DNA of 62,252 nucleotides from a virus. Of this stretch, positions 1 to 62,252 are shown one piece after another; within the stretch, counting starts at the first letter, position 1, and each line of letters opens with the position of its first letter. Under the pieces are notes generated by a model, which had not been told where the DNA came from, searched no databases, and saw only the letters and a list, made by a program, of their open reading frames with translations. The position numbers and the translations under genes are program-made. The DNA lies in the IMG/VR virus record IMGVR_UViG_3300036790_000814, positions 1-62,252 of that record. One strand, given 5' to 3'.

Positions 1-216
1 CTAAGGGGAGGATTGGAGCGCCCTGCGCTCCTGTATCTGCGCGGCCAGGTCGTGCGTCATCCGGTCGAACTTCCGTTCCAGCTCCTTGCTAGCGATCAGG
101 GCTTCGCGCTTGTTGGTCGGGCCAGAGCTGAAATAACGCTTCTGCGCCTCCCGCATTGCCATCGCGCATGTCACCGCGTCGATCAGGGGGTCGAACAGGT
201 CATCTGCCTGGCTCAT
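1..216 (-). CDS. Small hypothetical phage protein (71 aa)
   Basis: Fourth and last visible gene of a minus-strand operon that begins at 1065. The start is fixed by an ATGA overlap with the upstream gene (213-216). The protein is charged and predicted helical, with a run of basic and acidic residues in the middle suggesting a short coiled coil; there is no signal peptide or membrane segment. I do not recognise the family. Its stop codon is the first three bases of the window, so further operon members could lie outside. Confidence 0.7.
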   Translation of the reverse strand: MSQADDLFDPLIDAVTCAMAMREAQKRYFSSGPTNKREALIASKELERKFDRMTHDLAAQIQERRALQSSP

Positions 217-437
217 GCTGCCACCACGATCCGCTGCACCCGCGGCGGCTTCCGCTGTGGCTCGGCTGGGAAGGGGAGCGATCTCTGCTGCTGTGCCATC
301 TTGCCTTCCGGTGTGGCAAGATAGGCGCGGGCCATGTTGAACAGCGCATGCACCTGGTCCGGGCCAAGGCGCAGCTCGTGATGAGCATCGATTTGATATT
401 CGTATAGGTCAATGGCGGCTTCGGGGATAATTCTCAT
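213..437 (-). CDS. Small hypothetical phage protein (74 aa)
   Basis: Starts at the ATG that overlaps the preceding gene's stop (ATGA, 434-437); a longer reading is open upstream, but it would run deep into the neighbouring gene. It begins MRIIPEAAIDLYEYQID, then has a helical middle and a basic, glutamine- and proline-rich tail. No family recognised. Third gene of the operon. Confidence 0.7.
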   Translation of the reverse strand: MRIIPEAAIDLYEYQIDAHHELRLGPDQVHALFNMARAYLATPEGKMAQQQRSLPFPAEPQRKPPRVQRIVVAA

Positions 438-898
438 GCCGCCCTTGCCTCGACCTGCTTGAAGCTTCCGGTTGATTGGTCGAAGCGCCAATCCTCGCCG
501 TCCGACCATGTGTAGTATGTGATCTCGTATTCATCGCCGATCTGATAATCGCCGTCGCGCAACCTGTCGGCCGGTTCACTTAGATCAGGCGACAATGTGT
601 CTGTATCGCCGACAACCATGACGTTGTCCGCGCCAAGCGGCATCGGCCTATCTACCAAATAGCTGTCATCGCTTAGTGTAAGGATGGCTTTGCCGTATCT
701 AGTGAGCTTACAAAATTGAACGATCTTCCCGCCATCCAGAGGGGCGGGGATACCATCGTATATGTCGGCCGGTGTGAGGGCATATGCTCCATCAGTCAGC
801 CGCATAATCCATGCGCTCGGCGTAGGCCGCGCCGGTGGGACATTCTCATCCATGTAGTCGTAGGGGAGATATCCGCCGTCGATTCCGGTTTCTCTCAT
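434..898 (-). CDS. Hypothetical phage protein (154 aa)
   Basis: The ATG at 898 overlaps the stop of the 56-aa gene before it (895-898), which decides the start against a longer in-frame reading to 1012. The protein is acidic and rich in Asp, Tyr and Trp, with no membrane segment and no recognised domain. Second gene of the operon controlled by the palindrome at 1136-1148. Confidence 0.7.
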   Translation of the reverse strand: MRETGIDGGYLPYDYMDENVPPARPTPSAWIMRLTDGAYALTPADIYDGIPAPLDGGKIVQFCKLTRYGKAILTLSDDSYLVDRPMPLGADNVMVVGDTDTLSPDLSEPADRLRDGDYQIGDEYEITYYTWSDGEDWRFDQSTGSFKQVEARAA

Positions 899-1065
899 GC
901 ATCCCCCTGCTGCGTAGGAAGGGCATGGGCATCGCACTCGGTTCTGACGAAAGAGCCGATTAACGATGCGAACTCGCTCTCGGTGCCCCCAACGACGAGA
1001 ACAGCCAGGCATGCGTCGCGAAGGTGATCGACTGCTTTCCGTGTGATCGTGTTTGAGTCGTACAT
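895..1065 (-). CDS. Short first gene of the left operon (56 aa)
   Basis: A 56-codon reading frame beginning MYDSNTITRKAVDHLRDACL. It overlaps the next gene by ATGA (895-898), like every other junction of this operon, and it fills the gap between the promoter region and the next start. The translation is clean and helical. Function unknown. Confidence 0.65.
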   Translation of the reverse strand: MYDSNTITRKAVDHLRDACLAVLVVGGTESEFASLIGSFVRTECDAHALPTQQGDA

Positions 1066-1094
1066 ATTGAGGCTAAGATTTAGTTAGCTAGCAA

Positions 1095-1150
1095 ATGATA
1101 CGGCTTTCTCCTCTCGTGAGACAAGGACAAAAGAAGCAACATTGTTGCTT
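1095..1150 (-). promoter_or_regulatory. Palindrome A plus promoter of the 1065-1 operon
   Basis: The 13-bp palindrome GCAACATTGTTGC lies at 1136-1148, extended to 8-bp arms by flanking AA/TT (1134-1150). On the minus strand it is followed after 11 bp by TTGTCT (1124-1119), an 18-bp spacer and TATCAT (1100-1095). The first start codon follows at 1065. Same architecture as the four other copies. Confidence 0.75.
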
Positions 1151-1278
1151 TGTTTCACTGCCGTCAGTTCAGCCCCAACATCTGCCAGAGTCGCTGGTTC
1201 TGGGGGACTCGCCTTTCGGTTGCCGCAGACGTTCCGGTCACGCCATACTGCCAGCGTGGTGCGGGGAGATGGCGTACG

Positions 1279-2445
1279 ATGACCGTCAGGCTCGGCAGAA
1301 GCGGGATCCGGATGGCCTTCCTGCTGGTGATGCTGGGGGTAGGAACGGCGCAAGCCCCCGACCGCGAATTGCAGGCCGCCCAGTCTGAGAGCCTTCGGCG
1401 AGAGGTGGCCCAGGAATACGGATTCGATGCGGTGCGCCTCCGAGCCGCTGATGCACTTGTAGCGAGCGGGGATCCCCAGGCGGACGTGTATCCCGGCCTC
1501 TCACGCGCGTCGAACAAAAGCCGTACCGATGGGGAGAGCCTGACTGTTGGAGCATGGACGGGCGGCCCCAACGTATGGTTCAAGCCAGAGTATTTGATCG
1601 GCTTTGCCGGAGCCGGTAACGACTGGATCGTGACAGTGAGTTTCCTTCTGCCAACCCGAACGGCTTTTGATGCGGCGTTAGGGGCCCTGCGGGACGGTGG
1701 CTATGACCATTTGAAGGATTACCTGTCCCGGCATGCAAAGCTCTATCAATATAACCTTGACGGATATAAGATGATCGACGCGGTGGGAGAACTTGACAAT
1801 GCTGGGAGACTCCACGTTACGCGCAACGGCGTTGCTGGAACCATTGGCCTCATTCGAGGAAGCAATCCGCCAAAGCTGGTGTTAACCTTCCCGGGCGATC
1901 CGCAACACCCGGTCATTGTCCCCGCAGCGCTCGGAATCGTACCCCCCGGCATACCGCCCATAGCAGCTCCACTGCCTGCGCCGCCCCCGCCGGGCCCAAA
2001 TCCGCCGCAAATCACGGAGACCGACGCAGACGGGAAGAACCTTTACGATCATGTCGTCGTCGAAGATGGAATATCTCACGCTGTAAGCGCTTGGTTGTCA
2101 CGTCACGATGTCAGCTCAATTGTTTTCGCGATTGACCGGCATGTGATCTCGACAATTGGCTACCATGGACAAGAAATCGAGTTCGGGACCATGCACAATC
2201 CGAACCATGGAGGCGCTTTGGAGAGGTTCCTTGGGTTCAAAAGTTCCAGCGGCAGCGAGATTCGCTTTACTTTCGACACCGAGGAATCTTACGATCAGGC
2301 TCTGGCGCAGCTTCCGGGCGGTGTAAACTGGCTCGTTTCATATTTGAATGATGGCGTCCTTCACCATCAATGGGGCGTTCACCTTGCCCTACGAAGGCCG
2401 ACCGCAAACGGGCCGGATGCGTTCATCCCGCCGGACCAACGCTGA
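1279..2445 (+). CDS. Exported protein with a duplicated domain (388 aa)
   Basis: The start at 1279 is chosen because a GGGGAGA ribosome site precedes it and the N-terminus is then a good signal peptide: two to three arginines, a hydrophobic core FLLVMLGVG and an AQA cleavage site near residue 26. Two similar segments each end in a pattern of aromatic/Thr, AAL or QAL and YL near residues 140-180 and 325-355. They are separated by a proline-rich linker around residues 220-250. The gene stands alone on the plus strand between two minus-strand operons, the usual position of a lysogenic-conversion gene. It would act in the periplasm or outside the cell; the function is not recognised. Confidence 0.65.
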   Translation: MTVRLGRSGIRMAFLLVMLGVGTAQAPDRELQAAQSESLRREVAQEYGFDAVRLRAADALVASGDPQADVYPGLSRASNKSRTDGESLTVGAWTGGPNVWFKPEYLIGFAGAGNDWIVTVSFLLPTRTAFDAALGALRDGGYDHLKDYLSRHAKLYQYNLDGYKMIDAVGELDNAGRLHVTRNGVAGTIGLIRGSNPPKLVLTFPGDPQHPVIVPAALGIVPPGIPPIAAPLPAPPPPGPNPPQITETDADGKNLYDHVVVEDGISHAVSAWLSRHDVSSIVFAIDRHVISTIGYHGQEIEFGTMHNPNHGGALERFLGFKSSSGSEIRFTFDTEESYDQALAQLPGGVNWLVSYLNDGVLHHQWGVHLALRRPTANGPDAFIPPDQR

Positions 2446-2486
2446 AGATGCCCAGAATCTCGTTGCCAGCATTCGGACTGCATGGT

Positions 2487-3116
2487 CTAGGAATGCCCGT
2501 TCAATTCCCGCCGCGCCTGTGCGATCGCCAGATTGAGCCGGATCATGGGAGCGTCGCTGCCGCCGGCGTCGCTGTGCGCGTTCTTGGCGCGGGCACGATA
2601 GCGGCCCTCGGCCAGTAGAAGCTGATCCTCTGGCGGAAGGTCGGCGGGAAAGGGGCCGAGCTCTTCGCGCCAATCGACCGTCTGCTCCTGCGTCTGTCCG
2701 TCCGGCGGCGGAAGCTGCGCGAAGCCTGCGAAAGCCCGCTCCATCATGTAGGCACCTCCGTGGCGCTCAAGGCCGCGCAGATGCTCCACGGCCAGGGCGA
2801 GTGAACGCATGTTCTGCTCGATGTTGGTGTAGCTGTCCCGCGCCATCACCATCTGCTTGCCGCGTAGGCTGAAATAAACAGCACACCCCGGATCTCCGCC
2901 ATCCGGCCGCATGGTGGCGTAGGGCTGCCCATCGAGCCGTAGCGGTATGTTCGTGGACAAGACGACGGAACGCGCGTCGAGCCGCTGCAATTCGTCGTAC
3001 AGCGACCGGCGCGCTGCATCGAACGTCGCGCGCCGGAGCCGCGAGTTCCAGTCTCTGTTGCTTGATGGGGTGCGCGGCCAACCTTCTGGCCATCTGAGGG
3101 GATAGGCTTGGGTCAA
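2487..3116 (-). CDS. J-domain-like protein with degenerate HPD motif (209 aa)
   Basis: Last gene of the recombination operon. The N-terminus (MTQAYPLRWPEGWPRT) and central part match a conserved family of phage and plasmid proteins, by memory of the family. The C-terminal 45 residues resemble helices II-III of a DnaJ J-domain, where the HPD tripeptide that activates DnaK would be expected. Here it reads HSD, in AHSDAGGSD. It may therefore keep the fold without stimulating DnaK. It overlaps the HNH gene by ATGA. Confidence 0.65.
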   Translation of the reverse strand: MTQAYPLRWPEGWPRTPSSNRDWNSRLRRATFDAARRSLYDELQRLDARSVVLSTNIPLRLDGQPYATMRPDGGDPGCAVYFSLRGKQMVMARDSYTNIEQNMRSLALAVEHLRGLERHGGAYMMERAFAGFAQLPPPDGQTQEQTVDWREELGPFPADLPPEDQLLLAEGRYRARAKNAHSDAGGSDAPMIRLNLAIAQARRELNGHS

Positions 3117-3556
3117 CGTTCTCTCTTGATTGGCTGCTCAAATGGCCTTGATGCAATCTTCCGCTTCCCCTTCGGCCATGGTCGAGGCGGGATCTTCTTG
3201 CGTGGGCGCCTGGTGGCAGTTGCGCGGGCGCGGATGCGCTTGATTTTCGCCCTTACACCAGCCTCTCTGGCAGACTTATCTCGATGACAACCGTCTCGGC
3301 ATCGCGTACGTAGATTTTCAACCGACCAGTTAGCCAGAATTTCAGGATATTCGCCCCTGACAAGGTGAAGAGGTAGCGCGTGATCGGCTTGCCAATCCCG
3401 ATTCCCGCACACTCGTCCGCAATCGTAACAGACACCTTTGTCTCGCGCGAACGCGGCCTTACGCTGGGCTGCGCTGGTGGACAGGACGCCGTATTGCTTC
3501 CAATCAGCGCGCCAGTTTTCGCCTTTAGGTGGTCTGCGATGTTCCAGTCCACTCAC
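3113..3556 (-). CDS. HNH endonuclease (147 aa)
   Basis: Contains a Cys-x-x-Cys pair (CYDCG, about residues 43-47), the DH of the first HNH histidine (WQADHALPLHL, about 55-65), an N in the centre and a C-x(3)-CH end (about 83-88), followed by a very basic tail. This is the metal-binding beta-beta-alpha nuclease fold that cuts DNA. It overlaps both neighbours by 4 bp, so it is part of the RecT operon. A packaging or homing role is possible. Confidence 0.75.
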   Translation of the reverse strand: MSGLEHRRPPKGENWRADWKQYGVLSTSAAQRKAAFARDKGVCYDCGRVCGNRDWQADHALPLHLVRGEYPEILANWSVENLRTRCRDGCHRDKSAREAGVRAKIKRIRARATATRRPRKKIPPRPWPKGKRKIASRPFEQPIKRER

Positions 3557-4296
3557 GCAGCCGCCGTTTCCGCCACCTTTGCTGTCTCGTCGTCAAGGCT
3601 CGACGTATCGGCCTTGCGCTCCCGCGCGGCCTCGGTCTGGTAGTCCTGCACCTCCTCGGCGACGGCGAGGCCCATGAGGGCGTCGGCTGCCCCGTCACGA
3701 TATGCCCATGATGCGGCCCGCCAGTAGCATTGGCGCTCTGGGTAGTCCGTCCATGGCCCTTGCTTCCCGAGCAATCGGGCGCGCTTGGCGTCCTCATAGG
3801 AAAAGCTGCGGACGTATGGTTCCGCTTGGTCTCTGCGCTTTAGGCTGACGGTGACTTTGTACCCCTCGGCCCATTTGCCGCTGCTGGTCTCCGTGATCTC
3901 GGTTTTAATCCACTCGACCTTTCCGCTGTTCTGGACGAGGGCCGTGGCTCCGTCGCCATAAATGCAGGCCTTGTTGTTGATGACCATGATGGTCGAAACG
4001 GCGGTCACCGGCGCGTAGCCGACCTCCGAACCCTTGCAGATTGCCAGCATGACCTTCGCCTTGGTTTCCTCAGTCGTCTTGCCCTCAAGGCTTCGCGGCA
4101 CCATCCCGGCCAGCACGAACGCTCCGGCCATCTTCCATGCCTCGTCCGTGTCGCGCGGCATGATCGCCATAACCTCGCGCTGGGCGTGAACCTGAACGGG
4201 GAGCGGGCGGGGCGCGGGCGCTATCTCTTGCTTCGGCGCTTCAACCTGCGGTGCGGCTAATTCCTTGTCGTCGTCGGACTGCAATTGGTCGGTCAT
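3553..4296 (-). CDS. recT: RecT-like single-strand annealing protein (247 aa)
   Basis: After an acidic, proline-rich N-terminal tail of about 35 residues, the protein matches the RecT/Bet-type annealing family used by alphaproteobacterial phages. It has an AGMVPRSL segment, VMLAICKGSEVGY, the central GDGATALVQ and a conserved RARLLGKQGPW followed by a Tyr/Trp-rich region. These proteins coat ssDNA made by a partner exonuclease and pair it with a homologous strand. The RecE-like nuclease at 4979-5989 is the obvious partner, separated from it by an HNH gene. Confidence 0.75.
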   Translation of the reverse strand: MTDQLQSDDDKELAAPQVEAPKQEIAPAPRPLPVQVHAQREVMAIMPRDTDEAWKMAGAFVLAGMVPRSLEGKTTEETKAKVMLAICKGSEVGYAPVTAVSTIMVINNKACIYGDGATALVQNSGKVEWIKTEITETSSGKWAEGYKVTVSLKRRDQAEPYVRSFSYEDAKRARLLGKQGPWTDYPERQCYWRAASWAYRDGAADALMGLAVAEEVQDYQTEAARERKADTSSLDDETAKVAETAAA

Positions 4297-4982
4297 GGCT
4301 TAAATCTCCTTTTCGGTCTGTGGAGGCTATAAAATCCGTCCGAGCATGCGTCGGAACAAAACCTAGAACCGCGTTGGCGTTGATAGGTTGGCCCGGTCAG
4401 GAATCTTGTGTTGCAGGCCATGCATTCCTTCGGTGTCGGGGGTGTTGAAGTGCGCCTACGCTTCATGCATGCGTTTTTGGCCGCCCGTGCGCAAACCCTA
4501 CATGCTCGACTGATAGCCCCGGATGGCAGATTATATTTTTTGGAGTTCTGCTCAGTATATTCGTGCCCCTTTGGGCAGTGGGGGGGTGCGACGCGCGCGC
4601 CCCTGCGAATGTTCATAAGATGAGTTACCGGTTCCAAGTGAGCCGGATTGACGCATGAGCGAACGCGGCAAACGTGATCTTGTTCGGTGCCTGCCGGCAT
4701 CTCGCCTCCAAGGAGGAAAAATACCAAACGATGGGCTAATGCGGTTTTGGTCCCTTCGCCTGTTCCGACCGATCCGTAACCGTCTTCGGTTAGCGCAGCA
4801 GTCCACAACCAACAGCCTGACATTGGCTCTGGACTGATCTTGTCTTGAATGCGTTGGGGAAGATCGAATAGGGTAGGGGTAACCATAGCCAAGTCACGTT
4901 GGTTAGCGGTCAGAGCGAGTGCGGCGTTGAAGCGCCCATTCGCTCGTTCTTTATTGCATATATGGTCCGTAGTCGCAATCAT
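4293..4982 (-). CDS. HNH endonuclease, homing type (229 aa)
   Basis: The core has an SGCWLWTAA segment, GYG, then DHVC(x)nC(V)NPAHLEPVT (about residues 102-120), the signature of phage HNH homing endonucleases. Two further Cys-rich knuckles follow (C-P-K-G-H and C-x-x-C near residues 135 and 165, and a CMAC/FCSDAC pair at the end). It sits between the exonuclease and annealing genes with 4-bp overlaps on both sides, as expected for a mobile endonuclease that has settled into an operon without breaking it. Confidence 0.75.
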   Translation of the reverse strand: MIATTDHICNKERANGRFNAALALTANQRDLAMVTPTLFDLPQRIQDKISPEPMSGCWLWTAALTEDGYGSVGTGEGTKTALAHRLVFFLLGGEMPAGTEQDHVCRVRSCVNPAHLEPVTHLMNIRRGARVAPPHCPKGHEYTEQNSKKYNLPSGAISRACRVCARAAKNACMKRRRTSTPPTPKECMACNTRFLTGPTYQRQRGSRFCSDACSDGFYSLHRPKRRFKP

Positions 4983-5989
4983 AATTCTGTTGCGTAAACA
5001 GGCATCAGCGAGTCATCCAAGTCTTCGATTCCTGCATCATCCACCCACGGCTCCGTCTCGCCGTGTTTAGCCATATAGAATTTGAACCGGCGAATCGCCT
5101 CCTCGATTGCGACCTCGCCACATGACCAAAGGCTGCCGCGCGTGAACTTCTTGGCGCGGGCGAGGGGTGCAACGCCTTTCTGTTGAAAACAGAAATAGAA
5201 GTCGTGCGCCTCGCATTCAGTGAAAGCCAGTAGCCATTCGTCCTTGCCGGGGAAGTCGGTTGGCTTCGCCTGTGCTTGTGCCGCTTTAACGGCGCGGAGA
5301 TAGAACGCTGCCTGAATATGATATTTGCCCGATGCCATAGCGCTGTAGATCGCGCTATCGACCGGCTTGTTCATGAAGTTGCCGAACGTCTTCAGGTCGA
5401 TGATGGCGCGGGGCTTCAGGTAATCGAAGCGGCTCTTGAAACGTAAGCCGTCTTCCGTCCATATAACGGTAACCTCTGGATATCCGCCGCGAAAGCACTT
5501 GCTGATTTCTGGATGATTTTCGATCATCGCCGCCGAAATTTCGATGCTGCCGATTAGGTCGGCGGACAGGAACTCCTTGCCGTGGTGCAAGAGCTGATAG
5601 TTCGTGCGGAGCTCGTCCAGAATGGCGGCATTGGGCTGAATCTCAATAAGCTGTTCGATCAACTCGCCTTTCAGGCCCTTCGGTTTCTCCACGCCACACT
5701 TAATCAGCGCGTCCTTGATATCGTCCACGGTGCGAAGGCAGTCGTCCGGCGGCGTGAAAGTCGGCGCGTAGCTGTCGTCGAACGCAGCTTTGCCCTCAAG
5801 TATGCGCTTATGGTAGGCGCGTCCAATGAACATAGCCTCAGTGTCTTCATTGCGGCGCAGCTGGTTCATCCAGCTACGCGCCCAGAAGTCCATCGGGCTA
5901 ATCAGAAGGTTCTTGATGCCGCTGGCGCTGAGGAATGGCAGCGCGTGGTATTCGTCCGCGGCTAATCCGAAGAATAGTCCATCCTGCAT
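4979..5989 (-). CDS. recE: RecE-like PD-(D/E)XK exonuclease (336 aa)
   Basis: The N-terminus (residues 10-65: YHALPFLSASGIKNLL...FIGRAYHKRILEG) is typical of the DUF3799/RecE and lambda-exonuclease group. The nuclease core is visible as SRFDYL followed by IIDLKTFGN (about residues 182-200), where Asp and Lys of the DxK motif bind metal. It would degrade one strand of a DNA end to expose ssDNA for the RecT-like protein. First large gene of the operon, behind two small genes. Confidence 0.75.
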   Translation of the reverse strand: MQDGLFFGLAADEYHALPFLSASGIKNLLISPMDFWARSWMNQLRRNEDTEAMFIGRAYHKRILEGKAAFDDSYAPTFTPPDDCLRTVDDIKDALIKCGVEKPKGLKGELIEQLIEIQPNAAILDELRTNYQLLHHGKEFLSADLIGSIEISAAMIENHPEISKCFRGGYPEVTVIWTEDGLRFKSRFDYLKPRAIIDLKTFGNFMNKPVDSAIYSAMASGKYHIQAAFYLRAVKAAQAQAKPTDFPGKDEWLLAFTECEAHDFYFCFQQKGVAPLARAKKFTRGSLWSCGEVAIEEAIRRFKFYMAKHGETEPWVDDAGIEDLDDSLMPVYATEL

Positions 5990-6007
5990 TAACTCCCCTG
6001 TTCTGGC

Positions 6008-6226
6008 CTAATGCCGGTTGTGTGTGATGGTCTTTTTGCGTGTCGGAAGCTCTATCCCCGCGTCGGCGGGGAACGCTTCGGCTAATGTCGTCCGCGCATC
6101 ATCGGTGTTGAAGGTGATCTGCAAATTCGCCGTGCCGGTGATGGGCGTCAGGTGGATGGCGTAGCCGGTTGCGATCAGAATGAGGGCAAGAATCGCAGCG
6201 AGGGTGACTGTTGCGGTGTTGGTCAT
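6008..6226 (-). CDS. Small single-span membrane protein (72 aa)
   Basis: Residues 5-25 form a hydrophobic helix (VTLAAILALILIATGYAI) after a short polar N-terminus; the rest is soluble and ends in a basic TRKKTITHNRH. It overlaps the gene before it by ATGA (6223-6226). Function not recognised. Confidence 0.6.
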   Translation of the reverse strand: MTNTATVTLAAILALILIATGYAIHLTPITGTANLQITFNTDDARTTLAEAFPADAGIELPTRKKTITHNRH

Positions 6227-6435
6227 GGTGTTACCTCTTTCATAAGCTCCCTGATCTCATCCATGAATGGCATCAGACCGCGCAACGTGGCGATTGCTTC
6301 CCGTCGCGGATCGGCGCATTCGCCCAAGGCTATTCGCCCAAGGCTTTCCATCATCATGCGACTTGCGTCGCGGTTACATTCGCTTAAGCGTTCGAGCGTC
6401 TTTGCGCTACGTTCGAGTTGTTCGACTATATCCAT
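6223..6435 (-). CDS. Small helical protein, first gene of recombination operon (70 aa)
   Basis: Leu-, Glu- and Arg-rich, predicted all-helical (MDIVEQLERSAKTLERLSEC), without recognised domain. It opens the minus-strand operon 6435-2487 directly downstream of the palindrome at 6483-6495. Confidence 0.65.
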   Translation of the reverse strand: MDIVEQLERSAKTLERLSECNRDASRMMMESLGRIALGECADPRREAIATLRGLMPFMDEIRELMKEVTP

Positions 6436-6465
6436 GCCGCAACGGTAGTACAGGGTGTCGGGGAT

Positions 6466-6496
6466 AATCCAGAATATTCATAGCAACATTGTTGCT
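6466..6496 (-). promoter_or_regulatory. Palindrome B upstream of the recombination operon
   Basis: GCAACATTGTTGC at 6483-6495 (7-bp arms including flanking A/T). Eleven bases downstream on the minus strand the hexamer is TGGATT (6471-6466), a weaker -35 than at the other four copies; TTCTGG two bases earlier is an alternative. It lies in the gap between the minus-strand operon (start 6435) and the divergent HTH gene (start 6583). Confidence 0.7.
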
Positions 6497-6522
6497 TTCT
6501 TTGGGCGCAACACAGATTGCTA

Positions 6523-6550
6523 TTGTACGTGCCTCGGCTGTATGTATAGT
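6523..6550 (+). promoter_or_regulatory. Putative promoter of the plus-strand early operon
   Basis: TTGTAC (6523-6528), 16-bp spacer and TATAGT (6545-6550), 32 bp before the ATG of the HTH gene. Judged by eye only. Confidence 0.45.
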
Positions 6551-6582
6551 AATATTATCGCAACCATTTAAGCCGATTTCAG

Positions 6583-6846
6583 ATGACACCCAAGCAACTC
6601 GAACGCCGCTGCCTCAAGCTTTTCGGCCCGTCATGGGTTCAGGAACTGGCCTTCAATCTCGGCTATACCCCGCAAGCGATCTCGAACATGAAGCTCGGCA
6701 AGCGCCGCATCTCCCCGCTGATGATCGCCTTCCTCGAACAGCTCGAATCAGGCGCGAAGCCGATCAAGAAGCGACCGGATGGCTACTGGCGGAAGTTCAC
6801 ATGCCGGAAGGGGAGGGGGCACCGTGCAACTGGATCTGATAGATGA
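6583..6846 (+). CDS. Small HTH DNA-binding protein (87 aa)
   Basis: Residues 5-50 fit a phage helix-turn-helix: WVQELAFNLGYTPQAISNMKLGKRRI, with recognition helix around QAISNMK, followed by a helix and a basic tail. It is the first gene of the plus early operon and is divergent from the recombination operon, the classic Cro/repressor position. It is therefore a candidate ligand of the five palindromes or of its own promoter; the sequence does not tell which. Confidence 0.7.
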   Translation: MTPKQLERRCLKLFGPSWVQELAFNLGYTPQAISNMKLGKRRISPLMIAFLEQLESGAKPIKKRPDGYWRKFTCRKGRGHRATGSDR

Positions 6847-7159
6847 TTGGATGAGCCGCTACCCTCAACAAGCCGGAGCAAAACGTGCCGGAGCGAGTGA
6901 AGCTGCTGCCCGCCGAACCGACCGCGATTCGTGGAGGGCATGGACGCACATGGCGATCATTCGGCTGCTCGAAGGTAATCCTTCGACCGTTAAGGAAATG
7001 CTGACGCTGCTGCACCTCGCATATCCGATGGAAATGCGTGGCAGGGACATCAACAGCCTGCGTCCCCGTTTCAGCGAGCTCGTTGCCGTCAATCGAGTCA
7101 CCGACACCGATCTTCGCCGCAACGGCGAAACGGTTTGGAAGTTAACCCCCAACCATTAG
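6824..7159 (+). CDS. Hypothetical protein, possible winged helix (111 aa)
   Basis: A GTG start at 6824 is chosen over the ATG at 6779 because it follows a strong GGGGAGGGGG ribosome site and gives a smaller overlap with the HTH gene. The second half (NPSTVKEMLTLLHLAYP... GETVWKLT) looks like a helix-turn-helix and wing, but I cannot place it in a named family. Confidence 0.55.
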   Translation: MQLDLIDDWMSRYPQQAGAKRAGASEAAARRTDRDSWRAWTHMAIIRLLEGNPSTVKEMLTLLHLAYPMEMRGRDINSLRPRFSELVAVNRVTDTDLRRNGETVWKLTPNH

Positions 7160-7174
7160 TCCCCTGGTCTCAAA

Positions 7175-7501
7175 ATGGCCGAAATCCCGCGTAGAACTTT
7201 ATCCGATGGCACTCAGATCTATCCTGAGCATCGCAATCTGAAACCGAATGGTCAGCAGCAGGGATATGTTGTGCTGGCTGAGGAAGAAAGGGCCAAAGGC
7301 TTTGTGCGGCCTGTCCGTCGTTCCTACAAGCATCTGAAGTGCGGAGGCGTTACCACCATGGGGCAAACGCTGGCCGAGACATATGCGCGTGATCCTTACT
7401 TCTATAGCGGCACATTTTGCTGCGATTGCGGAAAACACTTTCCGGTCGGAGAGGATGGCGAGTTTGTTTGGGACGGAACCAACGAGAAAGTAGGTACATA
7501 A
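7175..7501 (+). CDS. Hypothetical phage protein with Cys knuckle (108 aa)
   Basis: Contains CCDCG-KHF late in the protein and one earlier HLKCGG, a plausible zinc knuckle. It ends at 7501 with a TAATG junction to the next gene, so the two are translationally coupled. Conserved-type phage early protein; function unknown. Confidence 0.6.
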   Translation: MAEIPRRTLSDGTQIYPEHRNLKPNGQQQGYVVLAEEERAKGFVRPVRRSYKHLKCGGVTTMGQTLAETYARDPYFYSGTFCCDCGKHFPVGEDGEFVWDGTNEKVGT

Positions 7502-7755
7502 TGAAGGGCTTTGCTGACATAGCGGATTTCGACGAAGACAAGCGCATCGACATGATCGGGAACGCCACGATGAGCGGTAAGCAATCGTCCGCCGAAAAGC
7601 CTTTGATAATTGGTTTTGTCGTCGAGGATCATGCTAAGGCCGATCGCTACGTCAAAAAATTGAAAGAGAAGTTTCCAACCATTCGCATCATCGACCGCTT
7701 CGATGGCCCTGTCCAGAACACGGTGACGGTGTACGTTGGTCCACCACCACTCTAA
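7501..7755 (+). CDS. Hypothetical phage protein (84 aa)
   Basis: The start at 7501 shares one base with the upstream stop (TAATG). The second half (LIIGFVVEDHAKADRYVKKL) looks like a small alpha/beta fold. Not recognised. Confidence 0.55.
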   Translation: MKGFADIADFDEDKRIDMIGNATMSGKQSSAEKPLIIGFVVEDHAKADRYVKKLKEKFPTIRIIDRFDGPVQNTVTVYVGPPPL

Positions 7756-7774
7756 CCCCCAACCACTAATTTCC

Positions 7775-8287
7775 ATGCGTCTGGCTAAAGCTAAGCGTAT
7801 CCCGCCAAAATTCCACAGCCGCCAGCACGGCCTCATGACGGCGCAGCTTGTCGGCTGGTATCACGCAACCGACAAGACGCGCGCGGACCGGTTTTTCACC
7901 GAGGAATGGGACAACGAAGATCTCTTCCAGATCAACCTGCTCGAAACACTCTATGCCGTCATGGACAGGGATTTCGAGTGCATTCACTACCCGGCCTCCG
8001 GGCTACGGTCCAAGCGTACAGCCGCATGGATGAAACGCATCGGGGCGAGGGCAGGAGTCTTCGACCTCTGGTGCGGATGGAAAGGCGCCGGCGAAGGCTG
8101 GCTTGAACTAAAGGCCAACGACAACAAGCTCACGCCGGCGCAAAGGGAATTTGAGGCGTGGCTTGATGCCACCAACCAATTCGGCGGCATTGTTCGCTCG
8201 ATCAGCGCCGCGCTCTATCACTTGCATAAATGGGGTGCGCCGCTGCTGCCCGTATTCATACCGCTTGCTGAGGTGGGGAAGCCATGA
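7775..8287 (+). CDS. VRR-NUC nuclease domain protein (170 aa)
   Basis: The C-terminal half has the VRR-NUC (PD-(D/E)XK) pattern: GVFDLWCGW with the first metal-binding Asp (about residue 101), WLELKAND with the E-x-K pair (about 115-121), then TPAQREFEAWL, also typical of the family. Phage copies are thought to act on branched or recombination DNA. The MRLAKAKR start (7775) is preferred to the upstream in-frame ATG (7736), which would overlap the previous gene. Confidence 0.75.
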   Translation: MRLAKAKRIPPKFHSRQHGLMTAQLVGWYHATDKTRADRFFTEEWDNEDLFQINLLETLYAVMDRDFECIHYPASGLRSKRTAAWMKRIGARAGVFDLWCGWKGAGEGWLELKANDNKLTPAQREFEAWLDATNQFGGIVRSISAALYHLHKWGAPLLPVFIPLAEVGKP

Positions 8288-8469
8288 ACCCCCACGTCAA
8301 AGCTATCGCACGGAAGATGTGCGAGCTGCACCAGGTCAATCCCGACGCGCGCATTCAGTGCAATAGCTGCGGTGAACCAGCGACGATCGGCAATGCATAC
8401 GAGCGGGCGGTTTGCGATGTCCTCGATGCCGCCGAGCGTCTCGGGCTGCAGTTGGTGAGGCCGGTATGA
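8284..8469 (+). CDS. Small hypothetical protein (61 aa)
   Basis: ATGA overlap with the nuclease gene. It has a CNSCGEPAT motif with two Cys, then a helical C-terminus. Unknown function. Confidence 0.55.
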   Translation: MNPHVKAIARKMCELHQVNPDARIQCNSCGEPATIGNAYERAVCDVLDAAERLGLQLVRPV

Positions 8470-8729
8470 GCGGTGCTGACGCACTCCCGCAGATTGCGGC
8501 TTCGGATCCGCCACTGGACTGCGAAGTCCTTATATTCGCCCCGGAGCTGTCGAAAGACAGATGGCTCCGGGCTGTGCGCAGCATGCGGCGCGGATGCGCG
8601 ACCGCACGTTACAAGGTGTTCGGGATCAAGGGTTATGGCCTCAGTTCTAAGTGGAATTGGCTTTATCGCGATTTCCAGCCTCAGGCATGGAAGCCAGCAA
8701 GCGAGGTGGATAATGCAAGAAGTCTTTGA
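8466..8729 (+). CDS. Hypothetical protein (87 aa)
   Basis: The ATG at 8466 forms an ATGA overlap with the preceding stop. The C-terminal part is Trp- and Tyr-rich. Not recognised. Confidence 0.55.
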   Translation: MSGADALPQIAASDPPLDCEVLIFAPELSKDRWLRAVRSMRRGCATARYKVFGIKGYGLSSKWNWLYRDFQPQAWKPASEVDNARSL

Positions 8730-8922
8730 CGCCATTCATGGGCTTGCGATCTGCGGCGTGATGCTTCTGATCTACCTGCTTCCGTTTCTGATCGCCAAGG
8801 GTCGTCGTCTCTCGAATCGTTGGTCGATCTTCCTCATCAACCTCTTCTTTGGCTGGACGCTGATTGGTTGGGTGGCATGCCTGAGCTGGGCGGTGTCAGG
8901 AACCGCCAAGGTGGAAGCATGA
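8713..8922 (+). CDS. imm: Superinfection-immunity membrane protein (Imm-like, 69 aa)
   Basis: Two hydrophobic helices: residues 10-28 (AICGVMLLIYLLPFLIA) and 42-62 (SIFLINLFFGWTLIGWVAC). They are joined by a short basic loop, KGRRLSNRW. The NLFFGWTLIGW block is the hallmark of the Imm_superinfect family, whose T4 founder sits in the inner membrane and blocks DNA entry of related phages. Length and layout fit. It belongs to the plus early operon (overlap of 17 bp upstream and ATGA downstream), so it could be expressed early after infection. Confidence 0.75.
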   Translation: MQEVFDAIHGLAICGVMLLIYLLPFLIAKGRRLSNRWSIFLINLFFGWTLIGWVACLSWAVSGTAKVEA

Positions 8923-9119
8923 GCGTCACCCTGACCGACGCGCAGTACGGAAGCTTCTATCGCGCGGTGATGACCGTGGCGAACGGATACCGCTGGCGCG
9001 ACGGGAAATGCAGCACCCGCATAAGCCGGACGGAGTCGGTTGATATCTGTCGCCGAGCCGCGACTGACCTCGAACTGGACTGGCAGAAGTTCAAACTGGA
9101 AGAAGGGGATAAATGCTGA
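8919..9119 (+). CDS. Small hypothetical protein (66 aa)
   Basis: ATGA overlap with the immunity gene; helical, charged, ends EEGDKC. Unknown. Confidence 0.55.
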   Translation: MSVTLTDAQYGSFYRAVMTVANGYRWRDGKCSTRISRTESVDICRRAATDLELDWQKFKLEEGDKC

Positions 9120-9934
9120 GACCGATCAAACCTATCCTCCTCATTGGCCTGAAACCACGGGAAATTACATCGACGCCTCCGCGCTTCGACTGGGCCGATC
9201 CCAAAACTCTTCTTGTCGAGGACGAATATCAGCGCGACCTGACGAAACGCTCGATCACGCTCATCCGCAAGATCGCGGAGCATTTCGACTGGCTGCATAT
9301 CAAGCCGCCGGTCTGCGCGCGGGGAAGCGGTGGCAAACTCTGCGTGATCGACGGGCAGCACACGGCCATTGCGGCGGCCAGCCGAAATATAGCAAAGATT
9401 CCGGTGATGATCGTCGAAGCGCCGGAGATGAAACGCCGCGCCAAAGCCTTCGTCGCGCATAACACCGACCGGCTCCAGGTCACCCCCCTCCAGTTGTTCG
9501 CCTCGCGCCTGGCCAGCGGCGACGAGGGAGCCATTGCTGCCCAGAAGGCCGCCAAGGCGGCTGGCGTCCGGCTATGCCGCGTCCAGCCCGCGAACGGGCT
9601 GTGGGAGGTCGGCGACACGATGGCCGTGGGCGCCGTCGAGCGGCTGGCGGCGCGGTACGGGGAGGAAAGGGCGGCACGGGCGCTCAAGACCCTTGTGGCG
9701 GCCAAGCGCTCGCCTGTTGTCGTGCATGAGGTTCTCGCCACGGCTGCGCTGCTCTTTGACCCGAAGTTCGGATGGCAGCATTCGACGTTCGACCTGGTGA
9801 CCACCATCCGCAGTAAGTCGATCGACGCCTGGCGCCGGCAAGTCCTGACCCAGATCAAGGCCGGAAACAGGATGGCGCTGTGGAAGGGTATCGCGGAGGC
9901 TTGGGTGCGCGCTGGAAACCGAAGCTCAACATGA
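9113..9934 (+). CDS. ParB/Srx-fold protein (273 aa)
   Basis: Residues 28-110 match a ParB/sulfiredoxin N-terminal domain: VEDEYQRDLTKRSI, then LCVIDGQHTAIAAASR (the DGQH box), then a hydrophobic strand. The ParB fold binds and in several relatives hydrolyses nucleotides. The C-terminal 150 residues are helical and unassigned. It is the largest gene of the early operon and precedes a DNA-binding gene; a regulatory or DNA-processing role is likely, partitioning less so because there is no ParA. Confidence 0.65.
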   Translation: MLRPIKPILLIGLKPREITSTPPRFDWADPKTLLVEDEYQRDLTKRSITLIRKIAEHFDWLHIKPPVCARGSGGKLCVIDGQHTAIAAASRNIAKIPVMIVEAPEMKRRAKAFVAHNTDRLQVTPLQLFASRLASGDEGAIAAQKAAKAAGVRLCRVQPANGLWEVGDTMAVGAVERLAARYGEERAARALKTLVAAKRSPVVVHEVLATAALLFDPKFGWQHSTFDLVTTIRSKSIDAWRRQVLTQIKAGNRMALWKGIAEAWVRAGNRSST

Positions 9935-10305
9935 TAGATTGGGAATCACGCGCCAAGCTGCTTGATGCCGAGAACGAAACACTCCGCGATGAAATCCGGC
10001 TTCTCCGCAAGGCGCTGATGGGCGCGGATGAACCGCCGCCGTTCTTTGGCCTCACGGGCAGCGAGGCCATAATGTTTGGCATCCTGATGAACACGCGCGC
10101 GCCACGGCCGGAAGCGTTCCTTACCGCGCTCTACAGCACCAACCCCGACGATCCGCCCGACGAAAAGATACTGGACGTCTGGATATGCAAGATGCGCAAA
10201 AAGCTGACGCCTTTCGGCATCGAGATCAAAACCCATTGGGGCGAATGCTGGGAGATACCGGAAGCCAGCAAGGCGATTGCGCGCGACCTGATGGCGGCGA
10301 CATGA
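9931..10305 (+). CDS. Winged-helix DNA-binding protein (124 aa)
   Basis: A short coiled coil (residues 5-30) is followed by a segment resembling the OmpR/CtrA effector domain: ILMNTRAPRPEAFLTALY, then DEKILDVWICKMRKKL, then a wing ending WGECWEI. It lacks a receiver domain. Candidate phage transcription regulator. ATGA overlap with the ParB-fold gene. Confidence 0.6.
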   Translation: MIDWESRAKLLDAENETLRDEIRLLRKALMGADEPPPFFGLTGSEAIMFGILMNTRAPRPEAFLTALYSTNPDDPPDEKILDVWICKMRKKLTPFGIEIKTHWGECWEIPEASKAIARDLMAAT

Positions 10306-10350
10306 GCGTACTGTCAACCTCTCCGCGCCGACACCCGAACCGGACTCCTC

Positions 10351-10455
10351 GTGTGGCTCAGGGAATTGAAACTGAAGCTCAAGGCCGGAGAAGCACCCGC
10401 CGTCTATACCGAGATATGCCAGGCAATCCTTGAGCTTGAGGCGCAGAATGACTGA
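10351..10455 (+). CDS. Very short ORF (34 aa, GTG start)
   Basis: Reads VWLRELKLKLKAGEAPAVYT and on to IL-ELEAQND. The stop overlaps the next start (ATGACTGA, 10448-10455), as for genuine operon members. The frame stays open upstream to 10306 without a better start. A competing 43-aa frame from the ATG at 10302 overlaps the preceding gene as ATGA but has a less protein-like composition. Confidence 0.4.
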   Translation: MWLRELKLKLKAGEAPAVYTEICQAILELEAQND

Positions 10456-10900
10456 GGCCATTGATTTCATCGCCGCCTTTGACCAGGCTATCGCAAAGGT
10501 CTGGGGAGAGCATCTGGCGCGTCCATGGCCCCATCCGAACGACAAGCTGACCGCTGATCGCTGGCTAGCTGCTGGCGCCACGGTGGAGCTGTGCAGCGCC
10601 GTCTTCCTTCGCATCATGGAGACGCGGAAGGATCGTCGGTTGTCGATCCCCTCTACCCTGTCCTACTTCGACAATCCAATCCGGGACGCGATCGCCAAGG
10701 GGGAGCATGAGGCGACGGACCTGCATCCCCAGGATTCGCTCTGGAAGGCCCGGCTGGCGGCTTGGGCGAGGGGAGGGCGCTGGATACCGGATCAGTGGGG
10801 TCCCAACCCTACGGAAGCCGGGTGCCGCGTTCCTCGGCGCGTCTTGAACGCCCTCGGCGATCGTCAGGCATCCTCCGCCAATTGTGGGTCAACGAGCTGA
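10448..10900 (+). CDS. Hypothetical phage protein (150 aa)
   Basis: Last gene of the plus early operon, with an acidic and helical N-terminus and a Trp/Pro-rich segment near residue 120. Its last 37 bases overlap the convergent gene 10864-12753. The final residues could therefore have been replaced when the accessory block was inserted; this is inference. Confidence 0.6.
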   Translation: MTEAIDFIAAFDQAIAKVWGEHLARPWPHPNDKLTADRWLAAGATVELCSAVFLRIMETRKDRRLSIPSTLSYFDNPIRDAIAKGEHEATDLHPQDSLWKARLAAWARGGRWIPDQWGPNPTEAGCRVPRRVLNALGDRQASSANCGSTS

Positions 10901-12753
10901 TCCCAGTCCTGCAGAATGAACAGGCAGCACAGGTGGAACATAAACCAGTTGGCATAGTACACAACATCGCTAAAGCATCCGCCGGCGCCGATTTGACCGT
11001 GCGCAAGCTCGTGTCTTACCTCCGGGCCAGGCTTCGCGTTGAATAACAGGTCGATCTCGAACACGACGCGCGGGGTCAGGATTTGATCTAGCTGCGCCCG
11101 AAAAGTCGTTAACAACGGACCGAGCGCCAAATCTTCTTCAGTGCCGTCGTCACGTCGCTTGGACGGATCATGACCATTGATCCTCAACACATGCCGCAGA
11201 CAAGGTTCGATCTGCGGAATGAGAAGATGGGTCGCCGACATCATGTCACCTTGAAATAGCCGGGTGAATCCCAGTGCGACGATCGGCTTCTGGCTCTCTG
11301 GTATGAGGACGGACATGCCAACGATCGCGTTGAAGTGGCGCTCGGCAATCCCGTATTTTGTCTGAATCGCCAATCGGGCCGGATTCACAAAACCACGGAC
11401 GAGCCGAGCGCGACGCGGCCCCTCGACCTGGTCGTAGATCCGTCGAAACCAAGCCTCTTCCGGCTCGCCGGATGCTGGCGCTCCCGCGCTTCTTGATTCC
11501 GTCCTACCCTCTCCATCCAAATGTCCTACCGAGATCATCGACATAAACGGCGTCTCTGTGCGTGTCGTCAGTGCCTCCTCGCGCATCTTTTCTGGGTCCG
11601 GTGAACGTCCCAGGATCGCAAACTGCTTGAGCGCGGCTGAAAGCTCCAATGTCGAGAACTGTTCGGCGATCTTCTCCGGCACACCGTCTAGGTGAAGATC
11701 GGTGGGGAACGACCTCATCTGCTTCGATTGCGCCTTCTGCAGCCGGCGCAGTTCGATCTCAAGGTCGTATTCCAGCTTTTCTTCGCCTTCAATGTGGCGG
11801 AGCTGCTGCAGGGCATCCATGACCCAGCCGGCTTCAGCACCTGCTGAGCCTTTGACCTCCTCACGCATAGCGAGGGTTTGGTGGACAGCCGCCTTCAGGC
11901 ACCGCTGGCGCCCATCCCTGTCGTTCGAATTATGATACAGCCGTGCTGCTAGGTCCCAGGCTCGTTTCACCGCCATTGGATAGGTTCCGTGTGGGATTGT
12001 ACCAGCCAACGCCTCCAGCTCCTGCGCTGCTGCGGCTGGCTGCCGCAGGCCGTAGTCCAAACCCAGATCGATGATACTGACGAATGTCCAGATGTCCTTG
12101 GCATCGCGCGCAGCCGTGTGCATCGCCTCGAATATCTGAGCCACCTTGAGTGGTCGTTTGTTGCGGGCCGTGCTGTCCTTGGCGACCTGCATGGCGCGAT
12201 GAAGGAAAGTGATCGCCTCTTGTACTTCTGCGCGTCCGTGAGACGTTTTGAGGCTACCATCAAGCAGCCCTATCACAATGTCGCAATAGGCATCGACTGC
12301 AAAGGTGGCGGATCGACCGTCCTTGCGATTGTTAGACCATGCGATATCGGCCAGCCGCGCCCGCAGTCCCGGGTTCTCGACCTTACCGGCGATCGTCGAA
12401 ATGGCAACCGTCTGTTCACCTCGAAAATCCTCGGGGATGGCGGATCGACCAGTCTCGAACGTCATCATAGGGCCCCAGGGACTTCCACGATCGGACGGCT
12501 GAAGCACTATGCCGCAGAGTGCCGCAAGCAAACGGTACACAACCTGAGCGGGTTCGGTCTTGGCTTCCAGTGCAGCGGCAAACGCCCTCTGGTAGGGCGT
12601 GAACATCTCATGGGGATCGGCAAGTCGCAGTTCGCGGATCGGCGCCTCGATATCGACGGCTTCTAGGTCGTCCGGCGTGGCGATCGCCCGTAATTCGGGC
12701 ACCGGAGGAACTACGTCCTCGGGAGTGGGGTCGTCGGTCGCTGTTTCTGACAT
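10864..12753 (-). CDS. DUF4209-like protein with C-terminal HEPN motif (629 aa)
   Basis: Long, mostly helical protein. Near the C-terminus it has RHELAHG (R-x4-H, the HEPN RNase motif) followed by a Tyr/Asn/Trp and FMFHLCC region, which fits the DUF4209 family as I remember it. HEPN proteins often cut RNA in phage defence or toxin systems. The ATG at 12753 is preferred to the TTG at 12786. It stands alone on the minus strand between the early operon and other accessory genes. Confidence 0.55.
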   Translation of the reverse strand: MSETATDDPTPEDVVPPVPELRAIATPDDLEAVDIEAPIRELRLADPHEMFTPYQRAFAAALEAKTEPAQVVYRLLAALCGIVLQPSDRGSPWGPMMTFETGRSAIPEDFRGEQTVAISTIAGKVENPGLRARLADIAWSNNRKDGRSATFAVDAYCDIVIGLLDGSLKTSHGRAEVQEAITFLHRAMQVAKDSTARNKRPLKVAQIFEAMHTAARDAKDIWTFVSIIDLGLDYGLRQPAAAAQELEALAGTIPHGTYPMAVKRAWDLAARLYHNSNDRDGRQRCLKAAVHQTLAMREEVKGSAGAEAGWVMDALQQLRHIEGEEKLEYDLEIELRRLQKAQSKQMRSFPTDLHLDGVPEKIAEQFSTLELSAALKQFAILGRSPDPEKMREEALTTRTETPFMSMISVGHLDGEGRTESRSAGAPASGEPEEAWFRRIYDQVEGPRRARLVRGFVNPARLAIQTKYGIAERHFNAIVGMSVLIPESQKPIVALGFTRLFQGDMMSATHLLIPQIEPCLRHVLRINGHDPSKRRDDGTEEDLALGPLLTTFRAQLDQILTPRVVFEIDLLFNAKPGPEVRHELAHGQIGAGGCFSDVVYYANWFMFHLCCLFILQDWDQLVDPQLAEDA

Positions 12754-13332
12754 GGTGGCCCTACCGACTCGCGCATCGAGTCTCAAAATGGGGCGCGGCT
12801 TATGGTCCAGGCCGAGCGATTCGTCAATCTCGATTGTTCGGCCGCATTAACCAGAAGCAGGATGCAATGATGCTCTTGTACCGAGCGCGTAAGCGATGTA
12901 TAAAGAAAACCCCCGGATGTGCCGGGGGCTATTGCTTACCAGAGTTAGCCGCTCTGTAAGCGCGGGCAAACAATCTGTAGTTGCTGCCATTGGCATTTAT
13001 GCCTCAATGCACAACGCCCCGTCAAGGAATTAGGCGCAGACTGGCAACGGTTCTTGGGTCAACCGTCTTACGTTGCCTGAATGCCCACAAGAACGCGCAA
13101 CGGGCGATGGTAGGGATCGAGAAGGCATATTCCAGCGTAGGGCCGAGCATCCGGTCAAAAGTGCCATAGCCCGCCGCAGTTGCTTGCTGGCTGGTGGCCT
13201 AAGCGAAGGGTGGCTCCGTGGGGGCATGCTTTTCCCGGTCAGAGATCAACCTTGCTCATAAGCGAGGCAGGGGGATCTTTGGCCATCACTCAGGGCTCAC
13301 CATGGGATCATAACCAAGAGTCGGGAGAATTG
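12754..13332. other. 579-bp gap with a hairpin and no clear gene
   Basis: No convincing gene. It holds the terminator-like hairpin at 12910-12928 and a stretch (about 13030-13230) with several short frames on the minus strand that look like worn-down coding sequence. Remnant of an earlier insertion is a guess. Confidence 0.4.
12900..12929 (-). terminator. Rho-independent terminator, minus strand
   Basis: Stem CCCCCGG/CCGGGGG with loop ATGTG (12910-12928). Read on the minus strand it is followed by TTTTCTTTATA, a good U-tract. No intact minus gene ends just before it. Confidence 0.65.
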
Positions 13333-13704
13333 ATGCAGTTGCGGTTTTCACGCGGTGTCAGAAAGAGAACCAGACGACTGCGCAAGGGCAAATGCAAACG
13401 ATGGTGTCTCGTTTATGTGCTGAAAACGTCAGCCGAGCACGACCCGGTCTATGTCGGTCAAACGCGTTGCCTGCCAGAAGTCAGGCTCGAATATCACATT
13501 CAAACCGTGATCGATCGCATGAACAGGCATGAGCGCTTATCGCCCGTTCAGCGATGGCTCGCCAACCTGCTAGGGACTGGCCGGAGGCCCGTGATCGAAG
13601 TGCTCGTCCAAAAGGGAGTGCGGGATGTCACGGAGGCAGTGTGGATAGATCGCCTCCGTCGCGAGGGAGTCAACCTTCTGAATGTCGATTCGGTCGTTCC
13701 GTAG
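13333..13704 (+). CDS. GIY-YIG-type nuclease-like protein (123 aa)
   Basis: The core LVYVLKTS then VYVGQTRCLPEVRLEYH matches the GIY-YIG layout: a first Tyr strand, then YVGQT, then an Arg with a histidine after it. A helix and a late EAVWIDRL with the acidic residue expected for metal binding follow. GGGAGA precedes the ATG at 13333. It is preceded by a basic N-terminus of about 30 residues. Role in the accessory block unknown; may be a homing or defence nuclease. Confidence 0.6.
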   Translation: MQLRFSRGVRKRTRRLRKGKCKRWCLVYVLKTSAEHDPVYVGQTRCLPEVRLEYHIQTVIDRMNRHERLSPVQRWLANLLGTGRRPVIEVLVQKGVRDVTEAVWIDRLRREGVNLLNVDSVVP

Positions 13705-13723
13705 GCCTTCGCGGAAGACGGAA

Positions 13724-14443
13724 CTATGTCCTCTCATCGGGAGATTTTGGCGGGGCTCGATAGTGCGGATGACCCTGTGTTCTTTCGCCGCTAACCCCGG
13801 CCCAAAAATGGCCTGCGTAGTGACGGAATACACCTGCCGTCTCTGCCGGGTTGTAAGCCATCCGGTTGACTAATCCCACGAGAGCTTGGATGAGGACCAA
13901 ATTATCCTGGAAAAATTCTTCGATGTCGTCGTCATCAACGTTCGGTTGTGGCACTGAGGCGAGTGCAAGGTCGTGGTGAGCAAGCCTCTTATCGCGTAGA
14001 TGCCGAATCGTCTTCAGCACGGAATGACGGGGACCTCCCTGTCCATACTTACCGACGATTCGAGCAACCTCGGCTGCTCTCTCGTCTAGAGTCGATCGTA
14101 TTGCGGCTTCTGCTCCAGTGATGCCCATGCGCGTTACACGATCCATCACAAGCATATCCATCACAGCGGGTTTGGAGATGTCGCGCCCGATTTGCTCCAT
14201 TCGGAGGTTGCCTTTCGTCGAGTTATCCCACACGCGCATAAGTGCCATGAGCATCTCGCGCCGAAGCGCTGTGCTGACCACCCGAAATGTCTGGGTTGCA
14301 TAGGACGTCCCCATGCGTGCGTGCAGCTCACCGTCGTATGCCGCGGGCTTCCACGTTTCGTGAAAGACGACCGCCAGGTCAAACTCCACTTGCGCGGCCC
14401 GCACCTGCTCCTGAAGGTCCGCCATCGTTAGGTTTGCCATCAT
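13724..14443 (-). CDS. AbiU2-like HEPN protein (239 aa)
   Basis: Helical protein with LRDKRLAHHD (R-x5-H) near residue 155, the core of AbiU2-like HEPN domains in abortive-infection proteins. The start is one of two adjacent ATGs (14443, 14440) behind an AGAGGGG site. Convergent with the GIY-YIG gene and upstream of no other gene except the methyltransferase, which reads in the same direction. A likely cargo defence gene that would protect the lysogen; function inferred. Confidence 0.6.
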   Translation of the reverse strand: MMANLTMADLQEQVRAAQVEFDLAVVFHETWKPAAYDGELHARMGTSYATQTFRVVSTALRREMLMALMRVWDNSTKGNLRMEQIGRDISKPAVMDMLVMDRVTRMGITGAEAAIRSTLDERAAEVARIVGKYGQGGPRHSVLKTIRHLRDKRLAHHDLALASVPQPNVDDDDIEEFFQDNLVLIQALVGLVNRMAYNPAETAGVFRHYAGHFWAGVSGERTQGHPHYRAPPKSPDERT

Positions 14444-14478
14444 CAAACCCCTCTCAATCCAAGCCTGATAAACCGCCT

Positions 14479-16098
14479 CTAGATCAGCTTACCCTGAACG
14501 GTCGTGTTCTCGGTTTTCGACTTCTTAAACGAAGTCGGGTCGATGAGCGGTATCGCAGGCTTCTTCCCCTCGAACAGATCCTTAATCGTGAGGATTTGTA
14601 TCTTCGGAAACTTGCCATAGCCGCTGTCGTAGAACCCGGCCTTAACCGCCTCGGTTTTCATGGGCGCGGTCGGTTCGGCGAGCGTGACAAACACGCCGAT
14701 CTTTGCCTTCTCTCTGTCGATCACATGGCCAAGGTCGCGTATCATGGGAACGCTTACATTGTCGCCGCCCTTCACGGACACGATCGCCTTCTCCGTCGTC
14801 TTGCCGTCAGGCTTGAAATAGATATGGCCGTCGATGCCGCTGTCAGCGCCCTTTTTCTTCCCCCCGTAGGGTACGGCATCAACGAGCGACACGGCCCACC
14901 ACTGGAATTGGTATTTGTCCTGAGCGGAAAGAGCCCTCGCGCCTTCGAGGTCTTTTGGTGTGCCATGCACGTCGAATGCGATGCCGGGGAACGCATCCTT
15001 AAGCCGTTTCTCAATCAGCGATATGGCGAGGTGGGTGATGTCGATACCCGTCCATTGACGGCCAAGTTTCTGCGCCGCGTGAATCGTGGTGCCACAACCG
15101 CAAAATGGATCGAGTACAACGTCGCCTTCGTTGCTGGCGGCTTGTATCAGACGCTCAAGGAGCGCCAGGGGCTTTTGTGTGGGGTAGCCAAGCCGCTCGG
15201 CTGCCAGATTGTGCATCGGCGGAATGTCACTGATGATGTCCTGCAATGGCATACCAGCTTGCTCGTCCAGATAGTTTTTCAAGCGTGGCGCGCCACCATC
15301 TTTCTTCGGCCAGTGGATACGGCCGGCCGCGTCCATTACGTCAAGCTGGGTCGGGGGATAAGCCCAATGACGGCCTTTCGCAGTTACGTCGATGCCGCGC
15401 CACACTAAGCCGGTTTCACCGTGACGAACGCCTGCCCCGGTCAGATCCGAGCGTTGCCAGCGGCGTCCATCAGGGTCAACATGCGTGTAGAAGGCGTCGA
15501 TATAGGTCTGGTCGTATGGCTGAAAGATTGGATTCCAAACGGGCGTATCCCCCTTCGCGTAATACAAGATGATATCGTGCACCGGCCCGAAACGCTTGGA
15601 GCTGCTGTGTGCGCTTGTGCGCTTCCACACGATCTCGTTCTGGAAGCTATGCGGACCAAAAACGGCATCGAGGAGGATTTTGAGGTAGTGGCTGGCGCTC
15701 GGGTCACAGTGGAGGAAGAGGCTTCCCGTCTCCTTCAACACACGATGCAATTGTAGCAAGCGTGCTGCCATCATCGTGAGATAGGCCATCATGTCGTTCT
15801 CTTTCAGGAACGCCCGCATGGCCCGCAGCATTTCGGCGGCGTCGGTGTTGCCGCTCTGGATGACCTCATCGAAGGCCCGCTCGGCGCTGTCATTCCAGTG
15901 CCAGGTATCCTCGAAGGCCTCGATCTGCGCCTGGGACTGCTCACCGGTCGGGGCGCGGAAAAGAACGTTGTAGTTGGCCTGGCTGTTGAAGGGCGGGTCG
16001 AGATAGATCAGATCCACGCTCTCATCGGCGATATCGTCGCGAAGGACTTGCAGATTGTCGCCGTAATAGAGGTGGTTTGGCACACCCGGTTTCGCCAT
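14479..16098 (-). CDS. Beta-class DNA methyltransferase fused to restriction-nuclease domain (539 aa)
   Basis: Motif IV DPPFNSQANYN comes first (about residue 35). The AdoMet-binding motif I DPFCGCGTT comes later (about 315), the order of beta-class N6-adenine/N4-cytosine enzymes. The C-terminal 150 residues look like an Mrr-type PD-(D/E)XK domain: GADSGIDGHIYF then AIVSVKGG, with Asp and Lys in place. That makes a single-chain restriction-modification enzyme plausible. Several starts are possible; the ATG at 16098 has the best-spaced ribosome site (AAGGGA), and 16125 or 16158 would add 9 or 20 residues. Confidence 0.75.
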   Translation of the reverse strand: MAKPGVPNHLYYGDNLQVLRDDIADESVDLIYLDPPFNSQANYNVLFRAPTGEQSQAQIEAFEDTWHWNDSAERAFDEVIQSGNTDAAEMLRAMRAFLKENDMMAYLTMMAARLLQLHRVLKETGSLFLHCDPSASHYLKILLDAVFGPHSFQNEIVWKRTSAHSSSKRFGPVHDIILYYAKGDTPVWNPIFQPYDQTYIDAFYTHVDPDGRRWQRSDLTGAGVRHGETGLVWRGIDVTAKGRHWAYPPTQLDVMDAAGRIHWPKKDGGAPRLKNYLDEQAGMPLQDIISDIPPMHNLAAERLGYPTQKPLALLERLIQAASNEGDVVLDPFCGCGTTIHAAQKLGRQWTGIDITHLAISLIEKRLKDAFPGIAFDVHGTPKDLEGARALSAQDKYQFQWWAVSLVDAVPYGGKKKGADSGIDGHIYFKPDGKTTEKAIVSVKGGDNVSVPMIRDLGHVIDREKAKIGVFVTLAEPTAPMKTEAVKAGFYDSGYGKFPKIQILTIKDLFEGKKPAIPLIDPTSFKKSKTENTTVQGKLI

Positions 16099-16327
16099 CG
16101 CCGTTCCCTTGTGCGCTTTGGCCATCCGAGAAGCCGCCTCCCCTGAGATTTTAGCCATATCGGCGCCCGTCGATGCGGGTGCTGCCACCCCCTTAGAGCA
16201 AGCAGCCGACAGTGCCAACCCGGCAGCGGCCTAATAGATGTCATGATTGTCCGGATTTTCGTTGTACGGGGCATAAGTTTCGTATAAATATGGAAAGGAG
16301 ATCCCCGCCTCCTGCGCCGGAACCTAC

Positions 16328-16771
16328 TTGCCTGATACTCTCCACGCGCTTTGCACCTGTACCCGCGTCATCGGCGCCGGGAACAGCTTTGAAATTCTGA
16401 TCCCCCTCTCCGAAATCAGCGATTACGGCCAAACCTACCGCGTCCTGCGCCCCGACCATGATAACCGCGAGTTCGTCCCGTTCGAGCTCGGCATTGAGCC
16501 TTACATCTCCGATATCAACCTCATGGAACAGGGGTTTGCCCGTTATGATCGCTGGCTGGCGCATGAGCGGGCCAGCAAACCTCTCAAGCTCGCCATCCTG
16601 CAACGGGCCTTTCCCGAAAACCGACTTACCGAAGTCCCTTTCCTCTGGAACGACGATTACCTGCCGGACAGGCAGGTCACCCTCACCATCGACCGCGCGG
16701 GCAACCTGGTCGATGAGCCGAAACCCGCCATTGCCCGCCCTCGTCGTCCCCGGAAAGCGCCAGCCCCATGA
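16328..16771 (+). CDS. Hypothetical protein (147 aa, TTG start)
   Basis: Begins the plus transcription that leads to the late genes. A TTG start at 16328 gives the longest sensible frame. It has a Trp/Tyr-rich middle and a proline/arginine tail (ARPRRPRKAPAP). It overlaps the next gene by ATGA. Not recognised. Confidence 0.6.
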   Translation: MPDTLHALCTCTRVIGAGNSFEILIPLSEISDYGQTYRVLRPDHDNREFVPFELGIEPYISDINLMEQGFARYDRWLAHERASKPLKLAILQRAFPENRLTEVPFLWNDDYLPDRQVTLTIDRAGNLVDEPKPAIARPRRPRKAPAP

Positions 16772-17403
16772 AAATCGCCTCCCTCCCCGCCTTCATCACC
16801 GAAAAGCGCACGATCAAGCGCAAAGGCCCTCCCGCTCGGTACAGGCGCGCCGCCAAGGCCGCGGCCAGGTTCGATGGCGACACCGGCACCCCCGAGATGA
16901 AGCGCCAGCTTGGGGCCATTCTGGAACCGCGCGAGCGCACCTCGACCGGGCATGTCGTGACGGTAGGGGCGCGGGTCGAATCCCAATATCCCCATGACCG
17001 CTACCGGGTGAGGAAGCAGCTCGATCCCAAGGATCCCACCCGCAACGACATGATGTGGCACGCCGCGGAACGGCTCCGGCAGGATTTCTACCTGTCCGGC
17101 CTGCAAGCCAAGCAGTCGTCATCTTTCCAGCCACGCGTGAGCGGCGGTGAAGCCTGGTCGCAGGAACAACAGGCGATGGCGCTCGGGCGCTACAAGCGCG
17201 CGATGAATGGAGTAGGGGTCACGCTGCGCGCCTGCCTGTTCTTCGTATGCATCGAGGGTTGGGCAGCGGATGCATGGGCGCGGAAAAACGGCAAAAAAGA
17301 CAGCGACGGCATCGCGTTATTGCGCGCTGGGCTCGAAGAACTCGCCGCGCTCTACGGCTATATCAAAAATCCAATTGACAACTGCCACGGCTATGCCTCA
17401 TAA
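16768..17403 (+). CDS. DUF6456-like protein, possible late regulator (211 aa)
   Basis: A basic N-terminal 40 residues are followed by a helical domain: AAERLRQDFYLSGLQ, later LGRYKRAMNGVG, CIEGWAADAW, LLRAGLEELAALYG. This resembles the DUF6456 family from alphaproteobacterial phages and chromosomes. Its place just before the tRNA genes and terminase suggests late-gene control; that is inference from position. Confidence 0.55.
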   Translation: MKIASLPAFITEKRTIKRKGPPARYRRAAKAAARFDGDTGTPEMKRQLGAILEPRERTSTGHVVTVGARVESQYPHDRYRVRKQLDPKDPTRNDMMWHAAERLRQDFYLSGLQAKQSSSFQPRVSGGEAWSQEQQAMALGRYKRAMNGVGVTLRACLFFVCIEGWAADAWARKNGKKDSDGIALLRAGLEELAALYGYIKNPIDNCHGYAS

Positions 17404-17434
17404 TTATTCCATTCTGAAAAACTGTCACTGTTTT

Positions 17435-17470
17435 CGCCCGGATGTTCTCAACGAGACGCCGGGGCTTTTT
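17435..17470 (+). terminator. Probable terminator before the tRNA genes
   Basis: Imperfect stem GCCCGG...CCGGGGC with an inner CTC/GAG pair, followed by TTTTT at 17466-17470. It closes the 16328-17403 unit. Confidence 0.5.
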
Positions 17471-17482
17471 GCATCTCAATGA

Positions 17483-17559
<77 letters not shown>

Positions 17560-17563
17560 ATTC

Positions 17564-17653
17564 GGAAGAGTGGCCGAGAGGCTGATGGCGGCGGTCCCGA
17601 AAACCGCAATGCTCGCGAGGGCATCGTGGGTTCGAATCCTACCTCTTCCGCCA
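17564..17653 (+). tRNA. tRNA-Ser (CGA)
   Basis: 90-nt cloverleaf with a perfect acceptor stem GGAAGAG/CTCTTCC, a long variable arm (ATGCTC/GGGCAT) typical of serine tRNAs, and encoded CCA. The anticodon loop is CCCGAAA, giving CGA (reads UCG). Position 33 is C instead of the nearly universal U. Four bases downstream of the fMet gene. Confidence 0.88.
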
Positions 17654-17673
17654 CCTATTCTTCTTTTTGTGCT

Positions 17674-17964
17674 ATGAAAACCTCCATTCCGCGCCTGTCC
17701 CGCGTAACCTTCAAGGATGGCCGCCAGCTTCATGTGCTGCGCAATACGCGCTCCGAACGCTGTGCCAGAGAATTTCGGGAGGACTGCGCCAAGATCGCGA
17801 CCAAGCGCGGCGACCTGATGGCGGGTTATGCCATTGTCGCCTGGGAAAGGGATGGCGGCGTTACTACCGTGCTGAACATCCATGACGGTCGGCCGGTCGG
17901 CCCTTTGATGGCACCTGATTTCGTCCGCACGGCGCTGATTGATTTCATCGCATCTGAAACCTGA
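17674..17964 (+). CDS. Hypothetical protein (96 aa)
   Basis: Starts 20 bp after the tRNA-Ser gene. Small alpha/beta protein beginning MKTSIPRLSRVTFKDGRQLH. No recognised domain. Confidence 0.55.
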   Translation: MKTSIPRLSRVTFKDGRQLHVLRNTRSERCAREFREDCAKIATKRGDLMAGYAIVAWERDGGVTTVLNIHDGRPVGPLMAPDFVRTALIDFIASET

Positions 17965-17978
17965 CTCGCGAGGCAACC

Positions 17979-18152
17979 ATGACCATCCGCATCAATCCCC
18001 AGCATAAGGGCGATCTTCACCGCGACACGCATACCCCGATGGGCAAAAAGATTTCCCTCGCCAAAGAAGAAAAGGCCGCGCGAGGCAAGAACCCTGCGGT
18101 TCGTAAGCGGGCAGATTTCGCCATCGCCGCACGAACCTGGCATCACAAATAA
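17979..18152 (+). CDS. Short basic protein (57 aa)
   Basis: ATG behind GCGAGGCAACC. It starts MTIRINPQHKGDLHRDTHTP and continues with a Lys/Arg-rich stretch; pI clearly high. It lies in line with its neighbours. Unknown. Confidence 0.55.
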   Translation: MTIRINPQHKGDLHRDTHTPMGKKISLAKEEKAARGKNPAVRKRADFAIAARTWHHK

Positions 18153-18279
18153 CCGAACACCCTACCGGCCCGTGGGTCAAAACAGCCGGACGCTCATGGG
18201 CTGGGCTCACCTTTCCCCCCTGGCCACATGAACTGACAGCCCGGAAAGCTACGGGCACCATCTTACAAAGGAAAATCCA

Positions 18280-18444
18280 ATGGAACACATTCTCGCCGAA
18301 CTGAAAGCCATCGTCGCCAAGATCGAAGTCGAACTCGGCATCGAGAAAGCTCCGGAAGCACCGGCGCCGGAAGCCAAGGCAGCACAGCCTGAAGCACCCG
18401 CGGCTCCCGCCTCACCAGCGACGCCAGAACCACCGGCGGCATAA
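18280..18444 (+). CDS. Short Pro/Ala/Glu-rich protein (54 aa)
   Basis: AAGGAAAATCCA ribosome site then MEHILAELKAIVAKIEVELG, an amphipathic helix, followed by a low-complexity tail of EAP and APA repeats. It resembles small phage accessory proteins; no function known. Confidence 0.55.
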   Translation: MEHILAELKAIVAKIEVELGIEKAPEAPAPEAKAAQPEAPAAPASPATPEPPAA

Positions 18445-18485
18445 CGCGTCCGCAAAGTCGATCAACACCTTACCCATTACAGGCA

Positions 18486-18794
18486 ATGCCATTCGCTAAA
18501 GGGAAGTCCGGGAATCCGACAGGCAAAAACGGTCAGAAGCCGATCAGCGATGCGATCCGCAGCTTGCTATCTCGGAAGCCAAGTGAAGGTTTTAAGGTAA
18601 AGACCTGCAAAACGAACGCCCAGCTGATCGCACTGAACCTCGTGGCGGCCGCTATCGGCGGCAACAAAGACGCCACCAAGGAAGTGATTGATCGGGTCGA
18701 AGGCAAACCCGCTCAAGCCCTCGAACACAGCGGCCAGCTCACCCTGACGCATGAAGAGATACTCGCCCACCTCGCGGATGATGACCCCGCGTGA
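18486..18794 (+). CDS. Terminase small-subunit-like protein (DUF5681, 102 aa)
   Basis: The N-terminus FAKGKSGNPTGKNG is the DUF5681 signature commonly found just before terminase large subunits. A helical segment ending in DRVEGKPAQALEHSG follows, as in TerS-like DNA-binding proteins. It overlaps the large subunit by 14 bp. It would recognise the packaging site. Confidence 0.7.
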   Translation: MPFAKGKSGNPTGKNGQKPISDAIRSLLSRKPSEGFKVKTCKTNAQLIALNLVAAAIGGNKDATKEVIDRVEGKPAQALEHSGQLTLTHEEILAHLADDDPA

Positions 18795-20211
18795 GAGGGG
18801 AATCCGCCTCCGGCTAAGAGACGATTTCGAGTGGTATGCGCCCCGGTGCCTGAAGATCCGAACGAAAACAGGGGTCATTCAACCGTTCCGGCTGAACGCA
18901 GCACAACGCTATCTGCACGGACAGATTGAGGAACAGCGGAAGCGAACGGGCAAGATCCGCGCGCTGGTTGTGAAGGGCCGTCAACAAGGCTGCTCAACCT
19001 ACACGGAAGGCCGGTTCTTCTGGTTGGAAACGCATCATCGGGGGATGAAAGCCTTCATCCTGACGCATCTGGATGAGGCCACGGCCAACCTGTTTGGAAT
19101 GGCGAAGAGGTTCTATGAGCACTGCCCCGAAGTCGTCCGTCCGTCGATCGCCGCGTCGAACGCGAAGGAACTGGTCTTCGATGTTCTCGACAGCAGCTAC
19201 AAGGTTAGTACGGCTGGCAGCAAGGGCACTGGCCGCAGTGATACTATCCAGCTTTTTCATGGCAGCGAGGTTGCCTACTGGCCAAACGCCCAAACACACG
19301 TCGCCGGCGCGCTGCAAGCCGTCCCGGATGAGCCGGGAACGGAAGTCATCCTCGAAAGCACGTCGGCAGGCCGACTAGGGCTATTCTATGAGATGTGCGC
19401 CGCGGCCATGCGTGGGGAGGGGGAGTATATCCTCGTCTTCATCCCGTGGTTCTGGCAGCCGGAATACCGCAAGCCGGTGCCGGAAGGGTTTGAGCCGACC
19501 GCCGATGAGCTGGCTTACCAGGCGGCCTACGCGCTTGATCTCGAACAGATCGTGTGGCGCCGGGCCAAGATCGTCGAGCTGAACGGAGTACACAATTTCA
19601 GGCGGGAATACCCCGCTACGGTCGAAGAGGCCTTCAGCGCTGAAGTTCCAGGCGCATTATGGCGTCGCGGCCAGATCGACAACCTGCGGGTGCGGGAGAC
19701 TCCCCACCTCGTCCGCATCGTCGTGGCGGTGGATCCGTCCGGCGGGGACAAAGAGCGGAACGATGAAGTCGGCCTGGTGGTCGTTGGCATCGATGCGCAG
19801 AAACATGGCTACGTGCTGGCCGATCACTCCGGCCGCTACACGCCCGAAACCTGGGCCAGCAAGGCTGTGGCGCTCTACCGCCAGTTCAAGGCGGACCGGA
19901 TCGTCGCGGAAGCCAACTTCGGCGGCCAGATGGTCGAAAGCACCATCCGCGTCGTGGACAGGAATGCACCGGTGAAGCTGGTGCACGCCTCCCGCGGCAA
20001 GCAGGCACGGGCTGAGCCCGTCGCGGCGCTGTACGAATCCGGAAGAATGCACCACGTCGACACGCATATCGGCCTTGAAGATGAAATGGTCACGTGGGTG
20101 CCGCTCACGTCGACGGACAGCCCGAACCGGGTGGATGCGCTTGTGTGGGCCACGACTGAATTACTGATTGACGGGCCGGGCTCGGTGACCGTCCAAGCGC
20201 TTCGTCTCTGA
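18781..20211 (+). CDS. terL: Terminase large subunit (476 aa)
   Basis: The ATPase half has a Walker-A-like KGRQQGCSTY (about residues 61-70) and a strand with STSAG (about 195). The nuclease half has AVDPSGG and NDEVGLVVVGID (about 322-345) and EANFGGQMVEST, the RNase-H-like fold that cuts DNA during packaging. Length is usual. It would translocate genome DNA into the procapsid through the portal at 20865-22253. Confidence 0.9.
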   Translation: MTPRERGIRLRLRDDFEWYAPRCLKIRTKTGVIQPFRLNAAQRYLHGQIEEQRKRTGKIRALVVKGRQQGCSTYTEGRFFWLETHHRGMKAFILTHLDEATANLFGMAKRFYEHCPEVVRPSIAASNAKELVFDVLDSSYKVSTAGSKGTGRSDTIQLFHGSEVAYWPNAQTHVAGALQAVPDEPGTEVILESTSAGRLGLFYEMCAAAMRGEGEYILVFIPWFWQPEYRKPVPEGFEPTADELAYQAAYALDLEQIVWRRAKIVELNGVHNFRREYPATVEEAFSAEVPGALWRRGQIDNLRVRETPHLVRIVVAVDPSGGDKERNDEVGLVVVGIDAQKHGYVLADHSGRYTPETWASKAVALYRQFKADRIVAEANFGGQMVESTIRVVDRNAPVKLVHASRGKQARAEPVAALYESGRMHHVDTHIGLEDEMVTWVPLTSTDSPNRVDALVWATTELLIDGPGSVTVQALRL

Positions 20212-20271
20212 TGGGCGCTTAATTACCAAGGAAGACAAGAAACATCAACCAACCAAAACAGGAGTCAACAA

Positions 20272-20823
20272 ATGACGGCGACAGAAAATGAATTTTTTGG
20301 CAGTGGATCAGCCACCTTTGGGCTTGAAGGCAACATCGCATGTCAGGCAAGCGCAGGCGTTAACCCTGGCGCGACCGGCGCGGATAACGTGCTTGCGGTC
20401 TTCTCCATCCCAGCCAATTCATTTGATCAGGCAGGGCGCGCGGTCTCGATCGCTGCCATCGGCGGTTTCGCCGCCAACACCAACACGAAGCGGGTCAAGA
20501 TCATTGTTGGAGCGGCATCCGCCGTTGTCGGTTCGACAATAGGTTCCGGTGGAACCACGATCGCCGACACCGCCGCCGTCACGACCAATGGTGCCGGCTG
20601 GTCTCTCGGCGCATCCGTAGTAAAATACGGTGCAGCCGGGTCGAACACGCAGCAAGGTATTCATAGCGCCGCTCAGGTGGGTAGCGCGGTCGCTGCGCTC
20701 ATTACGCCTGCGTCTCTGACGCTGACTGAAAACCTTCCAATCCTGGTCGCTGTCACCGGCAATGCCACGACGACCGCCACGGACATCGCGTTGAACGCGT
20801 TCGAGGTAAATGCCTGCAATTAG
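20272..20823 (+). CDS. Probable virion structural protein (183 aa)
   Basis: Low-charge, Ala/Gly/Thr-rich, beta-strand type sequence without Cys except at the ends. The C-terminal TTTATDIALNAFEV resembles the end of the protein at 25188-25454 (TTATDIVALF), so the two may be related. Located between terminase and portal. Confidence 0.6.
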   Translation: MTATENEFFGSGSATFGLEGNIACQASAGVNPGATGADNVLAVFSIPANSFDQAGRAVSIAAIGGFAANTNTKRVKIIVGAASAVVGSTIGSGGTTIADTAAVTTNGAGWSLGASVVKYGAAGSNTQQGIHSAAQVGSAVAALITPASLTLTENLPILVAVTGNATTTATDIALNAFEVNACN

Positions 20824-20864
20824 GCATCTCCTGCCAGGGGCATTGAGAATCTACCAGAGGCCCA

Positions 20865-22253
20865 ATGACCGACACGGTGCGCCAGCAATCATCCGCCGTC
20901 TCGAAGATGGCGGAGGACTGGACGCTGATCGATGCCCTGATGGGCGGCACCAAGACCATGCGACAGGCAGGCAAAAAGTATTTGCCCCAGTGGCCGGCCG
21001 AGGACCAAGAAAGCTATCAGGCCCGTCTCGCGACCGCGACGCTGTTTCCGGCATATGCACGCACCGTCTCGGTTCTGACGGGAAAGCCGTTCTCGAAACC
21101 TATGACCGTTGGCGAGGATGTGCCGAAGCGGATTGCCGCCTGGCTTGAGAACGTCGATCTGCAGAACCGCAACCTTGATGCCTTTGCGTCCGATTTATGC
21201 CAGGAAGCCCTTGGATACGGGCTTGCGGGCATTCTGGTCGATTACCCCCAGAATCCGGGGGTGAAAACCGTCGCCGATGAGCTGAAGACCGGGATAAGGC
21301 CCTATTTCGTCCATATTCGTCGTGACGCCATCCTCGGCTGGAAGACGGCACGGATCGGGGGCAGCCTCGTTCTGACGCAGCTCCGCCTTTTGGAATCCAT
21401 TGAAGTCCCGGACGGTGATTTCGGCGTCAAGTTTATCGAACAGGTCCGGGTGCTGACGCCCGGCGCATGGAAAACATGGCGCAAGAGCAAGCCATCTGAC
21501 GGGCCTGAAACCTGGCTGCCATTCGAACACGGCACCACGACCCTCAAGGTCATCCCATTCGTGCCGATCTACGGCAGGCGGACGGATTTCATGGTCGGTG
21601 TGTCGCCCATGCTGGAACTGGCACACGCCAACGTCGAGCACTGGCAGAGCAAGAGCGATCAGCAGACCATCCTGCACGTCGCGCGCGTGCCGATGCTGTT
21701 CACCAAGGATATCGGGTCCGATACGCAAATTACGATCGGGGCTGGGGCCTTTATTCGCGCCTCGTCGAAGGATGCGGACGTCAAATACGTCGAGCATTCC
21801 GGCAAGGCCATAGAGGCGGGCCGAATCTCGCTCCTCGATCTTGAAGACCGCATGCGCCAGATCGGCGCTGAACTCTTGGTCATCAAGCCAGGCAACACAA
21901 CCGAAGTGCAGACGATCGCGGATAACGAACAGGGTATGTGCGACCTGCAACGCATTATGCAAACGGTTGAGGACGGTCTTGATCAGGCGCTCGATCTTAT
22001 GGCGCAGTGGATCGGTGAGAAAGACGGCGGCCACGTCTCGATCTACCGGGACTTTGGCGCCGCCACGCTAGCTGAGGCTTCGGCTGATCTACTCTACAAA
22101 ATGCGCTCGTCTGGTTCGTTGAGCCTTGAGACTCTTTTGTCGGAATGTAAGAGACGGGGCATATTGAGCCCGGATATTGAAGTCGAAGAGGAAATCAAAC
22201 GCGCTAAAGCGGACGCACCCGTGGAAACGACCCAGGTGACCGTGAAGCCGTAA
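20865..22253 (+). CDS. Portal protein (DUF4055, 462 aa)
   Basis: Fits the DUF4055 portal family: N-terminal WTLIDALMGGTKTMR, KYLPQWPAE, then FPAYARTVSVLTGKPF. The position after terminase and before scaffold supports it. Twelve copies would form the DNA channel at one capsid vertex. Confidence 0.85.
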   Translation: MTDTVRQQSSAVSKMAEDWTLIDALMGGTKTMRQAGKKYLPQWPAEDQESYQARLATATLFPAYARTVSVLTGKPFSKPMTVGEDVPKRIAAWLENVDLQNRNLDAFASDLCQEALGYGLAGILVDYPQNPGVKTVADELKTGIRPYFVHIRRDAILGWKTARIGGSLVLTQLRLLESIEVPDGDFGVKFIEQVRVLTPGAWKTWRKSKPSDGPETWLPFEHGTTTLKVIPFVPIYGRRTDFMVGVSPMLELAHANVEHWQSKSDQQTILHVARVPMLFTKDIGSDTQITIGAGAFIRASSKDADVKYVEHSGKAIEAGRISLLDLEDRMRQIGAELLVIKPGNTTEVQTIADNEQGMCDLQRIMQTVEDGLDQALDLMAQWIGEKDGGHVSIYRDFGAATLAEASADLLYKMRSSGSLSLETLLSECKRRGILSPDIEVEEEIKRAKADAPVETTQVTVKP

Positions 22254-22289
22254 ATTTATTGCTGCAAGGCAGGTGCCGCGCAGCGCCAA

Positions 22290-22324
22290 GGGGCGGATGC
22301 CCCATAAGCCGGCTGGATAGCCGG
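22290..22324 (+). other. Two tandem hairpins with GGAT loops before scaffold gene
   Basis: GGGGC-GGAT-GCCCC (22290-22303) and CCGGCT-GGAT-AGCCGG (22309-22324). Both are perfect stems with the same four-base loop. The second touches the GGAGAG ribosome site of the scaffold gene (start 22340). Possible translational control element. Confidence 0.5.
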
Positions 22325-22339
22325 AGAGAGTAGCCTACA

Positions 22340-23116
22340 ATGAAGCTCCACCTTGATGAAAAGGGCAATGTTGTCGTTCAAGACGGCAAGCCAGTTTATA
22401 TTGCGGATGACGGGAAAACTATCGCGTTCGATTATCCGGCGACATTGGCGACAATCTCCCGGTTGAACGGCGAAGCCAAAGGTCACAGGGAACGGGCCGA
22501 AGCCGCCGAGGCCAAAGCCAAGACATTCGAGGGTATCGAAGATCCCACTAAGGCACTCGAAGCGCTCAACATCGTCAAGAACCTCGATACCAAGAAGCTG
22601 ATCGATGCCGGCAAGGTCGATGAGATCAAGGCGGAAGCCAAAAAGGCTTTCGATGATCAGCTCAAGGCAGTCGAAGAGAAATACAAGCCCGTCGTCACTG
22701 AACGCGATGGCCTACGGGATTCGCTGCATAAGGAAATTGTTGGCGGCTCATTCAGCCGCTCCAAGTTCATCGCCGACAAGCTCGCGATACCGTCCGACCT
22801 CGCTCAAGCGCGGTTTGGCGGGTCATTTACCGTCGAGGAAGGCAACAAGATCGTCGCCAAGGATGCGTCAGGCAATCGCATCTTCAGCCGCGCGCGGCCC
22901 GGCGAAATAGCCGACTTCGATGAAGCCCTCGAAACGCTCGTCGAGCAGTACCCCTATCGGGACAACATCCTGAAGGGTTCAAACGCTTCTGGCGGCGGTG
23001 CTGGCGGTTCGTCCTCCGGCGCCGGCGGAAAGAAGACGATGACGCGGGCGCAGTTCGATGGACTTGATCCCGCGGCGAAGGTCGCGGCCGTCAAAGACAC
23101 CACGATCGTCGATTGA
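22340..23116 (+). CDS. Capsid scaffolding-like protein (DUF6651, 258 aa)
   Basis: Strongly helical, Lys/Glu/Ala-rich centre (residues 55-130) flanked by an N-terminal beta segment and a C-terminal Gly/Ser-rich linker with a short helix. Position directly before the coat gene and composition match phage scaffolds of the DUF6651 type. It would guide coat assembly and then leave the shell. Confidence 0.7.
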   Translation: MKLHLDEKGNVVVQDGKPVYIADDGKTIAFDYPATLATISRLNGEAKGHRERAEAAEAKAKTFEGIEDPTKALEALNIVKNLDTKKLIDAGKVDEIKAEAKKAFDDQLKAVEEKYKPVVTERDGLRDSLHKEIVGGSFSRSKFIADKLAIPSDLAQARFGGSFTVEEGNKIVAKDASGNRIFSRARPGEIADFDEALETLVEQYPYRDNILKGSNASGGGAGGSSSGAGGKKTMTRAQFDGLDPAAKVAAVKDTTIVD

Positions 23117-23131
23117 AGCATTGAATTTACT

Positions 23132-23152
23132 GGCGCGGCTCACCGCTGCGCC
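23132..23152 (+). other. Hairpin between scaffold and coat genes
   Basis: GGCGCGGC/GCTGCGCC with loop TCACC, an 8-bp stem with one G-U pair, about 90 bp before the coat start. No T tract, so it is unlikely to be a terminator by itself; mRNA processing or stability element possible. Confidence 0.35.
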
Positions 23153-23239
23153 AAGTCCGAGACCTGGATGGGGATCGGAGTCTGACCCGGATGGCTCGCC
23201 GTCTCAACCTCCCCCTCAACCCTTAAAATAGGTGCTACT

Positions 23240-24409
23240 TTGAGCAATACGTTAACCTCCCTCATCCCTACACTTTATGAAGCGCTGGACGTTGTCTCGC
23301 GCGAGATGACTGGTTTCATTCCTTCCGTCGCCAGGGACACGTCGTCTGAACGCGCCGCATTGAACCAGCAGATCCTCGTGCCCGTCACGCAGGCTCAGGC
23401 TGCGCAGAATGTTACCCCCGGTGTGATTCCGCCGGATACCGGCGATCAGACCATCGGCAACGTGGCTATGACCATTCAGAACAGCAAGATGGTCCCGATC
23501 CGTTGGAGCGGCGAACAGCAGAAGGGCATGAAGACGAATGGGACCTATTCGCGGGTTCTGCGCGATCAGTTCGCCCAAGGCTTCCGCACGCTGGCCAACC
23601 TGGTCGAAACCTCGTGCTTCCAGGGGGCCTATCAGGGTGCATCTCGCGCTTATGGCACGGCTGGCACGGCTCCGTTCGGCACCGCAGGCGACTTGTCCGG
23701 CGCTGCGCAGCTTCGGAAGATCCTTGACGACAACGGCTGCCCGCAAAGCGACCTGCATATGGTTCTCGGGTCTGCTGCGGTTGCCAACCTTCGCGGCGTC
23801 CAGACGATCCTGTTGAAAGCGAACGAAGAAGGTTCGAACGCTTTCCGTCGTACCGGCCAACTGACGGATATCCCGCTCGATGGCTTCATGCTGCACAACA
23901 GCAATTCCATCCAGCAAGTCACGAAGGGCACTGGCACAAGCTATGTGACATCGGGCGATTCACCCGCCGGCACAAGCTCGATTGCCCTCGTCACGGGTTC
24001 CGGCACAGTTCTGGGCGGTGACGTGGTTACGTTCGCTGCGGACACGACCAATAAGTTCGTCGTGAACGCTGGCGTAGCGGCTGCGGGCACGATCGCGATC
24101 GGCGCACCTGGTACGCTGATCGACGTTCCGACCGCCAACGCCATGACAATCGGCGCAAACTACACGCCGAATGTCGGCTTCACACGGTCGGCCATCCAGC
24201 TCATCACCCGCGCTCCCGCGATGCCGGAAGATGAAAACGGTAAGCCAAGCGATCTAGCTGAAGATGTCGTGATGATCACTGATCCCGTGTCGGGCATCAG
24301 TTTTGAAATCTCGATGTACAAACAGTACCGCCAGTTGGTCTATTATGTTGCGCTTGCTTGGGGCGTAACAGCCATCAAGCCGAACAACATTGCGATCTTG
24401 ATGGGCTAA
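23240..24409 (+). CDS. Major capsid protein, P22 coat type (389 aa)
   Basis: Begins at a TTG codon (TTG AGC AAT ACG). The N-terminus LTSLIPTLYEALDVVSREMTGF is the entry to the P22 coat-protein-5 (HK97-fold) family. Later blocks such as MTIQNSKMVPIRWSGEQQKG and SISFEISMYKQYR fit. A Gly/Thr/Val-rich insertion near residues 235-310 could be the surface I-domain. Hundreds of copies form the head shell. Confidence 0.85.
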   Translation: MSNTLTSLIPTLYEALDVVSREMTGFIPSVARDTSSERAALNQQILVPVTQAQAAQNVTPGVIPPDTGDQTIGNVAMTIQNSKMVPIRWSGEQQKGMKTNGTYSRVLRDQFAQGFRTLANLVETSCFQGAYQGASRAYGTAGTAPFGTAGDLSGAAQLRKILDDNGCPQSDLHMVLGSAAVANLRGVQTILLKANEEGSNAFRRTGQLTDIPLDGFMLHNSNSIQQVTKGTGTSYVTSGDSPAGTSSIALVTGSGTVLGGDVVTFAADTTNKFVVNAGVAAAGTIAIGAPGTLIDVPTANAMTIGANYTPNVGFTRSAIQLITRAPAMPEDENGKPSDLAEDVVMITDPVSGISFEISMYKQYRQLVYYVALAWGVTAIKPNNIAILMG

Positions 24410-24428
24410 TCAGCACCACAAGCAAGAA

Positions 24429-24484
24429 ATCAATTACTCCCCGCAGGACTCGCCCCTCAAAAGGCTCCTGTGGGGTTATTGATT
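24429..24484 (+). terminator. Long hairpin after the coat gene
   Basis: CCCCGCAGGA (24439-24448) pairs with TCCTGTGGGG (24466-24475), with one G-U. Outer AATCAATTA/TTATTGATT extends the stem. No long T run follows, so it is probably a partial terminator that keeps coat expression above the downstream connector genes. Confidence 0.5.
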
Positions 24485-24519
24485 AAGACGTGAGCGCAGC
24501 AGCGTTCGCGACTTCCCTA

Positions 24520-24616
24520 CCAAGGAGACCGCGATGGCGAAGAAGGATCGAGTAGAAGACGACGGCACTGAAACGCAAGACGATCAACCCAAGGAGACCG
24601 CGATGGCGAAGAAGGA
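24520..24616 (+). repeat. 28-bp direct repeat carrying a ribosome site and ATG
   Basis: The same 28 bases (CCAAGGAGACCGCGATGGCG and on to AAGAAGGA) occur at 24520-24547 and 24589-24616, 69 bp apart. Each has an AAGGAG ribosome site and an ATG, and the two are in frame. Confidence 0.9.
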
Positions 24617-24743
24617 CGATGAGTCCAAGCCTGTTGCCGCATCGACGGAGGGCCTCGTCAAGATGGTCAGGGGCGACAAGATTATTCACGCGCACCCGAC
24701 CACGGTCCACGATCACAATAAAAACGGTTGGAAGCACGCCTAA
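24534..24743 (+). CDS. Small acidic protein with two start sites (69 or 46 aa)
   Basis: Starts MAKKDRVEDDG; an identical MAKKD start with its own ribosome site recurs 23 codons later (24603). The C-terminal half (LVKMVRGDKIIHAHPTTV) resembles short phage head proteins. Two isoforms could be made. Confidence 0.6.
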   Translation: MAKKDRVEDDGTETQDDQPKETAMAKKDDESKPVAASTEGLVKMVRGDKIIHAHPTTVHDHNKNGWKHA

Positions 24744-24746
24744 TCT

Positions 24747-25139
24747 ATGACGCTCACCAATCAGCAGGTTGTTGACGTAAGACGGTATTGCGGCGTCAGC
24801 GTCACTGGCAACACGACCTCAACTGCCTATCGTGAGCCGTATTATTCCGACGTAACGCTGGCAAGCTTGTCGCTCGATTACCGGCTGGCAAATCTGGCGG
24901 CAGAAGAAGAGAACACGCTCGTAACCTACTACCTCGCCAATCTTTATCTCCGCGAGGATGAAATCCAGAGCGCAGCAGCTAATCTTGATACCGACAAGGC
25001 CGCGGTCTGGACGCACAACAAGCAGGAAGTGAGCGACCGGCGAGAACTGTTCAACCAGCTTCGGCTCGATCTCTGCAATTTCCTCGGCTTTTCACCTGGC
25101 CGGGGTTTGGCCAACCAGAACCGCCTCGTAAGGGCGTAG
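24747..25139 (+). CDS. Head-tail connector-like protein (130 aa)
   Basis: Helical, 130 aa, Tyr-rich middle (YYLANLYLREDEI); layout and place after the coat gene fit a head-completion/adaptor protein. Assignment is mainly positional. Confidence 0.6.
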   Translation: MTLTNQQVVDVRRYCGVSVTGNTTSTAYREPYYSDVTLASLSLDYRLANLAAEEENTLVTYYLANLYLREDEIQSAAANLDTDKAAVWTHNKQEVSDRRELFNQLRLDLCNFLGFSPGRGLANQNRLVRA

Positions 25140-25187
25140 GTATTCCGTCGCAGATCAACATTTTCGCTCATCCAAATAGGTGATTTT

Positions 25188-25454
25188 ATGTCTCAAGGCA
25201 TTGTTGCTGCGCATACCGCGCCAGCCGTTCACGCGCTTACCGTCACGCCGTCGGACACAGCTACTGTCAGCAGCGACGGGAGATCGACGCGCGGCCTCTT
25301 CGTCGGCACAGGCGGCAATGTGGCCGTTATGCTGCGTGATGATTCCACAGCGGTGACGCTTAAAAACGTCGCGTCGGGAAGCGTTCTGCCAATCCAGGTT
25401 CAGTTCGTGATGAACACCAACACGACCGCGACCGATATCGTCGCTCTATTCTGA
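25188..25454 (+). CDS. Small virion protein (88 aa)
   Basis: Beta-rich, Thr/Val-rich; reads like phage head-decoration proteins found between connector and tail genes (GLFVGTGGNVAVMLRDDS). The C-terminus resembles that of the 20272-20823 protein. Its stop shares a base with the next start. Confidence 0.6.
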   Translation: MSQGIVAAHTAPAVHALTVTPSDTATVSSDGRSTRGLFVGTGGNVAVMLRDDSTAVTLKNVASGSVLPIQVQFVMNTNTTATDIVALF

Positions 25455-26692
25455 TGCATCTTTCGTCCCCCCTAAGCCTGGCAATTTCGCAGCGGGGTTC
25501 GGGATTTCCCTTCAGCGGCGCGTCACTCGACCTCGACTTCGCCAATGGCCGCTATTATCAGCAAGGCGTCGGCTCGGCCCCGTCGAGCATCCTGTCCTGC
25601 ACCCGCGCCTCTGTGGGCTACGCGGCTGACTTGTCGGGTAACTACGGGCCATTCGCCAATAATGTACTCCGCATCACGAATGCAGGACTCACGCTGGAAA
25701 ACACAAGTACGAATCTCTGCCTCCATTCGACCGACTTGACGAATGCTGTGTGGACAGCAGCGAGCGCAACGCCTCTTGCCGCACAGATTACAGCGCCCGA
25801 TGGAACGCTCACGGGCAACCTGTGGACTTCGGGGAGTACAGGCTATCCTTCCGTGTTTCAGGCAATCACAGCCGTCAATGCGACCGTCTATACAGGGTCG
25901 GTGTTTGCAAAAGCTGGAAATAGCACATCACTCACGATCGAACTTCGAGGTTCTTCGGGGGCGACCACTGACTACACATTCACGCTCTCTGGGGCAGGAA
26001 CCGCAACCATCAACGGAAGCGCGGTCGGCTCGCCAACAGGAACAATTAAGTACGTAGGAAATGGTTGGTATCTTTGTACGGTGACGAAAACGACCACCAA
26101 CACCACCCCGAAATTCATCATCGGGCAGAATCCTTCAACAGTAGGCAATACGGTCTACCTGTGGAACGCGCAGTACGAGGCGTCGAGTTTCGCAACATCG
26201 CCTATTCCGACAACCGGAAGTTCGGCGACCCGTGCAAGCGACTCGGTGCTGTTCACCTCGTTCCCCGCAATCTCCGGCGCGATGACCGCATTTGTGGCCG
26301 CCACTTGTCTTGCTCCCACAGCTACAGCAGCAGGTATTTTCAATTCGGACGATGGAACATCCAACAATAACTTCAACATGCTTTCAAATAGCTCTGGGAC
26401 TGTTCGCTTCCAAAGCAAGCAGGGAGGAACGCTCAACGTGAACGCTGGGAGCGCCTCTTTTACGCAAGGCGCTTTGACGAAGATGGCGTTCGCGGGGCAA
26501 ACGGGAGACTACGTTGGTTATATCGGCGGCTCATTGCAAGGGACGGCCAGCAGCGGTACCTTCCCTACACTCACCGAAGGCGGACTCGCCGCGAGCGCAG
26601 CATCTGGGGCGAACATGAACATGCTCGTCTCCCGCGTCGCCATCTTCCCCACGCGCCTCCCCAACGCCACGCTCGCCGCAAGGACTACCTAG
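25454..26692 (+). CDS. Large beta-rich structural protein, possible lectin-like head or fiber protein (412 aa)
   Basis: Ser/Thr/Gly-rich with few charged residues and many alternating hydrophobic strands. LDLDFANGRYYQ near the start and NLWTSGSTGYPS, GNGWYLCTVT and VYLWNAQYE in the middle recall carbohydrate-binding jelly-roll (LamG/CBM-like) modules of phage surface proteins. The place among head genes suggests a head fiber or decoration that touches cell-surface sugar; this is inference. Confidence 0.55.
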   Translation: MHLSSPLSLAISQRGSGFPFSGASLDLDFANGRYYQQGVGSAPSSILSCTRASVGYAADLSGNYGPFANNVLRITNAGLTLENTSTNLCLHSTDLTNAVWTAASATPLAAQITAPDGTLTGNLWTSGSTGYPSVFQAITAVNATVYTGSVFAKAGNSTSLTIELRGSSGATTDYTFTLSGAGTATINGSAVGSPTGTIKYVGNGWYLCTVTKTTTNTTPKFIIGQNPSTVGNTVYLWNAQYEASSFATSPIPTTGSSATRASDSVLFTSFPAISGAMTAFVAATCLAPTATAAGIFNSDDGTSNNNFNMLSNSSGTVRFQSKQGGTLNVNAGSASFTQGALTKMAFAGQTGDYVGYIGGSLQGTASSGTFPTLTEGGLAASAASGANMNMLVSRVAIFPTRLPNATLAARTT

Positions 26693-26693
26693 T

Positions 26694-26981
26694 ATGGACT
26701 ACCTTCTGCAATTCACCGATGAACCTACCGCCCAAGCCGCGCTGCCGCAGCTTTACAGTGCCGCGAACGGCTGGAATGAAAGCCTTTGCATCCCTAACAT
26801 CAGCGTGGCGCAGCAAACCGGCACGACCACGGAAACCGACCCCGACACGGGAGATCAAATTCTGGTTCCGGTGATGACGCCGGATACCGGCTGGTTTATC
26901 CGCATCGCGGGAACGCCGCCGGATGGGACAACGCCATTCGATCAAACCGGATGGACGTGCTCGCCGGTGTTTGCGCAGTGA
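26694..26981 (+). CDS. Hypothetical protein (95 aa)
   Basis: Starts two bases after the preceding stop. DEPTAQAALPQL near the N-terminus, Trp-rich C-terminus with GWFIRIAG; typical of small proteins following fiber-like genes. Function unknown. Confidence 0.55.
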   Translation: MDYLLQFTDEPTAQAALPQLYSAANGWNESLCIPNISVAQQTGTTTETDPDTGDQILVPVMTPDTGWFIRIAGTPPDGTTPFDQTGWTCSPVFAQ

Positions 26982-26982
26982 T

Positions 26983-27183
26983 ATGCAGGGATACGCGCGG
27001 GCCGTCAGCGAGCTTTTGAAGCAAGCTGATTGGGAAGTTGCGCGGCACCGGCATGGAAGCCATGTGGTGTGGAAGTCGCCGGATCGGAAGGCTTCCGTCG
27101 TTGTTTCGGTCAATTTGAACGATCGTAACCTTGCGCAGCGTGCGCTGAAGCAGGCCGGGTTATCGCCGCAACTTATAAGGTAA
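26983..27183 (+). CDS. HicA-like mRNA-interferase-fold protein (66 aa)
   Basis: Matches HicA: an N-terminal helix (AVSELLKQADWEV), the strand-turn HRHGSHVVWKSP with the catalytic-type His (about residue 28), then a strand and a final helix ending KQAGLSP. HicA toxins bind RNA with a dsRBD-like fold. No HicB antitoxin follows; the next gene is a small HTH protein. Confidence 0.65.
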   Translation: MQGYARAVSELLKQADWEVARHRHGSHVVWKSPDRKASVVVSVNLNDRNLAQRALKQAGLSPQLIR

Positions 27184-27186
27184 CCG

Positions 27187-27399
27187 ATGAGCGTCAGGCA
27201 TTTTCGAGAAAAAGTAATGCTCAACAAGGACGTTTACGACAGGTTTCTGGCTGGTGATAAATATGAAACCATCGCCGCGCAACTCGAAATGAATGTCGGG
27301 ACGGTTTGCAGACGCATACGGGATCACGAGTCGGTACTGGACATACTCGGTTTGCCAGTGCCGAAGCGAAGAAAGTCGGAATTGAGATTGCAGCAATGA
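27187..27399 (+). CDS. Small HTH protein (70 aa)
   Basis: IAAQLEMNVGTVCRRIRDH is a clear helix-turn-helix. It lies 3 bp after the HicA-like gene and overlaps the next gene by ATGA. It could be the partner that controls the HicA-like protein, or an independent regulator in the late operon. Confidence 0.6.
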   Translation: MSVRHFREKVMLNKDVYDRFLAGDKYETIAAQLEMNVGTVCRRIRDHESVLDILGLPVPKRRKSELRLQQ

Positions 27400-28040
27400 A
27401 CGGCGCGACAATCCAAGAGCGCACTTATGCGGGTTATGCGAAAGCGGCCTCCTTCATAGGGCAAACCTGTAGCCTCTATCGCGCGGCCTCGGCCAGCAAT
27501 CCGACGGCGAGCGGGAACCTGGTCACCACGCTCCCGGCATCCTTCAACGCCGAGGACATGACCTACAGCAAGCCGCGCGGCTACGCGAAGGCCACATGGT
27601 ATTGCCTGATCGACGGCACGCAGACCGCAGTCGGTGATTACCTGATTGGACCGGCGGGGACTTTCTTCATCGCGGCCATGCAGCCGCTTCTGCCCATTCT
27701 GGCCGTCAAATGCGAGCGGACAGTGACCGTGCTGCGGCCCCAGATTCAGACCGGCGTGGGCGCTCAAGGCTACGGCGGCAACACGGCGGCGAACGAAACG
27801 GCGGTGATGACCGGCTGGCCCTGTTCGATCCTGCAAGGGACGAAGGGCGAGAAGGCGGAAGTGAACCTGCCAGGCGACGTACGCGCGCCCTGGTGGGTGA
27901 TGCTGCTGCCCTATTTCTCCGGCGTCGATCTTCAGTTCAACGACATTGTCACCGATGATCTTGGGCGGCGGTACGTCATCAGCTCGCCGGAGCTGACCGG
28001 TCTCGGCTGGCGGTGCACCCTCATGACCGCGGTGCCGTGA
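27396..28040 (+). CDS. Head-tail joining/neck protein (214 aa)
   Basis: The ATG at 27396 overlaps the HTH gene stop. Beta-rich protein with long hydrophobic strands (GTFFIAAMQPLLPILAVKC). Size and place between connector and sheath genes fit a neck or stopper protein. I do not recognise the exact family. Confidence 0.5.
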   Translation: MNGATIQERTYAGYAKAASFIGQTCSLYRAASASNPTASGNLVTTLPASFNAEDMTYSKPRGYAKATWYCLIDGTQTAVGDYLIGPAGTFFIAAMQPLLPILAVKCERTVTVLRPQIQTGVGAQGYGGNTAANETAVMTGWPCSILQGTKGEKAEVNLPGDVRAPWWVMLLPYFSGVDLQFNDIVTDDLGRRYVISSPELTGLGWRCTLMTAVP

Positions 28041-28369
28041 TGAGTAATCTATCCGTAATCGTAGTCGATGAAATAGACGATAAGGAAGCATCGCCGGATG
28101 GCCAGCATTTTCTGAGCAATCAAGCACCTGGCACTATCTCGTGGAGCAACTGGTACAACAGCGATGAGGTGGCTGGTTGTTTCTATGTGTGCCCGTGCGG
28201 TTGCAGGGTTGTTGGATTCCTGTCTGTTCGCTCAGCAATGCGGCAAGAAAGTCCATCGTGGGAGTGGAACGGAGATAAAGATAAGCCGACGATGAAGCCA
28301 AGCATTCAGAAAACATCGCCATGCAAATGGCACGGCTATCTCACTGACGGCGTTTTCAAGAGTTGCTGA
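28040..28369 (+). CDS. DUF6527-like protein (109 aa)
   Basis: WEWNGDKDKPTMKPSI and CKWHGYLTDGVFKSC near the C-terminus are the DUF6527 pattern. CPCGC in the middle suggests a metal knuckle. Overlaps its upstream neighbour by TGATG. Function unknown although it recurs in phages. Confidence 0.6.
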   Translation: MSNLSVIVVDEIDDKEASPDGQHFLSNQAPGTISWSNWYNSDEVAGCFYVCPCGCRVVGFLSVRSAMRQESPSWEWNGDKDKPTMKPSIQKTSPCKWHGYLTDGVFKSC

Positions 28370-28371
28370 CC

Positions 28372-29217
28372 ATGGCTGATGTATCGGACGTTCAAAGCGC
28401 CATCGTCACGCTGGTTTCAGCCGCGATCTACCCGAACGGCACGGGTCAGGCTTCGGTGGCCGGTGTTCCGGTCGTGATCTACCCCGGATGGCCGGACAGC
28501 GACACGCTGACCGCCGATCTGGCGGCCGAAAAATGCCATGTCACCGTCTTTGCAGGGCGGGATGAGCGCAATACCACGCGCTTTCCGGTTTCGCAGCAGG
28601 TGACGGCCAATCCAGCACCTTCCCTGACGCTCTCCGTGGCGGGGCAGGTGGTCACGGTAGGCGGCACGGTATCCACCCCCCAGAACGTCATGCTCCTGGT
28701 GAACGGGAAGTCCTACGCTCACGCCGTTCAGGCCAATGACACGCTGGACACGATCGCGGCGGCGCTGGCCGCGCTTGTGGCGACCCATGTCTCCGGCACC
28801 TCCGCTACAGGCGCGGCAATCACCATAGGCCCTACGGGCTTCATCGGAGCGGCGAGGGCGGGGGGCTTCGGGACGGTCGCGACCGAATGGAAGCGGCAGG
28901 AACGGATATTCACCGTCACGGTGTGGGCGGACACGCCCGCGCACCGGGATGCACTCGCCGGCGCTGCCGACGTGGCGCTGGCAAGCCAGACCTTCCTGAC
29001 GATGCCGGACAGTTTCAAGGCGAGGATCCGCTACCGGGGATCGCCGCAGACCGACGCACTACAAAAGGAAACGCTCTACCGGCGCGACCTGAAATACGCC
29101 GTGGAATTTGCCACGACAGAGGTCAGCCAACTCGCGCAAGTCATCATCCCGTCCGTCAGTGTCACGGCCGGGGTCATCACCGATTCAAGCACGCCGATCA
29201 ACACGACTTATTTTTGA
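28372..29217 (+). CDS. Phage tail-region structural protein (281 aa)
   Basis: Begins MADVSDVQSAIVTLVSAAIYPNG. The middle contains Ig-like Val/Thr/Gly strands and the end is polar. It precedes the sheath gene, where tail-terminator or completion proteins lie; named assignment uncertain. Confidence 0.5.
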   Translation: MADVSDVQSAIVTLVSAAIYPNGTGQASVAGVPVVIYPGWPDSDTLTADLAAEKCHVTVFAGRDERNTTRFPVSQQVTANPAPSLTLSVAGQVVTVGGTVSTPQNVMLLVNGKSYAHAVQANDTLDTIAAALAALVATHVSGTSATGAAITIGPTGFIGAARAGGFGTVATEWKRQERIFTVTVWADTPAHRDALAGAADVALASQTFLTMPDSFKARIRYRGSPQTDALQKETLYRRDLKYAVEFATTEVSQLAQVIIPSVSVTAGVITDSSTPINTTYF

Positions 29218-29228
29218 AGGAGCCTGTC

Positions 29229-29372
29229 ATGCAAGTCCTGACCGTCATTCACGCCTTTGGCGACTATCCGCGCGGCCACAAGATTACCGATCCGACTGAA
29301 ATCGCCAGGGTTCTTGAAGGCGAGAACGCCCGCAGTGTCGTCAAAACGGAAGAGCCGGCGCCGCAGGAATAA
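29229..29372 (+). CDS. Short protein before the sheath gene (47 aa)
   Basis: GGAGCCTGTC site then MQVLTVIHAFGDYPRGHKIT; ends TEEPAPQE. Resembles small linker proteins that precede sheath genes. Unknown function. Confidence 0.55.
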   Translation: MQVLTVIHAFGDYPRGHKITDPTEIARVLEGENARSVVKTEEPAPQE

Positions 29373-29405
29373 CGGCCATCCCGATTTCACACAGGAGTTT
29401 AAGCA

Positions 29406-30950
29406 ATGCCCATTTATGACCTCGGCGCCCTCAACACGACTGCCCTTCAAGCGCCTGACTTGTATATCCAGAAAGTCCCTCCCCAGACCCTCTACATCAA
29501 TGGCGTTCCGACCGACATTCTCGGCCTGGCCGGCGTTGGTTCATGGGGGCCGGTCGATAGCCCGATCCTTGCGCAGGGCGATACCTTCGGCTCGGTCACG
29601 GTTCGTAAATATGACCTGGCTTCGGCCATCGCCATATCGGCGCAGGTGGGGGCAAACAACATCCGCGCCGTGCGCGTTACGGATGGCACGGATGCGGCTG
29701 CAACATGCGCGCTGAAGGACACGCAGGGTTCCCCCGTCACCGGCGCGACGCTTACCACGATCTACACCGGCATCGTCGGTAACGGCCTCTCGGCGGCGAT
29801 CACGACCGGCACGGCCGCCAGCACCTACAAGCTGACGATCAACCGCCCCGGCTACACCTCCGAGGTATATGACAATATCCCCGGCTCCGGTTCGACCTTC
29901 TGGACGAACCTGGTCAGCGCGGTGAACAACGGCCAGAGCGGATTCCGCGGCCCCTCGCAGCTCGTCGTCGCCACGATCGGCAGCAGCACCAATGTTCCCA
30001 ACACCTCCACCAGTTTCACCTTTTCCGGCGGCCTCGACGGCGCCTCAGGGGTGACGGACACCACCCTGGTCGGCACCGACAACGTTGCCGCCGCCTCGCG
30101 CACCGGCATGTATTGCCTGCGGGGTTCCGGTGCTCAAGTCCTGAACCTGATCGACCTGACAACCTCAAGCCAGTGGCCGAACATCGCCGCCTTCGCCGAT
30201 GCGGAAGGCATGTATGTCCCTTGCCAGGGGCCGGCGGGCGCATCGTACAGCACGGTGGCCACATCCCTCTCCACGGCAGGCGTGGACGATCCATCCATCA
30301 AGACGATGGTGGGCGACTGGATTTACTGGCAGGACAACGTCAACGGCGTGCAGCGCCTTATGGCTCCGGCCACATGGGTCGCCGCCGAGCTTGCGAACCT
30401 TTCTCCGCAGCTCTCTACCCTGAACAAGCAGCTTCCCGCCATTATCGGCACGCAGCGCGCGCTGCAAAACCAGCCCTACAGTACGGCGGAGATCGGCGCA
30501 GTCGCCACCTCCCGCCTCGATGTCATCACCAACCCATGCCCCGGCGGGTCGTATTTTGGCTGCCGGACGGGGCGCAATTCGTCCTCCGACCCGACGCGCA
30601 ACGGCGACAACTACACGCGCATGACGAACTACCTGGCGCTGACTCTGGCGTCGGCGTTCGGTTTTGTCATCGGCCAGCCGCAGACCACGACCCTCCGCAA
30701 TGACTGTAAGGCGGCGATCGATTTCTTCCTCGCCAACCTTGAAGACGAAGGGATGATCGGGAATGTGAACGGGGGGCCTGCTTTCTCCGTCACGCTCGAT
30801 GCCACGGATAACCCGGATAGTCAGGTGGCGCTTGGTTACATGCAGGCCGACGTGCAGGTGAAGTATCTCAGCATTGTCTGGTTTTTCATCATCAATCTGG
30901 AAGGCGGCCAGACGGTCTCCGTCCGCCTCGCCAACACGCTTTCACAATAA
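29406..30950 (+). CDS. Contractile tail sheath protein (514 aa)
   Basis: The N-terminus (residues 10-60) has the family pattern of a short extended arm then an ADP-like ILGLAGVGSWGPVDSP strand-turn. The C-terminal region has FVIGQPQ, AIDFFLANLEDEGMIG and YLSIVWFFIINLEGG, typical of the inner sheath domain that grips the tube. It shows that the virion is a myovirus. Confidence 0.88.
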   Translation: MPIYDLGALNTTALQAPDLYIQKVPPQTLYINGVPTDILGLAGVGSWGPVDSPILAQGDTFGSVTVRKYDLASAIAISAQVGANNIRAVRVTDGTDAAATCALKDTQGSPVTGATLTTIYTGIVGNGLSAAITTGTAASTYKLTINRPGYTSEVYDNIPGSGSTFWTNLVSAVNNGQSGFRGPSQLVVATIGSSTNVPNTSTSFTFSGGLDGASGVTDTTLVGTDNVAAASRTGMYCLRGSGAQVLNLIDLTTSSQWPNIAAFADAEGMYVPCQGPAGASYSTVATSLSTAGVDDPSIKTMVGDWIYWQDNVNGVQRLMAPATWVAAELANLSPQLSTLNKQLPAIIGTQRALQNQPYSTAEIGAVATSRLDVITNPCPGGSYFGCRTGRNSSSDPTRNGDNYTRMTNYLALTLASAFGFVIGQPQTTTLRNDCKAAIDFFLANLEDEGMIGNVNGGPAFSVTLDATDNPDSQVALGYMQADVQVKYLSIVWFFIINLEGGQTVSVRLANTLSQ

Positions 30951-30966
30951 GATCGGAGCCTAAGTC

Positions 30967-31401
30967 ATGTCAGTGAACGGATTTACCACAGGCCGCGACA
31001 TTACGCTGTCCATCCAGACGCCAGGCGGTACGTTGCCTGTCACGGCCAACATTACCAACTTCAACGCGAATCCGGCCTATACCGACCTCAAGGCGAAGAT
31101 GCTGGATGGCACCACGCGCCATGGGGTGATACCCGATTGCTGGGAGGGGTCGTTCGATATCGAGCGCTTCGACCCCACGCTGGATAACTACTTCGCCCAG
31201 TATGAGGACGACTATTACAACCAGAACCCCATAAGCTCTGGCACGATCTATGAGACGATCAGCGAAGCGGACAGTTCCATCACGCAATGGCGCTACACGG
31301 GTGTCACCCTGAAGCTGACGAAAGCCGGTGATTACGCCGGGGACAAGCAGGTGCAGCAGAGCGTTATGTTCCGCGCCGAACGCCGCATCAAGGTGGCATA
31401 A
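30967..31401 (+). CDS. Tail tube protein (144 aa)
   Basis: Follows the sheath gene. Beta-rich, with NGFTTGRDITLSIQ and a region SFDIERFDPTLDNYFAQYE typical of myovirus tube proteins. It would form the inner tube driven through the envelope on contraction. Confidence 0.75.
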   Translation: MSVNGFTTGRDITLSIQTPGGTLPVTANITNFNANPAYTDLKAKMLDGTTRHGVIPDCWEGSFDIERFDPTLDNYFAQYEDDYYNQNPISSGTIYETISEADSSITQWRYTGVTLKLTKAGDYAGDKQVQQSVMFRAERRIKVA

Positions 31402-31402
31402 C

Positions 31403-31783
31403 ATGGCAAAAGTCACGCTCGGCCCGAAGGCCGAAACCCCGACTGAGGCCGTGGTGAACGCCGCCAATGCGACGGTCATGGTCACGGATGCAAAGGGCAG
31501 GCAGATCACCGTCAAAAAAATCGGCGCTCTGGATCGCATGCGCCTGTTTGAACTCATCGGACCGGATAACGTGAAGAACGAAGCCTATCTCGGCTATGCC
31601 ACGCTCGCCTACGCGGCTGTAAAAATCGATGGCGAGGACGTGCCGCGCCCTACGTCAAAGCTTGCTCTCGAAGGGCTTGTGCAAAGGCTCGACGATGATG
31701 GGCTGGCCTCTGTCGCCAAGGCGATAGCTAAGAACTTCATGCCTCCCGTTGAAGATATCCGGGACAAAGTAAAAAACGGGTAG
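31403..31783 (+). CDS. Tail assembly chaperone, short form (126 aa)
   Basis: Position between tube and tape measure and a soluble helical sequence fit the lambda gpG-type chaperone. The frame ends at TAG 31781-31783 right after A AAA AAC (31771-31777). A -1 shift there continues into the next frame to 31950. Confidence 0.75.
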   Translation: MAKVTLGPKAETPTEAVVNAANATVMVTDAKGRQITVKKIGALDRMRLFELIGPDNVKNEAYLGYATLAYAAVKIDGEDVPRPTSKLALEGLVQRLDDDGLASVAKAIAKNFMPPVEDIRDKVKNG

Positions 31784-31950
31784 AGCACCCTCTTCTTGTC
31801 TCCTGTCTTTGGCTTGTCAAAAACGGGGTGCCTTACGACGTGGCGTTCAGCCTCGATGACATCGAGCGGTCGGCTTACGAAATCATCCTTGGAAAAATGG
31901 AAGGGAATCAGTGGGACTTTAGCGCGTGGCGCTGGAAAGAGCGCACATGA
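31403..31950 (+). CDS. Tail assembly chaperone, -1 frameshift product (about 182 aa)
   Basis: Reading A AAA AAC at 31771-31777, a -1 slip makes the next codon CGG and adds 57 residues. The extension includes LLVSCLWLVKNGVPYDVAFSL and a final WDFSAWRWK, typical of GT-type domains that bind tape measure protein. It ends in ATGA overlap with the next gene. This explains the 163-bp stretch that otherwise has no gene. Confidence 0.75.
31771..31777 (+). promoter_or_regulatory. -1 ribosomal frameshift site A AAA AAC
   Basis: Perfect X XXY YYZ heptamer in the zero frame (GTA AAA AAC GGG TAG), with the stop codon immediately after GGG. Same logic as lambda G/GT. Confidence 0.8.
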
Positions 31951-32405
31951 AGGAATTTACGCTGGACGGATTTGCGAAACACCTTGATGGTTTGGTCGCG
32001 GGGATGCCAGCCCTCGAACTGGCGATGCTCGAAACAATAGGCGTCACGGTCGAGAACGCAGCAAAGGACAAGATCGGGGACTATCAGGCGGAAGCCGGGC
32101 CGTTTGAAGCATGGGCACCCCTAACCGAAGGGACACAGGACGAACGCGAGCGCAAGGGTTACGCGCCGGATGAGCCCCTGCTGCGCACCGGCGAGCTTCG
32201 CGCGTCGATCACGCATCGTGTCGAACCGCCAGTTGTTGAAATCGGTTCCGATGACCCGATAGCCGAATATCAGGAATTGGGAACGAAGAACATCCCGCCA
32301 CGGTCGTTCCTCGGCGGCGCGGCTTTCGAGCAAGCGCCGAAGCTGACAGCGGAATTGGGCAAGGAGATGGAGCTTTACCTCGCTGGCCTGACGGAAACGA
32401 AATAG
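31947..32405 (+). CDS. Tail completion/morphogenesis protein (152 aa)
   Basis: Matches the gpS/Mu-gp29-type virion morphogenesis or HK97-gp10 pattern: LRTGELRASITHRV then VEIGSDDPIAEYQELGTKNIPPRSFLGG. It would close the tail tube top. The ATG at 31947 overlaps the frameshift product stop. Confidence 0.75.
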   Translation: MKEFTLDGFAKHLDGLVAGMPALELAMLETIGVTVENAAKDKIGDYQAEAGPFEAWAPLTEGTQDERERKGYAPDEPLLRTGELRASITHRVEPPVVEIGSDDPIAEYQELGTKNIPPRSFLGGAAFEQAPKLTAELGKEMELYLAGLTETK

Positions 32406-32414
32406 GGAGCGAGC

Positions 32415-34025
32415 ATGGAAGCCTATAGAGTTGGCGTCACCTTCGCCCTGAACAACCTGGTCAGCGCCGAACTGGCGAAGATGACGGGCCAGTTTCTCGA
32501 AGCGAACGACGCAGCGAAGGCGCTGAGCGCCACACTCAAGACGCTCGATTTCGGTGCATCGGCGACGATGGCTGTATCAGCCAGCGCTACGGCAATGGGC
32601 GACGCCTTCAAATACGCCTCGGTCGAAATCGACGGAGTGCGGGCGAAGCTGGTGACCATGAACGCTGCCGCAGGCGCGGGAGGCGGTGCACGGCATGGTG
32701 GTGGTGGCCTGCTCGCTGCCTTATCAAGACCTGGCCCGCTCATTGCGATAGCCACGGGCTATGAAGCCCTCAAGGGCGGCATGTCGATGGAAGACATGAT
32801 CGCCCGCGCCATGATTGCCATGGGCCTGCCGGTCGGGCCGAATTATATGGCGTCTCAGGTTGCTGCCGGGATTCAGCGGTCGGTCTTCAGCACTTCGACC
32901 GGCTACGGCGTGTCGATGGGCGATACGGAAGACGCGGCGCTTCAGGCGATGCGCGCGCTTGCTCCCCTGACGCCAGACCAACGCCTCGCGCTTCTGCCGT
33001 CGATTATGAATTTTGCCGGAGCGGAAGTGCTCGGCAAGCATGGGACAACCATGCAGGAAGCGGCGGAGGCTGGTATCGCGCTGGCGCACCAGCTCAGGGC
33101 CTACTCGCCTGAGCAGATCGAACCGCTCCTTGGCGCGTTCGCCAAGCTGTCGATGGCCTCGCCGCAAAGCCTCGCGCAGATGGCGCGGGCGTCGAGCTAC
33201 TATCTGCCCCTGCTGACGGCAGGGCTCGGCATGGATCCGTCTGAACTCATGGCTTTGGGTACGGTCGGCTCGCAGATGGGGCTGAACACGAAGGCCGGCA
33301 CCTGGCTGGCGCGGATGTTCCAGTCCCCGTTCACCGCAGACCTGACCGGGAAACGGCAAAAGGAAAGGCTGCATGCGCTTGAGGCGCTTGGCCTTGTCGA
33401 AGGCGGCAAATTCGCCACCAATGACCCAATAGAATTTCTGCAGATCATGGCGGAACACGCCGGTTCCATGTCGCCTCCGCAGCGCATGTCCGCTTACGTT
33501 GCGGCCTTCGGGCAACAGGGGGCGCGCGCAGCATCTATCTATACCGACCCGGCGGTGATGAAGAATCTGCTTGGATTGACCCAGGGACTGCGCGGCGCTC
33601 CGACACCGGAAGCTCTGCGCGGCCAATATGCCAACTCGCCGTTGGTGCAATTTCACCAAGCCGAGTCAGATTTGAGCAAAGCCTTCACGCAACTTGGTGA
33701 AGCGTTGATGCCGGAAGCAACGATCGCTCTCAAGGGATTCAGCGTCGTTGTCGAGGGTATCGCCAAGATACTAAGCGCACCCGAATGGCTCGGCGCAAAG
33801 GCCGCGGCAGGCGTGAGGGCCGGATATAACTGGGCTACGGGTGGCGGATCAACCGTACCGACATCAGCCGCTAGCCAGGCCGTTGTCATCCAGCACCAGA
33901 CAAATCTTGATGGCCGTGCCATCGCCCAAAGCACGACGCGCTATCAGCTTGACGGGCTAGCGAAGGCACCTGCCTCCGGCAATAACTTCGATCTGCGGGC
34001 TACTCCGCTAGCGACGGGGTTCTGA
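32415..34025 (+). CDS. Tape measure protein (536 aa)
   Basis: Ala/Met-rich helical protein placed after the chaperone, with hydrophobic stretches (PGPLIAIATGYEALKGG). With about 1.5 angstrom per residue it predicts a tail of about 80 nm. That is short for a myovirus tape measure but within the known range. Confidence 0.7.
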   Translation: MEAYRVGVTFALNNLVSAELAKMTGQFLEANDAAKALSATLKTLDFGASATMAVSASATAMGDAFKYASVEIDGVRAKLVTMNAAAGAGGGARHGGGGLLAALSRPGPLIAIATGYEALKGGMSMEDMIARAMIAMGLPVGPNYMASQVAAGIQRSVFSTSTGYGVSMGDTEDAALQAMRALAPLTPDQRLALLPSIMNFAGAEVLGKHGTTMQEAAEAGIALAHQLRAYSPEQIEPLLGAFAKLSMASPQSLAQMARASSYYLPLLTAGLGMDPSELMALGTVGSQMGLNTKAGTWLARMFQSPFTADLTGKRQKERLHALEALGLVEGGKFATNDPIEFLQIMAEHAGSMSPPQRMSAYVAAFGQQGARAASIYTDPAVMKNLLGLTQGLRGAPTPEALRGQYANSPLVQFHQAESDLSKAFTQLGEALMPEATIALKGFSVVVEGIAKILSAPEWLGAKAAAGVRAGYNWATGGGSTVPTSAASQAVVIQHQTNLDGRAIAQSTTRYQLDGLAKAPASGNNFDLRATPLATGF

Positions 34026-34792
34026 TGGCTGTCGTTCTCACCCTCGGCCCGCTGCTCTTCGCTGATTTTGAGGTGCCGGAGCGGATCAACGTCGGCGGCG
34101 AGCAAATGCTTGTCGTCCACAAGCTGGTGGGCGGTTCGCGCGTTATTGACGCCATGGGGCGGGACGACGCGGACATCAAATGGTCGGGCCGGTTCCGGGG
34201 GAGTGCGGCCGAAGTCCGCGCGCGGCTGGCTGATTTCACCCGTGTTCAGGGCCAGCCGATGGTTCTGGCGTGGTCAACCTTCCGCTACAACGTGCTGGTC
34301 AAGGCGTTCCACGCCGATTTCGAGCAGCAATACGAGATACCTTATTCGATCACCTGTCAGGTCGTCCAAGACCTGACCAGCCCGATCCTGACGGCGTTGC
34401 TCGGCCTTGATGCGGCGATCACCACGGATCTGAACCAGGTCGTGCAGATCGGCGCGCAGATCAACATCCCCGGCATTACCTCGGCGGTGTCGGGAGTCAC
34501 CTCGGCGGTAAGCGCCGTCCAGACCTTCGAGGGGGCGGCATCCTCCGTCACCTCCGGCGCTCTTTCAGCCATCGACCTCGCACAGGGGGCTGTCACGGGT
34601 CAGCAAAGCCTTCTGAATGGGGTGGTGGAAGCCTCCGGCAATGTGGCGGGGGCGGTCGCTGGGGCGGCCCCTGCGAGCCTCATAAGCTCGCTCACGGCGC
34701 AAGCGTCGGCCTTCAGCCAATTGGGGCTGCTCTCGCAGGCGCAAGCCTATCTGGGGCGCATGGCGGTCAACGTAGGGCAGGGAGGGTCATAG
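34025..34792 (+). CDS. Tail/baseplate protein (255 aa)
   Basis: Starts with a beta-rich domain VLTLGPLLFADFEVPERI and GGSRVIDAMGRDDADIKWSGRF, then a long Ala/Val/Ser helical tail from residue 130. The first part looks like tail DNA-circulation-type/baseplate hub partner proteins. It ends with one base before the LysM-like gene. Confidence 0.6.
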   Translation: MAVVLTLGPLLFADFEVPERINVGGEQMLVVHKLVGGSRVIDAMGRDDADIKWSGRFRGSAAEVRARLADFTRVQGQPMVLAWSTFRYNVLVKAFHADFEQQYEIPYSITCQVVQDLTSPILTALLGLDAAITTDLNQVVQIGAQINIPGITSAVSGVTSAVSAVQTFEGAASSVTSGALSAIDLAQGAVTGQQSLLNGVVEASGNVAGAVAGAAPASLISSLTAQASAFSQLGLLSQAQAYLGRMAVNVGQGGS

Positions 34793-34793
34793 G

Positions 34794-34979
34794 ATGCGCA
34801 CCGTCACAGTCGCCGGCGGCGATCTCTACCATGTGGCCCTGCAATATCTGGGGGATGCAACTCAATGGTCGCGGATCGCTCAGGCGAATAACCTGCTTGA
34901 TCCGGTGATTACCGGTATCGTCACCCTGCAAATACCTTCGGTGAATCCGACCCTTACCGGGGGCGTGCTTGCTCTTTAG
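34794..34979 (+). CDS. LysM-like tail protein X (61 aa)
   Basis: GDLYHVALQYLGDATQWSRIAQ then NNLLDP...LQIP is the single LysM/gpX motif. Such small proteins stack with the hub. Confidence 0.75.
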   Translation: MRTVTVAGGDLYHVALQYLGDATQWSRIAQANNLLDPVITGIVTLQIPSVNPTLTGGVLAL

Positions 34980-36090
34980 CGACCAGCAACAATCCGCGCC
35001 TCAGGTCAGGCAATCGACATTCAACGTCCAGGTCAACGATACCATTCCCCTGACGGGCGTCACGGAAATCGAGGTCACGAACGCCAGCCACTTTTCGGCG
35101 GATACCTTCCGGCTGAAGGCGGCGATCAACGGGCTGCCGTCCAATCTCGGCCTCAACTATTGGGACGGGTCGGCCGGAGATAACGTCGAGATATTCGCGG
35201 GCTTCAAGGATTTGGCGACGGGCGCGGCGCAATCGACCTCGCTCATTTACGGGCAGGTCGATGAAATCGACGTTGATCTGGTAACCCAGACGATCACGCT
35301 GGAGGGAAGGGATTTATCGGCGCAATTTCTGGACACAAAGCCGGATGCTGCCGGGCTAACGCCCCAATCCTATCAGGATCAGACCGCAAGCCAGATCGTG
35401 CAGACCCTCGCCAAGGCGCATGGCCTGCAAGCGCAGGTGACGCCGACGACAAACAAGGTCGGCGCTTATTATGAGTTGTATTACAATCAGCTGACGCACG
35501 CGCAATCCGAATGGGACTTGCTCGCGCTGCTCGCCCAACAGGAAAACTATGACATGTGGGTACAGGGGAAAACCCTGTACTTCCTGCCTCCGGTGCCATT
35601 GACGACCGACCCGTACATCCTGCGGTGGAATGCCGGTGGCCAAGGGGGTTACAGCGCGAATTTCGAGGATGCGCATCTGCACCGCAGCGAAACGCTCGGC
35701 AAGGATGTCATCGTCAGGGTCATAAGCTGGAACCAGGCGCAGGAAACGAAAATCACCGCGACGGCCAAGCGCGTCCAGGCGAACAAGAACCAAAGAGCCG
35801 GGGGCGCGGCGCAGACCTATACCTTCTACCCGCCGAACCTGAACCAAGCGCAGGCGACTCAATATGCCAACGCCAAGGCCGAAGAAATCACGCGACATGA
35901 GCGGATCATCAGCGGGAGCCTGCCGGGGGATAACCTCCTGACGCACCGCTCGCTTATGAAGCTCGTCGGCACCGGCACACAGTGGGATCAGGTGTATTTC
36001 GTGGACACGGTGACGCGGCATATCTCTTTTGAACATGGTTACCGCATGGAGTTCAGGGCGAAGAACCACAGCACGCAAAGCACCGAATGA
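34969..36090 (+). CDS. Baseplate hub protein D (373 aa)
   Basis: Starts at TTG 34969, overlapping the gpX stop. Similar to P2 gpD/late-control-D: ITLEGRDLSAQFLDTKP, SQIVQTLAKAHGL, EWDLLALLAQQENYDMWVQ, and a C-terminal GDNLLTHRS. Three copies make the hub that holds the spike. Confidence 0.8.
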   Translation: MLFSDQQQSAPQVRQSTFNVQVNDTIPLTGVTEIEVTNASHFSADTFRLKAAINGLPSNLGLNYWDGSAGDNVEIFAGFKDLATGAAQSTSLIYGQVDEIDVDLVTQTITLEGRDLSAQFLDTKPDAAGLTPQSYQDQTASQIVQTLAKAHGLQAQVTPTTNKVGAYYELYYNQLTHAQSEWDLLALLAQQENYDMWVQGKTLYFLPPVPLTTDPYILRWNAGGQGGYSANFEDAHLHRSETLGKDVIVRVISWNQAQETKITATAKRVQANKNQRAGGAAQTYTFYPPNLNQAQATQYANAKAEEITRHERIISGSLPGDNLLTHRSLMKLVGTGTQWDQVYFVDTVTRHISFEHGYRMEFRAKNHSTQSTE

Positions 36091-36677
36091 TCGACAGACT
36101 CCGGAACATCATGCGCCTTGAAGCGCTCCGAGCGCTCGCGCATGTGACGCAGGCAAAGACGGGCATCGTCACGAATTACGATCCGGCGCATTACGCCGCA
36201 CGCGTCCAGCTTCAGCCCGAAGGCATCTTGACCGGGTACCTCCCGGTCACCTCGGCATGGGTCGGGAACGGATGGGGTCTGTACGCGCCACCGAATATCG
36301 GCGATGTGGTCGAGGTGCATTTCCAGCAAGGCAGCAAGGAAGCCGCTTTCATCGTCAATCGGTTCTACAGCACGAAGACGGTGCCTCTGGCGGTTCCGTC
36401 CGGCGAGTTCTGGCTCGTCCACCAGTCGGGAAGCTCCTTGAAGTTCACCAACGACGGGACAGTCACGGTCAACGCCAACACGAATATGACGCTGAACGCG
36501 CCGAACGGAACGCTCCGGCTCGCGGCGGAGAAAATTCAGGTTCACGCGACGGACGAATACCGCTTCGACGTGAATGGGCATGGCCAAGCATGGCTCCCGA
36601 CAAAGATCGACACATACCAGATTGGCGAGGTGGCGGGGGCGTCGAACAACATCAGCCCGCCGGAAATCGGGGATTGA
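36087..36677 (+). CDS. Baseplate spike protein V (196 aa)
   Basis: An OB-fold part (GDVVEVHFQQGSKEAAFIVNRFY, about residues 70-92) is followed by a repetitive beta-helix of Asn/Thr/Asp. It would form the needle that first pierces the membrane. Confidence 0.8.
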   Translation: MIDRLRNIMRLEALRALAHVTQAKTGIVTNYDPAHYAARVQLQPEGILTGYLPVTSAWVGNGWGLYAPPNIGDVVEVHFQQGSKEAAFIVNRFYSTKTVPLAVPSGEFWLVHQSGSSLKFTNDGTVTVNANTNMTLNAPNGTLRLAAEKIQVHATDEYRFDVNGHGQAWLPTKIDTYQIGEVAGASNNISPPEIGD

Positions 36678-37043
36678 TTGAGTGACGTATCCCAGACCTG
36701 GGGCGATGATATCGATGTAAGCGCCAATGGGGATTTGCTCGTTGTCGATAGCCTTCTCCTGAGCGAACAGCGCGTTTTGCGTCGGCTTCTCACGAATCCG
36801 GGCGATTATATCTGGCATCCCGACTATGGGGCCGGGCTGCCCGCCATGATCGGCGAGCCGATCAACGTGGATACGGTCAAAGCCATCATCACGGCGCAGA
36901 TTTTCCTTGAGGATTCGGTCGTACGCGATCCGCCGCCGGTGGTCGATGTTTCGTCCATTCCGAACGGGATGTTTGTCAATATTCAGTACACCGAAGCGGA
37001 TTCGGGGCAACCCGTCACTTTGAGTTTCAGCGTCAACGCCTAG
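36678..37043 (+). CDS. Baseplate wedge protein W / gp25-like (121 aa)
   Basis: A TTG start directly after the spike stop. SEQRVLRRLLTNPGDYIWHPDYGAG is the gp25-like signature. Part of the baseplate inner ring. Confidence 0.8.
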   Translation: MSDVSQTWGDDIDVSANGDLLVVDSLLLSEQRVLRRLLTNPGDYIWHPDYGAGLPAMIGEPINVDTVKAIITAQIFLEDSVVRDPPPVVDVSSIPNGMFVNIQYTEADSGQPVTLSFSVNA

Positions 37044-37050
37044 GTTTTAG

Positions 37051-38175
37051 ATGGCTAGCCTTCAGACTTATGATTTCACGTCGCTGGTGCGGAACACCGT
37101 CGCGGCGATACAGGCCGGATCGAGCAAGCTTATCAATCTCTCGGTCGGCTCCGTACTGCGCGCGCTGGTCGAAGCCGTGTCCGGCGTCATTCTCTGGCTG
37201 CAGGGCCTCGTCACCTATGTTCTGACGCTCACGCGCTTCGCCACAAGCTCCGGCTCCGATGCGGATAGCTGGGGCGCTGATTTCGGCTATGTTCGCCTGC
37301 TTTCGGCATTCGCTTCCGGCCAGGTCACCTTCTATCGCTTCACCGCAACTGCTCAAGCCGTCGTTCCCTTCGGCTCGGTCGTCCAGACCGCGGACGGAAC
37401 CCAAAGCTTCACGGTCGAGACGGACCCGACGAACCCGGCCTATAGCGAATCGCTGGGCGGCTATGTGCTGCCTATCAACACGTCAAGCGTCACCGTCACC
37501 GTGGTAGCGGTGAACGCCGGAACGCAGGGCAATGTAGCCGGCGGAACCATCACCTCGATGGGGCAGGGGATTCCGGGCATTGATACGGTGACGAACGCCA
37601 GCGCGTTCATCAACGGTATCGATGTCGAGGCCGATCCTTCTTACAAAACACGGTTTCCGCTCTGGCTTCAGGCGCTGTCAAAAGCGACGAAACTGGCGAT
37701 AGCTTCCGCCATCCTGAGCGTCGAAGCGAATCTCCGCTACACGATCACGGAAAACTACGACTACAACAATACATACGATCCAGGATTTTTCTACCTGGTC
37801 ATAGACGATGGAAGTGGCGATCCATCATCCGATCTGCTGAACAGCGTAGGGTCTGCCGTCGAAGCCGTGCGCGGTCTTGGCATACGTTATGCCGTGTTTG
37901 GTCCAAACGTCGTCACCGCGAACGTCAACATGACGCTCACAACGGCGAGCGGGTACGATCACCCCACGGTTGTCGGCCAGGTTGGAACGGCACTACAGAA
38001 TTTCATCAATGGCCTCACGATAGGCACCACACTGCCCTATTCGCAGCTTGCTGCGGTCGCCTACAGCATTCCCGGAGTGACAAACGCTACATCGATCACG
38101 CTCAACAGCGGAACCTCGGATCTTACCGCCACGAATCAGCAAACGATTCGCGCGGGCACAATTACCGTCGCGTGA
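37051..38175 (+). CDS. Baseplate wedge protein J (374 aa)
   Basis: Matches gpJ: SSKLINLSVGSVLRALVEA near the N-terminus, TTSVNAGTQGNVAGGTI-type strand, then SVTVVAVNAGTQ and an IPGVTNAT segment. It forms the wedge dimer with the following protein. Confidence 0.85.
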   Translation: MASLQTYDFTSLVRNTVAAIQAGSSKLINLSVGSVLRALVEAVSGVILWLQGLVTYVLTLTRFATSSGSDADSWGADFGYVRLLSAFASGQVTFYRFTATAQAVVPFGSVVQTADGTQSFTVETDPTNPAYSESLGGYVLPINTSSVTVTVVAVNAGTQGNVAGGTITSMGQGIPGIDTVTNASAFINGIDVEADPSYKTRFPLWLQALSKATKLAIASAILSVEANLRYTITENYDYNNTYDPGFFYLVIDDGSGDPSSDLLNSVGSAVEAVRGLGIRYAVFGPNVVTANVNMTLTTASGYDHPTVVGQVGTALQNFINGLTIGTTLPYSQLAAVAYSIPGVTNATSITLNSGTSDLTATNQQTIRAGTITVA

Positions 38176-38181
38176 TCTGAC

Positions 38182-38847
38182 ATGGCCATCGGGGATCAAG
38201 CCGACTGCGAAAGCCGGATCAAGGCGCTCCTGCCGCAAAAGTGGTTTAACGATAGCTCGCCGGTCAAGGATGCGCTGGTTTCAGGCTGCGCATGGGCGCT
38301 GTCTCTGGTCTATTCGCTGATCCAGTACGCGCAGAACCAGACTCGCATAGCGACAGCGACGGATGGTTTCCTCGACCTCATCGGGTGGGACTATTTTGGC
38401 GGGAGGCTGCCGCGCCGCCAGCAAGAAACCGACGCGGCCTATCGCGCGCGCATTCAGGCGAACCTGCTTCTGACCCGCACGACGCGGCAGGGGATGGTCA
38501 ATTGCCTTGTGGCGCTTACCGGGCGCGCGCCGATCATCTTTGAACCTGCGCGGCCTCTGGATACTGGAGCCTACGGCGCCTCGATCTGCGGCTATGGTTC
38601 GGCCGGCGGTTACGGGTCGCAGAAGCTCCCGGCTCAGGCGTTCATTATTGCCTATCGGCCTTCAGGTTCCGGCATTCCGAACATCGGGGGCTATGGCTCA
38701 ACGCCATGGGGTTACTCGACGGCAAGCCAGGGCGAATACGCCAGCCTGAGCATGATTCAAGGCTACGTCACAGACGCGGACATTTTCGCCTGCGTCGATG
38801 CAGCGAAACCGGCAGGCACAACCGCCTGGACACGTTTATCGAACTAG
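38182..38847 (+). CDS. Tail protein I-like (221 aa)
   Basis: Position after gpJ and N-terminal helices ending RIATATDGFLDLIGWDYFG; the C-terminal half is Gly/Tyr-rich (CGYGSAGGYGS and GGYGSTPWGYS), an aromatic-glycine stretch likely to bind the fiber. Confidence 0.75.
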   Translation: MAIGDQADCESRIKALLPQKWFNDSSPVKDALVSGCAWALSLVYSLIQYAQNQTRIATATDGFLDLIGWDYFGGRLPRRQQETDAAYRARIQANLLLTRTTRQGMVNCLVALTGRAPIIFEPARPLDTGAYGASICGYGSAGGYGSQKLPAQAFIIAYRPSGSGIPNIGGYGSTPWGYSTASQGEYASLSMIQGYVTDADIFACVDAAKPAGTTAWTRLSN

Positions 38848-38855
38848 GAGCATTC

Positions 38856-40367
38856 ATGGACAGACAGATCGTTTACGTTGGACAGGTGCCGCAGGACACT
38901 GACCTGCTTCTGACCAACAAAAATACGATGATCGCCTTGGGGATGCTTGCGCAGGCCGTCCTCGGCACGTCCACGCTCGTTGACGGGCTTGCTTGCACCG
39001 CGACGAGCCCCGCGTCCCTCCAGGTCGATATAGGGCCCGGTTCGATCTATTCCTACCAGAATGTCGATGGCACAGCTTACGGCTCGATCAACGCCGATAC
39101 CTCCGACCAGATCGTCAAGCAGGGCATAAATCTCTCGCCCGTCGCTCTTTCCTGCCCCGCGCCTGCCACATCCGGCTATTCGGTCAACTATCTCATTCAG
39201 GCCGAGTTCGAGTCGGTCGATGGCGGATCAACCGTCCTTCCCTATTACAATTCGAGCAACCCGTCCGTCGCCTACAACGGCCCGAACAACACCGGCGTAT
39301 CGCAGAATACCATCCGTCAGGGCCAGTGCGTGCTGAATGTGAAGGCCGGTACGGCGGCCACAACCGGAACACAGGTCACGCCGACGCCCGACGCGGGCTA
39401 CACCGGCCTCTGGGTCGTCACCGTCGCCAATGGGCAGACCACGATCACGTCTGGCAACATCGCGGCCTCCGCAGGCGCTCCGTTCATCTCGAACAAATTG
39501 GCGTCGCTTGCGCCTCTGGCAAGCCCTGCCATGACCGGCGTCCCAACTGCGCCAACGGCCTCGCCGGGAACGAATACGACGCAACTTGCCACGATGGCCG
39601 CGCTCCAAGCAGCCATAAGCGGAACCGCGCAACCTACGACCGGCTCTGCCTCCGGCCTGGCGGCGGCATGGGCCTCCAACACCACACTGACTCTCTTGGC
39701 GAACGAAATCACGCTGGAAAATGGCTCTGGCGGCACATACAAGGCTGTTAGCCCCTCGCGCACGATCAACACGGGCACGACGGGAGCCGATGGCTGTGAT
39801 GTGGCATTGTCCGGCTTCTCCGCCAGTTCGTGGGCCTACTACTACCTGATTTCGGATGGCACAAACGTACGCGGCCTCCTCTCCGCTTCCGCTACGTCGC
39901 CGACGATGCCCGGAAGCTATACCTACAAAGCGCTGTGCGGTGCGTGTCGTCTCGACGGAAGCAAGAATATCGTCGGGTTCAAGCAAATCGGCCGCAAATG
40001 GCAATACCAGGTGGGGTCGAACCTGAGCGCCTTGCCGCAGATGTTCGCCGGTAATTCAGGAAGCGTTTCAACGCCGACTTATACCTCTCTTGCCATTAGC
40101 AGCTATGTGCCGACAGCCATCGCCAGCACGATCAAGTTCTGCTTTGTCAGCGCCAGCAATAACGGTCAGACAATCATCGCGCCCAACAGCAATTACGGCG
40201 CAGCAAATACGGCGACGAATCCCCCACCTTTCGATGTCGGGCCGGGATCAGGCACGAACATCACCATGATGGGCGAGCTTCTGCTCGAAAGCTCGAACAT
40301 CTACTACGCCAATAGCAACGGGTCAGGGAGCGCCACCTATGCTCTCGGCTTTGAACTGAATCTGTAG
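38856..40367 (+). CDS. Tail fiber protein (503 aa)
   Basis: The ATG at 38856 is chosen behind AGGAGCATTC; longer frames run into the previous gene. Ser/Thr/Ala/Gly-rich beta-fiber with a repetitive centre ([23 protein letters not shown], the collagen-like phage-fiber repeat). It would carry host-surface recognition. Confidence 0.8.
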
Positions 40368-40375
40368 GAGGGAAC

Positions 40376-40732
40376 ATGGACAACCAATTATGCTATTTCA
40401 ACAACGGGCTTTCGTTCAGAACGGTCGATGCAGGCTACACGGCGCAGTCTGGCGAGGTCTTGTTCGCCGAAACGCCGACCCCTACCGAGTTGACAAACGC
40501 CTTTTCTGGCTATGCCAGCGCCATCACGGCGGAGAGCTGGGGCACCTATCAGGCGCAGGCGCAAGCTGCGCTGGATAAGGCGGATATCACCATCCTCCGC
40601 TGCGCCGAGAATGGGGTGGCCGTCCCTTCGGCCTGGGCAACCTACCGCCAGGCTCTGCGCGCGATTGTCAGCGCCTCGTCCGGCACGCCTGGCACGTTGC
40701 CAGCAAAACCGGCCTATCCTGCCGGCACATAA
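40376..40732 (+). CDS. Tail fiber assembly-like protein (118 aa)
   Basis: Excellent GGAGGGAAC ribosome site. Follows the fiber gene, and the helical C-terminal half ([23 protein letters not shown]...[10 protein letters not shown]) fits fiber-assembly/Tfa-type or DUF4376-like chaperones. Confidence 0.65.
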
Positions 40733-40743
40733 CGGGTTCGTTG

Positions 40744-41052
40744 ATGCAGGAAACGCCTGAACGCCGCAGTTACGACCAATTATATCTATCAGCTCACATT
40801 CAAGCCGCGGCCACTGCCGCACGCCTCGAAGCGCATGTGGATGAGGATATCCGCCGCTTCGAGGGGATCGGTCGCGAGATAGGCGAGGTCAAGGAGTCAG
40901 TTTCCGACCTTGGTACCAAAATGGATAACTTGCGCGGCGACGTTGGCGACTTGCACCGGCGCTATGCCTGGATCATCGGCGGTCTACTTGCCCTCGCCAA
41001 GGCCGCCGACTGGATCATCCACTATTTAATTCCCGTCATTCACATCAACTGA
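40744..41052 (+). CDS. XhlA-like membrane protein, lysis region (102 aa)
   Basis: A coiled-coil stretch (residues 25-70) is followed by one membrane helix (about 76-97, YAWIIGGLLALAKAADWII). The layout is that of the hemolysin XhlA/holin-accessory family. It opens the lysis cluster. Confidence 0.6.
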   Translation: MQETPERRSYDQLYLSAHIQAAATAARLEAHVDEDIRRFEGIGREIGEVKESVSDLGTKMDNLRGDVGDLHRRYAWIIGGLLALAKAADWIIHYLIPVIHIN

Positions 41053-41060
41053 GGTCTGCC

Positions 41061-41636
41061 ATGCTGCCAGGTATTGAAACTGTCGTGTTTATCTTCGTCG
41101 GCGCGTTCTTTCGCCGCTTCTGGGGAGGATGGGAAGGAAGCGATGTTCCTGAAGCTCATTTTTTCAAGATCGGCGTATGCCTCGCCCTATCGATTCTCCT
41201 TGGCGTGCTGACATTCCACTACGCCACGACCGCGCTGTTCTTCGGCGGCGCGATGCTCGTCACCTTTCTCAATCCATTCCATAGCAAAGGCCAGCGCATG
41301 GGGTTTGGCGGGCCGCCGTCCCTCGTTGGGTCAGTTCTATGGATGTCAGGCTCCTATGGAGTTCTTGCGTTCCTCGTATCCGGGATCACGGCGTGGAGTG
41401 AAAAGGCCGCATGGCCGCTTCTGTTCGCGCCACTCGGCCTTCTGGCCAGCGGCGGTTACCTCATCGCGTTCTATGTGCTGCCAAGGCTATCCTCGACGTT
41501 CAACCCGAATGCCTTCACGGCCAAGGTCAAGCTCGGCAACGCCTACCTGATCGACGGGCCTCCCGCCATTGGCGAATTATGCCTCGGTGCGCTTCTCATC
41601 GGCGGCATGCCGCTCATTAACGCTGTTGTCGGGTGA
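41061..41636 (+). CDS. Multi-span membrane protein (191 aa)
   Basis: Five to six hydrophobic segments (about 5-18, 35-60, 85-105, 113-135, 172-188) and no catalytic motif. In a lysis cluster it may be a large holin or a pinholin regulator; it could also be a membrane moron. Confidence 0.55.
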   Translation: MLPGIETVVFIFVGAFFRRFWGGWEGSDVPEAHFFKIGVCLALSILLGVLTFHYATTALFFGGAMLVTFLNPFHSKGQRMGFGGPPSLVGSVLWMSGSYGVLAFLVSGITAWSEKAAWPLLFAPLGLLASGGYLIAFYVLPRLSSTFNPNAFTAKVKLGNAYLIDGPPAIGELCLGALLIGGMPLINAVVG

Positions 41637-41639
41637 ACC

Positions 41640-41882
41640 ATGGAACTCATCCGCCATTGCCTGACAGGCAAAGACAATCAGACCTGGGATATAGCCCGCG
41701 TGCTGTTCGCCCTTATCGGTATATCGTTCGTAGCGCTTGCCATCCATGCCGTTATGCACGGCGCATCCTTTGACCCTCAAACCTATGGGGTGGGCGCTGG
41801 CAGCATTTTAGGCGGCGGCGGCGCGGGGATCGGCATGAAAGCAAAAACAGAACCGGAGGGTGGCGATGGGCACGGTGAATAG
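41640..41882 (+). CDS. Small holin-like membrane protein (80 aa)
   Basis: One clear membrane span (about 19-40, VLFALIGISFVALAIHAVM), then a Gly-rich segment (SILGGGGAGIG) that could be a second one. Size fits a holin; assignment is positional. Confidence 0.5.
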   Translation: MELIRHCLTGKDNQTWDIARVLFALIGISFVALAIHAVMHGASFDPQTYGVGAGSILGGGGAGIGMKAKTEPEGGDGHGE

Positions 41883-42225
41883 CGTTCTCATAGGCATTGG
41901 CGCCGCAATTGCCATCATAATTATCGCGATCATCGTCTGGCTGTCGATCTCGAACGCGCATCTGAAGGCCGAACTCGCCACGGCGCAAAGCGGCCTCGCT
42001 GGCTGCCAGTACGCCAACGACGATTTCAAATCCAAAGCCGTGCAGCAAAACGCGGTGCTGGGCGCGTTGCAGGACAAGCTGAAGGCGGTCGCCGTCGCGG
42101 CCAATCAGTCGGCGCGGGTGGCGGACGCCTCTGCGACGAAGCTTGAAGCCGCCAAGGCACCTGCGGGTGACGATTGCAAGGCAGCTACCGGCCTGATGGA
42201 CGCTTACCTGCGGGGACAACGATGA
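41866..42225 (+). CDS. i-spanin, Rz-like (119 aa)
   Basis: The ATG at 41866 behind GGAGG (41854-41858) is preferred to the GTG at 41860. An N-terminal membrane helix (about 8-28) is followed by a periplasmic coiled coil and Cys residues. This matches Rz-type inner-membrane spanins that disrupt the outer membrane at lysis. Paired with the next gene by ATGA. Confidence 0.7.
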   Translation: MGTVNSVLIGIGAAIAIIIIAIIVWLSISNAHLKAELATAQSGLAGCQYANDDFKSKAVQQNAVLGALQDKLKAVAVAANQSARVADASATKLEAAKAPAGDDCKAATGLMDAYLRGQR

Positions 42226-42485
42226 ATGGTCGCTCCCTCCTCCTCCTCCTCCTGTTGGGCGCATGCGCCTCGCCAGTGACGGTGTACAAGCCGGTCACCG
42301 TCGAAGTGCCGGTGCCATGCGATATGCCGAAGGTCGATCATCCGGCATGGGCAACGTCGCTCGTTCCTCTAAACTCCCGCCTATTCGATAAGGTGAAGGC
42401 CAGTCTGGTCGAACTGCAACAACGCGCGGCCTATGAGGCGCGGCTGCAAGCTGCGGCAGCCTCGTGCGCGAAAGCCTCAACCTAG
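42222..42485 (+). CDS. o-spanin lipoprotein, Rz1-like (87 aa)
   Basis: Signal peptide MNGRSLLLLLLLGACAS with lipobox LLGAC (lipidated Cys about residue 15), then a Pro/Val-rich part and a coiled C-terminus. An outer-membrane lipoprotein partner of the preceding i-spanin. Confidence 0.75.
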   Translation: MNGRSLLLLLLLGACASPVTVYKPVTVEVPVPCDMPKVDHPAWATSLVPLNSRLFDKVKASLVELQQRAAYEARLQAAAASCAKAST

Positions 42486-42492
42486 AGGGCGC

Positions 42493-42690
42493 GTGAGCAA
42501 CCACGACCTCTACAACAAGGTCGCAGACGCTCTCAAGAAGAACGGTTTCGAGCTGGTTCGCCCCAAGGGCGGTCACATGATATTCGGCCGCGAAGAACCG
42601 CGCCTCCGCGTTCCTGTTCCCGTGCAACTCCACGACAAAGCGTTGGCAAACAGAATCTTCAAGCAAGCCAGGATCGAGGCCCACCTATGA
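42493..42690 (+). CDS. Second HicA-like protein (65 aa)
   Basis: GTG start at 42493. It has a helix (KVADALKKNGFEL), RPKGGHMIFGRE with the His in the HicA place, strands, and a helix ending FKQARIEAHL. No HicB gene adjoins. It overlaps the endolysin gene by ATGA. Confidence 0.65.
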   Translation: MSNHDLYNKVADALKKNGFELVRPKGGHMIFGREEPRLRVPVPVQLHDKALANRIFKQARIEAHL

Positions 42691-43109
42691 CGCGCGGCAT
42701 GACGTTGAACAATCCATGCAATGTCATGGAAACGCGGACAGTTTGGCAGGGACAGATAAAGCCAACTTCCGATACTGAAAGGCGCCTCGCGCAGTTCGTG
42801 GATATCCCACATGGCATCCGCGCCGCCGCGAGAATATTCTACAACTACGCGCACCTGGAAAACCTTAAGACCGTCCGCCTGATGATAAGCCGGTGGGCGC
42901 CTGAAAACGAAAACCCGACAGGCGATTATATCAAATTCGTCGCGGATGGCCTCGGCGTGGGGCCGGACGATATCCTGAACGTCCACAACACCAACACGCT
43001 CTTTTCCCTCATCAAGCTGATTATCCGATTCGAGCAAGGCGGCAACGTCTGCGTCGATTCGGACATTGCTGCTGGCATTTCCATGGCTGTTGACGAACCC
43101 GTGGCGTGA
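42687..43109 (+). CDS. Putative endolysin/structural P5-type protein (140 aa)
   Basis: RGMTLNNPCNV at the start, then FVDIPHGIRAAARIFYNYAH and RWAPENENPTGDYIKFVADGLGV. This is the family of phage murein-degrading or virion proteins usually starting RGIRNNNPGN. In this place an endolysin is likely. The Cys in place of Gly in NNPxN is unusual. Confidence 0.6.
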   Translation: MTRGMTLNNPCNVMETRTVWQGQIKPTSDTERRLAQFVDIPHGIRAAARIFYNYAHLENLKTVRLMISRWAPENENPTGDYIKFVADGLGVGPDDILNVHNTNTLFSLIKLIIRFEQGGNVCVDSDIAAGISMAVDEPVA

Positions 43110-43123
43110 CGCCTCAAGCCGCC

Positions 43124-43152
43124 TTGTACGAGCTGCAAGTCCGCAGTACAAT
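43124..43152 (+). promoter_or_regulatory. Promoter with inverted repeat before the mobilization module
   Basis: TTGTAC (43124-43129), 17-bp spacer, TACAAT (43147-43152): a strong sigma-70-like promoter. TTGTAC and GTACAA (43146-43151) are also inverted arms, so a regulator could bind across it. It separates this unit from the lysis genes. Confidence 0.6.
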
Positions 43153-43196
43153 GGCCGCTCTTTCCCCGCTCGCTGTTTATCTAAGTTTTCTCGACT

Positions 43197-43571
43197 ATGT
43201 GCGTTGCCTCCATGAGTGCGAAAGTTGCCCAAAATCCCAGAAAGCGCGCTCCGATGAGTCAGGCGCAGCGCGATAAGCTCTCCGCCTCCCAAAGGGCTTA
43301 CGTTCAGAACGATCCACGCTGGGAAGAACATCGGCGCAAGCTGGCCGAAGCGCAGATTTGCCGCCGCATGACGCTTTTGCCCAATGAGGTCGAATTGATC
43401 CAGTCGCTGCGCCATAGGGGACGGACGTTCTCGTACATCGAGCAAGAGATCGGCGTTTGTGGCGAAGTGATCGGGCGCGAGCTGAAGGCAATGGGCATCC
43501 ATACCGGATGCGTGCGCCCTGGCCACAGGGCCAAGCGGGGGAAGGGGTTCTGGCGTTCGTTCGATGAATGA
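43197..43571 (+). CDS. Putative HTH protein leading the ArdC operon (124 aa)
   Basis: Basic N-terminus, then LLPNEVELIQSLRHRGRTFSYIEQEIGVCGEVIGRELKAMG (in pieces), which looks like a helix-turn-helix of the transposase/resolvase type. Start uncertain (43197, 43212 or 43254). It overlaps the next gene by 8 bp and lies just after a promoter with inverted arms it might bind. Confidence 0.55.
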   Translation: MCVASMSAKVAQNPRKRAPMSQAQRDKLSASQRAYVQNDPRWEEHRRKLAEAQICRRMTLLPNEVELIQSLRHRGRTFSYIEQEIGVCGEVIGRELKAMGIHTGCVRPGHRAKRGKGFWRSFDE

Positions 43572-44496
43572 GATCAAAACCCAAAGGGCCGACGTGTATG
43601 ACCGCGTGACGGCAAAAATCATCGAGTTTCTTGAAGCTGGCGCCCCGCTCTGTGAGCGATTGTGGATTGGCGGCCCTCCCTCCATTCCCCTCCGGGTCAA
43701 CAACAAGGCATATCGGGGCATAAACCAATTAGTGCTTTTCGTCGGCGCCATTGAGAACGGCTACGGCTTGGGCCACTGGCTTACCTACAAATCAGCCAAG
43801 GGCCTCGGCGGCCAGGTGCGCAAAGGCGAGAAGGGCGAACTGGTCGTCTATGCCGATTCGTTCATCAAGCCCGTCGAAAACAAGAATACCGGCGAGACGG
43901 AAGATCGGGAGCTGTGGTTCCTCAAGGGATACACGGTCTTCAACGCGCAGCAGATCGACGGCCTGCCCGCCGCATTCTATCAACGCCCAACCATCAAGCT
44001 GATGGAGAAGCCGGAAAAGCTGGAAGCCGTAAAGCGCTTCGTTGCCAACACGGGCGCGAAGATCATCGACGGTGGCACGCAGGCTTTCTACCGGCCATCA
44101 ACCGATGAGATCCACATGCCGGACTATGAGCGGTTTACGAGCCGCGAGGCATGGCATAGCGTGGAACTCCACGAACTCGGCCATTGGTGCGCCCATTCGA
44201 GCCGTCTCAACCAGCCTCTCGGCGGTGACAAGCGCAGCAAAGCTTATGGGATCGAGGAACTGAATGCTGAGATAACGAGTGCGTTCCTTTGTGCGTCATT
44301 GGAAATCACGCCGGAAGTCCGAACCGACCATTCAGCTTACTTGGCTGCTTGGTTGGGCATTCTCCGAGAGGATAATCGTGCAATCTTTGCTGCCGCTAGG
44401 GAGGCGCAACGGCGGACTGATTATCTGTTCGGTCTGCAACCTGGTCGCCCTCAGGAAGACGGCGGCGGTTCCGACGCGCCTGACGATCCGGCATGA
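43564..44496 (+). CDS. ardC: ArdC-like antirestriction/ssDNA-binding protein (310 aa)
   Basis: The N-terminal domain is the DUF1738-type ssDNA-binding part: NNKAYRGINQLVLF, SAKGLGGQVRKGEKG, FLKGYTVFNAQQIDGLP. The C-terminal part has the metallopeptidase motif HELGHW (H-E-x-x-H type; about residues 203-208). ArdC proteins of conjugative plasmids bind entering ssDNA and protect it from restriction. Its presence supports real conjugal entry of this element. Confidence 0.8.
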   Translation: MNEIKTQRADVYDRVTAKIIEFLEAGAPLCERLWIGGPPSIPLRVNNKAYRGINQLVLFVGAIENGYGLGHWLTYKSAKGLGGQVRKGEKGELVVYADSFIKPVENKNTGETEDRELWFLKGYTVFNAQQIDGLPAAFYQRPTIKLMEKPEKLEAVKRFVANTGAKIIDGGTQAFYRPSTDEIHMPDYERFTSREAWHSVELHELGHWCAHSSRLNQPLGGDKRSKAYGIEELNAEITSAFLCASLEITPEVRTDHSAYLAAWLGILREDNRAIFAAAREAQRRTDYLFGLQPGRPQEDGGGSDAPDDPA

Positions 44497-44807
44497 GCCA
44501 GGACGCCTTCGACCGGATGGTGGCCCGATTCCGTGCACGGATGGCGCACCTGCGCGAAACCCACGCCCGCCAAGGCTACCTCTATGCCGAGCACCAGAAG
44601 GATTCCGGCTATGCCATCCTGTTGACGCCGGAGCCGTCCGGCGACGCAACCTGGCGCGTAACCTCGTTCCAAGCCGGCCAGCCGATCGGGCACCGGCAGT
44701 ACGATGTCCTGGAAGGCCGCGGCCCGGCGTTCAACGCCTTGCAGGAGTTCGCTGGGACGAATTGGCGCCTGGTGCAGAGATACTGGCCGCCGACTGACCC
44801 GACTTAG
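44493..44807 (+). CDS. Hypothetical protein of the ArdC operon (104 aa)
   Basis: ATGA overlap with ardC. Mixed alpha/beta, ends in a Tyr/Trp-rich stretch (FAGTNWRLVQRYWPP). No family recognised; same module. Confidence 0.6.
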   Translation: MSQDAFDRMVARFRARMAHLRETHARQGYLYAEHQKDSGYAILLTPEPSGDATWRVTSFQAGQPIGHRQYDVLEGRGPAFNALQEFAGTNWRLVQRYWPPTDPT

Positions 44808-44810
44808 CGC

Positions 44811-45338
44811 TCAACCGGTCGAGTAGAAGAGGCGGATTGCACGAACCGCGATAGAAGGCACCATGCGGAACATGGTGGTGATGAGGCGATAGCGACATAT
44901 CCACACCCCCTTCGTGGCGCCGAATGTCTTTACCAGCGTCGCAAGCTCCTCATGGTGGTCGCCGAGATACTCGTCAATCCGGCCTTTCGGCGCGGTGAGG
45001 GCGATCAGCATTTCGCATCCGCCAAGTTGAGGAATCTGGACGAGCCGTGGTCTGAGGAAGTTGGGGTGAGCGAAACCGCTCCCAGGCGCCAACGATCTGC
45101 GGCCGTGATGCTTGACTTGGATAAACGTACCGGCGGCGACAGCATCCGGCTTTCCCTCGTTCTCCTCGAAGCTGTCCAGCAATATCAGGTTCCCAAGATC
45201 TGCAGACAGTGCTGTGTCGAAGGCTCTCAGATGGTCTGCATCGAGATGTGTCAGAAAGACACGGGTGATGGCATCGACGCTGACGGTGTTGTCCCGACCA
45301 CCATCCTTACCGTTCATCAGCCGCGAGAAGAGGCTCAC
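44811..45338 (-). CDS. Hypothetical protein paired with PadR (175 aa)
   Basis: Translationally coupled to the PadR gene (4-bp overlap, ATGA). It has long helices, a His/Lys/Arg-rich middle and a hydrophobic C-terminus. PadR-linked target genes often encode stress or membrane factors; I cannot name this one. Confidence 0.6.
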   Translation of the reverse strand: MSLFSRLMNGKDGGRDNTVSVDAITRVFLTHLDADHLRAFDTALSADLGNLILLDSFEENEGKPDAVAAGTFIQVKHHGRRSLAPGSGFAHPNFLRPRLVQIPQLGGCEMLIALTAPKGRIDEYLGDHHEELATLVKTFGATKGVWICRYRLITTMFRMVPSIAVRAIRLFYSTG

Positions 45339-45655
45339 GAAAGGCCTCCCGCGGCCACCAAGCCGCTCTGGAACCGGCTTGCGAACCTCTCGGCGGCCAA
45401 CTGACCAGGCGCTTCGATCCGGTACAGCCGCTTCCGCCTTCCGCCGCGCTCGGCCGTTCCCTCAGTCCACCAGGACGAAATCATCCCCTTGGCTTCCAGC
45501 CTCTCCAGCGCCGTGTAGACGGAACCCAGGCTTACCTTGCGTTCCAGCCGCGCCTCCAACCTATCCCTGAGCGACAGCCCATAGGCGTCCCGCGGCTGCT
45601 GGATTAGCGAAGCCAGAAGGTCGAACTCGAACGGGCCTATCGAATCACGCGCCAT
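45335..45655 (-). CDS. PadR-family transcriptional regulator (106 aa)
   Basis: Winged-helix DNA-binding domain: LASLIQQPRDAYGLSLRDRL, then VSLGSVYTALERLEAKGMI, the classical PadR pattern, plus a C-terminal dimer helix. Strong AGGAGCTTCC site at the chosen ATG. It would repress its own two-gene operon. Confidence 0.8.
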   Translation of the reverse strand: MARDSIGPFEFDLLASLIQQPRDAYGLSLRDRLEARLERKVSLGSVYTALERLEAKGMISSWWTEGTAERGGRRKRLYRIEAPGQLAAERFASRFQSGLVAAGGLS

Positions 45656-45668
45656 GGAAGCTCCTTTA

Positions 45669-45685
45669 GTCCTGCGATGTAGGAC
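45669..45685 (-). promoter_or_regulatory. Candidate PadR operator
   Basis: Inverted repeat GTCCT-7 bp-AGGAC just upstream of the padR ribosome site; position suited to autoregulation. Seen by eye. Confidence 0.4.
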
Positions 45686-45819
45686 AAATAGGATCGCAAC
45701 CGCCTCGGCGCAAGTGGGCCGGATGACATTTCTATCTTCCGCCGACACCAGATGAGATGGGAAACATCCCACGATTATCCTTGACGCCCTAGGCTCACCC
45801 CTCGCACGATAACCCCATC

Positions 45820-46203
45820 GTGAGCGACCATGAAGGGCTGGCTCTTGGCGTCGCACTGATCGCCGTCGGCATATGGCTTGCCGCACGCCGCCGTCCTGCG
45901 CGTCTGGTCGATCAGACCGTCTTCATCGTCCGCAACCTCAAGAACCTTCTGGCGATTGCGTTCGCGCTTTTTCTGCTGGCTTGGTGGGCCGGGGCCTTCA
46001 GTAATGACCAGGTTGAGCGTTGGTGGGAGCGCTTCTGGGATGAGGCCGCGCGTATCCCGTTCCTGGTCTTCCTTGCCTTCATCGTCGGCGCTCCGGCGGT
46101 CTGGCACTGGATCAACCGGGCGTACACCCTTCGGGGACCGCCGCAGATGCCGCCGCCACGTAGCAAACCCTACGGCTGGCGTAAGCCGGGCAACCGGGTT
46201 TGA
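45820..46203 (+). CDS. Membrane partner of the coupling protein (127 aa)
   Basis: GTG start at 45820. Three hydrophobic segments (about 7-22, 43-60, 80-98) and a proline-rich tail, overlapping the ATPase gene by TTGA. Full-length VirD4 proteins carry such N-terminal spans themselves, whereas the next gene has none. A separate anchor subunit is therefore plausible. Confidence 0.6.
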   Translation: MSDHEGLALGVALIAVGIWLAARRRPARLVDQTVFIVRNLKNLLAIAFALFLLAWWAGAFSNDQVERWWERFWDEAARIPFLVFLAFIVGAPAVWHWINRAYTLRGPPQMPPPRSKPYGWRKPGNRV

Positions 46204-47513
46204 ACGTCTGGGCGACCAACGGCGGAATCTATCTCGGCTGCCCGGCGGACAGCCCGCAGGGTGACTGGCGCGGCAACGCTGGCGTCGAGCATCGGTATGA
46301 TGGTGATCGGCACATCCTCCTGCTCGGCCCCAACGGTAGCGGTAAAACAAGGCGTCTGCTCTATCCGAACCTGCTTTCCCTCCAGCGCTGGTCGGTCCTC
46401 GTTGTCGATCCCAAGGGCCTGCTGGCAGGACTGACAATCAACCAGCGTATTGGGACCAAGATCGTCCTCGATCCGTTCAAGGTGACCTCCCTTCCCTCCG
46501 CCGGCTTCAATCCGCTATCGGCACTAAACTCTGCGGACGACACCTTTCCCGATGACTGCCTCGGTATCGCCCGGTCGCTGATTCAGATTGAGGGCTCCGA
46601 ACCGCACTGGTCGGCCTCGGCGCAAGATTGGGTGTGCGCTCTCATCATGTATGAGAAGCTCAAGCATGGTGACGCGGCAACGCTGGTCGGCGTGCGCAAG
46701 AATCTCGGCGGCAGCCAGGCGGATACCCGACAACTCGCGGCAGATATGTGCGTCCTTGGCGACGAGGAAGACTGTGGCGAGCTCGTCATCAAGGCCTCGC
46801 GATTCCTCGATATCAACGAGGAGTCGAAGGAACTGAACAGCATCCTCTCCACCGCTCTAACGCAGACGCGATGGCTGGACAGCCGCCCGATCAAGGCCGA
46901 TTTGAGCGGCGGTACGTTCGATTTCGCGACGATGAAAGACCGTCCGGTCACGGTCTACCTGGTGCTTCCCCCGAACCGCTTGGTCACGCACGGGCCGTGG
47001 CTCCGGCTGATGATTACCGCCGTGCTCCAGCCGCTTTTGCGGGAGGTGAAACCTTCAGCGACGCCCGTCCTGTTCATGCTGGACGAATTTGCCCAGCTCG
47101 GCCATCTGCCGGTGATCGAGGAGAATCTGGCGGTGATGCGCGAGTACGGCGTCAAGCTCTGGCCCGTGTTTCAAGACGTGGCGCAGGGACAGGCGATCTA
47201 CGGCAAGCGCTGGCCATCGTTCCTGAGCAACAGCGGCATTGTCCAAAGTTTCTCGGCCATGGATGTCGATACCGCCGAACTGCTCTCCAAACGCTCGGGG
47301 CAGACATCCGAATGGATCGAGGTGCCTTCCGAAAGCCGAAATCTCGGCCGCGAGTTGAGCCGGTCGGTCAGCGCCGCCGCACAAGTGATCCAACGCCCTG
47401 TCCTCTGGCCGCACGACCTGATGGATATGGATGACGGCTATACCGTCATCTATTCACACCGGGCCAAAGGGCCGGTTTTTGCGTTTGCGCCGTGGCCGTC
47501 CGCCCTTGGCTGA
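46200..47513 (+). CDS. VirD4/TraG-type coupling ATPase without membrane domain (437 aa)
   Basis: TTG start. Walker A GPNGSGKT at 43-50 and Walker B LFMLDEFAQLG at 291-301. SNSGIVQSF and the DPFKVTSLPSAGFNPL region are typical of T4CP. It would bring the relaxase-DNA complex to a type IV channel. At 437 aa it is shorter than the usual 550-700 aa, and the N-terminal membrane part is missing. No mating-pair genes are in the window, so it would use a foreign channel. Confidence 0.85.
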   Translation: MNVWATNGGIYLGCPADSPQGDWRGNAGVEHRYDGDRHILLLGPNGSGKTRRLLYPNLLSLQRWSVLVVDPKGLLAGLTINQRIGTKIVLDPFKVTSLPSAGFNPLSALNSADDTFPDDCLGIARSLIQIEGSEPHWSASAQDWVCALIMYEKLKHGDAATLVGVRKNLGGSQADTRQLAADMCVLGDEEDCGELVIKASRFLDINEESKELNSILSTALTQTRWLDSRPIKADLSGGTFDFATMKDRPVTVYLVLPPNRLVTHGPWLRLMITAVLQPLLREVKPSATPVLFMLDEFAQLGHLPVIEENLAVMREYGVKLWPVFQDVAQGQAIYGKRWPSFLSNSGIVQSFSAMDVDTAELLSKRSGQTSEWIEVPSESRNLGRELSRSVSAAAQVIQRPVLWPHDLMDMDDGYTVIYSHRAKGPVFAFAPWPSALG

Positions 47514-47751
47514 CCCTCCCAGCATTTCGGCGCTGCGGCAGGCTTCGTGGTCATTCTCTTGTGTGATTTTCTGATAGCAGAATGAGCATATCGTCTTGTC
47601 AGAATGGGAATCCGCCCAGGATCGGCTGTGCCGGAGCGGGCGCGGCTTTGGCGTCCACTGCGTCAGTGCGCGCGCACCGCGGCGGAACGTCGGGCTGCGG
47701 GTTTCGCGTTCGCCTGTCCCGCCCCTGCGCCGCCGCGCGACAGGCGGGGGA

Positions 47752-49650
47752 TTATCTCCCCCTTCCCCCCCTGTTCTGGCCGCGCTGCGCCTGTTTGGAT
47801 TGGGTCGGGCCGTCCGTAGTCTTCCCTTCGGCCCTGATCTTGTCGATCTTCTCGCGCATCGCGGGCGTGATGTGCCCGCGCTGTTCGTCCTTGCGCTCGT
47901 CGGCCTCAGCCGCCTTCGCCAACGTCTCGCGCGCGGCCGCCAGGTCGGCGCGGGTATGCTGCCCCTGCCCTCCCCGGTTGACCGCGCGCTCGGTCGCCAC
48001 ACCCTCATCGGCCGGTATCGTTCCTTGAGAGAGTTCCTCACGTGGCGCCTTCCGGGCCTCGTGGCCTTCCTGAAGCTTTTGGACCAATTGGGTAGGCAGG
48101 CCGGTGTTGGCCAAATCCTCGCGGAATTTTTCGACAACCCCCTCACGAACCTGTCTGGAAAGCTGCGTTCGGTATTCTCGCAGTTCCTCCGCGTAGCCCT
48201 CGCAGGCGTCGGCTTCCTGCACGGTGGCGATGGCGGACGGGTGATCCATGTTCCGCGTCGCGACCTGAGTGTAAGAGGCAATGCGCCGATCCGTTAGCGC
48301 CCGATATTCGTACCACTCGATATGCCGGTTGGTGCGCAGCAGTTCACGTTGAACGGGATCGGCTTCCTGTGCCTCCTGCCCCCGATACCAGTCTTGCTTT
48401 TCGGCGAAGGCCGCGTACTCGGCGCGCGCGGCGCTCGACAGTACAGTGTAGACATCGGCGGATGTGGTGGAAGCCGACAGCGCGGATGCGTAGCGCGAAT
48501 GCGCGTCGGCCGGTTCCCCGTTTCGCTCCAGCTCGGCGGTATGGCCGTCCCGCGTCCTCTTCCATCGTTCGGCCTCGCGGATCTCCGCCTCGCGCCTGGT
48601 CTCAAACGTCCTGAGTTCTTCGCCGCGCGTCAGTTGGTCCTGAATGAGCGCGGTGCGCTCCGCCCGCAGGTGATCGAGGCGTTCCTGCTGAAGCCGTACC
48701 TGCTTATCGTTGTCGTCGCCGGCCGGAATGTCGGGCCGCCCCGCGAGCCTCGGATCCGCTTCGCGCTTACGCTCGTCCTGGTCGTGTCCGGAGTCATCGC
48801 TCATCCCGCTCCCCTTCCCAGCTCTCTTGCGGCGCTCGTCTTCGAGGATGATGATTTCGGCAGTGAGTTTCGCCTGCTCGGCCTTCAGTTCATTTAGTTC
48901 AGCGTGGTGCCGCCGGTTGCGCGCTTTGACGGCCCGATTGTGCTCGCCGGTCGCCGTCGGCGCCCCGTCGAGCTCGGCCTGGTTCTGTTTGTTCCCCAGA
49001 TGCTTGGTCGGCTCAAGATCGATGCCCTGCTTGTCGTAGGTCTCGTGGGAAACCCGTTCACCGGATCCGATCAGCTCAAGGCGCTCGTTCAACACCGAGG
49101 CGAACATCTTCCGCTGCCAGATGGTTTCCTCAACCCGGGTTTTCTTGTCGGTGATCTCGCGCGCTTTCGCGCCGAACCCCTCCGGCCCGACGCGCCGCAT
49201 GTTGTAGCCGAGATGGATGTGCCAGTTCCGGTCGTCGCCGTGGTCGGTCGGCTTGTGAACCGCCCAAGTGACCATGACGCCATAGCGCTGGCTGATCTCC
49301 CGCGCCATGCGCTGCGCTACGTCGATATGGTCGCTCTCCGCAAACTCCCGCGAACTGGCAAGATTCCAGTGGTTGGCGACGTGGCTATTGATGCGCTTTT
49401 CAGAAGCCTCGACCGCGTTCCAGGCTTTGCCAAGCTGGTCATCATCGGTCAGGTAGGCCTGAGCACCAGACGGTGCGACTGTCCCCCAACCCGACACCTC
49501 ACCCGGATGGTTCCTCTTGCACCAGGTGCCGGTGCGTTCGTCCTTCAGGGTCTCGCCGGTCATGTAGGCCGCAAGGCCAACCGCCGACTTGCCTTCGCTC
49601 CGGCTCACGGCATCGATGTGGGCATGGTACCATGTCACGGGGACGGACAT
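47752..49650 (-). CDS. MobA/MobL-family (MOBQ) relaxase (632 aa)
   Basis: The N-terminal relaxase has SAVGLAAYMTGE with a candidate catalytic Tyr29, and the metal triad as NWHIHLGYN (H144, H146, N150). The long C-terminus is coiled coil with charged heptads. MOBQ enzymes nick oriT and stay bound to the 5' end. Divergent from the accessory gene 49818-50144, with oriT-like DNA between them. Confidence 0.88.
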   Translation of the reverse strand: MSVPVTWYHAHIDAVSRSEGKSAVGLAAYMTGETLKDERTGTWCKRNHPGEVSGWGTVAPSGAQAYLTDDDQLGKAWNAVEASEKRINSHVANHWNLASSREFAESDHIDVAQRMAREISQRYGVMVTWAVHKPTDHGDDRNWHIHLGYNMRRVGPEGFGAKAREITDKKTRVEETIWQRKMFASVLNERLELIGSGERVSHETYDKQGIDLEPTKHLGNKQNQAELDGAPTATGEHNRAVKARNRRHHAELNELKAEQAKLTAEIIILEDERRKRAGKGSGMSDDSGHDQDERKREADPRLAGRPDIPAGDDNDKQVRLQQERLDHLRAERTALIQDQLTRGEELRTFETRREAEIREAERWKRTRDGHTAELERNGEPADAHSRYASALSASTTSADVYTVLSSAARAEYAAFAEKQDWYRGQEAQEADPVQRELLRTNRHIEWYEYRALTDRRIASYTQVATRNMDHPSAIATVQEADACEGYAEELREYRTQLSRQVREGVVEKFREDLANTGLPTQLVQKLQEGHEARKAPREELSQGTIPADEGVATERAVNRGGQGQHTRADLAAARETLAKAAEADERKDEQRGHITPAMREKIDKIRAEGKTTDGPTQSKQAQRGQNRGGRGR

Positions 49651-49667
49651 TATTTGCTTCCTGCCTC

Positions 49668-49700
49668 TGCAAACGCGTGCGTTTGCAAAAGTGCGCTAAC
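49668..49700 (+). other. oriT: Candidate origin of transfer (oriT), RSF1010-like
   Basis: Perfect inverted repeat TGCAAACGC-GT-GCGTTTGCA (49668-49687) followed by AAAGTGCGC (49688-49696). The MOBQ nic region of RSF1010 reads TAAGTGCG then CCCT after an inverted repeat. Here AAGTGCG ends 8 bp after the repeat, the same spacing; the nick would fall about 49695/49696 on this strand. It lies between the relaxase and its probable accessory gene. Confidence 0.7.
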
Positions 49701-49817
49701 CCTTCTACCGCCGCCTGCTTGCCTCTGCTCCATCGGCGGGCCTTTCCCCCGAACCATGGTTGCGCCATGATAACAGCGGCATCGCGGGAATGCACGACCA
49801 GAAAAGGGGGTGAGGAC

Positions 49818-50144
49818 GTGGGCGACACACTCGACCGGCTGACGAAGCTGAAGCAGAGGCAGGCGAAGCAGCTAGAAAAAGAGATTCAGGAAGCCACCAA
49901 GCGCAAGCAGTTGGAGAGCCGTATCCGCAGGGAAGAAGCGGCGCTGGCTTTGCGCCTCGCGGGTCTGCTGGGCGAGACGATACGGGACGCAACCCTGACA
50001 CCGGCGGAGCACGAAACCATTGCCGCGATTATCCGCCGCCGTGAGGGGCAGCCGCGGGATTGGGCGAAGGTGCTTGAGTGGTTGGAGGCTTCGGCTCCGA
50101 AGCCATTGCCGCAGGTGGTTACCGAAGCTATCCGGGCGGCCTGA
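49818..50144 (+). CDS. Relaxosome accessory-like protein (108 aa)
   Basis: The GTG start at 49818 follows GGGGGTGAGGAC. Two long charged helices (LKQRQAKQLEKEIQEATKRKQ) make a coiled coil, followed by a short domain with PAEHETIAAIIRRREG. Comparable in place and style to MobC/TraD-type accessory proteins next to MOBQ relaxases. Its end overlaps the convergent gene 50128-50349. Confidence 0.6.
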   Translation: MGDTLDRLTKLKQRQAKQLEKEIQEATKRKQLESRIRREEAALALRLAGLLGETIRDATLTPAEHETIAAIIRRREGQPRDWAKVLEWLEASAPKPLPQVVTEAIRAA

Positions 50145-50349
50145 CGCACGGGTCAACGCCCTGCCATGAGTCTGGGCCGCCGCGTACGCCGCAGACCTGA
50201 CAGACAAGCTGCTGGTCATCCCATTGATGATCGGGCGGCGGTTCTGGGGGCTTCGACGGCGGCAGCTTTCCCCGCTTCCGCTTCTTCGCCATCCGGCGGA
50301 GATACTCCTTTCGGCTGACGGCAATGAAGTATTTGGGGCGGAGTTTCAT
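50128..50349 (-). CDS. Small zinc-knuckle-like protein (73 aa)
   Basis: Very basic middle (RMAKKRKRGKLPPSKPP), then CQVCG and a final Cys. Last gene of the minus operon starting at 53712. Unknown. Confidence 0.6.
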   Translation of the reverse strand: MKLRPKYFIAVSRKEYLRRMAKKRKRGKLPPSKPPEPPPDHQWDDQQLVCQVCGVRGGPDSWQGVDPCVRPPG

Positions 50350-50355
50350 GTCGCC

Positions 50356-51033
50356 CTAGTCGCCCATATCCAACATAATCTGGTCTGGTTGGCGCTGCGC
50401 CTTTTCAATGCGAGCGCAGGCGATGTCGAAGTAGCGAGGCTCAATCTCGATTCCGACGAACGCTCTTCCTTTTCGCACGCAAGCAACGCCACATGTGCCG
50501 CTGCCCATGAACGGGTCGCACACCGTTTCCCCCTCGTCCGAAAACCAGTTCACCAGCCATTCCTGATGTATGAGGGCGCGGCTGCACGGATGGCCGTTCG
50601 GCGGCCTGTCGCCCGGCTGTGCTTTAGGTGAGACGCTTGGGATCACCCGACGTCCGGGGCTGCTTCTCACCGGCTTCCCGAAAACATAGGCCGTCTCGTT
50701 CCCGCCGAGAACGCGGCCGAGGTATCCCGGCATGACGTACTGGCACCATGCCATTTGCTGGAACGGAAGCCGGTCGGAGACGTGCCGCAGAACGCGCGGG
50801 TCGCTGTCGTTTCTCATGCACACTACGAGTTGCCGGAGTTCAGCCGGAAGGGACTGGCAGAAATCTGCAAACAGGCCGTCAGGATCTTCCCACCCCGCCA
50901 AAAGGCCAGTCGGACAGTTCGGCCAAACTGGGTCAGTGATGATCGCCTGTATGCCGGTCAGAACCTTCAAGAGATCGAGCGCGTCACCAAGATAGAGGGT
51001 GCAATTGCCGATAGTTTCCTTGTTGGGAGGCAC
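50356..51033 (-). CDS. DNA methyltransferase, beta class (225 aa)
   Basis: Motif IV as TDPVWPN (about residue 31) and motif I DPFMGSGTCGVAC near residue 185, in the same order as N6-adenine/N4-cytosine enzymes. The DPVW version of DPPY/W is found in phage orphan enzymes. GTG start (51033) behind GGAGAG; the open frame upstream coincides with the neighbouring gene and is not counted. Without a nuclease partner it may protect phage DNA from host restriction. Confidence 0.75.
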   Translation of the reverse strand: MPPNKETIGNCTLYLGDALDLLKVLTGIQAIITDPVWPNCPTGLLAGWEDPDGLFADFCQSLPAELRQLVVCMRNDSDPRVLRHVSDRLPFQQMAWCQYVMPGYLGRVLGGNETAYVFGKPVRSSPGRRVIPSVSPKAQPGDRPPNGHPCSRALIHQEWLVNWFSDEGETVCDPFMGSGTCGVACVRKGRAFVGIEIEPRYFDIACARIEKAQRQPDQIMLDMGD

Positions 51034-51071
51034 GTCACAGTCGCTCTCTCCCGCCTTGGCGGGTGTGGTGG

Positions 51072-51284
51072 TCAATCGGCTAGTAAAACCTCTGCATCTG
51101 GATTCAGGCGGCGGATCTCCGAAAGCACGGTTTCCGGCTTGACCTGTTCGGTGAACGCGGTCGGGATTCCGGTGGTGCCGAATAGCTCCTGTATCTCGGC
51201 GGCAAGGCGTCCGCGTCGATGGTAAGCCATCCAGCAATTGGCCTCGCACTTCAGCAGGATGTTCGGTGCCTTGCGTTCCGTCAC
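51072..51284 (-). CDS. Small hypothetical protein (70 aa)
   Basis: ATGA overlap with the DUF1643 gene (51281-51284). MTERKAPNILLKCEANCW then helices. Unknown. Confidence 0.6.
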   Translation of the reverse strand: MTERKAPNILLKCEANCWMAYHRRGRLAAEIQELFGTTGIPTAFTEQVKPETVLSEIRRLNPDAEVLLAD

Positions 51285-51847
51285 GGATAGACCAGCGGCG
51301 TGAGTGTTCCCGGCAGGTAGAGCGGGTGCTCGGGCGTGCCACTAGCCAGCCGTAAATACCTCAGCTCGGCACCAGCATTTCTCAGCATCAGAATCACATC
51401 AGCAGCGCGCGCACGCAATGACAGGCTTGGCGGTTGGCCATACGCCAACACGACGATTTCAGACCGCGCAGCCATTGCAAGAATTGCCTCGTCGTTGCCC
51501 GGGCCGATAGGATCATCCGGATCACGAAGCCCAAATCTGTTTTGGTCAACATATGCGTGCATGTTGCCGACCAGTTGGCCGCCGTATTGCCATCTGCGAG
51601 CGAAGTTGCCGGTTCGTGTCAGAGTCCTATCGGCGTGCTCAACACACGCCACTGACGGGTTCATCATCAGGAACATCACTAGGGGCCTCGTGGCATCCCA
51701 TATTTCCGACAGCTCATAGCGATAGAGTCCGCATTCGGAAAACCTGGGGGTTACCACAGAGTCATTCGGCCACCGCGGGGGAGGTCGCCTACGTCGAGGC
51801 GCTGCACCCAATAAGTCGGCGGCGGTCGGTATGGTTGTCATCGCCAT
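51281..51847 (-). CDS. DUF1643 protein (188 aa)
   Basis: The family pattern is clear: a CGLYRYELSEIW strand, FLMMNPSVA, then a DRTLTRTGNFARRW box, GNMHAYVDQNRFGL and VLAYGQ. DUF1643 proteins are common in phages and plasmids; their biochemical role is not known to me. Confidence 0.75.
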   Translation of the reverse strand: MAMTTIPTAADLLGAAPRRRRPPPRWPNDSVVTPRFSECGLYRYELSEIWDATRPLVMFLMMNPSVACVEHADRTLTRTGNFARRWQYGGQLVGNMHAYVDQNRFGLRDPDDPIGPGNDEAILAMAARSEIVVLAYGQPPSLSLRARAADVILMLRNAGAELRYLRLASGTPEHPLYLPGTLTPLVYP

Positions 51848-52056
51848 CCTGGTGGTGGTCCTTCCGACAGGATCAGCCGGGCTAGGCCCTCGTTCGCCCC
51901 TCCGGCGCTCGACATGGCGGACTTTTCCCAGCCTTTGGCGCTGCGAACGATAATCATCCGACCGTCGACCGCGTAGCTGCCGAGCTTCTCCATGGTGTCC
52001 CTATCCACCACGTCATTCCAGTAAAGCGGCTCCGTGCGCTTCGGTCTTCTGGCCAT
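51838..52056 (-). CDS. Small hypothetical protein (72 aa)
   Basis: MARRPKRTEPLYWNDVVDRD, then a short beta part (GRMIIVRSAKGW). Overlaps the DUF1643 start by 10 bp. Unknown. Confidence 0.55.
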   Translation of the reverse strand: MARRPKRTEPLYWNDVVDRDTMEKLGSYAVDGRMIIVRSAKGWEKSAMSSAGGANEGLARLILSEGPPPGWR

Positions 52057-52084
52057 GTGGTTGCCTCCGAGTCATGTCGGATAT

Positions 52085-52303
52085 TTAGCACAGAATCGTC
52101 TCGCCGGTTCGGTCGCGAACGTATTCCCCCGAACCTCCGCACCACTCGCACGCGACCTGAACTTGCTTTGGTTCTGCGCAGTCGCCTCGGCACTCACCAC
52201 CTTTGGTCAGATTCCCGCAACACCGTGGTTGGATATCGATCTGGAAACCGCTGCCGTCACACTCGGGGCAGGGCGGGGGTTCGGTGGTTCGTGTATCGGT
52301 CAT
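52085..52303 (-). CDS. Zinc-ribbon protein with DnaJ-like CxxCxGxG repeats (72 aa)
   Basis: CPECDGSG near the N-terminus and CEWCGGSG near the end, with four further Cys between; the same layout as a DnaJ zinc-binding hairpin. AAGGAGAGCC precedes the ATG. It may bind nucleic acid or unfolded protein. Confidence 0.65.
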   Translation of the reverse strand: MTDTRTTEPPPCPECDGSGFQIDIQPRCCGNLTKGGECRGDCAEPKQVQVACEWCGGSGEYVRDRTGETILC

Positions 52304-52443
52304 GGCTCTCCTTGCTGTGGGGTTAGTCGAATAGGCTTAGCTGGCCGCGTGGCGCTGCTGGTGGCTGCGCGTCGAGGCGTCTGGGTGATGGCCCGAACCG
52401 GCCTCGGCTCACCTGGCACAATCTCTGCGCGATCTGGTGGCAT
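52300..52443 (-). CDS. Short ORF between two phage genes (47 aa)
   Basis: ATG just after the upstream TGA and an ATGA overlap with the next gene (52300-52303). Pro/Arg/Thr-rich and basic. It competes with a different frame of 29 aa (GTG start, stop 52323) whose last residues are QLSLFD, the beta-clamp-binding motif; either could be real. Confidence 0.4.
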   Translation of the reverse strand: MPPDRAEIVPGEPRPVRAITQTPRRAATSSATRPAKPIRLTPQQGEP

Positions 52444-52444
52444 A

Positions 52445-53371
52445 TCAGTATTCCAGATTTCCGGCGGCAAACTGCTTGGCCCAAAATACGGCGGCGTTCG
52501 TGGCCTTCCGCTGCCATGCGCCAAAGCGGGGACTCCAATGCCAGCCCGCGCCTTTCAGAGTGACTCTGGTCTGCTCGTCCGGCTTGCCGTCAAAGAAAAT
52601 CTGAATCCGGTCTGCGTCGTGGTTGGCGACGACGCGAAGCCCTTCCTTGGCAACAATCTCAACCTCACCGGTCGGCTTGTTCGCGACGGCTTCGGCGGCG
52701 GTCTGCTCAAGGCTCCATGCCGAATGTGAAGGCATGAATATCGGCTTTGCCATGCTGGTTTGCTGCTCGCGGATGAAAGACAGCCCGCGCCGGACAAGTT
52801 CCCGCTCCCCGTTCGCGGCCAGCCGTTTCAGCTTTCCGGCCAAGCTGTTGACAAAGGCCGAACGGGTATAGGGCTTGGTTCCGTCGTCGATGGCCTTGAT
52901 AACGCCGATATCGCGGGCAAAATCGTGCTGTAGCTTGCGCCAGTCGTCTGTTGTCATCTGTTCCGGTGTGCGGGCGTCGAGGATGGCTTTTGCGGCGACG
53001 TCCTGCGCCCGCGCGTTCCACGCCTGAAACTCGGCGCGGCGGCGGTCAACTGTCTCGCCGCGCTTTCGATTGCTCTCGGTCGGGAATCTGGCGGGGCCGA
53101 CGATGAAAGCCGAAGCCGTCCGCGTCATGGCGTGCCAGATCGCGGTTTGATGCTCAGCATAGTTTCGCTGATAGCGTTCGACGTGTTCGGGGATAAGCGC
53201 CCGCTGCGCGTCCGTTTTTGCCAGTGTCTCCATTTTCTGCCGCAACCCTTCCACGGCTTCGTGGAAAAATCCAATGTCCCCATCGGCTCTGCGTTCGGGG
53301 AAATGGCTGAGATTAGCATAGGCCCGAATGGCAAGATCGCGGTCGAGGTGGGCAGGCAAAGCAGTCGTCAT
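52445..53371 (-). CDS. Conserved plasmid/phage protein (308 aa)
   Basis: Helical first 200 residues, then a compact C-terminal module: RIQIFFDGKPDE then LKGAGWHWSPRFGAWQRK. This recurs in plasmid and phage accessory proteins, from memory. Second gene of the operon led by the excisionase-like HTH gene. Function not known. Confidence 0.65.
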   Translation of the reverse strand: MTTALPAHLDRDLAIRAYANLSHFPERRADGDIGFFHEAVEGLRQKMETLAKTDAQRALIPEHVERYQRNYAEHQTAIWHAMTRTASAFIVGPARFPTESNRKRGETVDRRRAEFQAWNARAQDVAAKAILDARTPEQMTTDDWRKLQHDFARDIGVIKAIDDGTKPYTRSAFVNSLAGKLKRLAANGERELVRRGLSFIREQQTSMAKPIFMPSHSAWSLEQTAAEAVANKPTGEVEIVAKEGLRVVANHDADRIQIFFDGKPDEQTRVTLKGAGWHWSPRFGAWQRKATNAAVFWAKQFAAGNLEY

Positions 53372-53388
53372 AGTCTAGCTTTCCCCGG

Positions 53389-53712
53389 TCAAGCCGGTGC
53401 AAAGGTGTGCTTTCTAGCTTTCTGCTGTTTCCCTCGAATCAGCCGTTCATAAGCGGCATCAATGCTCACGTCCGGCGCGATGGATACACCGCTGGTAGAA
53501 ATGCCGCCGCGTGCGGAGGGGAGGGCGGGGATTCTGGATGTCGCCCGCTCTGCGGCCCCAATCCATGCGTCAATCTTGTTGGGATCGAACGTCCAGACAC
53601 CTCCGAGCTTGGCGGCTCCGGGTATCTTGCCTAATGCGGCGAGAGATTGAACCTGTCGAAGCGATAGGCTTGTCCGATTTACAACATCTGTGGGGCGGAT
53701 GCGGTCACTCAC
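53389..53712 (-). CDS. Excisionase/MerR-like HTH protein (107 aa)
   Basis: RPTDVVNRTSLSLRQVQSLA then KIPGAAKLGGVWTFDPNKI is the HTH-17/AlpA-Xis fold; the C-terminus is disordered. First gene after palindrome C, so it could be an autoregulator of the five-palindrome regulon or the partner of the integrase at 61191. Confidence 0.65.
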   Translation of the reverse strand: MSDRIRPTDVVNRTSLSLRQVQSLAALGKIPGAAKLGGVWTFDPNKIDAWIGAAERATSRIPALPSARGGISTSGVSIAPDVSIDAAYERLIRGKQQKARKHTFAPA

Positions 53713-53759
53713 GAAATCCTTTGCTTTCTCCCCATAATGGGGGCCGGTTTAATAATCAG

Positions 53760-53811
53760 ATTCTAGTTATCCCACGCCATGAAACAAGCAAAATCATGGC
53801 AACATTGTTGC
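53760..53811 (-). promoter_or_regulatory. Palindrome C plus promoter of operon 53712-50128
   Basis: GCAACATTGTTGC at 53799-53811; 11 bp on, TTGTTT (53787-53782), a 16-bp spacer and TAGAAT (53765-53760) on the minus strand. It begins only 3 bp after the stop of the gene upstream. Confidence 0.78.
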
Positions 53812-53814
53812 TAT

Positions 53815-53973
53815 TTATTGCGGGGCTGGCGGCTTCCATTCCCTCGGCGTTGGATTCCTGTTCCATGACCATCTGGCAATATCGGAAAGCTGATTCCATG
53901 AGGGCCGGACTGCGCCATCCTGATACGTCGGCTTTCGGCGGCAATCTTCCTCGTAGGCGTCCCGTCCGGTCAG
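53815..53973 (-). CDS. Small phage protein with possible CTG start (52 aa)
   Basis: The clean frame GRDAYEEDCRRKPTYQDG and on to WSWNRNPTPREW has the look of real phage proteins. No ATG, GTG or TTG lies close; a CTG overlaps the previous stop (CTGA, 53970-53973) exactly as ATGA does elsewhere. Non-canonical initiation is therefore likely. Confidence 0.5.
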   Translation of the reverse strand: MTGRDAYEEDCRRKPTYQDGAVRPSWNQLSDIARWSWNRNPTPREWKPPAPQ

Positions 53974-54197
53974 AGCTCGATTCCCCGAAGCCGATACGGA
54001 ACACCCTGATTGATTCGATCGACCATGCCACGGCGGAACTGTTCCATGACTTCCCTGCCGGAGCATGACCACCAGCATGTCAAGCCATGCTTGAACACCA
54101 TATCGGGATTCGCCTTCGCCAGCTTGATCGCTTGAACGTAGGCTGCGAGGGTGACGGTGCGGTTGATGGCGGGAAGGGTGATGGTGCGGGTAGGCAT
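53970..54197 (-). CDS. Conserved small protein (75 aa)
   Basis: MPTRTITLPAINRTVTLAAY then KANPDMVFKHGLTCWWSCSG; a family I know only as an uncharacterised plasmid/phage protein. The longer open frame upstream belongs to the neighbouring gene. Confidence 0.65.
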   Translation of the reverse strand: MPTRTITLPAINRTVTLAAYVQAIKLAKANPDMVFKHGLTCWWSCSGREVMEQFRRGMVDRINQGVPYRLRGIEL

Positions 54198-54234
54198 GGA
54201 TGGTTGATTTCTCCCGCTGGTGCGGGGTTTGGGG

Positions 54235-54753
54235 TTAGCAAATCTCGAATCCACCGCAGTCCTCAAGGAAGACGGCAAATCCTTCGATATTCTCAATGTT
54301 GATGTGGTATCCCGCCGCCCATGGCTCTTTGTCACCGCGTCCATCACAGCCATTGCACCAACCAACTTGCCCGTTGCGCGGGTGACCGTCCTCCTCAATT
54401 TTTCTGGTGTCCTGTCCGGCTTTCTTGCCTATCGCATCAGACCTTACGCCTGAACCGTTGCACAGTGGGCAGGTTTCGCGCGGGAGACCGGCGAGGGCGC
54501 TTGCTCTTTTGTCGATGTAGGCTTCCGCCGCGCCGCTTGCGATGCTCTGCCGCAGATGCGCCGCCAAATTCTTGGATGTCGCGGCGTCCAGCCCATCACC
54601 ATCATTCAAATGCCAGTGCTCGCAACGCGATGTAAGGTCATCGGGTGCGGTATCGAGGATGAAATCGGCAAGCGGACGCCACCACCATACATTGTTCCGA
54701 AAATACTTGCCCTTCTCCGATGTCGGAGCTTTCCCGTAAACGTCCATCCCCAT
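54235..54753 (-). CDS. Conserved accessory protein with Cys knuckle (172 aa)
   Basis: MGMDVYGKAPTSEKGKYF then NNVWWWRPLAD, later CPLCNGSG and WCNGCDGRG (a zinc ribbon of the DnaJ kind). Known in plasmid and phage accessory regions without function. The ATG at 54753 is used; 54747 is equally possible. Confidence 0.65.
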   Translation of the reverse strand: MGMDVYGKAPTSEKGKYFRNNVWWWRPLADFILDTAPDDLTSRCEHWHLNDGDGLDAATSKNLAAHLRQSIASGAAEAYIDKRASALAGLPRETCPLCNGSGVRSDAIGKKAGQDTRKIEEDGHPRNGQVGWCNGCDGRGDKEPWAAGYHINIENIEGFAVFLEDCGGFEIC

Positions 54754-55134
54754 GATACGCACTTTCTCCGGCTTGCCGCCGGTCTTGGTTGTCGGCCCTG
54801 TCGGGCGGGTGACGGTTGCTCTCCACCGACAAGTCACACACCATAGGGAACATCGGAAGGACGATCCCCCGCGCATGTGTCGCGCTGCGTTTAGATGGGC
54901 GGTGGCTCCTTCATCCATTCCGTCGATCTTGAATGACCGCTACCTTGACGCCGTGAGGCCCAAGGGCCGCATCACCCCGCTGTTGTTCGGGTTTTATGGG
55001 TTTCCCTTGCAATCCCACCCCTTGCGGGGACGGTGGGTTACCACCATCGGCCACAGTTTCCCGTGAACCTCTCCATCTTGGTTTAACGAGCCGGAAGGAT
55101 ACGCTGCTCGACTCCCTCGCGGGAATTTCTTGGC
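54754..55134. other. 381-bp gap without a clear gene
   Basis: No convincing frame in either direction. A possible hairpin, CCCACC...GGTGGG, lies around 55015-55040. It may hold a small RNA or leader. Confidence 0.35.
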
Positions 55135-55245
55135 TCAATTCCCCAACAGGATAAACAGGGCCAGCACCACACCGGCGATGAAGCTGGCGATGGCAAGCAA
55201 AACCATCTGGGCGCGGGTGAAGGTGTGGGGTGTGGGTTCGGTCAT
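55135..55245 (-). CDS. Tiny single-span membrane protein (36 aa)
   Basis: MTEPTPHTFTRAQ then a 20-residue hydrophobic helix to LGN. ATGA overlap (55242-55245) with the preceding gene supports it. Confidence 0.6.
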   Translation of the reverse strand: MTEPTPHTFTRAQMVLLAIASFIAGVVLALFILLGN

Positions 55246-55514
55246 GCTGCACCTTCCACCGAGAACCGAACCGCGTCTTGTCCTCTGGCATTGAGAAAGG
55301 TGGTGCCGAGATCGCCGTGGATGTTCACGGCCCGGACGATCAAGGCAGCTCTGGCGGCGGCTTCTGCCCGGTGTTCATCTAAACCCGTCTTCGCATAAAC
55401 TACGCAGAAGTACGTCTTTCCGCCATCTGCGCTTATGTGGTGCCTCATGCCGCTGGCTGTCGGCTCCGGCGGTATCACGCTCCACGGAATCGGTGTGTGT
55501 GTTGTCTCGCTCAT
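55242..55514 (-). CDS. Hypothetical protein (90 aa)
   Basis: MSETTHTPIPWSV and RHHISADGGKTYFC, then an Ala-rich helix. This resembles small phage proteins starting with a Thr-Pro-Trp box. Overlaps its upstream gene by ATGA. Confidence 0.6.
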   Translation of the reverse strand: MSETTHTPIPWSVIPPEPTASGMRHHISADGGKTYFCVVYAKTGLDEHRAEAAARAALIVRAVNIHGDLGTTFLNARGQDAVRFSVEGAA

Positions 55515-55723
55515 GCGGCCGCCCCAAACTGCCCGTGTTCGGCCATGATCTCATCAACCGCGTCTTGGTCGATCTCCGCATCTCCGCCGCAATCCGAGCA
55601 TGCCTTGGGGCCGTCCGCTTCTTCAATCGGTCGCCAGCAAATGGCACAGACGTAGCCGCCCTCGATCTCGTCTGGCGTTGGCTCCGGCATGAACCCCGCG
55701 TATTTCTCCTTGGCGCTACCCAT
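55511..55723 (-). CDS. Small zinc-ribbon protein (70 aa)
   Basis: CAICW then CSDCGGD gives a Cys4 ribbon; acidic overall. No family name. Confidence 0.6.
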   Translation of the reverse strand: MGSAKEKYAGFMPEPTPDEIEGGYVCAICWRPIEEADGPKACSDCGGDAEIDQDAVDEIMAEHGQFGAAA

Positions 55724-55724
55724 G

Positions 55725-56099
55725 TCACGCCCTCCCGCTGCAGCGAGAGCGCAGACCGTCGCGGTTCTTCACGTACCAGCTTTCGGCCTCGATCAGCCGG
55801 TCATAGAGAAGCTCCGCCGTCTTGGCGCAGTTGTAGGCTCCCTGCGGCGGCAACACGCAGCGTTCGCGTTTGGCTTCTTCGACGGTGTGCAGCTTGGGCA
55901 TGATCGCATACGGGTGATTGCCTTCATTCCAGCCGTGATATTCGATGAAGAAATGCTCGGTTTCGGCTTTGCTGATCGTGTTGCTCTGCTCGGCCACGTC
56001 TTGCAGGGATACCGGCTCGCCAGTGCGGGCCGCGTCCATCACGCCATTGCAAAAGGCGTCAAGCTTCTCCGGTGTGGTGCAGTCGATAATTAATGTCAT
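55725..56099 (-). CDS. Hypothetical protein leading operon D (124 aa)
   Basis: MTLIIDCTTPEKLDAFCNG, then helices and a Tyr-rich end. ATG at 56099, 38 bp after the predicted -10 of palindrome D. Unknown. Confidence 0.6.
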   Translation of the reverse strand: MTLIIDCTTPEKLDAFCNGVMDAARTGEPVSLQDVAEQSNTISKAETEHFFIEYHGWNEGNHPYAIMPKLHTVEEAKRERCVLPPQGAYNCAKTAELLYDRLIEAESWYVKNRDGLRSRCSGRA

Positions 56100-56136
56100 G
56101 GCATCCCCGCTAAGATGAAGTGAATTGAATGAATGT

Positions 56137-56188
56137 AGGATACCAATATATTGGGGTAGTGCAATATAAATCAGAGCAACATTGTTGC
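56137..56188 (-). promoter_or_regulatory. Palindrome D plus promoter
   Basis: GCAACATTGTTGC at 56176-56188; 11 bp on, TTGCAC (56164-56159), a 16-bp spacer and TATCCT (56142-56137) on the minus strand. Confidence 0.78.
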
Positions 56189-56245
56189 TATTATTTGAAC
56201 GACGGTAGGAGTAATCTACCTGTGCATGTGAATCGTGCTGGATAA

Positions 56246-56275
56246 CAAAAACCCCGCCTTCTGAGGGGCGGGGCT
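56246..56275 (-). terminator. Rho-independent terminator between operons E and D
   Basis: Stem CCCCGCC/GGCGGGG (56252-56258 and 56267-56273), followed on the minus strand by TTTTTGTTAT. It closes the ParB-like operon just upstream of promoter D. Confidence 0.75.
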
Positions 56276-56279
56276 TCTG

Positions 56280-56483
56280 TTTGGTCAACCGGACACGGCC
56301 ACAGCTTACCCTGCTTGCATGCTTGGTGGAAGCTAATTCGGTGTGGCACTCTCTCCACCCGTCACGCCTAATAAGAGGTGGCGTTCCCCCTGCACGGTCC
56401 GCCCCGTGCGGCCTAGTAGGACGTCATCGCTTCTTGGACTATAGCGCCCGCGAAGCTCCGTCCGTTCGCTATGGGATTCCTTG
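56280..56483. other. 204-bp non-coding stretch after the ParB-like gene
   Basis: Contains a hairpin GCACGG-GGCGGA-CCGTGC on the minus strand and several short inverted repeats, ending in the terminator at 56252. A 3' UTR-derived small RNA is possible; nothing firmer can be seen. Confidence 0.35.
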
Positions 56484-58343
56484 CTACCCAGCTTGCATGA
56501 TCGGCGGTAACCAGCCCCGCCCTTTCAGCTCGGCAGAAATTGCCTTCGCCATCGGCTCCCGCTTCATAGCTTCGATGCCCTTGCGCTTTGCTGGCGGGAT
56601 TGCTCCATCAAGCTCGGCCAGCAACGCGGCTTTCGGCACTCGGCTGAAGTAGCTCTCTGCGTTCGCCGTCCAGTGCTTCCCCATGTCGAGCTTCAACGCC
56701 TTGGTGAGTTCGGCGGATGAGTCCTTCGCCTCGGCTCCGTTCGACTGCACCACGTCGATGGTGAGCGCGGCACACACGGCCAGAAGCCCCTGCACGGTGG
56801 CCGCGTTCTGCTCCGCCATCCAGCCCCACAAGTCCTCCGGCTTCTTCGGCAGTTTTTTCTGCCAAGCCTTCACGATACCGGCCAGCTTCTTCCCCGCCGC
56901 CGATTTCTCCACCTGCTCGTTGATCGCCAAGGGATAGTTCGTTTCGTGCGGGTTGATGCCCAAGCTGCTATGCTCTCCGCCGAGCTGGTAAAGCAGTTTC
57001 AGCGCGAGGACGTGGGTCACGGCCAGCAATCCCACCTTGGGGTTACCCGCCATCTCCACCTGAGCCGCCACATTCTTCTGGCTGGTCAGTTCCGCGACCA
57101 GCGCCGCCGACAGGCCGCCCTTGGCCTTCTCCGGCTTCGCTGCGCCATTACCGCTCTGCTCGGCCCCGTTCGCGCCGTGCGCCAGCTTACGGGCTGCTCC
57201 CTTGTCCTCAGGCTTCACCAGACCCTGCAAGACAGAAGCCTCGCCATTATGCCCGATGGTGACCAGAACGCCGCCGACGGCCATCTGCGCCAGCGTATAG
57301 ACGGGTTCGCCATCGGATAGCTCGTCGATCTGCTGGTACAGGTCACCAAGGCGCTCGGCGGCAGCTTCGTCGTCCGGCTCCTCCCCATGCTTCTTCATGA
57401 TCTTGTCGGCCTCGGCCTGTAGCGCGGCTATCTTCGCGCTCGTTTCCTCGTCCGGCTCCGCCCGGCCTGGTTGCAGGTGTCCGAAGGCGTTCTTCTGCTC
57501 ATAGGGCAGGTTGGGGATAACCTCGACCCATTTCCAGCCTATGCTTCTGAAAGCTATGGCGGCGGCGGTAAGCTTCTCCTCGGCCAGCCGGTTCACCAGC
57601 GCGGAGTCGGTCAACCATCCTTCCCCTTTGTCGGCAAACAGATCTCGCGTGATGCCGCCACCGGCCTTCTCATAGGCTTCGAGCGTCACGAACTTTGCGA
57701 TGGCACTATCAGCTTCCACCTGCTCGTTGGTCAGCGCGGCGCGTATCTGGTCGGCCCTGCCGTTGCCCTTCGCCCAATCCGGGAGGTCGCGCCAGACTTT
57801 CTCCTGCTTTTTCCTGTCCGACTCGATGGTGAAAGCCGTCACTTGGTCAAACGACATCTCGCCCTTCTCGAAAATGGTGATGAGCTTGGGGCTGACCGTC
57901 GTGGCGATTTTCAAGAACTGGTTCACATGGCGAAGCGGGGCAACAAGCTTTGCGGCTATCGTCTCAGGGCCATCGCCTTGATCGTTCAGTTTTTTGATGG
58001 CGTTCCATTGGTCTATTGGATGCATTTCGACGCGAGTTATGTTTTCAACCAAGCTGGTCTCAACCAATGTGGGATCGTTCGCATCCCGCACCTCGCACGG
58101 AACCAGATAGTCACCAGTTATTTTTTTCTGCTTAAGCAGCAGCTGCATGGCGGCAAGGCGAGTCCCCCCGATGACCACGCCAAATTTTTCACCTTCAACG
58201 GGATGGACACGCAGATTTTGGATCACACCGTGCTGTTCGATGCTGCGAGCAAACTCCTCGATGGTTTCCTTGGGGCGGATTTTTCTGACATTCAGGTCGG
58301 ACAGAACGAGGCTGCTCAGAGGGATGTTTTGTATCTCAGACAT
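56484..58343 (-). CDS. Large ParB-like protein (619 aa)
   Basis: Residues 5-115 are a ParB/Srx nucleotide-binding domain: IPLSSLVLSDLNVRK, FARSIEQHGVIQNLRVHP, then FGVVIGGTRLAAM in place of the usual GERRxxA box. A helical part (about 115-260) could hold an HTH, followed by a long variable helical C-terminus. Such proteins occur in plasmids and phages and may be DNA-binding regulators or nucleases. No ParA is present, so classical partition is doubtful. It is a candidate binder of the five palindromes. Confidence 0.75.
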   Translation of the reverse strand: MSEIQNIPLSSLVLSDLNVRKIRPKETIEEFARSIEQHGVIQNLRVHPVEGEKFGVVIGGTRLAAMQLLLKQKKITGDYLVPCEVRDANDPTLVETSLVENITRVEMHPIDQWNAIKKLNDQGDGPETIAAKLVAPLRHVNQFLKIATTVSPKLITIFEKGEMSFDQVTAFTIESDRKKQEKVWRDLPDWAKGNGRADQIRAALTNEQVEADSAIAKFVTLEAYEKAGGGITRDLFADKGEGWLTDSALVNRLAEEKLTAAAIAFRSIGWKWVEVIPNLPYEQKNAFGHLQPGRAEPDEETSAKIAALQAEADKIMKKHGEEPDDEAAAERLGDLYQQIDELSDGEPVYTLAQMAVGGVLVTIGHNGEASVLQGLVKPEDKGAARKLAHGANGAEQSGNGAAKPEKAKGGLSAALVAELTSQKNVAAQVEMAGNPKVGLLAVTHVLALKLLYQLGGEHSSLGINPHETNYPLAINEQVEKSAAGKKLAGIVKAWQKKLPKKPEDLWGWMAEQNAATVQGLLAVCAALTIDVVQSNGAEAKDSSAELTKALKLDMGKHWTANAESYFSRVPKAALLAELDGAIPPAKRKGIEAMKREPMAKAISAELKGRGWLPPIMQAG

Positions 58344-58379
58344 TGATCGTCTCTTTCTCTCGCGAACGCGAGCTTCGGG

Positions 58380-59087
58380 TTAAACTGCACGTTTCAAAGG
58401 CTTTGCGGCGGGATAGAGAGCTTCGGCGACAGGAATGCCCTGCCTCAATCTATGCCGTAGGGTGAAGGGGTTGATTCCGACGAGGCTTGCAATATCCGAT
58501 GCAGGAAGCAATTCACCGTTGAACTCGTATAGCTTGGTGCAACGCCTGTTATTAACGTTCTGCTTGCGAGTCACCCATCGGCAATTCTCAGGGCTATAGT
58601 CATCGTCATTGTCGATGCGGTCGATCTGTAGATCGTCCCGATAGCCGTGCGCCAATGCCCATTTGGCAAATGCCATGAAGTCTCTGAGCCAGAGGTCACT
58701 AATCTTGATGCCGCGCCCCCCGTAGTCATGATAGGACAGGTCGCTTTTATTATAGCATCTAGTCTTCATGCCTCGCCAAGTCTTATAAAGGCGCGTCTTG
58801 GACATACCGTGTGTGGTGAGCTTCGCCGCCCCGATAGTCCTTAGTTGTTTAAGGCGAAAGCACCCGCAGCTAGTCACCTCGCCGGATACCATGGGGCGTG
58901 CCCCGACCAGCTTGACGTTCCCGCAATCACAAGCACAAACCCAAGTGGAAACATGCTTGTTCATGTGACTGTAGGACACGACGAAAAGACGGCCATACTT
59001 GTGGCCGGTAAGGTCAGATTTGAGATGCCTTGTTTCTGTTGACCTGAGGTTCCGATATGGAACGGTGATGCATTGAATGGTGGTCAC
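58380..59087 (-). CDS. HNH homing endonuclease (235 aa)
   Basis: The N-terminal zinc-knuckle WVCACDCGNVKLV...TSCGCF is typical of phage HNH endonucleases. The catalytic part IDRIDNDDDYSPENCRWVT ends in a basic HTH-like tail (SDIASLVGINPFTLRHRL). It stands inside operon E between a small gene and the ParB-like gene. Confidence 0.75.
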   Translation of the reverse strand: MTTIQCITVPYRNLRSTETRHLKSDLTGHKYGRLFVVSYSHMNKHVSTWVCACDCGNVKLVGARPMVSGEVTSCGCFRLKQLRTIGAAKLTTHGMSKTRLYKTWRGMKTRCYNKSDLSYHDYGGRGIKISDLWLRDFMAFAKWALAHGYRDDLQIDRIDNDDDYSPENCRWVTRKQNVNNRRCTKLYEFNGELLPASDIASLVGINPFTLRHRLRQGIPVAEALYPAAKPLKRAV

Positions 59088-59127
59088 AGTTGGTAGGCTT
59101 TCTCCCCGCTAGGCGGGGCGTTTGGGG

Positions 59128-59331
59128 TTAGGCTTCAATTCCGAATGCGTGTTCCCAGCCTTCTGTGCCGAAAAAGTCGTCCTCTGACAGACTATCGAGG
59201 CACTCCTGCGTCAACATGAGCAAGAGTTCTTTCGCGCTGTCTGGGTTGCTCTCGACATGCTTCTTCAGCCCGTCGCAGATTTGGTTGATGGCTTCCGCTG
59301 CTCCTGCGTCCGACATTTTTTCGATGTTCAT
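59128..59331 (-). CDS. Small helical protein leading operon E (67 aa)
   Basis: MNIEKMSDAGAAEAINQICD, acidic and helical, ending GWEHAFGIEA. The upstream in-frame ATG (59406) is not used because it would start before the predicted transcription start. Unknown. Confidence 0.55.
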   Translation of the reverse strand: MNIEKMSDAGAAEAINQICDGLKKHVESNPDSAKELLLMLTQECLDSLSEDDFFGTEGWEHAFGIEA

Positions 59332-59404
59332 GGCTGAAATCTTTCTGCCCTTGTGGGCGGTTGATTGATTCTTGGCCCCGCAGGGCATAGGCATTCGCAA
59401 AACC

Positions 59405-59456
59405 ACCCTAGCAATACATCACGGTAATGCAACAGGAAATAGAGCAACAATGTTGC
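59405..59456 (-). promoter_or_regulatory. Palindrome E plus promoter
   Basis: GCAACAATGTTGC at 59444-59456 (central base inverted relative to the others); 11 bp on, TTGCAT (59432-59427), a 16-bp spacer and TAGGGT (59410-59405) on the minus strand. Confidence 0.78.
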
Positions 59457-59561
59457 CATTTCCGGCCTATGCGCCCGTTACCCTCTTGACTGGAATCGTC
59501 TTCTCCTGCTCAGGCACATTCTTGGTCGGATCGCTCAGACGGCATTTTGGGCTAACACACA

Positions 59562-60428
59562 ATGGTACGCACACTTTATTTGGACCACAGCATCGTGTCG
59601 CACGAACCGTGGTGGCTGCCCGTCGAGCAGGTGGTTGCCTCGCGCGAAGTACGCTTGGCTCTGTCGCTCTGGAATCTGTTTGAGATCGGCGCAGCCAGCA
59701 ACATGGGACAGCGGGACAGACGCCTTGCGTTCCTTGAAAAACTAGACCCTCTGTGGATGATTGAGCGGAGAACCATTCAGAAGCAGGAAGTCGAACGCTT
59801 TCTCTGGCGCCACAAGTTTGGCCGTACTCCCCGGGACATGCTCGTTCTGACTCCTTCCCTATCGGTGGTCGAATCCTTCATATCTGGCCCACAGACACAC
59901 ATAGGGCTAACCCCCCGTCAATTCATTCGTGAGCTGGATTACAATCGGCTGAACCCACTAAAGAAACTGTCACCCGAGGCTCAGACCACCTTGAAGAAGG
60001 CAGATCCCGCAGCTCTGAAAAGGAGCGACAAAGGGATGTTCGTCGGCTGGGTAAATCAATCCATTCCGATCTGCAATCCCGATGGGCAGCCTATGACGGC
60101 CGTTGCTCGGTTAGAATTGGCTGAGTTCTGCTATCGGCGCCGGGCTGAGTTCTTAGCGGAGTGTCCGTCCATGGCGGTAGAGGACGCGCTCACGACGGAC
60201 CGGACTCGCGACCGGCAGCGCAAGCCGACCGACTCCGACGGTCCTGATGCGCAGCACACAATAGCCGCACTCCCGTATTGCGATTTATTTTTCACGCGGG
60301 ACGGCTATCAGGCGCGGAGTGCAACGGTGGTAAGGCGCATGCTAAAGGCACTGAAGTTGGCCGAGATATGCACAGGCCCTGACCAATTAAGCGAGGTGGC
60401 TTCGGCCCTTAGGGGAACGCCAGGTTGA
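59562..60428 (+). CDS. PIN-like domain protein (288 aa)
   Basis: The first strand LYLDHSIV carries an Asp. An acidic residue follows in LWNLFEIGAA (about 42). The C-terminal DAQHTIAALPYCDLFFTRDG supplies the remaining Asp residues of a PIN nuclease. A stand-alone cargo gene divergent from operon E; a toxin or defence RNase is the natural guess. Confidence 0.6.
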   Translation: MVRTLYLDHSIVSHEPWWLPVEQVVASREVRLALSLWNLFEIGAASNMGQRDRRLAFLEKLDPLWMIERRTIQKQEVERFLWRHKFGRTPRDMLVLTPSLSVVESFISGPQTHIGLTPRQFIRELDYNRLNPLKKLSPEAQTTLKKADPAALKRSDKGMFVGWVNQSIPICNPDGQPMTAVARLELAEFCYRRRAEFLAECPSMAVEDALTTDRTRDRQRKPTDSDGPDAQHTIAALPYCDLFFTRDGYQARSATVVRRMLKALKLAEICTGPDQLSEVASALRGTPG

Positions 60429-60464
60429 CCTTGCGTCAGCAGTCTGGTCGACCAGCCCAGTCCC

Positions 60465-60890
60465 CTATGTAACGCTCTTGAACTTATTCGAGCCGTGTCC
60501 AGTATGATCTGTCAGAGGTTCATCAACATCTTTAATGACATTGCCTGATTTATCGCGAATGAACTCGCGGGCTCGCCTGGTGTCACGATTTATCTCATAC
60601 TCCCGATAAACATAATCGCCCTGTGAGCGTCTTATTTCCCAACCGGATTTGAACGTTATCCGCAGCTTGTCCTTACTGCGCCGCGAATTGTCCTTGGCCT
60701 TAAAACTGATATGATCGCGGACAATGATCGGCAGGTCCTTGATGGGGGGGAGCGTGATATGCTGCTTGGCCGGGCCGCACATGGGGCACAGGCTTGCCGG
60801 ATGCCCTGCTTCTGACCCTTCCTCCGTCAGCACTTGTCCGCAGACACCGCATTGAATGACGTCGCTGTCGTTCATTGGCTGTGTTCTCAC
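60465..60890 (-). CDS. Zinc-ribbon protein (141 aa)
   Basis: Starts at GTG 60890, which overlaps the preceding stop (GTGA), or at ATG 60875. CGVCG and CPMCG give a Cys4 ribbon at the N-terminus; then a basic, beta-rich domain. Unknown. Confidence 0.6.
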   Translation of the reverse strand: MRTQPMNDSDVIQCGVCGQVLTEEGSEAGHPASLCPMCGPAKQHITLPPIKDLPIIVRDHISFKAKDNSRRSKDKLRITFKSGWEIRRSQGDYVYREYEINRDTRRAREFIRDKSGNVIKDVDEPLTDHTGHGSNKFKSVT

Positions 60891-61087
60891 TTTAGTATGC
60901 CTTGGACGTTATAGCCCAGCCGGATCTCCTCTTCAGTCTGGACGAGCCGGGCCTCGGCCTCCGGATTGCCGTCACGCAGCGCGTAGCTTCGGTAGCAATG
61001 CCAGCAGCAGACCAAGCCTTTGTCTTTCGGCCCTCCGCACAATGGGCAAATCAGGCTGGCGCGAAGACGCGGATGAGCGTTATCCAC
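60887..61087 (-). CDS. Zinc-ribbon protein (66 aa)
   Basis: CPLCGG and CCWHC form a Cys4 knuckle, followed by an acidic helix. First gene of a two-gene minus operon divergent from the integrase. Confidence 0.6.
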   Translation of the reverse strand: MDNAHPRLRASLICPLCGGPKDKGLVCCWHCYRSYALRDGNPEAEARLVQTEEEIRLGYNVQGILK

Positions 61088-61190
61088 TCCAGCCCTCCAA
61101 TTCTCTTCGCCCTCGTTGCGTCGGGCAAGTCGTATGGACTTTTGACCATGGTGAGATAGACTCGCGATCGAAAGCTGCGGAGCGGGAACC

Positions 61191-62252
61191 GTGCCGAAAG
61201 CTGGCTACCTTTACAAGCGCGGAGATACCTATTGGGGCCGAGTCCGTCTGGCCGGACGGGAGCACAGGCGCAGCTTACGAACGTCTGATGCCCGGGAAGC
61301 TGCCAGGCGACTCAAGGCGTGGCGGCTCAAGGTTGAGCGCGCGGTTGTGGCGGATCCCGACTCCCCGACCTTCAAGGCAGCGGTGGTCAAATGGGCAGAA
61401 GAAGTCCTGCCAAAATCGGTGAAGCCTGCCGTCATGCGGCGCTATCTGACCAGCATTGCGCAACTCGACCCTGTCTTTGGCCCGCTCCGCATTGGTGAGG
61501 TCAACACGGCCAAAATCAGCGAGTATGTGAGCCTCCGCACACGCACAACCAGCAATGCCACCATACGCAGGGACTTGACGGCCCTCTCGCGCCTGATGGC
61601 GGCTTGCGTGGCATGGGGATGGCGCGATGATAACCCTGTGCGCCTATATGACCGTAGCGTTGTCCTGCGCGAACGCCGGGAGCCGATTGAGCCGCCTGGT
61701 GAGGATGATTTCCAGCGCGTGCTGGCTGCCGTTCCTGAGGCAATGGCGAAGGTGCTGCGGCTCCTCGACCAGACCGGCATGCGCGAGAATGAAGCGGTCG
61801 TCCTGACGGCAAGCGACGTGAACAAGGAACGGAAGCAAATCACGCTCCTGCGAACCAAGACCAGCCGCCCGCGCACCCTCGATTGGAAGACCCCCGCAGG
61901 GGACGCTACGGACGCGCTGACGGCCGGGGAAGAGAAGGGGGTGCTGTTCCCCTCTCGCAGCGGGAAGCCATACGGCAACTTCGCCAGCGCCTTCGGGGCA
62001 GTCATGCGTCGCGTGGTCGCTGCCGAAAAGAAGGCCAAGCGTCCCTTCCGCCGGTTCCGCGTCCACGATCTCCGCCACGGCTTCGCCATCCGTTGGCTAA
62101 AGAATGGGGGCGGGATATATGAGCTGTCCAAGCACCTTGGACACTCGTCCGTAAAAACGACAGAGGGCTATCTGGGCTACCTGTCTGGGAAGGAACAGAA
62201 ACTTGCACAAACTGGGGCACAGTGGCATGTTGGGTTAGCAGCCGCAGAATGA
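61191..62252 (+). CDS. int: Tyrosine integrase (353 aa)
   Basis: GTG start behind GGAGCGGG. An arm-type N-terminus (GYLYKRGDTYWGRVRL), a core-binding SAM-like domain (about 60-145), and a catalytic domain with Arg in TGMRENE, His-x-x-Arg in HDLRHGF, His in LGHSS and the Tyr nucleophile in TTEGYLGY. It would recombine attP with a chromosomal attB. The window ends at its stop codon, so neither att site is visible. Confidence 0.9.
   Translation: MPKAGYLYKRGDTYWGRVRLAGREHRRSLRTSDAREAARRLKAWRLKVERAVVADPDSPTFKAAVVKWAEEVLPKSVKPAVMRRYLTSIAQLDPVFGPLRIGEVNTAKISEYVSLRTRTTSNATIRRDLTALSRLMAACVAWGWRDDNPVRLYDRSVVLRERREPIEPPGEDDFQRVLAAVPEAMAKVLRLLDQTGMRENEAVVLTASDVNKERKQITLLRTKTSRPRTLDWKTPAGDATDALTAGEEKGVLFPSRSGKPYGNFASAFGAVMRRVVAAEKKAKRPFRRFRVHDLRHGFAIRWLKNGGGIYELSKHLGHSSVKTTEGYLGYLSGKEQKLAQTGAQWHVGLAAAE

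Follow-up and report, generated by a model that had tools for sequence, protein, structure and literature searches.

Can a temperate phage that encodes its own particle also be mobilized through the conjugation channel of another element? The question is raised by a block of mobilization genes that separates the lysis genes from the right early arm in the window analysed here, which is the whole 62,252 bases of the IMG/VR record IMGVR_UViG_3300036790_000814. A preliminary description, made from the sequence alone, had proposed that the element may spread both as a virus and as a mobilizable element using the channel of a helper. The virion and lysis genes and the integrase which it had placed elsewhere in the window were all found, from terminase and capsid through a contractile tail to the endolysin and the integrase. 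The large terminase (18751–20211, plus strand) showed 77–84% identity to phage relatives. Portal, scaffold and major capsid genes (20865–24409) and tail sheath, tube, tape measure, baseplate and tail fibre genes (29406–40367) followed on the same strand. An endolysin-like lysis gene (42687–43109, plus strand; phrog_873, 2e-40) formed the left boundary of the module, and a tyrosine integrase (61191–62252, plus strand; phrog_1, 7.5e-48) occupied the right end of the window. RecT/exonuclease functions were also encoded. This gene content is that of a temperate phage with a contractile tail; that infectious particles are made is inferred. The phage had been called complete, which was not shown: no end repeats were present in the 62,252-base window, and both ends of this IMG/VR contig coincided with gene ends, so that the record is probably a provirus trimmed out of a larger contig. 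Genes for tRNA-Met(CAT) and tRNA-Ser(CGA) were observed directly upstream of the terminase, at 17483–17653, and 28 bp direct repeats downstream of the capsid gene, at 24520–24547 and 24589–24616.

The module comprises ArdC, a coupling ATPase, a relaxase, an accessory gene and an oriT, and their presence is shown by profile searches and by the oriT pattern, in agreement with what had been claimed. It begins on the plus strand with an HTH-like protein (43197–43571, a weak HTH_38 match) and the ArdC anti-restriction protein (43564–44496; ArdcN 2e-28, MPTase-PolyVal 2.5e-45). ORFs of 104 aa (44493–44807, plus strand) and 175 aa (44811–45338, minus strand), both without known function, precede a PadR-family regulator (45335–45886, minus strand; PadR 5e-12), the true start of which is probably internal to the ORF. 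The module ends with a small coiled-coil accessory protein (49818–50144, plus strand), divergent from the relaxase gene, whose likely start is at 49818 and not at 49473, a revision of the earlier reading. It occupies the position of MobC/TraD, but comparison with plasmid MobC/TraD proteins was not significant and homology remains unsupported. Neither the relaxase nor the coupling ATPase had a PHROG match. No VirB4 channel gene was found in the window or in related phage records, and the claimed absence of a mating channel therefore held. An integrase, a relaxase and an oriT without a mating channel gene are the gene content of an integrative and mobilizable element. The block had also been called promoter-led; this found no support, as no sigma-70-like promoter was detected between 42.5 and 50.5 kb.

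Relatives of the phage were gathered by portal and terminase searches. Besides the window, two phages carry the complete module: G001 (IMGVR_UViG_3300047160_036126; terminase 78%, capsid 80% and sheath 71% identity) and G003 (IMGVR_UViG_3300047462_000775; terminase 81%, capsid 85%). In both, the module is located as in the window: it follows the genes for tail fibre and lysis and precedes a ParB-like gene (56484–58343 in the window, minus strand; phrog_7783), which accompanies it. A third carrier is likely: G038 (IMGVR_UViG_3300050821_024072) possesses the endolysin (40% identical, at the same place), the membrane-protein ORFs and the ATPase in the order of the window, and its contig ends inside the ATPase. 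The conservation of the module across related phages is thus shown, on four contigs only, metagenomic as far as known and one of them cut, and speaks against a chance insertion. ArdC has moved in the window, and G001 has its integrase at the other end of the phage. Further viral scans with the G003 relaxase, the G038 ATPase and the window ATPase as queries gave no new contigs. Direct repeats of 23 bp were also seen downstream of the capsid gene of G001 (42435–42457 and 42492–42514).

Module-free members exist. The module is missing from prophages of Limnoglobus roseus and Zavarzinella formosa (Gemmataceae; terminase 83%), and when 102 genomes of the order that includes Limnoglobus were searched for the terminase, matches came from these two genera only. 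No PF03135 VirB4 was found in the two hosts and the host of the window is unknown; a helper is therefore not demonstrated. The Zavarzinella genome contained seven coupling-ATPase matches and no PF03135 VirB4 match at E 0.001, and it is possible that its channels are divergent or that these ATPases serve another purpose; none was found in a phage-module context among those examined. The Limnoglobus prophage contained a 511-aa ORF (53351–54886 of G026) that matched coupling ATPases weakly, with a score under the curated cut-off. Another relative, RHOApg of Rhodovastum atsumiense (NZ_OW485608.1, 55 kb, essentially identical to IMG/VR 2887198475_000001), is listed as a plasmid and is a contractile-tailed phage-plasmid with RepA, ParA and virion genes. 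Its portal (71%), capsid (66%) and sheath (47%) place it in the same phage family, but it carries repA and parA after the lysis genes, and no relaxase or coupling ATPase was found in it. This family thus seems to use the slot behind its lysis genes for plasmid-type functions, which in this view would be replication and partition in one branch and mobilization with a ParB-like protein in the other. RepA and ParA of RHOApg had no match in the window, which does not meet the phage-plasmid criterion of a plasmid replication initiator plus ParA, with the reservation that unrelated initiators were not exhaustively searched.

The relaxase (47752–49650, minus strand, 632 aa) is of the MobA/MobL (MOBQ) type (MobA_MobL, 3e-33), with a profile score of 115.8 bits against a curated cut-off of 26.7. 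Its catalytic sites are conserved: Tyr29 of motif I and His132, His144 and His146 of motif III align with plasmid MOBQ enzymes and are kept in the G001 and G003 enzymes as well. Motif II deviates: its first Glu, an active-site position which we treated as usual rather than family-defining, is replaced by His94 in the window and by His in G001, whereas G003 and all compared plasmid relaxases have Glu. The window enzyme is therefore called a divergent MOBQ-type relaxase. In a structure model of pLDDT 71, the predicted fold of the relaxase domain gave as top PDB matches NES (4ht4, E 1.4e-10) and MobA of R1162 (2ns6, 1.2e-5). A tree of only ten sequences placed the window and G001 relaxases in a phage clade and the G003 relaxase among plasmid TraA-type enzymes. 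The relaxase is highly divergent (27–36%, against 50–85% for the virion genes). Direct scans of bacterial genomes for the relaxase gave nothing, and its matches among phage records came mainly from short fragments of faecal origin or from a mislabelled plasmid. Synechococcus phage Ssp-JY41 (PP438431.1), with RepA, ParA, a MobA-type relaxase, a VirD4-like match and no annotated virion gene, is likely a plasmid filed as a phage. Dolichospermum phage Dfl-JY45 (PP438435.1, 209 kb) has a MobA/MobL-like match at 205019–205645, and on this match only it is a possible second dual element.

The oriT-like DNA previously noted could be placed at 49668–49705 (plus strand), 18 nt upstream of the relaxase start, within the gap of 167 bp that separates the relaxase gene from the divergently oriented accessory ORF. 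It is made of a 9 bp inverted repeat, TGCAAACGC-GT-GCGTTTGCA, followed by AAAGTGCGC, with the nic-type core AAAGTGCGCTAACCC. The combination of an inverted repeat (7 bp or longer) with AAGTGCGC no more than 4 nt behind it was present once in the 62-kb window, once in G001, and in none of 60 first-order Markov randomised copies. The criterion for a cognate MOBQ oriT, a (T/A)AAGTGCGC core with an inverted repeat adjoining the relaxase gene, is met. Plasmid MOBQ relaxase genes fetched for comparison had an equivalent layout at the equivalent place, for example CGCAAACGCAAGTTTGCATAAGTGCGCCCTT in pYAN-1 and GAGTTACGCAGTAACTCGTAAGTGCGCCCTT in Rhizobium X9 p.4. Each of the two related phages has a diverged oriT-like sequence here, in the same gap and orientation, with GCGATTTC-GGA-GAAATCGC-GTTAAGTGCGCT in G001 and GTATTGG-CTAC-CCAATAC-TTAACCGCGCTC in G003. 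The latter was found only with the looser core AANNGCGC, which should turn up 0.18 times per 62 kb by chance, and is convincing because of its place. The oriT is shown as a sequence; nicking in the phage is inferred, without cleavage data.

The coupling ATPase (46200–47513, plus strand, 437 aa) is of the VirD4/TraG type (T4SS-DNA_transf, 5e-59), and its intact Walker A and B motifs meet the nucleotide-binding domain criterion for a VirD4-type coupling protein. The criterion of an N-terminal transmembrane (TM) segment in the same chain is not met: hydropathy revealed none in the three full-length phage ATPases (window, G001 and G003), against two TM helices in each of the plasmid ATPases tested. 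A class of T4CPs without a TM domain has been published (PMC7431656), to which the phage ATPases correspond. Just upstream, overlapping the ATPase start by 4 nt, a small membrane protein with three predicted TM helices is encoded (45820–46203, plus strand), and such an ORF holds this position in all four phages. It is likely a separate membrane anchor for the ATPase, a role which is inferred. The structure model of the ATPase was of too low confidence and was not used. In a tree with long branches and moderate sampling, the four phage ATPases, including the truncated one of G038, formed one clade with 100/100 support, apart from the sampled plasmid and chromosomal ATPases. In G003 the nic core has diverged along with the relaxase, while the ATPase remains in the phage clade. 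From the tree and the core it appears likely that G003 exchanged relaxase and oriT jointly and retained its ATPase, a pattern that may reflect selection for working mobilization.

Several observations bear on whether the window holds one element or two. The preliminary description would have been refuted by att repeats around 43.1 or 50.1 kb, or by related phages lacking the block with element remnants. Direct repeats between 43.1 kb and either 50.1 kb or the right end do not exceed 11 nt, and the second refuting result did not appear either. The clean insertion expected from comparison with module-free prophages could not be seen: no clean empty site was found, because the module-free relatives differ across the whole right arm. 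An operator-like palindrome, GCAACATTGTTGC, is located at 1135–1149 in the left arm, with a copy at 59443–59457 in the right arm. Its form GCAACA(A/T)TGTTGC occurs five times (1135, 6482, 53798, 56175 and 59443), in each arm upstream of early operons that run leftward, and with at most three mismatches there are 12 strand-matches where 1.4 are expected. These palindromes are likely the binding sites of one phage regulator. Virion genes and module therefore sit between arms apparently sharing one regulator. The shared operators, the conserved position of the module and the location of the G001 integrase at the other end thus argue against a separate adjacent element. Near matches to the palindrome were also seen at 43269 in G003 and 63078 in G001.

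The presence of the module inside the phage, and at the same place in related phages, leads to the suggestion that this virus may also spread through the conjugation channel of another element. We consider it likely (probability about 0.72) that the module is ancestral to a small family of phages, temperate and contractile-tailed, which are also mobilizable. The sequence supports the dual spread proposed earlier, and transfer through a helper is inferred. In the model we propose, the prophage would excise and the relaxase, with the accessory protein, would nick the oriT at 49.69 kb, the relaxase remaining bound to the 5' end of the nicked strand. With the membrane protein encoded upstream as its anchor, the coupling ATPase of the phage would pass this strand and its bound relaxase to a mating channel of the type IV secretion kind, provided by another element in the cell. 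ArdC would shield the incoming DNA from restriction, and the integrase would restore it as a prophage. Alternatively, the phage would be packaged and infect as a virus. Nicking, coupling, the use of a helper and the roles of ArdC and of the membrane protein are all inferred. Against this reading stand the absence of transfer data, the His in motif II, the undemonstrated helper, the small number of contigs and the unproven homology of the accessory protein. A bolder reading, toward which the balance tips only slightly, is that of a stably two-way family, at once a full virus and an integrative mobilizable element, with interchangeable relaxase-oriT cassettes adapting to different helpers and a phage-specific split coupling motor made of a soluble ATPase and a separate membrane anchor.

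Other explanations can be considered. The relaxase and oriT might serve phage replication of the rolling-circle type, or another internal DNA step in which the ATPase would be a DNA pump. Relaxases are able to start rolling-circle replication, motif II differs from that of the plasmid enzymes and no helper has been shown. This remains unlikely in view of the plasmid nic layout of the oriT, the full coupling-protein domain of the ATPase with its adjoining membrane protein, and the plasmid-type relaxase/oriT pair apparently taken up by G003; moreover, members without the module exist, and the module is therefore not essential for replication. It could also be argued that the phage once acquired the genes by recombination with a mobilizable plasmid and that they are now idle, decaying cargo. 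The divergence of the relaxase relative to the virion genes and the displacement of ArdC in the window are in favour of this view, which we also hold to be improbable: the reading frames and the oriT are intact in three phages, as are the Walker motifs and the catalytic Tyr and His residues, and a single ATPase clade was kept despite the divergence.

The least likely alternative is that of two adjacent elements, a prophage and an integrative mobilizable element, or of a chimeric assembly. The integrase lies beyond the module at the right end and the record ends are trimmed. In addition, ParB and ArdC are common on plasmids. This very unlikely explanation was rejected on the conserved position of the module, with the same gene order in independent contigs, the operator copies on either side, the lack of flanking repeats at 43.1 and 50.1 kb, and the integrase of G001 at the other phage end.

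The preferred reading, a phage that is also mobilizable, can be compared with known systems. Small MOBQ plasmids of Alphaproteobacteria (pYAN-1, Novacetimonas p2 and Rhizobium sp. X9 p.4) share the oriT layout, the nic core, the relaxase type and the divergent accessory gene, and X9 p.4 also has a TraG-type ATPase, like the phage module. They differ in lacking virion genes and in their coupling ATPases which, where present, have two TM helices in the same chain; their relaxases show about 33–39% identity to that of the window over less than half of the protein. CloDF13-type plasmids have their own coupling protein, MobB, and no channel (PMC7431656), but the TM domain of MobB is essential and in one chain, and they have no phage genes. 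By analogy, the phage is likely best compared to CloDF13, in that it would bring its own coupling motor, with the TM part on a separate chain. P1-like phage-plasmids also combine a phage backbone with a relaxase or an oriT. Most such mob/oriT carriers are plasmids that lost virion functions (PMC10879196), and two cases checked later have no virion genes (PMC12977533), whereas the family of the window holds virion genes, relaxase, ATPase and oriT together. Transfer of the streptococcal prophage Phi1207.3 was reported to fit the operational definition of conjugation (PMC4260502), but no relaxase was named and the mechanism was said to be unknown (PMC4260502). In the open literature searched, which excludes subscription papers and preprints, we found no description of a phage family keeping both virion and mobilization functions.

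Phages and mobilizable plasmids are usually viewed as separate routes of gene transfer. If the present reading is true, this lineage may use conjugation when its particles cannot infect, or reach cells that are closed to the virus. It would also offer a natural split coupling protein for study, and the question whether selection for helper-dependent conjugation can act on a virus becomes open to test.
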